IMG/VR virus record: IMGVR_UViG_3300000117_000158
Span: 1 to 29,545 of that record
Length of the DNA: 29,545 bases
Direction: 5' to 3' (one strand)
DNA from: a virus
Shown: piece by piece, positions 1-29,545 of the stretch
How positions within the stretch are numbered: position 1 is the stretch's first letter
Layout of the letters: each line of letters opens with the position of its first letter
The notes under the pieces: model-generated
Database searches by the model: none
What the model was told of the DNA's origin: nothing
The model's input: the letters and a program-made list of their open reading frames with translations, nothing else
Made by a program: the position numbers and the translations under genes

Positions 1-294
1 CCAAAGATTAATTGGCAAGAGTCTTTAAAATATAAACAAACTCTTTTAGATAAGGGAATTTCTTTGTATAATAAAGAAACAGGTGAAGGAGAGAAATGGT
101 TAGTATACTTTACAGATTCTCAATACTTCAGATTTAGATGGTGTAAGGATAGATGCATAATTAAGAATAAAACTGCATATGCATTTGTACCTACAAGAGG
201 AGTTAAAGGAAATAAAGAGAAGTTGACAAAACTGATAAAAGAGGATGACCTTGCTTATCTAAGATTCAAAGAATATAAAAATGGCAATCTATAA
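1..294 (+). CDS. Unidentified small protein, C-terminal part (truncated by left edge)
   Basis: The reading frame is open from base 1, giving 97 visible residues up to TAA at 292-294. A TTG at 64 could serve as a start, but coding character (W, Y, K, aromatic-rich text) continues upstream of it, so I treat the gene as cut by the window edge. The visible part is basic and aromatic, with a Trp/Phe/Tyr-dense core around EKWLVYFTDSQYFRFRWCKD and a Lys-rich tail; there is no signal peptide or membrane segment. Its last 14 bases overlap the start of the next gene in another frame, so the two are probably translationally coupled. A small gene just upstream of the tail-ring gene fits crAss-like virion blocks, but I do not recognise a family and assign no function. 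Confidence 0.7.
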   Translation, partial: PKINWQESLKYKQTLLDKGISLYNKETGEGEKWLVYFTDSQYFRFRWCKDRCIIKNKTAYAFVPTRGVKGNKEKLTKLIKEDDLAYLRFKEYKNGNL

Positions 295-1246
295 GAACGT
301 ATCTAGTAAAGAAATTATTAGGAAAGTATTCAGGGACATCAAACCTCATACTGCTGACTTTGTACATGATGCTGTAGAATGGATTGGAGAAGCTTTAGAA
401 CATATAGGCGCTGCTCCTCAGCTCTGTCAAAAACAAGTGGTTATAGATATTGCTGACCATAAAGGATGCTTACCAGGAGACCTATACTACATTAATCAGG
501 TAGCAGTAAATACTTGTGTATCCCCAACTGTAAATAATGAGTTAGATGTTTTAAACAAACAGATAGATGCACTTAATGCAGATATAGGTACATACTATGA
601 TAGTGTAAACCAATTAGTATCAAGAACGGAGAGTGGGAGATATGTATCCTCACTTACGACGGAAGATATGGATACATTTGATACACGCTATAAAACAAAT
701 ACTGAGCAGTTAAGAGAAATAAACTCTCGAATAGCTGTATTAAGTAATGTATACTTCACTGGAGGATCCTGTCTATCTCCTTTACAGTATGGTGCCTCTA
801 CATTTCATGATAGTATCCACTGTGACGGATGTGTAAATGCAACTGTAAAGTATAAGGATACCTATATTATAGATTGTGGATATGTTAAAACTTCTTTTGC
901 AACAGGTAAACTTTGCATAAGCTATATGGCATTCCCTACAGATGAAGAGTGCTATCCTCTTGTACCGGATGACATTTCTTTTAGAGAGGCAATGTTTTGG
1001 TACATCTATAAGAAATTATTACTACAAGGTATACCTGGACGTAATCCAAAACTTGGATACGAGTACGCAGAAGCTATGTGGCAAAACTACTGTACACAAG
1101 CACGTAACTCTGCAAATTATCCAGATATTGATAAGTACGAGTCTTTTATGAATCAGTGGGTGAGGCTAGTTCCAGACGTGAATGCTCACTCTACATTCTT
1201 TGAAAGTTTAAACGATAGAGAACAATTTACATCAGATAATTTCTAG
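281..1246 (+). CDS. Tail ring / tubular protein of crAss-like phage (P22 gp4-like position)
   Basis: A 321-residue probable structural protein of the podovirus-type tail, placed immediately before the muzzle gene as in crAss-like phages, where this slot holds a ring (tail tubular) protein. The N-terminus has a helical segment (residues about 8-48, SSKEIIRKVFRDI followed by DAVEWIGEAL). Two predicted coiled-coil stretches follow (about 84-113 and 136-156). A beta-rich part contains an HCDGC cluster and then an ISYMAFPTDEE / PLVPDD / SFREAMFWYIYKKLL block (213-247), a pattern I associate with crAss ring proteins. Cysteines are unusually frequent for a phage structural protein. The ATG at 281 overlaps the upstream gene by 14 bases and has an A-rich leader (ataaaa) with no Shine-Dalgarno. 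The stop is TAG, two bases before the next ATG. The structural role is fairly secure; which ring it forms is inferred from synteny. Confidence 0.65.
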   Translation: MAIYKNVSSKEIIRKVFRDIKPHTADFVHDAVEWIGEALEHIGAAPQLCQKQVVIDIADHKGCLPGDLYYINQVAVNTCVSPTVNNELDVLNKQIDALNADIGTYYDSVNQLVSRTESGRYVSSLTTEDMDTFDTRYKTNTEQLREINSRIAVLSNVYFTGGSCLSPLQYGASTFHDSIHCDGCVNATVKYKDTYIIDCGYVKTSFATGKLCISYMAFPTDEECYPLVPDDISFREAMFWYIYKKLLLQGIPGRNPKLGYEYAEAMWQNYCTQARNSANYPDIDKYESFMNQWVRLVPDVNAHSTFFESLNDREQFTSDNF

Positions 1247-1248
1247 AA

Positions 1249-4200
1249 ATGGCTGAACAGGAACAGGGGAAGCAATCAGCTTCATCTATAAGATATATTA
1301 AAGGTCTCTTTAAAGATACTTCTCATATAGATCAGCCTGCAGGAACTATTAGATATGCAAAAAATGCAATCTTAAATAGAAGCCTGGGGGCAATTTCTAA
1401 TGAAGAGGGAAATACCTTAATGGCTTCTTTACCTGAGTACAGTACTGTAATTGGAACTATTCCTCTTACAGATAATGAAATTGTACTGTTTCTAATTGTA
1501 GATAATCCTACAACTACTCTTGATAGAAGATGTGAAATAGGTATATACTATAACTCTGACTATAATCCTCTTTTAAGACTTGATGAAGAGAATGCTGACC
1601 CTACATGGTCCCCAATAGGAAGAACTCTTAACTTTCAAATTTCAAATCCTATTGAAGGAGAGTTTATAGAGCAGGGAGATAATGACCTTGTAATGTACTG
1701 GACAGATGATATTAATCCTCCACGTACATTAAATATTACACGTCAAAAAGAAAGTCCTACTACTTATATATACGGAATAAATCCTAATACGACTGAAAAC
1801 CCAGATCCTATATGTGTTTTAGATTTATTTCCTAATACAGGTCCTGTACCTCACGTAGAAGAAGTAAAGATACATATGGGAGGGGATTGTAAAACAGGAG
1901 TTTACTACCTCGCACTTGGATATAAAGACGACGATTTTACAAGTACAAACTTTGTAACAGTGGCAAATCCTGTGTCTATAGTGCCTGCGCCAGAAGGTAT
2001 AAGCCCTATTGACTCTTATGATGGAGCTCCTGCAGGAATACCTTCAGGTAAAACTATACGATGGAAAGTATCCAACATTAACCCTGATTATAGATATCTA
2101 AATGCTGCAGTGGTATTTGATATAGGAGGAGGTAGACAGGCAAGAAAGTTACCAGAGATAGAAATACTTGACCATCACTATAACACTCTTACAGAGGACT
2201 ATGAAATAGAGGTGGTATTTTCTGGAGATAGAGGTTCAGAGGCATTTTCTGTAGAAGAAGTAACAATTGATACTGTATCGTACACCCACGCTAAAACTAT
2301 TACACAACTTGATGGTACTCTTTACTTAGGAAATTTAAAGTCTAAAGTAGATTTAGGGTATCAGAAATATGCAAACTTTATAAGCCTTACATCTGTAGTA
2401 AAATCTTTAAATCCTTTTGATCCTTTTCAACTAAGTACTGCAAATCTTCAAAAGAAAGATTCAATCTTTATTCATGATAGGTCTCAAGGATATAGAGATG
2501 CAAATAACATATTTAAATACAAGGGGTATACAAGAGAAGAGGTATATGCATTTTACATAGCTTTTATCTTAAAAGATGGGAGTATGAGTTATGCTTACCA
2601 TATTCCAGGTAGAGCGCCTTTAAAGGATGTACCTATCTCTCAAGTAAATGAGCTTCAACGAGATATAGTGGGGGAATGGTCAGGTAACTACCCTATTAAT
2701 GATCAAATAGATGAGGATGCTACTCTATACTATAGTGGCTCTACTAACTGGTCTATAATGAATATTACAGGATCAGCAGAAAATCCTATATCTCACTTTT
2801 TCCAATGGTATGATTTTTCACCAGTAAATGGGTCTAACCATATGAACTTCTGGAATAACCTTAATGAGTTTTATCCAGATTCTGAAGATTTTGATGTAGT
2901 AGATGCTGAAAATCCTAATGTAGCTTATGACTCTCTTCGTAAACTTAATGTAAGACATCATAGATTTCCAAGTAATAATAATGATACTCGAACAACTGTA
3001 ACAGGTAGTAATGCTACAGATATTGCTGATGGGACCAATACAGGTACGAAAACTACAATCTATTGGTCATGGTTTCAAAGTTTAAGAGATTGTGATGAAA
3101 ATGGAGATGGGGGTGAGTTAATTGGATCTAGCAGTCGAAGTGACCACTATAAAATGTGGAATTTTTCTGAAAATGATTTACCTGGAGAAACTACAAGTTC
3201 AAGTGAACTAAATCAATGGGCAGGCATACCTACTGACATGCAGCAGTCGGGTACAAATTGGAATAACACTAACAATACTTGCTTTCCTCCTGGAAACTTT
3301 AGAACCAATCCTAATGCTAATGAATTTCAAGGACCTCTTAGAAAAGAGTCTACTAACCCTTTTGCTTCTCCTTACTACTATTGGGAATGGTGCGCTAATA
3401 ATCCTGAAGAGATAGAATGGGAGTATAGTGGGTTTACTCCTCCTATAGATACAGATGTAATGGTTGGATGGAGAAGAGTATCAGGAACAAATGGTCCAAA
3501 TAATGAGCCAAGTTGTGGAAATATTGGATACGGAAGAACAATTCTTAGTATAGGAGGTAATCAAGTTGTAATAGAGGATTCTGAAAAAGATCGTCCTCCT
3601 CCACCTAATAACGCTACTACAAATCTTAGAGTGGGAGAATTTCCACGCATGAATGCAACAATTAGACCAGGATGGGTAGCATGGGCAGTATGTACTCCTA
3701 TATTAGAAGAAAGTGATCCAGGACTTAATCTTGAGCACGAAGTACAGGCTTTAGGATTTGAATTAAGTCAGCTTAAAGTTCCTAAAACTATTGCAGACCA
3801 AGCTCAAGGATTTAGAATATACTATGCGGATAGAACACATCCTAATAGAACCGTACTTGGGCAATCTCCTTTACATTATATGTCTCCTCAAAAGGATAGT
3901 GATACAGCAGGATGTAAAGGAGAAGCGAATACAGATTTAGTAATAGATAGATCAGAATATTGGTATCCTTCAGGTATACCTGGGCATTTATACCATGACT
4001 ATGACAATTTTCTACCTACCACTTATTCTTTCCATGACTTTTACTTATTAAACGGTAGAAAGAATATAAGTTCTGCTACACATATAAAACTGCAGTATGT
4101 TTTAGATATGTTCCAATTTAAAGGGAATGTAACTTTTTATAATGATGAAGTAGAAGCAGATGAGGATATTTCAACTGGAGATGGTTCATGTCTAGAACCT

Positions 4201-6606
4201 CAAAACTATACAGCATTTTTCTGTAGTGGAGATCAAAGTATACCTAAAAATGTAATTCTAAACTGTGTTATAGCTAACAAAGCAAAAAGATTTGTAAATG
4301 GTGGAGAGTGGTTAAAAGCAAAACCTTTTGGATTTGAAAAAGATATTTATAATATAGGAGGAGAAAGTTTACTAGCATTAAAACTTAAAGGGCCTCAATT
4401 TCCATTCTCATTAATATCTCACACATCACCAACTGATAATACAGGATGGCAGTATAATAATTTTAGCTCTGAACCTATAAATGGATCTGAAATTTCGTGG
4501 AGTGGGTATACTTTAGGTAACCCCTATGCTCCCTCAAATAATAGCACTAGAACAGGCCTGCAGTTACATATGGCAAATCTTAAAGCATTTAAAACTGATA
4601 TCTATGATAGGTTCGATGTTCAAGATCTGATATGGACCGGATATGAGGTAGTAGGAGAGGCCTTTAATAATTTTGTAGTAGGAGAAACTTATAAAAACAC
4701 TCCTGCAGATTTTCAAACTTCAACTGTTACACCTGAAGGTATATTTGGAGGAGATACTTATATCTGTAGATATGGGTATAGAATGACCTCTAGAGAACAG
4801 AGAAGAGATTTTAATTTCTTTCCTAGTAGCAGAGATTTAAAATCCTTAGTATTTACAATTGTAGAGTCTACAGATAATATCAATTTTAGACATATTGAAA
4901 ATCCTAGTAGTATGTACTTCCCAGGAGGGTCTGCTGCAGATACATTAGATATAAAAGCAGATGTAGATCTTAGCTATAACCCTGATGATGAGACGGGTAA
5001 CATGAAGTATAATGAGGCCTACTCTTTAGTAAATAATGTAAAAGCAGTTGTACCTAAGCCTATAACTGAAGATATAGTTGAAGAGCATCCTGCAAGAGTT
5101 ATAAGATCAGATAAACTCCAGAGAGATAGTATCATTGATACATTTAGAATCTTTAGAGTGGACCAATACAGAGAACTCCCTACACATAAAGGGGAACTTT
5201 GGAAACTTGTAAGTGCTGACAACCTCCTTTATTTCCATATGGAGGATACTCTATATAGAACAAAGGGTAAGCAGAAAATGAAGCTTGGAGATGGATCAGA
5301 TGCTTATGTAGGTAGTGGAGACTTATTTGCTCAAGATCCTGATGAAATTAAAATGGCTGACACAGGGTACATGGGTACAAGAGCTCAGTGGGCATCTATT
5401 GTAACTCCATTTGGATACTTCTCTGTAGATGTTAAAACAAGGAAAATATTTTTAACAGCAGGGGCGGCTCCTGTAGATTTATCAGCTCTTTCTTTCGGTT
5501 TACAAAGATGGTTACAAGAGAACATACCTTTTGCTTTAGAAGCTTATGGGTTTGACGGTATGATAGATAGTCCTATAGAGGGTATGGGATTCCATGCAGT
5601 ATGGGATGAAAGATACTCTAGAGTTCTACTTACAAAACGAGATATTATACCTACAGAAGAGTTTATAACTAGCTATTCAGGAGTGTTTGAAAGCACTTTA
5701 GCTGCTACCACTGCAAATACCTCTGGAATAATATGGGTAAATGGCTCTTATTATATACCTGAAAGAACTGAAGCTGAAGTAATGGATACTTGGAGTGAAC
5801 TTGAAATAACTCCAGATAACTCTCAATATTTTACGCAAGGTGGATGGACAGTATCTTTCACTATGGATGGTACACAAGGAAAAGGAGGGAACTGGACTTC
5901 TTTCCATGATTATGTTCCGTATATGTATAGTACCTCTGGTATAGACATTTACTCTTTCATAAGAGGAGAATCAGTGGCTGTAGATAGAGGAATCTATAGA
6001 CATGCTAATGAATCACCTTTAGGTAGGTTCTATGGAACAACCTATAGCTTTGAAGTAGAGATTGTACATAACTTACAGTCTGGACAGAATAAACTATTCT
6101 ACAGTCTTAACTGGTTAGCAGATGTATTTGAACCTCAAGCATCCGGTAGAAGAGATATTAAAGACCTTAATGCAGGATTTACCTCATTTATACTTTATAA
6201 CTCTAGTGCAAACTCTGGAGACTCTCCTTTAGAGTACCTTATAAACACAAGAAAAATAGGAGGATCCTGGAAAATAAATCAGTTTAGAGACATGTCTGAA
6301 GAAGTAGATGATGCTTCTATTTATTATACTGGTCCTTTTGCAGGCAGTAACTACGGTATTGTAAATACTACAGTAGCAGGTACATCTCCTGCACCAGTTC
6401 CTACAGCAGTGTCTTTAGCTATGTTTAATGTAGAAGGAATGAATGAAGTATTAAATACTGCGTACATAGACACAGCAAAACCTTGGAATGAACGAGGTAA
6501 GTTTATAGATAGGTTTTTAGCATTTAGACTTATATGCAATAACCTTGATAATAATTTGATAAATTTGTATAACACAGAAGCTCTGTATAGAATCCAAGCG
6601 CGATGA
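1249..6606 (+). CDS. Giant tail muzzle / stabilization protein (P22 gp10-like slot)
   Basis: A 1785-residue beta-rich protein, read as the tail-tip 'muzzle' (annotated as tail stabilization protein in crAss-like phages), which closes the distal end of the tail and meets the cell surface. The N-terminal signature is KGLFKDTSHIDQPAGTIRYA followed by NEEGN (residues 19-56). The C-terminal third has a conserved-looking block LGDGSDAYVGSGDLFA with GYMGT and FGYFSVDVKTRKIF (about 1345-1405), then AVWDERYSRVLLTKRD (1450-1465). Residues about 480-900 are rich in Asn, Ser, Gly, Trp and Pro and read like a surface-exposed insertion, including a DCDENGDGGEL loop (614-624) that resembles part of a calcium loop. 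No signal peptide or membrane helix is visible, as expected for a virion protein. The start follows the ring gene by two bases, and the stop TGA overlaps the next ATG (ATGA), implying coupled translation. Alternative: a receptor-binding tail hub. Confidence 0.75.
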   Translation: MAEQEQGKQSASSIRYIKGLFKDTSHIDQPAGTIRYAKNAILNRSLGAISNEEGNTLMASLPEYSTVIGTIPLTDNEIVLFLIVDNPTTTLDRRCEIGIYYNSDYNPLLRLDEENADPTWSPIGRTLNFQISNPIEGEFIEQGDNDLVMYWTDDINPPRTLNITRQKESPTTYIYGINPNTTENPDPICVLDLFPNTGPVPHVEEVKIHMGGDCKTGVYYLALGYKDDDFTSTNFVTVANPVSIVPAPEGISPIDSYDGAPAGIPSGKTIRWKVSNINPDYRYLNAAVVFDIGGGRQARKLPEIEILDHHYNTLTEDYEIEVVFSGDRGSEAFSVEEVTIDTVSYTHAKTITQLDGTLYLGNLKSKVDLGYQKYANFISLTSVVKSLNPFDPFQLSTANLQKKDSIFIHDRSQGYRDANNIFKYKGYTREEVYAFYIAFILKDGSMSYAYHIPGRAPLKDVPISQVNELQRDIVGEWSGNYPINDQIDEDATLYYSGSTNWSIMNITGSAENPISHFFQWYDFSPVNGSNHMNFWNNLNEFYPDSEDFDVVDAENPNVAYDSLRKLNVRHHRFPSNNNDTRTTVTGSNATDIADGTNTGTKTTIYWSWFQSLRDCDENGDGGELIGSSSRSDHYKMWNFSENDLPGETTSSSELNQWAGIPTDMQQSGTNWNNTNNTCFPPGNFRTNPNANEFQGPLRKESTNPFASPYYYWEWCANNPEEIEWEYSGFTPPIDTDVMVGWRRVSGTNGPNNEPSCGNIGYGRTILSIGGNQVVIEDSEKDRPPPPNNATTNLRVGEFPRMNATIRPGWVAWAVCTPILEESDPGLNLEHEVQALGFELSQLKVPKTIADQAQGFRIYYADRTHPNRTVLGQSPLHYMSPQKDSDTAGCKGEANTDLVIDRSEYWYPSGIPGHLYHDYDNFLPTTYSFHDFYLLNGRKNISSATHIKLQYVLDMFQFKGNVTFYNDEVEADEDISTGDGSCLEPQNYTAFFCSGDQSIPKNVILNCVIANKAKRFVNGGEWLKAKPFGFEKDIYNIGGESLLALKLKGPQFPFSLISHTSPTDNTGWQYNNFSSEPINGSEISWSGYTLGNPYAPSNNSTRTGLQLHMANLKAFKTDIYDRFDVQDLIWTGYEVVGEAFNNFVVGETYKNTPADFQTSTVTPEGIFGGDTYICRYGYRMTSREQRRDFNFFPSSRDLKSLVFTIVESTDNINFRHIENPSSMYFPGGSAADTLDIKADVDLSYNPDDETGNMKYNEAYSLVNNVKAVVPKPITEDIVEEHPARVIRSDKLQRDSIIDTFRIFRVDQYRELPTHKGELWKLVSADNLLYFHMEDTLYRTKGKQKMKLGDGSDAYVGSGDLFAQDPDEIKMADTGYMGTRAQWASIVTPFGYFSVDVKTRKIFLTAGAAPVDLSALSFGLQRWLQENIPFALEAYGFDGMIDSPIEGMGFHAVWDERYSRVLLTKRDIIPTEEFITSYSGVFESTLAATTANTSGIIWVNGSYYIPERTEAEVMDTWSELEITPDNSQYFTQGGWTVSFTMDGTQGKGGNWTSFHDYVPYMYSTSGIDIYSFIRGESVAVDRGIYRHANESPLGRFYGTTYSFEVEIVHNLQSGQNKLFYSLNWLADVFEPQASGRRDIKDLNAGFTSFILYNSSANSGDSPLEYLINTRKIGGSWKINQFRDMSEEVDDASIYYTGPFAGSNYGIVNTTVAGTSPAPVPTAVSLAMFNVEGMNEVLNTAYIDTAKPWNERGKFIDRFLAFRLICNNLDNNLINLYNTEALYRIQAR

Positions 6607-8810
6607 GAAACTCTAAAAAGAAATCCCCGGCAAAATCTAAGAAGAAATCTAAAAAAAATCCTCTTAAAAAATACCAAACAGCGGGTGCTGGTCCAGTAGT
6701 AACTCCTACACCAGCACTTGGAAGCTCTAGCTTTTCTCCTACGGGATCATTTGGTACAGGCACTTTAGGTACATCTGGATTTTCTACAGGTAATAATACT
6801 TATGGATTTAACACTGGAAGTGTGACTGGAGGAGCCCCTTCATCTTCTGGGTACCTTTCTGGGAATTATACTCCAGGATCTACAACTTTTAATAATTTAT
6901 ACGGGGGGTACGACTCTGGGTTGGACACCACTTTGAATACAAGGACTCTTGAAGATTTTTCTGAAGACACAAATTTTGGACAAAGAAAAGGCTCAGACGC
7001 ATCTACCCTTGATGCATTAAAGCCCAAGCCTAAACAAATGACGAAAGGGGAAATAGCAACTACAGCTTTAGGCGCAGTACCAGGAACAGTTGGAGCAATA
7101 GCAAATCTTGCGTCAAGTAGTAAAATTGATGATCCCTCTAATTATTATGATAAAAAGACTAGAGCAGAACTTGAAAGGTATAATAAAAAAATAAAGGCTT
7201 CATCTGCAGCATCATCTGTTGGAGCTGGATTATTATCAACTTCAGCTGCATGGGGCCCACTTGCTTGGATTCCTGCAGCAGCGGGAGCTATTACAATGGC
7301 TGCTTCTGAAGGAGCTAAAGCTTCTTATCAAGCTAAACAAGGAAATTTAGGTAAATCATATGACGAAAGAGTAGCTGATCGAATGGCTTATAAACAACGT
7401 CAGGCAGATAAAAAACAGCAGAACTTAGATAGATATTCTAATATGAATTATTATGGTGCAGGATCTGGACTAGCTAAATATGGTGGTATGAGGGAGTATC
7501 AAGCAGGAGGTTTAAATCAAGAAGTTCCTTTAGAAGAAGAAATGAATATAATGGATCCTGCTATGGATATTCTTATGAATGGAGGTATCAGAAAGTATAT
7601 GGGAGGTGGATATCAAAAAGTAACTGGCCCTTCTCATGAAAATGGTGGAGTACCTATGGATCTTAGTGGAGATGGAGTAATAGATTCTGAATTAGAAGGA
7701 GGAGAAATAATTGAAGAAATGCCAATAATGCCTACAATGAAAAAAGGAGGAATGAAGCCTAAAAAATATATTTGGTCAGATCATCTTCAAACAGGAGGAA
7801 TGAGCTTTGCTCAAAAATTTGAAGAAATGGAAAAAGAAGGAGTAGCTCCTGAAGAAATAGAAAAGCTTAGAGTAGAACAAGAAATTGCTGCTAAAAGAGA
7901 TCCTAGTAAACTATACGCAAAATATGGTGGTATGATGAAATACAAAGGTGGAGGTCTTTGGGCTAACATCCATGCTAAAAGAAAAAGAATAGCAGGTGGT
8001 TCTGGAGAAAAGATGCGTAAGCCTGGATCTGAAGGAGCTCCTACAGCAAAAGCTTTAAGAGAATCTAAAAGAGACGGAGGACTTATGGAGTATCAAACCG
8101 GAGGACAAAGAGTTTCAAGAACAGACACCGGAAAATTTTTAGCTGAGTATGGAGCACCGTTAGCTAGTGTAGCTGGTGCAGCTGGTGATATAGGTATGAC
8201 TATGAGCCAAAAGTATACTCCTGTAGATCCTATCTCAGCAAGAGATGTACAAGCTGAAAAAGTATTTATAGATAGAGCTAAAGACAAAAGAGTAGGAGCT
8301 AGAGAATCTGAACTTATAGGTGCTAAAAGAGCTAATAGAGCTGTTATAGGAACAGGAGCAACTCAGAGAGAGAATGCTTTAAGAATGACAAGTTTAAGGG
8401 CTCAGGAAGAAGCTGCACAAAATGTTTATGACCAAAATAGACAAGCAAGTGCTACAGAGCAGCAACTTAATCAGCAAGCAAAGTTGCAAGCAGATATGGC
8501 TAATCAACGTAAAGATCTTACAACATCTGAATCTAGAAGAGCAGAATCTCTTAGAAAGCAATCGTTTGAAAACATGCGTAAGAAGTATATGGGATCTGTA
8601 ATGGGAGAGCTTGGAAATGAACTTGCTTCTGGACTGTACAAAAAAGAGTATATTAATGCAACACTTCCTGAAGGAGTTAATCAATATGCACTTAAGCCTA
8701 ATGCTATTCCGAATAAAATGAAGGAAATAAATCCTGCAACAGGCAAAAAATATACTCGTACTGAAGCTATTAATGCAGTTTTAATTCAGTATAATATAGA
8801 AAACCCTTAA
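6603..8810 (+). CDS. Putative virion cargo / ejection protein with GG-Y-GG repeats
   Basis: A 735-residue protein of no family I can name with certainty. By position (directly after the muzzle, before the polymerase) it is a candidate tail cargo/ejection protein. Domains in order: a very basic N-terminus (about 15 Lys in the first 25 residues) ending in KKYQTAG; a Gly/Ser/Thr/Tyr-rich disordered stretch (about 27-110); an Ala/Gly-rich hydrophobic segment (206-234, with AAWGPLAWIPAAAGAITMAA) that could insert in a membrane; then a region (290-501) with recurring KYGGMxxYxxGG-like motifs around 293, 327, 382, 441 and 492. Between these lies a GPSHENGG...ELEGGE motif. The C-terminal 200 residues are Gln/Arg/Glu-rich and predicted coiled coil. 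The ATG overlaps the upstream TGA. Use as a DNA-binding or packaged protein is inference from charge and context. Confidence 0.6.
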   Translation: MRNSKKKSPAKSKKKSKKNPLKKYQTAGAGPVVTPTPALGSSSFSPTGSFGTGTLGTSGFSTGNNTYGFNTGSVTGGAPSSSGYLSGNYTPGSTTFNNLYGGYDSGLDTTLNTRTLEDFSEDTNFGQRKGSDASTLDALKPKPKQMTKGEIATTALGAVPGTVGAIANLASSSKIDDPSNYYDKKTRAELERYNKKIKASSAASSVGAGLLSTSAAWGPLAWIPAAAGAITMAASEGAKASYQAKQGNLGKSYDERVADRMAYKQRQADKKQQNLDRYSNMNYYGAGSGLAKYGGMREYQAGGLNQEVPLEEEMNIMDPAMDILMNGGIRKYMGGGYQKVTGPSHENGGVPMDLSGDGVIDSELEGGEIIEEMPIMPTMKKGGMKPKKYIWSDHLQTGGMSFAQKFEEMEKEGVAPEEIEKLRVEQEIAAKRDPSKLYAKYGGMMKYKGGGLWANIHAKRKRIAGGSGEKMRKPGSEGAPTAKALRESKRDGGLMEYQTGGQRVSRTDTGKFLAEYGAPLASVAGAAGDIGMTMSQKYTPVDPISARDVQAEKVFIDRAKDKRVGARESELIGAKRANRAVIGTGATQRENALRMTSLRAQEEAAQNVYDQNRQASATEQQLNQQAKLQADMANQRKDLTTSESRRAESLRKQSFENMRKKYMGSVMGELGNELASGLYKKEYINATLPEGVNQYALKPNAIPNKMKEINPATGKKYTRTEAINAVLIQYNIENP

Positions 8811-8814
8811 CATT

Positions 8815-11031
8815 ATGGCACAAGAAAACTATAATACATTTGATTTTACTCCTTACGAATCAAACTTTGCTGAGGGCCGTAGAGAAGAATTAGCTGATAG
8901 AACAAGAAAAGAATTTGATACTAATAAAGCAGAGTATGATATTCTTAAAAGAACTATTGGCGCTCTTGAAGTAACTGATGCTAATAAATACCATATAGAT
9001 CAAATGAATGCTGACATAGATAAAACTATGCAAGGTGTTCTTGAAACTGGAAGGTACGATCTTGCAAGCTTTGCAGTGTCCGATTCTCTTACAAGGTTTA
9101 TGACAGATAATGTTGTAAAGAATGCTGTAGAAGGTTTTCAAACAAGAAAAAAAGAAAAACAGCTTATAGCTGCTAATCCTGATAAATTTCATGATTACAA
9201 TATAGTGCCTGCAAGAGTTGATTTAGACACAAGTCAAAAACTTACAGCTGCTGAATATAATGATCCTGCTAAAATGCAGAACTCAAGAGTGATGTATGAC
9301 CCCACAACACAAGCTGTTGAATATATAGATCTTAGTGAGGGACATGATGCTAAAGATGGAGCATATTTAGGAAACTCTGAAGAAATTAAAAGTCATCAAG
9401 CTAAAGCGTATGAAATGATGAAAAGTATAGCTACTGACCCTACACATTATAAATATGTAAAAGCAGTAGCAAATGCTTATGGAGTTACTGATGATATAGC
9501 TAAAAAATTCATTATGAGTGGTAAAGCTGTAACTGAGGGTAAAGTGCAAGGTTTAGCCGAAGAGTTACTACAGATGTACTCTGATACACCTGAAGGACTT
9601 CAAAGAGCTAGAGATTTAGCTAGAAAAGTAAGCTCTAATGTTGAAGAATTATCTATACCTGCTACAGGGATGAGTCCAGGGATGAGTATTCCTGTTATGA
9701 ATACTAACAGCCCAGAAGAAATTCAAGCTGCTCTTTTAAACGATCTTGTAACTGCAGGTCAAACTCAGATAGGTGTTACACAAAATCTTACTAATATCCC
9801 TCAAGACAGAGTTAGTACAACTTCAAAAACTTCAGATACAGAAGGATTAATATATAAAGATTATACTGTAGGAGATCAGTTAAATCTTATGAACGAAACT
9901 CATGCAGAACAAATAAAAAATGCTAATAGTGGTGCAGCAGGGCCATATAAATCAGATGGTTCTTTTAATACTGAAGAGAGTGAAGTTTTAGGTACAAGCA
10001 CTATTGATAGAAAAAAGCGAACAGCACTCCTTAAAGGACAAACAGCATTACTTAGAGCTAAAGAGCATTTAGCAACTGTTCAAGTAGTAGATCCTTTAAC
10101 TGGAGGGGTTATGTCTAGCACTAATCCTTTAGATATTAAAGATGAATACGAAAGAATTGCTTATATTCTTGACACTACTAAAGATATTAGGCCTCCTGGT
10201 ATAACAGATATGCAACATGTGCAAGCTTATGAAAAAAGATTGCGACAAGAAACTCATGCAGTTGTTTCTTCTAAAGGTATACCTCCAGGAAAAAGAGATG
10301 AAGCAGCTAATTTTGTACTGCAGGATATAAATAAAGGAAAACTTTATAGCCCTGGTATTCGAGGAGGTCAAGCTGTAACTTTAAATCAAATGTCTGCAGA
10401 TTTAGCTGATGGATTTTTATGGAATAGTAAATCGGATTTAGTTAAATATCAAAATCAAATTTTAGATGCTTTAGAAGTAGCCAAGGGAGGTACTTCTAAG
10501 CTAGAAAAGAATCCAATTAGTGTTGTTGTTAAGGGAGCAAGTTTAGATCCTAAATACCCTGGAGCATTTATGTTAGAAGTAACTAATACATCTGTTACAG
10601 GGCCTGAAGCTTCTCAAACTATTTATTTTGAAGGTGCTGCAAACCCTAGAAATACTTTAACTCCTGCTGCATATTTAGTAGGAGTAAGAAATGGTACATA
10701 TAGAGGTTTAGAAGTTCCATATCCTTTTGAGTACCCAGATGGAAATATTAGGTATTTAAAAGAAGATTTAGCTGCAGTTAAAGATAAAAAAGGAAATATT
10801 ATTAAAGATGCAGATGGAAATATTAAATATGAATCTGTTGTAGAATTAATAATTAAGCAGCCTGATAAGGTAGAAGTAAGTAGAACTACTTTAACTAAAT
10901 CTGAACATGCTCAGTATTTTGATCTTGCTGATAAAAGAATTTGGGATCAATACAGAAATGGAAACACTCCAAGTGCAAATCTTTTTAGATCTGATATAGA
11001 TAGCAAAGACGCGTATGACGCAGGTAAATAA
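8815..11031 (+). CDS. Unidentified virion-block protein, possible cargo protein
   Basis: A 738-residue soluble-looking protein that I do not recognise. The first ~180 residues are strongly helical and charged (EGRREELADRTRKEFDTNK, then DANKYHIDQMNADIDKTMQG). The middle continues with alternating helices. Residues about 560-690 look beta-rich (VVVKGASLDPKYPGAFMLEV and following), with a DKKGNIIKDADGNIKYE turn-rich hairpin near 660-676. No signal peptide, membrane helix or catalytic motif is apparent. The gene sits four bases after the GG-repeat protein and 27 bases before the giant polymerase gene. In crAss-like phages, proteins in this interval are packaged in the virion, so a structural or ejected role is likely, but that rests only on position. 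Codon use and AT-richness match its neighbours. Confidence 0.55.
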   Translation: MAQENYNTFDFTPYESNFAEGRREELADRTRKEFDTNKAEYDILKRTIGALEVTDANKYHIDQMNADIDKTMQGVLETGRYDLASFAVSDSLTRFMTDNVVKNAVEGFQTRKKEKQLIAANPDKFHDYNIVPARVDLDTSQKLTAAEYNDPAKMQNSRVMYDPTTQAVEYIDLSEGHDAKDGAYLGNSEEIKSHQAKAYEMMKSIATDPTHYKYVKAVANAYGVTDDIAKKFIMSGKAVTEGKVQGLAEELLQMYSDTPEGLQRARDLARKVSSNVEELSIPATGMSPGMSIPVMNTNSPEEIQAALLNDLVTAGQTQIGVTQNLTNIPQDRVSTTSKTSDTEGLIYKDYTVGDQLNLMNETHAEQIKNANSGAAGPYKSDGSFNTEESEVLGTSTIDRKKRTALLKGQTALLRAKEHLATVQVVDPLTGGVMSSTNPLDIKDEYERIAYILDTTKDIRPPGITDMQHVQAYEKRLRQETHAVVSSKGIPPGKRDEAANFVLQDINKGKLYSPGIRGGQAVTLNQMSADLADGFLWNSKSDLVKYQNQILDALEVAKGGTSKLEKNPISVVVKGASLDPKYPGAFMLEVTNTSVTGPEASQTIYFEGAANPRNTLTPAAYLVGVRNGTYRGLEVPYPFEYPDGNIRYLKEDLAAVKDKKGNIIKDADGNIKYESVVELIIKQPDKVEVSRTTLTKSEHAQYFDLADKRIWDQYRNGNTPSANLFRSDIDSKDAYDAGK

Positions 11032-11058
11032 ATATTTAATTTACAGTACCTTTATAAA
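11032..11058 (+). other. AT-rich leader before the giant polymerase gene
   Basis: This 27-base gap is the largest between any two + strand genes of the window. It consists of AT-rich sequence ending in cctttataaa directly before ATG. I see no Shine-Dalgarno, no stem-loop with a T-run, and no match to the Bacteroidota TAnnTTTG promoter element. It could contain part of a late promoter, with the rest inside the preceding gene, but nothing in the sequence shows this. Confidence 0.3.
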
Positions 11059-14000
11059 ATGGATGAAGACGAACTTTTAGAAAACGAAGCTATTGAAGTA
11101 TCTCCTGAAACTGAACCTACTCCATCTCTCAGCCCTGAAGAACTTCAAAAAGAATTAGAAACTACTATTATAGGTATGGAAGCTACTACAGAGTATGCTT
11201 CTCAAGCACCTATTACAGGGTATGAAACTGTAGGAGAATATATAGATCCGGAGTTTGGTAAATACAAACAAGATTTTGAAGCTGCTAATGTTGAGCAAGC
11301 TCAAAATTTACAAGAATTAAGAGGATACACTCAAACAGTTGGAGATAAATGGGGAAATGGACTTATAAAATTTGGGGGAAAAACTCTTACTAATGTTATA
11401 GGTAGTACTATAGGGTTAGGGTACGGAATTTATTCAGGTATAAGAGATGGTGAGTTTAACTCGTTCTATAATAATGAGTTTGCAAGAGGTATAGATGACA
11501 TTAATAAGTATATGGATGGGGCTCTCCCTAACCATTACACTGTAGAAGAAAGAAATAAAGGATTGTGGGACCAGATGGGTACTGCAAACTTCTGGTCTGA
11601 CCAGGTAATGAATGGTATGAGCTTCGTAGCAGGAGCTGTACTGACTGAAATGCTTACAGCCGGTCTAGGAAGTGCTGCACTTGCAGGCACATTTTCTCGT
11701 ATGCAGAAAGCTACAAGTCTCCTTAAAAACTCTGCTAGAGCTAATAAGATAGAAGGAGTTTTAGGTAGGGGGGCCGAGTTTATGAATAGAAAAAATATAC
11801 TCGAAGGAAGTACAATTATACGGCAGCTAGCAACCGGTGCAAGCTATGAATCAGGCGTAGAAGCTAGACATTCTTACGATACTATAAAAGAAAATCTTAT
11901 TAAAGTAGCTTTAGAAAATAAAGGTCTAGACTGGTCTGCAATGTCTGAAGATGAAAAGCTTGAGGCTCTTGATGCAAACGAAAGACAAAAGATAGAGGAC
12001 GAAGCTACTACTATATCTAACGGTGTATTTGCAGGTAACTTTGCTTTAGTAGGTATGAGTAATATGCTTATGCTACCAAAACTTTATGGTAAAGGGGCAA
12101 AAAGAATAATTGGGGACTTACCTGGAATACGACAAACTTTAGGAAGAGCTTCTAAGACAGGACAAACTACAAAACAACTTGCTAAAAAATACTTAACTGA
12201 TACTGCTGCAGGAAGATTTGCTAAGAAAGTAGGAAATGCTGCACGTACAGAAACTGGTAAAAAGATAGGAGATGCAGCTAGAATTGCAGGAAAAACTTTA
12301 GGGACAGCAGGGTACGAAGGTTTTGTAGAAGAAGGTTTACAAGGAGCAATGGGAAGAGCTTCTGCAGATTATGCTCTTCTATCAGGTATTAGAGAAGATG
12401 CAGGTATGAATGACTTGTTTGACTCTGTATATGATTCTTTTACACAAGGAGCTAAGGAGTCTTACACTACTACAGAAGGACTTAAAGAAGTAGTTATAGG
12501 TGCAATGCTTGGTGGACTAGGTATGCCTGGTGTAAATCTAACAGTACAAGACGCATATAAGGATACTAAAGAAAGAAGAGAGTATATAAACAGACTTGAA
12601 AAGCTTCAAAAAGATCATCCTAGTTTAATGAACTCTATAAGAGCTCACGGAAGTTTCTTTATGAATGTATCTAAAAGAAGTAAACTTTTAGATACTGCTT
12701 TTGAAGGAGGAGATCTTGCATTAGTAAAAGATCTTGAGCATGATAATTTCTTTGATTTTGTTATGTCTAAAATGATAACAGGTCAGTACGAAGATATTGA
12801 GACTCAAAGCCAAGATATTCTTGATTCATCAGAAGAAGAATTTAGAGAGCTTGGAGGATACACTGTAGAAAGTCTTCCATCGTCAGAAGTAAATGCTCGT
12901 AAAATAGAAGTAGTAGAAGCTACAAGAAAAAGAGCTGCTAAAATAAAAGAAGCTGTAGAAAAAGTTGATGAGCATCTTAGACTAAGTGAAAGAGAAAAAG
13001 TTTTAGATTCTGAAAAACCTGGTACTATGGGGTATTTGCGCAAGCAACTTATCCATAGCTTATCTGTAATGGACAATGTTCAAGAGAGAGAAGAGGCTAT
13101 AATTAAAGAAGTAGCTAAACTTACAGGAGGTAAAATATCTTCTGTAGCATGGTCTATAGACAAAGATGGGAGAGGAAGTAAAGAAGATAGAACATCTACT
13201 ATAGATTATACTGATGCAGATGGTAACGTTAAAAGCGTAGATATAGGAGCATTTTTTGAAGATGCACCTATAAGAGCAGCTATAGCGCAAATGGATGCAA
13301 TTATAAATGCTCTTGAGGCTGGAGAAAAAACTGAAGAAGTTAAAAAGCAGCTTGATGAACTTTATGATAGAAAACTTGAACTATCTGAGTATGCAAAAGA
13401 AGTAGGAGAGGATAATATTCTTTCTGGGGAAGAGTATGAAAAAATTATAAAACCGTGGCAAGAAGTTGATCCTGACGGAGTAGTTGTAAATGGAGAGCAG
13501 GTACAGACATATTTAAAAGACCTTAGAAAACTAAGAGCTAGGAGACAGAAAGCTGTAGAGATGTATAAGCAGCTTATGGATCCTACTTACCGTCCACAAG
13601 CTATTCAAAGCATTCAAGATAAGATCAATGCAATGGATACTGATCTTACAGAGGCTGAAAAAGCTGCTAAAGAAAGGAAAGAAAAGAAAGAAAAAGAGCA
13701 AATTGAAAACTTTAAATCTAAGATTGTAGAAGCTAAAAAAGTTACACTTAGACAGATTGAAGCATTTGAAAATCAGCTAAAAGAAACACAGGCCCTTATA
13801 GATTCTTATCTAGAGGATCTAACAGAAATTGCAGATAAGCTTGAGGCGGGACAAAAAATACGTAAAAAGAATGGGCAGTTTATGTCCAAAAAGGATGCTC
13901 TAGATCTTATCAATAATATTGAAGGGACTGTTACAGAGGGAGAAACTATCCTACAAGATATAGCTAAAGACAGAGATAGTCTTATAGAGTCTTTAACTAT

Positions 14001-17000
14001 AATAGAAGAGTTTGAAGAAAATATTCCTAATCTAGATACTTACGCAGCAGAAATGTATGGTAGTGTAGAGCAAATGATGGCTACACTAGGTGTTGAAGAT
14101 GATCTATCTTCTTATAGGTTGGAAATGATGCGGGAAATTAAAGGCATTAAAGACCACCATACAGAGCACTTTAAAGCTATGGATGCTGCTGCAGAAGAAG
14201 TTAAAGAAGCTTTAGGTAGTTTATATAGAGATCGAAACTTACTACTTGCGCTACTTGATGATTTAGATAAAGTACCAGGGGACTCTTCTAAAAGTGAAAA
14301 AGAAGACTTATTAGAAGAGCTTAAACTTACAGAAGAAGCTATAGCAGCTATAAAAGAAAGGAAAAACAGACAGATATTTGAAAGAGAATCTCTTGAAAGT
14401 AAAGTTTTATCAGAAGTAGCTGCAGCTTTAGATGACTCTTATATGCGACTGTATACATTTTCAAAGATAGAGTCTATGGCAGGTACAGAGAAAGATACTT
14501 CCTCTCCTACAAAGCCAAGTAAAGACTACGACTATTCCTTTGAAGATGCATCTACATCTAAAGAAGCTACAACAGTTTTAAGAAAGCCTGATCTTACAGA
14601 TACCGGCTATTCTAAAACTATAACTAATCATAAAAAAGATTTAAGTAAGGGTATAAAAGAAGGAGCACTTGATACTTATAAAGAACTTAAAGATGTAGTA
14701 GGTCCTACAAAAGATGAGCAAAGAAAACTTGCTCATGCTATATCTGTTTTAAGATTCCATAACTGGAAAGACTCTGTTAAAATAGGAGCTAACTACAGCA
14801 AAAAAACTAAAAGAACTTATTACAGCCACTCTGTAGCTGCAATTACAGTGGATAATATCCCAGAAGAGTTAGGGGATATGCTTACTGAAAAAGATTTCTA
14901 TAGAACCTCGGAAGAAATAGAACAAAACCTTCCTAGTTCTGAAATTAAACTTGTAGTATTTCAAAATCAAAAAAGTACCTATAATAAAAAGACAGGTAAA
15001 ACCGAATTTGAAAACGTAAATGAGTTTGTAACTGTAGAAGATGAGCAAGGTAAAGGCTTAGTATTTGCTAATTCTATGATGCCTACTCTAGATATAGAGG
15101 GTAGAGAAAGATTTAGAGATGATTATAACTTAGAAGATTCTGAGAAAGAAGACATAAGGGCGGCACATGAGTCTTGGAGGAATGAGATTATTAACGAGGC
15201 TAAAAAAACCCAAGAAATATTCTTATATCCTATTAAAGAAAAGTCAATAGGAGAGCTTATACTCAATAAAGAGCCTGAACAAAACAGTGGAAAGCTTAAC
15301 GGCAAAAATCAATACAGCTCTGTTCCTTTATATATAGGTTCATCTAACGAAGGATTAAACAGTACAGTAGGTCTTCCTGTGGGAAAAGTAACTGTTGCTA
15401 CTAGACCAGGACTTGTATGGGCACAAGACACTGCAAGACAGATGCCTATTCCTATGGTAGGAAGAATGCTTTCTGAAGAAGAAGTAATGAATGCATCTCG
15501 TTTATTGCATTTGTTCTTGAAGAAACGTACAGAGTTTATAGCTGAAGAAAAAAAGAAAAAGAATCCTAATTCTTATAAGGATGCAATGAAAAACCTTCAA
15601 GCTTTTACTATAGAAGTAGAAGGCAAAAAGGTTAATCTTAAAAAAGCAATTGAAGATCTTGTATACTTCCAATCTTCTAAAAAAGAAAAAGATAATATAG
15701 ATTTTCAATTATACCACAATAAAGGATCTTTAGTATTTGGAGCAGATGAGCGAACAATTGAACTTAAGGATTTTGAAGAAGGGAGTGAAAGTGCTGTAGT
15801 AGGAGCGTTTAACGAATTTTTAGCTAAAAAATACCACAACGTAAATAAAGGTAGCCTGGGTACAAAAACCGATGGATGGGTAGAGCTTGTACTTGATGAA
15901 AATCTAGAAGTAGATACAGATAGAACAGATGTATCTTGGAAAAACTACAACGAGTATCTATTAAAAGATAGAGATATAGGGCAGTCACCTCTAATGACAA
16001 GGGCCACTCCTATCTTTATGAAAGAAACCAGAGATGGTAAGACTGTAAACTTCCGACCTTTAGATGCTCCTAGAGCTTTAGGTGGGTACATTAAATTTGA
16101 TCCTTCAGAGAAAAGAAGAGAATCTTTAGCAGGAAGAAGAGCTGAAGCACCTGCAATTAAAACTAAGTTTAAAACTAAAAGAGAGCAGGAACTAGCAGAT
16201 GCTGCAGAAGCAGGAGCACAAGCTGCTATACGGACCTTACAAAAACAAGGATTTACTCCAACAGAACCTACAGAAGATCCAAATCAAAGTCCGCCTTTAG
16301 AAGACGTAATTGAAGCCGCTAAAAAAAGAGCTAAAGACCCTGCATCTGAAGAAGAGCAGGCTATAGAAGCAGCAAAAAAGCAAGCCCAAGAATCTGAAAA
16401 GCGTGATATAGATGGTGCTTTAGATATGTTCAGTAAAGATCTAGTCTTTGAAGCTCTTGATGATAAAAACAGTGCAGGAAAACGTCTTGAAGAAAGATAC
16501 GAAGAAGGAAGCCTTGACCCTGAAGTTAAAGGTTACGTAGAAGAGTGGTTAAACTCTAGCTCTGATCCAGATGCTGTTCCTGCTGATCCCGAAGTAAAAA
16601 GGCTAAAAGGAACTATAGAAAGTCTAAGGAGTAGACTTACACGTCCTATTAAAGCAGGAAGTAGCAGTACTCATGTTTTATTTGATGCAGAAGGTAATGT
16701 TTTAAGTGTGGGGTACTTAGAAGGTACTGATGTTGTAGATGAACGCGATAATCCACGTATACCTAAAGCAAATTTTGATTTCAATATTGAGAATGCAAAA
16801 AAAGAACGAAAAAAGCTTTTAGATAAAATTGAAAATCTTCAAAGTGATATTGCTAAAAAAGAATCTGGTTCAAATCCATTTGTTGCTCCTGGAAAAGACG
16901 AAACGGATAATTTTCTTACAAGCTCTTATGAGCTTGCTTCAGATGACTACATAAAAGAAGAGTACGGAGAAGAACTAGCTCGTGTAAAAGGAATGACCTC

Positions 17001-20000
17001 TGCTGAAATAATACCTGTTATAGGTATGGTTAAGGGTATGAGTGGAGAAGGTTATGCTATGCTTAGAAAAGATGGTAAGATCTTAGTATCCAACCTTGCA
17101 CCGGGAGGAGCATTATACCATGAAACCTTCCATGATGTATCTCTTACAATGCTATCAAAAGAAGATAGAGAGAAAATATACAACATAGTAAGAAATTTAA
17201 AAGGGGAAGCAGTACCTTATCAAGAGATAGCTAAAGGAGAGCAGGATAGATCTTATAAACCTAAATCAAAGCCTCTTTCAGAGTTTACAGATAAGGAGAC
17301 AGAGGAGTGGCTTGCAGAAGAGTTTAGAAGGTATGCACTTTCTAAAGGAAAGTATAAAATAGGTAAAGACACAGTTACACCTAGAGAAGAAAACTTCTTT
17401 AAAAAGCTTTTCAACTTTATCAGGAATACATTTAGAGCTATGTTCAAACTGGACAAAGCTTTAGATACAGATTTTGATCTTCAAGGTGTAGAGGAACTTT
17501 TTACAAAGATTGAAAGTGGAGGATTTAAAAACGCTCAGAGACACTTAGAGAATCTTGAGTCTGGAGATGATGTAATGATGTCAGCTAAATTAGCTGGGGA
17601 AACTACAGCTCGATTTACAGCAGACCTTAACTCTACACTTACAGCTTATTTTGCAGATGCACTTCAAGGAGGAACTTTTACAAATGAAGCAGGAGAAGAG
17701 CAGGAAATCTCTGTAAAATTTGAAGATTTCTTAGATCTTTCTACAGGTGAAAGAGATGCACAGATCCGAATGGCATACTTTAATGCCTGGACAAACATGT
17801 ATAATGACCTTCTTGTAAAGTATAACAACTCTAAAGAAGGGTCTGAAGAACAGCAACATGCATTATCAACTTTAAAACACCTGTACGGTAATGAAGTAGA
17901 TGGTCGTGCACGAAGACTAGAGGCTGTAAATCTTCACAAACAATTCTTATCAGAGTTAGGGCTTGACTTTGAAGTAGAAGATTCAAGAGATGAAGATGAA
18001 GTAACAAGTAAAATGTTTGCAGATGTATCTGACAGAATGGAAATGTCTCCTACAGACTCTGCAAAAGGTATAGTAAAACTTCTTCTAGGTACAATTCCTA
18101 TTACAACAGGAGAAACAAACTCTACTGGATTGCGTGGTGTGTATGAACTTAAAACAGTTATTAAAACACTTCAAACAAACTTAGAAGGTACTCTTGACTT
18201 TAAGACTCAACTTGAGATTATAGATGCACTTTCAGAGGACTACGATTGGGCACCACAAATACTTGAAAGGTTAGGGGAATATCAAATAGATGGAGGTACT
18301 GGTATAGAAACAGTATTACTCCACACTGCAGTACGTAGTCAGTTTGCTAAAACTATGTATGATACTCAGTATACTATCTTACAATCAAGTGGTAGAATAG
18401 GTAATATAAATCCTAGTCTTGAAAGAAACTTAAGAAGTATCCGTGCAAGATGGGACTCTTACCTACGAGGTAAAGAGAAGACAAGTGCTCACATGAAAAT
18501 GAGCCCGGAAGGAAGTATTGTATTTGACCCTAAAGCAAAAGCAACTTTTAACAGACAAAAGCTTGATCTTGAGGAGATTAGATCTAAAGTAATTCTTAAA
18601 GGTTACGGTCTAAAGTTAGACGCACTTGAGCACATAGGAATTACATTTTCTAACAGAGAAAAGTTAGAGGATATTCTAAGTATAGATCCAGAGCGTACAC
18701 TTAAAAACTCTGACGTTACATACAAAGAAGCTTTAGAAGATGGTCTTGCATTTGTTTACGGTGACCTTATTAAAGGATCTACAACTTTAGCATCTCTATT
18801 TGATAGAGCTGAGGCTCAGAGTGTTACAAGGATGAATGCTTTAGCTAGATTAGAGCTTGAGACTACTAAGATGGATTACGAGTTTCAACACCAAAATCCT
18901 GAAGGAAAAATTGTATACAGTATTTCACTTAACAACTATCTGACAACAATAGCAAACACTGCTGTAGATAAATTAAAAGGTGTTTACTATTCTTCAAAAA
19001 AGAACCTATCTAAAAATCCATACGCATTTTCTTCGCTTACACTAAAAGCATTGGAGGAAAATCCTGACAGTAAGATAGATATAATTGTTAGAGAGGGACT
19101 TACAATAGAAGGTGCTGGAGAAACAGGAGTTAAAACATCTAAGCTTAGACCTACAGATAACCTTGTAAGTTACATGGAATCTGTAATGCAAGGTGCAATG
19201 CCTTTACTTCAAGCTGCAGATATCTCTACAAACTTTGCTATACGTTTCCCTATACAAGAGTTTAAAACTATTGACTCTGCAAAAGAAGCTTTCTTAGGAT
19301 ATCTTACAGATGAGATAATGGCTGTAAACAAAGGAAGAAAGGAAGGTATAGACGTAGATTATTTTACGGAGAGGATTAATCGTCCAGGACTAGGCTCACT
19401 AAGAATGTTTGAGTCTCTTATGTCTAAAGTAGATGGACCTACAATAGCTCGTATGACACAGCTCATGAATGATCCTAAAGCAAGCCGTATAGATATAGAG
19501 AATTTTGTAAATGAAAACTCTGATAATATTTTTGACTCTATAGATGCTAATCTCAAAGTGAACATGCAAACACTTAAAGATTATATGTTAGAGCTTAACG
19601 TTATTCATGATAATGAAGATGGTACTTATCAAGTATTAGGTCTTAACAGAGAGCATTTTGGAAAAGAGCTATCTGACAATATAAACTCAGAGCAGTTAGA
19701 TGCATTCTTAGAAGAAGTAATTACAAAGCAAACAATCTATAAGAATGAAACTTTTAAAGTATTCTTTGGAGATCCTGCATTCTATAAAGCACTATTTAAA
19801 AGAGTTAAAGGAGCTGCAGGTGTAAAAGATATTTTTAATGTAGATCCTCAACTTGATAAATGGCTTAATGAGTCTGAAAATGCTAGAGCTCAGTATGATG
19901 GTAGAAAATCTGATGGTACAGAGGATCTTGCAGTTATACAAGAACCTGAAAGAATTACTCCATACTACAACGAGTATTTAAAAACTTTATCTCCAGAGAT

Positions 20001-23000
20001 AGCAGAGGCATATAGAAAAGCTGCAGATAAAGCAGATGGTTCACTCTTACTTACTTTACCATCGTATAGAGAAATGGCTATACGAGGTAATACTTGGAGT
20101 GTAGAACAAGAAAGAGCATATGAAAATGCTATGAAAGGAGATGTTCTTACTGAAGAAGAGTACGGTAAATTTCCACCTCTTAAATTCCAGTACTTCGGAT
20201 ATCTACCTAATGCTAATGTAGATACTCAAGTACCAGGATTCTTTAAAATGTCAGCTGCACCTATCTATCCAGGTCTAGCTAAGATGGGTAACGAAACATT
20301 CCCAGGTATACTTAATATGTATGATTTCCTCACATCTAATAAGTTAGGAGGACTTATACTTCCATCTGCATTTAAGATTGGTGTACCAGGAGAACAACTG
20401 CAGCTTATGGACGGAGAAGTTATTCGTAGCTCAGAAGATCTTACAGCATCATTCTCTGAAGGACAGAAAGTAAATATAGATTACACCTTTATGGGTACAC
20501 AGTTAGAAGTACCATCTAAGTTTAAAGGTAAATCTCCTCTTGCAACACAAGCTAGAGTACAAGTACTCTCCGACCTATTTGAAGATGGACAGCTAAGAGA
20601 AGGATTTAGAGAGCTTGCTCCTACCGTAGAAAGATATAATGAAGTTTTAAATGCACTTATAGACAGAGGCTATAAAGAGCTGTTAGACGAACTTAATCTT
20701 GAAGAATCTATCGATGATCAAGGTGTAAGAAGTTACACTGTAAAAAATCAGGACTATAGTAAGTTTTTAGATGCTATTAAAGATGAAAGTGTTAGAAGAC
20801 AGATGCCTATGCAGCTTATGTCGTCTTTGGATAAACTTCAAGAAAGAAACGATGCTAAAAAGCCTATGTACTTCGACGCAGTTTCTAATAAAGGAAGGCT
20901 AGAAGGAGTACTATGGAGTCTTGCTGGCAAAAGAGTTATCCGTCAGAAGTTTGATGGGGATATGTACGTACAGCAATCTTCTCTTGGGTTTGAAACTTCT
21001 ACAATAGAAGATGTTCCAGGAGTAAGATTAAAGCAACTCAAACCTTATACTGTAGGTGATCAGTACATGGAAGTATATCTACCACACCACTTTAAAGAAA
21101 TGGTGAATAAAGATGTAGTTATTACTCAAGAAGGAATTTTTGAAACAAATGAAGACGGAGAAATAGGGGAGCTTATAGGAGGACTTGACCTTGTAAAAAT
21201 GATTGGTATACGTATACCTACAGATGGTATACACTCTATTGAAGCTATTAGAGTAAAAGGGTTTTTGCCTAGAAGTTCAGGTCCTACAGTGGTAATCCCA
21301 TCTGAAATGGTTACTAAATCAGGATCTGACTTTGATATTGATAAACTTGTATTGTATTTTCCTTCTTATCAAAAAGTAGGGAACAGACTTGTAAAAGAGA
21401 AGTTTTACGATTCTTTAGAAGAATGGTACGGTGCTCAGGATAAAGTAACTCCTGAAGAGCTAGAACAGCTAAAAGGAGACTCTCTTACACAAGCGCTTGT
21501 ATACAACTTTGCAAAAAGTGTGGGCAAACAATCTTTTGAGGATTGGAAAAAAGAAAATCCAAAAGCTACTGTATATAATGTACAAAGTAGAGGAGCTATG
21601 CAAAATGCTGTGATGGAAGATATGGTGGCTTTATTGCAAGCTAAAGGTGTAACTGATGAAGCTGCTAAACAAGAAAGGTTTGACACCTGGATGCAGCCGG
21701 TAAATACTAACGATGCTGAAGCAATAGCTTTAAAAATTAATGGAGGAACTGTAACTGATCCAAATACTAATAAGAAAACATTTGTTGAGGGAATATATAA
21801 AGGAGTAAAAAGACTTCCTGATTTAGCTACTATTACAGACTACAACTTAGACACTAACATACCTAATCTTATCAAAGTGTCTGAGGCATTTAATAAAGGT
21901 AAAACGTTAGTAGGTATAGCTGCGCTTGCATCCACCCACAATATTAAGGGACAAATGGCAGGTCTTAGATTAAATGTAAGAGATCAGTTTATAAAACTTC
22001 CTGGTAGAACTGCACCTGTACAATTAAACTTTGAAGGATTTGATCCTTTAGCAGAATCATATTCTTTAGGGAGAACTACAAATATTAACGGTACTATGCG
22101 TATTTCTGATGCTATAAGTCAGTTTGTAAACGCATCTGTAGACGTAGTTAACACACCTATATTACATATCTTAAATATCAATCCTGATAATGCTAATATG
22201 TGGATGTTCCTTCTTCGTGCAGGTGTAGATATGGAGACAATAGCAATGTTTGCAAACCAGCCTATAGTTAAAGACTACTTAAAATTAGTAGAAATAGGTC
22301 GAAGTAGGACCATGAAGGTTATGGAGAAAAGTCAGTATGACGAACAAATAGTAAAATCTCTTAGAACTAAGTATGCTAACAGTTATAAGGTCCCCGAAAC
22401 AGAATCTAAAGTAAGAGCATTCAATTCAAATATTTTAGCTGAGACTGTAGCTGAAGATGTAAGTTCTCTTTCACCGAAAGAAAAGTTTGAACAGCTTCAA
22501 ATCTTAACAGATATGATGGTGTACAATAAAGTAGGAGAAGACTTAGGTAATATTGTAACAGCACAATCATTTGATACTAAAGTACCTAAGAATAGAAATC
22601 ATCTAAGAGTAGTACTTGACATGTACGAAAGTGCTGTAAGTACTGATATGTTTGAGAACGTGGAAAAGATATCTGGGATGAACATTCCAGGATCTGTAGC
22701 TACAGAAGAATTAAGTGAAACTGATGAGTCAGAACCTGCAAACTTTATGAGGGCTATGACTTCATACAACTTTAGTATGCAGACGGTATTCAATGAAATG
22801 TTCTTGACAGAAAAAGCAGGAGAACAGTATCAAGATGATTTTAAAAGAATACAGAAAATATTTACAAATCCTGAAATCAAAGGGTTATCTGTAGATGATA
22901 GAGCACGTATTTTATCTAAGTTTGAAGATGGATTTATATCTTTTATAGTACAGAATGCGCACAAAGAAGGTATGATTCCATTAGGAGATAATATAGAGTC

Positions 23001-23766
23001 TCTTATGTTTGGAGATAATTCTATGGCGTACAAGCTTCAAAAAATACAAGATCCAAAAGGAGAACATCCACTTAGAGATAATCCATTCATACTTTCCCTT
23101 GTACCTGTACTTGCAGCTTCGAGAGAAGGCAAAGAGAAAACAAATGACTACTTACAACCTATAAGTAGAACTATGACTTCTTATGAAATGCGTACTATTT
23201 TTGATGGCTTTAATGATATTATAGCTTCAGATCCTGATTTAGCAAGAGAGTTTGTGCAAACAGCTTTACTGCAGAGTGGAGTAGGATCATCAAGGACGTC
23301 TTTCTTGAACACTATCCCTGGAAACTTTGTGCTAGAATACATGGAGGGGTTTTTAGATTCTTATCTTGACGGCAGTGGAAAACTAGAAGTAGGATCCTAT
23401 TTCGAGAAGTTCTTTATGGATAACCATGATGACAGGCAGATAGTAGCTAAAGACAATGGATTTTCTAAAAAACTATATCCTTATACATACAATGTAACAG
23501 TAGACTCAGTGCAAGCTCGTAAAAAAGCTCAAAGAGAAGGGCTTCCTTTACCTAAAATACAGAAATTGTATTATAGAAACTTTGGAGTAGACAAAGCTGG
23601 TAAAGCTGCTAATTCAGTAAAATCAGTAAGTACAGAAGTGACAGGAAGTCGTACTTTTGTAAACATGACAGATACTATACGTATCCCTAGTAATACTATA
23701 GTAGATAAATCTAGAGTTTTAAAAGAGACTGACGAAGATCCTGATATCACTTGTTACACACCTTAA
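11059..23766 (+). CDS. Giant crAss-like virion RNA polymerase fused to zincin protease and ejection region
   Basis: This 4235-residue protein carries the signature of the two-barrel (QDE-1-like) virion RNA polymerase of crAss-like phages, which is packaged in the virion and transcribes early genes after ejection. The metal-binding motif SGSDFDIDK (D3424, D3426, D3428) follows a GIRIPTDGIHS element (R3385, P3387) at the spacing of the NRAPTLHR and DFDGD elements of cellular beta-prime. KMSAAPIYPGLAK (3063-3075) may belong to the beta-like barrel. Earlier domains: hydrophobic Gly/Ala segments (about 186-211, 320-340, 478-491) suggesting membrane insertion; coiled coils (about 540-1150); a Pro/Glu/Lys linker (about 1715-1780) with a repeated IEAAKK; and a zincin motif YHETFH (H2021, E2022, H2025) followed by EEWLAEEF (2082-2089; E2087 or E2088 a possible third ligand) and a short helical FFKKLFNFIRNTFRAMF segment. 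After the barrel, FVNASVDVVNTPILHIL and FANQPIVKDYL match the general style of phage giant proteins. Polymerase identity is fairly sure; protease activity is likely but unproven. Confidence 0.85.
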   Translation: MDEDELLENEAIEVSPETEPTPSLSPEELQKELETTIIGMEATTEYASQAPITGYETVGEYIDPEFGKYKQDFEAANVEQAQNLQELRGYTQTVGDKWGNGLIKFGGKTLTNVIGSTIGLGYGIYSGIRDGEFNSFYNNEFARGIDDINKYMDGALPNHYTVEERNKGLWDQMGTANFWSDQVMNGMSFVAGAVLTEMLTAGLGSAALAGTFSRMQKATSLLKNSARANKIEGVLGRGAEFMNRKNILEGSTIIRQLATGASYESGVEARHSYDTIKENLIKVALENKGLDWSAMSEDEKLEALDANERQKIEDEATTISNGVFAGNFALVGMSNMLMLPKLYGKGAKRIIGDLPGIRQTLGRASKTGQTTKQLAKKYLTDTAAGRFAKKVGNAARTETGKKIGDAARIAGKTLGTAGYEGFVEEGLQGAMGRASADYALLSGIREDAGMNDLFDSVYDSFTQGAKESYTTTEGLKEVVIGAMLGGLGMPGVNLTVQDAYKDTKERREYINRLEKLQKDHPSLMNSIRAHGSFFMNVSKRSKLLDTAFEGGDLALVKDLEHDNFFDFVMSKMITGQYEDIETQSQDILDSSEEEFRELGGYTVESLPSSEVNARKIEVVEATRKRAAKIKEAVEKVDEHLRLSEREKVLDSEKPGTMGYLRKQLIHSLSVMDNVQEREEAIIKEVAKLTGGKISSVAWSIDKDGRGSKEDRTSTIDYTDADGNVKSVDIGAFFEDAPIRAAIAQMDAIINALEAGEKTEEVKKQLDELYDRKLELSEYAKEVGEDNILSGEEYEKIIKPWQEVDPDGVVVNGEQVQTYLKDLRKLRARRQKAVEMYKQLMDPTYRPQAIQSIQDKINAMDTDLTEAEKAAKERKEKKEKEQIENFKSKIVEAKKVTLRQIEAFENQLKETQALIDSYLEDLTEIADKLEAGQKIRKKNGQFMSKKDALDLINNIEGTVTEGETILQDIAKDRDSLIESLTIIEEFEENIPNLDTYAAEMYGSVEQMMATLGVEDDLSSYRLEMMREIKGIKDHHTEHFKAMDAAAEEVKEALGSLYRDRNLLLALLDDLDKVPGDSSKSEKEDLLEELKLTEEAIAAIKERKNRQIFERESLESKVLSEVAAALDDSYMRLYTFSKIESMAGTEKDTSSPTKPSKDYDYSFEDASTSKEATTVLRKPDLTDTGYSKTITNHKKDLSKGIKEGALDTYKELKDVVGPTKDEQRKLAHAISVLRFHNWKDSVKIGANYSKKTKRTYYSHSVAAITVDNIPEELGDMLTEKDFYRTSEEIEQNLPSSEIKLVVFQNQKSTYNKKTGKTEFENVNEFVTVEDEQGKGLVFANSMMPTLDIEGRERFRDDYNLEDSEKEDIRAAHESWRNEIINEAKKTQEIFLYPIKEKSIGELILNKEPEQNSGKLNGKNQYSSVPLYIGSSNEGLNSTVGLPVGKVTVATRPGLVWAQDTARQMPIPMVGRMLSEEEVMNASRLLHLFLKKRTEFIAEEKKKKNPNSYKDAMKNLQAFTIEVEGKKVNLKKAIEDLVYFQSSKKEKDNIDFQLYHNKGSLVFGADERTIELKDFEEGSESAVVGAFNEFLAKKYHNVNKGSLGTKTDGWVELVLDENLEVDTDRTDVSWKNYNEYLLKDRDIGQSPLMTRATPIFMKETRDGKTVNFRPLDAPRALGGYIKFDPSEKRRESLAGRRAEAPAIKTKFKTKREQELADAAEAGAQAAIRTLQKQGFTPTEPTEDPNQSPPLEDVIEAAKKRAKDPASEEEQAIEAAKKQAQESEKRDIDGALDMFSKDLVFEALDDKNSAGKRLEERYEEGSLDPEVKGYVEEWLNSSSDPDAVPADPEVKRLKGTIESLRSRLTRPIKAGSSSTHVLFDAEGNVLSVGYLEGTDVVDERDNPRIPKANFDFNIENAKKERKKLLDKIENLQSDIAKKESGSNPFVAPGKDETDNFLTSSYELASDDYIKEEYGEELARVKGMTSAEIIPVIGMVKGMSGEGYAMLRKDGKILVSNLAPGGALYHETFHDVSLTMLSKEDREKIYNIVRNLKGEAVPYQEIAKGEQDRSYKPKSKPLSEFTDKETEEWLAEEFRRYALSKGKYKIGKDTVTPREENFFKKLFNFIRNTFRAMFKLDKALDTDFDLQGVEELFTKIESGGFKNAQRHLENLESGDDVMMSAKLAGETTARFTADLNSTLTAYFADALQGGTFTNEAGEEQEISVKFEDFLDLSTGERDAQIRMAYFNAWTNMYNDLLVKYNNSKEGSEEQQHALSTLKHLYGNEVDGRARRLEAVNLHKQFLSELGLDFEVEDSRDEDEVTSKMFADVSDRMEMSPTDSAKGIVKLLLGTIPITTGETNSTGLRGVYELKTVIKTLQTNLEGTLDFKTQLEIIDALSEDYDWAPQILERLGEYQIDGGTGIETVLLHTAVRSQFAKTMYDTQYTILQSSGRIGNINPSLERNLRSIRARWDSYLRGKEKTSAHMKMSPEGSIVFDPKAKATFNRQKLDLEEIRSKVILKGYGLKLDALEHIGITFSNREKLEDILSIDPERTLKNSDVTYKEALEDGLAFVYGDLIKGSTTLASLFDRAEAQSVTRMNALARLELETTKMDYEFQHQNPEGKIVYSISLNNYLTTIANTAVDKLKGVYYSSKKNLSKNPYAFSSLTLKALEENPDSKIDIIVREGLTIEGAGETGVKTSKLRPTDNLVSYMESVMQGAMPLLQAADISTNFAIRFPIQEFKTIDSAKEAFLGYLTDEIMAVNKGRKEGIDVDYFTERINRPGLGSLRMFESLMSKVDGPTIARMTQLMNDPKASRIDIENFVNENSDNIFDSIDANLKVNMQTLKDYMLELNVIHDNEDGTYQVLGLNREHFGKELSDNINSEQLDAFLEEVITKQTIYKNETFKVFFGDPAFYKALFKRVKGAAGVKDIFNVDPQLDKWLNESENARAQYDGRKSDGTEDLAVIQEPERITPYYNEYLKTLSPEIAEAYRKAADKADGSLLLTLPSYREMAIRGNTWSVEQERAYENAMKGDVLTEEEYGKFPPLKFQYFGYLPNANVDTQVPGFFKMSAAPIYPGLAKMGNETFPGILNMYDFLTSNKLGGLILPSAFKIGVPGEQLQLMDGEVIRSSEDLTASFSEGQKVNIDYTFMGTQLEVPSKFKGKSPLATQARVQVLSDLFEDGQLREGFRELAPTVERYNEVLNALIDRGYKELLDELNLEESIDDQGVRSYTVKNQDYSKFLDAIKDESVRRQMPMQLMSSLDKLQERNDAKKPMYFDAVSNKGRLEGVLWSLAGKRVIRQKFDGDMYVQQSSLGFETSTIEDVPGVRLKQLKPYTVGDQYMEVYLPHHFKEMVNKDVVITQEGIFETNEDGEIGELIGGLDLVKMIGIRIPTDGIHSIEAIRVKGFLPRSSGPTVVIPSEMVTKSGSDFDIDKLVLYFPSYQKVGNRLVKEKFYDSLEEWYGAQDKVTPEELEQLKGDSLTQALVYNFAKSVGKQSFEDWKKENPKATVYNVQSRGAMQNAVMEDMVALLQAKGVTDEAAKQERFDTWMQPVNTNDAEAIALKINGGTVTDPNTNKKTFVEGIYKGVKRLPDLATITDYNLDTNIPNLIKVSEAFNKGKTLVGIAALASTHNIKGQMAGLRLNVRDQFIKLPGRTAPVQLNFEGFDPLAESYSLGRTTNINGTMRISDAISQFVNASVDVVNTPILHILNINPDNANMWMFLLRAGVDMETIAMFANQPIVKDYLKLVEIGRSRTMKVMEKSQYDEQIVKSLRTKYANSYKVPETESKVRAFNSNILAETVAEDVSSLSPKEKFEQLQILTDMMVYNKVGEDLGNIVTAQSFDTKVPKNRNHLRVVLDMYESAVSTDMFENVEKISGMNIPGSVATEELSETDESEPANFMRAMTSYNFSMQTVFNEMFLTEKAGEQYQDDFKRIQKIFTNPEIKGLSVDDRARILSKFEDGFISFIVQNAHKEGMIPLGDNIESLMFGDNSMAYKLQKIQDPKGEHPLRDNPFILSLVPVLAASREGKEKTNDYLQPISRTMTSYEMRTIFDGFNDIIASDPDLAREFVQTALLQSGVGSSRTSFLNTIPGNFVLEYMEGFLDSYLDGSGKLEVGSYFEKFFMDNHDDRQIVAKDNGFSKKLYPYTYNVTVDSVQARKKAQREGLPLPKIQKLYYRNFGVDKAGKAANSVKSVSTEVTGSRTFVNMTDTIRIPSNTIVDKSRVLKETDEDPDITCYTP

Positions 23767-23776
23767 ATAAATTAAA

Positions 23777-26700
23777 ATGAGTTGCAGTATAAAGCAAAGA
23801 GTTACAGACAATATGGTCGAAAAAGGCTTGATGGAATACAATCCAGATAGAAGACTATATGAACTTACTGCACCTGCATATGAATTTAATCAAGAAGCAG
23901 CTCGTATTCAAAATTCACTTGAAACTACATATGGAGTAACAAGTGATCCTGTAATATTTCTTCATAATTCAGAGACAAAAGCTTTAAGAGGGCATTCTTA
24001 TCTAAGAGACACTATGGTAAGAAATACTCTTGTAAGATTTAGAGGAAGAGAGTTAGATAGATTTCAAGAGCTTGCAGATGTATCACCTGAAAAGGCAGAA
24101 GAAGAGGTACAAGCAAGAGTAGAAGAAGCTGAAACTAATATATCTGCATCTGCTAAATCTGTAATGGAGCAGTTAGGGCTATCTTTAAAAGTTATGGATA
24201 ATCTTGTAGACAGTGAAGGAAATCCATTACAAGGTGTAGCTGCAGCTGATTTATTGAACAAAGCTATTCTTCTTACTACAGGTAATGAGTCAGAGATGAC
24301 AGAAGAACTTGCACACTTTTATGTAAATGCATTAAAAGATACAAATAGTCCTTTATACTCTTCTATGAGGAATAGGATATTTAAAACTCCTGAGTACGCA
24401 GAAGTAGTAGAAAAATATTCAGGTGTAGAGACATATGATCAAGAAGCTCTTATAGATGAAGCTATAGCTAAAGTAATAACTAACAGAGTTGGAGAAGATG
24501 CTATAGAGGATAGAGATTCTAGATGGTGGCAAAGAGCTTGGAAAGCTTTAAAGGATATGTTTAATCTACTAGAAGATCCTTATAAAAAAGGTGCATATAA
24601 TTTATTTAATTCTAACCTTTCAGAGTATAAAGACGCAGTAAACTCTACTACAAACACTACAATATTTAGATCTCTTGAAGCAGGAAAGCCTGCTGAACTT
24701 GTAGAGGAAGAGCTTATAAAAACTCACAACCGATTAAAAGTAAACAAAAAGCTTACTAGAGATATGGTTGAGGGTAAAATGAAAAATGTAGAGCTGTTTG
24801 AAGACGATCAAGGTTTGATAGCAAGATACATGTATACTGAAGACGATGGTTCAGAGAGAGTAGTATCTCGAAGGGTTACAGATCCTTCAACTATAAAATT
24901 CATGCGTAGCATGGGAGGTATAGATGCAGTTAAAATAGCTCAAAAAAGAGAAAAGCCTAAGTTTGCAGCCGAATCTGGAACTAATCTTCACACATTAGGA
25001 GAAGCTCTTATAGTGGCTGAAGGAAACAGAATGAAAGGCGCACAAGTAGTAAAACTTGATGATGAGCCTATTACATCTGTAAAGGAAGCACAGAAAGAAG
25101 CTGGTTTAAATGATTCTATGCTTAAAGAGTATAAAGAAGAAACATCTAGACTTTTACAAGGTGCTAGAGATATTCAAAAAGAAATAGACCCTGATAAGGA
25201 TTTTAGGATTTTTACAGAGGTCCGTGTATATGATAAATCTACAGATACAGGTGGTAGTATAGATATGCTATTCTTATTTTCGGATGGATCAGCAGCAATC
25301 TATGATTTTAAGTTTATTAGCCCTAGAGAAAAATTTACTACAGGCAAAGCAGGGTCTAAACAAATAGCTATAGACCCCTTTAGAGGAGGACGTAAAGAAA
25401 GTTATGACTCTCAGTTATCAATGTATAGTAAAACATTAAGAGATAATTACGGTATAACTAACGTACGACGTTCAAGAATTATTCCTGGACACATGGATTT
25501 TTCTTGGGATAGAAAAACAGGCAAGCCTACAGGTATAAATACTTTTCACATAGGAGGTGAAAAAAACAGATTTCTAAAACACATTTCTGTAGCATCTGAA
25601 TATACAGATGACTCTAAAATAAATTCTAAACTTTCTGATTTATACAATAGACTTACAGAGCTAAATCTTAAAAAGCCAAGTGCAAAAGTTAGGAGGGAAA
25701 AAGATATAATCTATGCAGCTATTCAAAGTTTTGTAGTAGAATCTAATTTTTCTCAGCTTTTAAAAGAGCTTAACGATACCGTAGATAAAGTAAAGGAAAG
25801 TGTAGATGACAGGGATCCTGACTCTGAAGGTCATATAACTTTTGAGGAGTTACAACATTCTCTTGAGGTGCTTACAATGTTTTCTAATGTCGAGGAAATA
25901 ATGGAAGACAAGAAAAAAAGTTTAAATAAAGAAGATAAAGCAAAGCTTGAAAAAGATCTTGTAATATTAGACAGGGTAGTAAGAGGAGCTGTAAATTCTA
26001 TTGAAACTGAGCTTACATACAGAACTCAAGGGTCTTCTAGGCTAGATACAACAGTACTAGCACCTAAAGTAGGTTACTTAGACAAGTTCACGGTAATGGA
26101 CCAGATAGACAATCCTATCTTTAAAGAGACTAAAAGAAGAATAAATATCACACATGATATTATAGCTCGTAGAACTGAAGAGTTACGATTAAAGTGGGAG
26201 GGGCTTAACGAAACTCTAGAAGTATGGGCTAAAAACAATGGTAAATCTTTAACTGATACTTATGAATTGTTTATTAAAGACAACGGAGAAGAGCTTAGGC
26301 TTATTCCTATGTTTAAAAAAGAGTTTTGGACTGATGTAGAGGAAAGAGTTTCCCCGGACAAAGAAGGAAGAGATGCTAATGCAGATATAGAGTGGATGAA
26401 AAAGCACTTTCAAATAAAAGAAGGTGCAAAAAAATCTTACAATGCTTTACTTAAAAAAAGAATAGCGCAATTAAAATTAGAGTACCCTGATCAAGGTCGA
26501 GGATATGACGCAGAACTGCAGTCATTTAAGGATAGATATAATGTGTTTGGGGGAAATCCTAAAGCTTGGGCATCTCAAAGGTACAGGGCTTATTTAGAGG
26601 TAAAGCCAGAGATTGCTAAGGATGCTTGGAGTAAAGAATATGCTATGCTTAATGCTCCTGGTAATGAAGCTTTAGTAGAATATTATACTGCTTGGAAAAA

Positions 26701-28696
26701 TCAATTACAAGAATGGAATGATGAACTTGATGGAGTATCTCTTAACTATGACATGATACCATCAGTTAGAACTTCACTTGTAGAGAGAGCTGTAAAAGGA
26801 GAGTTTTTTGATAAAGATGTCCTTACAGATTGGGCTTCAAGAGGATGGGTTGTAAAAGAAGATGAAGATGATACATCTGGCGGTAATAATGTAAATAAAA
26901 TACCCCTTCCTTTTGTACAAGCTTTACGTAATAGAAAAGGAGATAAAAGTTCTCAGTTAGTGTCTAGAGATTTATCGAGGTCTATGTATTTGATGGGTTC
27001 TAGTATCTATAACTATATGGAGAAATCTAAAATAGAGTCTGAGCTTCAATTTATGCGACATCAGCTTGTAACAGAAAAACTTGCAGGTAAACAATTGAAG
27101 CAAAAAAGAGCTATAAAAGGTAAGATGGCTTATGGTTCTATTGAAAAAACCCCAGCAGGAACTTTCCGAGATGAAAAAATAGACCCAGAAACTATACAGC
27201 TATATGACCAGCTTTTTAATTATTACATGTACGGACATTCGTACAGTAGTGATGATATGTTTATAGGTAATGTAAGTGTTCAGAAAATGATTAGTAAGAT
27301 GAATAGCATATTCAGTCTTATGAAAATTTCTCTTCCAGTTCGATTGGGTATCTCTACTAAAATAGCAGGTAGTCTATTTACACATGTTGAAGGTAGAGGA
27401 GGAATACATTATACCGGGGAAGATCTTACTAAGTCTTTAAAAATGTTTGCTTCTAGCGACAGAAGAACTTATTATGCTGTTACAGATTATCTAAATCTAC
27501 ATACAGAAGGTCATACATATCATAGGGCTAGAAGAATGCAGACCTCTACATTATCTCAAGCACTTGATACATCATTCTTATACGAGCCTTTAGGACTTAC
27601 AGATAGATCTATAGATAGAAATGTGGCTGTAGCTATGATGCATTCTCACGGAATTAGTGAAGATGGAGAGATAAAACGTTTAGCACAATTACCAGAAGGT
27701 ACAAAACCACTTATAGAAGTCCTTAAAGAAGGCACTATTACAGATGAAAAAGGTAATGTAAGAGTAGAGATAGGAACGCTTTCTGATGAAGCTTTTACTA
27801 CGTTTAGACAAAAGGTAAAAAGAATTGTATCAGGTATAAAAGGTGAGCAAGGTTCAGATAATATTGTAGGTGCTCATACCGAAATGGCATTTAGATTATT
27901 TGGTACGTTTAAGTGGTGGATGCCTGGATATCTACACAAGAGATTTAAAGGTAGATATTTTGATTACATAGAAGATGCTCCAGTCGAAGGAAGATTTAGA
28001 GGACTGGCTGCAGGCATGAGTCAAAGAGAAAACTTTGATGAAGGAGAAACTATTATGACATGGGTAGGTAATAACCTAAAGACTGCTAAGAATCTTATGT
28101 CACACTTAGTATTATTCCAAGGATATAATATAAGTAATAAAAGAAAAATTAAATTAGAAGCTAAAGGAAGTTGGAATGCTTCTGATCAAAAGAAATATGA
28201 TGCCCAAAGAGCTTCTATACAGCTAGAATTAGATTATCTTAAAAAGAATAGTAATGATCCTGATTTTAAAAAATTAGATTTAGAAGCGTACATAGAAATG
28301 CGTGAAGCATCTGTACGGTCAGGATTAAGAGAGGTGCAAATAGCTATAGCACTTACTTTACTAGGGGCACTGTTTGCAATGAGAGGTTTTGGACCAGATG
28401 ATGACGAAACCTTAGCACAACAGAATCATGCATTACGCATGTTTTCTGAAGTGCTTGCTAAGGTTCAGTTAGAGGTTACATTTGCCTTAAATCCTAGTGA
28501 GCTTCTTAAACTCAACAAGTCTGCTATACCATCTTTAGGTATTGTAGAAGATGCTTTACGAGTTGTAAGTGCAATACATAGACAGGCTACAACAGACAAA
28601 CTTGATGGTAGAAGTAAATCCGGAGCAAGAGAGCTTGTAGAAACAGTAGGAATAGGATATAACCAGTTTTATACATTTGTAACAGGAGATAAGTAA
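23777..28696 (+). CDS. Giant virion protein with PD-(D/E)XK nuclease domain and C-terminal membrane helix
   Basis: A 1639-residue protein encoded ten bases after the polymerase and last of the + strand block. Residues 170-185 (EMTEELAHFYV) with IDEAIAKVI (226-234) look like a zincin fold in which the first metal His is replaced by Glu (E176-E177-L-A-H180). Residues about 395-552 carry the full order of a RecB/Cas4-type PD-(D/E)XK nuclease: GTNLH (H405), FTEVRVYD (E481), GGSIDMLF (D496), IYDFKF (D510, K512) and SQLSMYS (Q546, Y550). Long charged helices follow (about 600-1000). Later parts resemble the repetitive helical style of phage ejection proteins. A membrane helix (1520-1535, VQIAIALTLLGALFAM) lies near the C-terminus. 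By position it should be virion cargo; a role in processing entering DNA or cutting host DNA is inference. The leader is A-rich (aaattaaaATG) with no Shine-Dalgarno. Confidence 0.7.
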   Translation: MSCSIKQRVTDNMVEKGLMEYNPDRRLYELTAPAYEFNQEAARIQNSLETTYGVTSDPVIFLHNSETKALRGHSYLRDTMVRNTLVRFRGRELDRFQELADVSPEKAEEEVQARVEEAETNISASAKSVMEQLGLSLKVMDNLVDSEGNPLQGVAAADLLNKAILLTTGNESEMTEELAHFYVNALKDTNSPLYSSMRNRIFKTPEYAEVVEKYSGVETYDQEALIDEAIAKVITNRVGEDAIEDRDSRWWQRAWKALKDMFNLLEDPYKKGAYNLFNSNLSEYKDAVNSTTNTTIFRSLEAGKPAELVEEELIKTHNRLKVNKKLTRDMVEGKMKNVELFEDDQGLIARYMYTEDDGSERVVSRRVTDPSTIKFMRSMGGIDAVKIAQKREKPKFAAESGTNLHTLGEALIVAEGNRMKGAQVVKLDDEPITSVKEAQKEAGLNDSMLKEYKEETSRLLQGARDIQKEIDPDKDFRIFTEVRVYDKSTDTGGSIDMLFLFSDGSAAIYDFKFISPREKFTTGKAGSKQIAIDPFRGGRKESYDSQLSMYSKTLRDNYGITNVRRSRIIPGHMDFSWDRKTGKPTGINTFHIGGEKNRFLKHISVASEYTDDSKINSKLSDLYNRLTELNLKKPSAKVRREKDIIYAAIQSFVVESNFSQLLKELNDTVDKVKESVDDRDPDSEGHITFEELQHSLEVLTMFSNVEEIMEDKKKSLNKEDKAKLEKDLVILDRVVRGAVNSIETELTYRTQGSSRLDTTVLAPKVGYLDKFTVMDQIDNPIFKETKRRINITHDIIARRTEELRLKWEGLNETLEVWAKNNGKSLTDTYELFIKDNGEELRLIPMFKKEFWTDVEERVSPDKEGRDANADIEWMKKHFQIKEGAKKSYNALLKKRIAQLKLEYPDQGRGYDAELQSFKDRYNVFGGNPKAWASQRYRAYLEVKPEIAKDAWSKEYAMLNAPGNEALVEYYTAWKNQLQEWNDELDGVSLNYDMIPSVRTSLVERAVKGEFFDKDVLTDWASRGWVVKEDEDDTSGGNNVNKIPLPFVQALRNRKGDKSSQLVSRDLSRSMYLMGSSIYNYMEKSKIESELQFMRHQLVTEKLAGKQLKQKRAIKGKMAYGSIEKTPAGTFRDEKIDPETIQLYDQLFNYYMYGHSYSSDDMFIGNVSVQKMISKMNSIFSLMKISLPVRLGISTKIAGSLFTHVEGRGGIHYTGEDLTKSLKMFASSDRRTYYAVTDYLNLHTEGHTYHRARRMQTSTLSQALDTSFLYEPLGLTDRSIDRNVAVAMMHSHGISEDGEIKRLAQLPEGTKPLIEVLKEGTITDEKGNVRVEIGTLSDEAFTTFRQKVKRIVSGIKGEQGSDNIVGAHTEMAFRLFGTFKWWMPGYLHKRFKGRYFDYIEDAPVEGRFRGLAAGMSQRENFDEGETIMTWVGNNLKTAKNLMSHLVLFQGYNISNKRKIKLEAKGSWNASDQKKYDAQRASIQLELDYLKKNSNDPDFKKLDLEAYIEMREASVRSGLREVQIAIALTLLGALFAMRGFGPDDDETLAQQNHALRMFSEVLAKVQLEVTFALNPSELLKLNKSAIPSLGIVEDALRVVSAIHRQATTDKLDGRSKSGARELVETVGIGYNQFYTFVTGDK

Positions 28697-28699
28697 TTA
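28694..28699. other. Back-to-back stop codons at the convergent junction of the two gene blocks
   Basis: The + strand TAA (28694-28696) is followed directly by the - strand TAA (28697-28699), giving the palindrome TAATTA with no intergenic base. I see no GC-rich stem with a T-run here to end transcription from either side. This marks the boundary between the virion block and the opposite-strand block. Confidence 0.9.
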
Positions 28700-28831
28700 C
28701 CACCAGTGTTTTGCCATCGTCACTACAAGTATTGTACTCAGTATATTCATCATAAAGAAAAGTGGAAACCCATACTTTTTTAGTATAAGAGTATTCCTAA
28801 GTGCTATTCTACGAGTTTGGAATCTTTTCAT
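28697..28831 (-). CDS. Small 44-residue basic single-pass membrane protein
   Basis: A short reading frame on the - strand encodes 44 residues: a basic N-terminus MKRFQTRRIALR (five Arg/Lys in twelve), then a spacer ending in LKKYG, one hydrophobic helix (about FPLFFMMNILSTILVVTMA), and the tail KHWW. Its ATG shares one base with the TAA of the upstream SPL-family gene (TAATG), a classic translational-coupling arrangement. Its TAA abuts the stop of the giant + strand gene, so it fills the whole interval between the two large genes exactly. That exact fit and the membrane-protein layout argue that it is real. The N-in topology would follow the positive-inside rule. A lysis or host-membrane role is possible for so small a phage membrane protein, but no family is recognised. 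Confidence 0.65.
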   Translation of the reverse strand: MKRFQTRRIALRNTLILKKYGFPLFFMMNILSTILVVTMAKHWW

Positions 28832-29545
28832 TAAAAAATGTATCTAATAGTATTCCACGGTATTATGGATCCGTGTATGTCCTTAAACTGCGCTATAAGA
28901 TCTGACTTAAGACCTAACTTATAACGTACATTATCACCACCGTACTGAGATTTTTTAACTTCTTGTACATCTGGGGTCCACAATAACTCTTCACCCGGTA
29001 CATTGTTCTCAAGATTACTCCAGTGCTTCTTAGCATTGTGGGTTAGAAATATAACCTCTGCTTTAACCTTGTCTTTGTATGTTACAAGGCTATCTACAAG
29101 ATGAAACAACTCTGCATAATCTTTTTCCCATCCTTTGTAATATACTACTGGTGAGAAATTAAGGTGTACATCGTACCCTGCATGTATAAATCTTTCTACT
29201 GCTAGTAGTCTATCCTCTATCTTACTTGTATTAGGCTCTAGTATCGAGCTTATCTTTTGAGGCATTAGACTAAAGCGTATTCTGACTTTATCTTTAGGGT
29301 TGTACTTAAGAAATACTTCAGGTATAATCTTAGTAGCAAATGTTGCTTTAGCTATAGGATGCTCTTTAAAGAACTTAAATATCTTCTTCCACTCATGGTA
29401 TTTAGCATGTAGGGCAAAGTCTTCGTTACAAGCAATATCGTATGTTACATATTCAGAGTCTGTCTGGTTCGGCTTATCTACCGTTGCAAAAAATGCATGA
29501 TTTGAGATCTCTGTAAGTATGTCATTAGTATTCTCTGCAACACTT
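28831..29545 (-). CDS. Spore photoproduct lyase (SPL) family radical SAM protein, C-terminal part
   Basis: The frame is open from the right window edge to TAA at 28831-28833, giving 237 visible residues; the N-terminal radical SAM CxxxCxxC cluster lies outside. The Met at 29265 is internal, because strong family sequence precedes it. Visible family signatures: YDIACNEDFALH; KATFATK; KVRIRFSLMPQ; ILEPNTS; a block AGYDVHLNFSPVVYYKGWEKDY; EVIFLTHN; ELLWTPDVQE; and the C-terminal RYIF. Spore photoproduct lyase uses S-adenosylmethionine to reverse the UV lesion 5-thyminyl-5,6-dihydrothymine. Homologues outside spore formers are common but less understood. The Cys of DIACNED (codon at 29428-29430) aligns, from memory of the family, with the catalytic hydrogen-donor Cys. 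The gene is coupled to the small membrane protein downstream. It likely serves repair of phage DNA or another radical SAM function; family assignment is confident, substrate is not. Confidence 0.85.
   Translation of the reverse strand, partial: SVAENTNDILTEISNHAFFATVDKPNQTDSEYVTYDIACNEDFALHAKYHEWKKIFKFFKEHPIAKATFATKIIPEVFLKYNPKDKVRIRFSLMPQKISSILEPNTSKIEDRLLAVERFIHAGYDVHLNFSPVVYYKGWEKDYAELFHLVDSLVTYKDKVKAEVIFLTHNAKKHWSNLENNVPGEELLWTPDVQEVKKSQYGGDNVRYKLGLKSDLIAQFKDIHGSIIPWNTIRYIF

Follow-up and report, generated by a model that had tools for sequence, protein, structure and literature searches.

The sequence analysed here, the window, is the 29,545-base virus record IMGVR_UViG_3300000117_000158, a fragment that ends short of the major capsid, portal and terminase genes. 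Its plus strand carries, in this order, a protein at the muzzle position, two small ones at the gp45 and gp46 positions, an ORF of 4235 amino acid residues and an ORF of 1639 residues. Gene-order comparison finds in the window the block of muzzle, two small cargo proteins and giant RNA polymerase (RNAP)-related proteins, ordered as in crAss001, cr108_1 and the Suoliviridae, which agrees with the placement in a crAss-like cargo block made in a preliminary description of this DNA. Profile mapping places crAss001 gp47 on residues 21-1668 and 1812-2180 of the 4235-residue protein and gp50 on residues 2184-4170; phi14:2 gp67 and gp66 map in the same way, with gp67 lacking the zincin. The 4235-residue protein is therefore FIRST (gp47) joined to RNAP (gp50) and the 1639-residue protein is LAST (gp49 of crAss001, gp65 of phi14:2), the chain order being defined as FIRST-RNAP-LAST. 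The features are the following:

1249-6606 (+): virion structural protein at the muzzle position
6603-8810 (+): protein at the gp45 position, assigned by gene order, likely a smaller ejection protein; no cysteine
8815-11031 (+): protein at the gp46 position, assigned by gene order, likely a smaller ejection protein; no cysteine
11059-23766 (+): fusion gene FIRST+RNAP, 4235 residues, one cysteine (residue 4232)
11302-12525 (+): Gly/Ala-rich hydrophobic N-terminal region of FIRST, residues 82-489, matching phrog_32390 (E=6.5e-41)
16201-16398 (+): linker of the preliminary description, residues 1715-1780; no gene break of a mapped relative falls inside
17119-17133 (+): HETFH, zincin motif, residues 2021-2025
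17302-17307 (+): E2082-E2083, candidate third zinc ligand
17599-17610 (+): residues 2181-2184, the point at which FIRST and RNAP are separate in crAss001 and locus L035; the fusion has no cysteine here
17608-23568 (+): virion RNA polymerase part (crAss001 gp50/phi14:2 gp66), residues 2184-4170
21328-21342 (+): DFDID, residues 3424-3428, catalytic metal-binding loop within the 6VR4-homologous region
23752-23754 (+): codon of C4232, junction cysteine, in a tail predicted to be disordered (AF2 model); invariant in 12 aligned relatives
23777-28696 (+): LAST protein (gp49/gp65-like), 1639 residues, one cysteine
23783-23785 (+): codon of C3 of LAST, junction cysteine; invariant in six diverse LAST proteins

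A convergent minus-strand gene (28831-29544) ends in NTIRYIF, and similar minus-strand ORFs, with TIRYIF at the end, also come after the chain in L174 and L177.

The giant protein is encoded by a single uninterrupted ORF that starts with ATG, and its modules are those listed in the preliminary description: a hydrophobic N-terminal region, a zincin motif and a two-barrel virion RNA polymerase. The most hydrophobic of the Gly/Ala segments lie near residues 110-128, 183-212, 316-342 and 474-496, and the stretch at about 1700-1790 is charged, rich in Pro, Ala and Glu and linker-like, as had been described. HETFH and DFDID, both at the positions given above, are more than chance occurrences, since 16 relatives all retain the H, E and H of HExxH and DFDID falls inside the region that matches 6VR4. 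A Pfam scan of the giant protein gave no match above the cut-offs.

Residues 2827-3802 match the phi14:2 RNA polymerase 6VR4 (phmmer, E=4.8e-19), which is also matched by Foldseek (E=9.2e-21). The AlphaFold (AF2) model of residues 3050-4235, with a pLDDT of 67.5, aligns to 6VR4 with a Z of 19.8 over 803 residues, and QDE-1 RNAi polymerases come next in the fold comparison with a Z of about 6. This alignment covers the modelled region as a whole chain, and at that level the predicted two-barrel polymerase fold stands. The sequence and fold matches together uphold the polymerase reading, and support is thus obtained for the C-terminal half as a predicted phi14:2-type virion RNA polymerase; the phi14:2 gp66-homologous region has the DxDxD catalytic loop of crAss-like RNAPs. 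Packaging of the crAss-like RNAP in the virion and its transcription of early genes are known from relatives. In three loci, the RNAP gene is interrupted within or beside the catalytic GSD-FDID by about 290-890 bases (L005, which is cr108_1, 20409-20700; L029, 10447-11319; L030, 10417-11305), probably by introns. In L110 (532-19873), a crAss-like RNAP is encoded as two polypeptides, with the break about 200-280 residues upstream of DFDVD and a 165-residue ORF in the gap.

The Glu pair 2082-2083, which may supply the third zinc ligand of the zincin motif, is present in at least 90% of the relatives. The model of the zincin region has a mean pLDDT of 58, with values of about 70-87 around the motif, and gave no significant PDB match. 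HExxH is missing from several chains, including a fusion of 5542 residues, so the idea of a zincin in every chain was dismissed. An intact HExxH occurs in a different chain member according to lineage, and in some lineages in none: phi14:2 gp65 has an intact HEIMH, while LAST of the window shows a degenerate motif, TEELAH, at residues ~174-179, and crAss001 has PEEFAH.

One uninterrupted gene had been regarded as unusual, and this part of the preliminary description does not hold: five named Suoliviridae RefSeq genomes have the same architecture, with single-gene FIRST+RNAP proteins of 4946 (cr118_1), 4774 (cr50_1), 4464 (cr52_1), 4491 (cr4_1) and 4272 (cr114_1) residues. The same single gene is found in cr108_1, but interrupted inside the DFDID motif. 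Other contigs show RNAP fused with LAST, or all three modules fused, and according to a review RNAP genes reach about 6000 residues. As a gene fusion, the 4235-residue protein is nothing out of the ordinary within its group.

The two giant proteins of the window contain only two cysteines in 5874 residues, both at the junction (C4232 of the fusion and C3 of LAST), when about 67 would be expected from the rate in the muzzle-type and 321-residue proteins of the window. In phi14:2, the cysteines are C1797 of gp67, which is its last residue, C3 and C2179 (of 2180) of gp66, and C3 of gp65. In crAss001, they are C2339 (of 2341) of gp47, C5, C2404 (of 2412) and one internal cysteine of gp50, and C5 of gp49, and the pair is kept although gp47 is encoded on the opposite strand. 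The five annotated Suoliviridae (cr118_1, cr50_1, cr52_1, cr4_1 and cr114_1) fit the same rule.

The rule was scored in 74 distinct loci, named phages included, which were found by RNAP-core homology only, with termini ignored by the scans, and whose RNAP cores have a median pairwise identity of 27%. In many of them position served to identify FIRST, and L059 and L077 were translated with the standard code. A cysteine was counted as terminal within the first 10 or the last 26 residues, and the same segments were used for the control with free ends, defined as the start of FIRST or of a fusion and the end of LAST or of RNAP+LAST. The C-terminal segment was widened to 26 residues after four FIRST cysteines had been seen 19-25 residues from the end (the single FIRST cysteine in each of L168, L174, L179 and L184).

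Of the 224 ends next to a chain partner encoded by its own gene, 220 have a terminal cysteine, whereas random placement of the same cysteines would give about nine, and free ends have none (0 of 87). The C-terminal end of FIRST shows it in 39 of 39 proteins, the N-terminal end of RNAP in 51 of 54, the C-terminal end of RNAP in 67 of 68, and the N-terminal end of LAST in 63 of 63. Three of the four misses (L058, L063 and L080) come down to the start-site call, a later in-frame Met lying directly ahead of a cysteine; in the fourth (L132), the cysteine lies 26 residues from the end. Two apparent exceptions, L060 and L081, give full-length proteins with terminal cysteines when TAG is read as a residue. 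Both TGT and TGC are used at the junction cysteines, and seventy other ORFs from the same loci show no enrichment of terminal cysteines. The cysteine content of the chain is 0.22%, compared with 0.87% in control ORFs; however, the string is not always cysteine-clean, the RNAP protein having 5-40 cysteines in many loci. In L026, FIRST was found by homology far from RNAP and ends in ECL, matching the prediction of the rule. A search for FIRST by homology in eight further records gave a match in two, both ending beside a cysteine, and no match in six, which does not imply that FIRST is missing there.

Several further observations concern the same proteins. FIRST C-terminal ends share a short motif ahead of the cysteine, and LAST N-terminal ends often show CxIxP or CPN, which are possible docking elements; LAST proteins are strongly diverged in alignment. 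The smaller ejection-type proteins are also free of cysteine, both in the window (the two at 6603-11031, by gene position) and in N4 (gp51 and gp52; L190, 17127-19524), which suggests a general avoidance of cysteine in ejected proteins. A scan of genome contigs gave one fragment, in a Bacilli MAG, that says little about the host.

The main finding is, at the level of sequence, a cysteine code in crAss-like ejection proteins that tracks gene boundaries. This terminal-cysteine pattern is absent from the crAss-like papers searched for cysteine or disulfide and from wider literature searches, and an earlier mention in the primary polymerase papers is possible.

The dependence on gene boundaries was examined on a tree of the RNAP core, where the FIRST-RNAP fusion state changes at least seven times and the RNAP-LAST state at least five. 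In the independent contrasts, the fused state lacks the junction cysteine pair in 5 of 5 cases for FIRST+RNAP (p 0.06) and 4 of 4 for RNAP+LAST (p 0.13), which pools to 9 of 9 among loci that are related, each set singly falling short of 0.05. All three modules form one complete ORF of 5542 residues in L104, with zero cysteines, and L177 is a 5'-open fragment (at least 3998 residues) of another full fusion, also with zero cysteines. RNAP+LAST is a single cysteine-free chain of 3668 residues in L186 (5'-open), and its sister L110 (99% SH-aLRT) has the same stretch in three proteins with 35, 33 and 32% identity, broken inside the polymerase and before LAST, with a cysteine pair at both breaks. 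In the chain of the window, cysteines are found at the junction ends, none at the free ends and none at the fused junction. This pattern suggests selection for keeping the parts joined.

We propose that the terminal cysteines join FIRST, RNAP and LAST end to end through what is most probably a disulfide, and that gene fusion replaces the cysteine pair with a peptide bond, a reading to which we assign a probability of roughly three in four. End-to-end coupling best explains why cysteines are kept at the meeting points of separate chain members but not at fused junctions, set against the cysteine-free chains of N4-like phages. The virion polymerases of the latter are one chain with no cysteine, which has been attributed to passage through the tail and periplasm, and a beads-on-a-string architecture has been reported for the N4 enzyme. 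The simplest chemistry would be a disulfide, given that crAss001 virions have disulfides elsewhere (in tail and portal-vertex proteins), that one cysteine per end makes no ordinary metal site, and that the crAss001 subunits run separately on a reducing gel. In the published crAss001 cryo-EM maps, gp47, gp49 and gp50 are not resolved.

The bond, its timing, the pulling and the release we infer as follows. FIRST, RNAP and LAST would act as one linear chain in that order. Where the genes are separate, a disulfide arising in the virion or during transit would link the cysteine at the C-terminal end of the upstream member to that at the N-terminal end of its downstream neighbour; fused neighbours would be joined by the peptide bond and need no pair. 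A chain interior poor in cysteine would leave mainly the correct ends to pair while the unfolded proteins cross the tail and the periplasm. The phage of the window would have one such coupling, between C4232 in the fusion and C3 in LAST. The pull of the member ahead would deliver the polymerase and its partners in a fixed order and ratio, and the reducing cytoplasm of the host would then break the bond and free the parts. The host cytoplasm is reducing and many of the hosts are anaerobes, which makes the timing of bond formation hard to place.

In a wider form of this proposal, the crAss-like phages, together with two or more groups of greater distance, would form a class that injects the polymerase complex as a train of redox-coupled proteins, held by single terminal disulfides, drawn as one string through tail and envelope in fixed order and uncoupled by reduction in the cytoplasm; the odds that this is so seem to us even. 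On that reading gene fusion and gene splitting would be interchangeable, since each new end gains a cysteine.

The rule by itself shows just that a cysteine tracks separately encoded junctions, and the terminal cysteines may instead lie in short docking tails that pair neighbours at assembly, their thiols being used for metal sharing, for a mixed disulfide with a third protein or for ligation. The recurring motif before the FIRST cysteine and the CxIxP or CPN of LAST are what docking elements might look like. However, an ordinary metal site needs more ligands than one cysteine per end can supply, the N-terminal cysteine lies in most cases at residue 3-6 while native ligation would need the first residue, and Pfam gave no intein match among the three proteins scanned, all of the window phage. 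We consider this explanation unlikely.

The preliminary description had suggested that the chain may be cut near the linker, and an ordinary giant fusion cleaved there by the zincin into an ejection part and a polymerase would account for the HExxH and downstream Glu pair kept in many relatives as well as for the linker-like stretch. The gene breaks of mapped split relatives lie elsewhere, at about 1937/1941 (L106), 2180/2184 (crAss001 and L035) and 3230 (L110), none of them inside residues 1715-1780. Furthermore, crAss001, whose zincin is in gp47, shows virion bands of about 150 and 270 kDa on a reducing gel, which are the sizes of separate full-length subunits. Cleavage is also at odds with the chains that lack HExxH and leaves the cysteines unexplained, so that a cut at the linker is not borne out and this explanation is improbable. 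That the pattern is a by-product, of cysteines purged from ejected proteins and tolerated at floppy ends or of a nucleotide signal at gene junctions, would fit the depletion of the chain and the cysteine-free N4-like polymerases, but it is largely refuted already, and very improbable, by the contrast between free and junction ends, by persistence of the pattern for genes that are distant or on opposite strands, and by the use of both cysteine codons.

The question of how very large proteins leave the capsid through a narrow tail, ordered and correctly proportioned, concerns both N4 and the crAss-like phages, which dominate among human-gut viruses. The cysteine rule gives the order of the pieces, and it predicts partners, gene starts and even the genetic code from sequence.

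Among known systems, phi14:2 gp67-gp66-gp65 has the same modules in the same order as the window, an RNAP matched by sequence and fold and the same cysteine placement, but encodes them in three genes instead of two, and its HExxH is in gp65 instead of gp67. The Suoliviridae cr118_1, cr50_1, cr52_1, cr4_1 and cr114_1 share FIRST+RNAP in one gene with HEA(F/W)H and DFDID, a cysteine placed 1-3 residues before the C-terminus of the giant and a LAST with an N-terminal cysteine; they differ in being human-gut phages with very divergent giants that have a few extra internal cysteines. In crAss001, gp47, gp49 and gp50, all detected in virions, are homologous modules with terminal cysteines, and gp47 ends just past the zincin, although there are three genes and gp47 is on the opposite strand.

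The same pattern is seen in the Lightbulbvirus phages phi17:2 and phi4:1 (1957 residues ending in C; 517 residues with C4 and C516; 1914 residues with C3) and in Leptolyngbya phage Lbo-JY46 (1552 residues ending in C, then 2748 residues with C4). Their giants differ from those of the window in that no DFDID was seen, and the host of Lbo-JY46 is cyanobacterial. The pattern is also present in csAssE-Sib, but the annotated start of its third protein has no cysteine, possibly through an intron or a wrong start. Scans with the phi17:2 and Leptolyngbya phage proteins returned phi4:1 only or nothing, so the breadth beyond crAss-like phages rests on few genomes.

N4 gp50 (Schitoviridae) is likewise a giant single chain that combines an N-terminal domain, an RNAP and a domain with HExxH and is ejected via the tail, and it has 0 cysteines in 3500 residues, like the one-gene chains of crAss-like phages. 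Its polymerase has the T7-type fold, its zincin follows the polymerase, unlike in the window, and cysteine ends are lacking in gp51 and gp52, its partners in ejection. N4-like phages are thus known for one cysteine-free polypeptide, and the rule suggests that crAss-like phages use a comparable string in pieces, with a cysteine pair at each cut.
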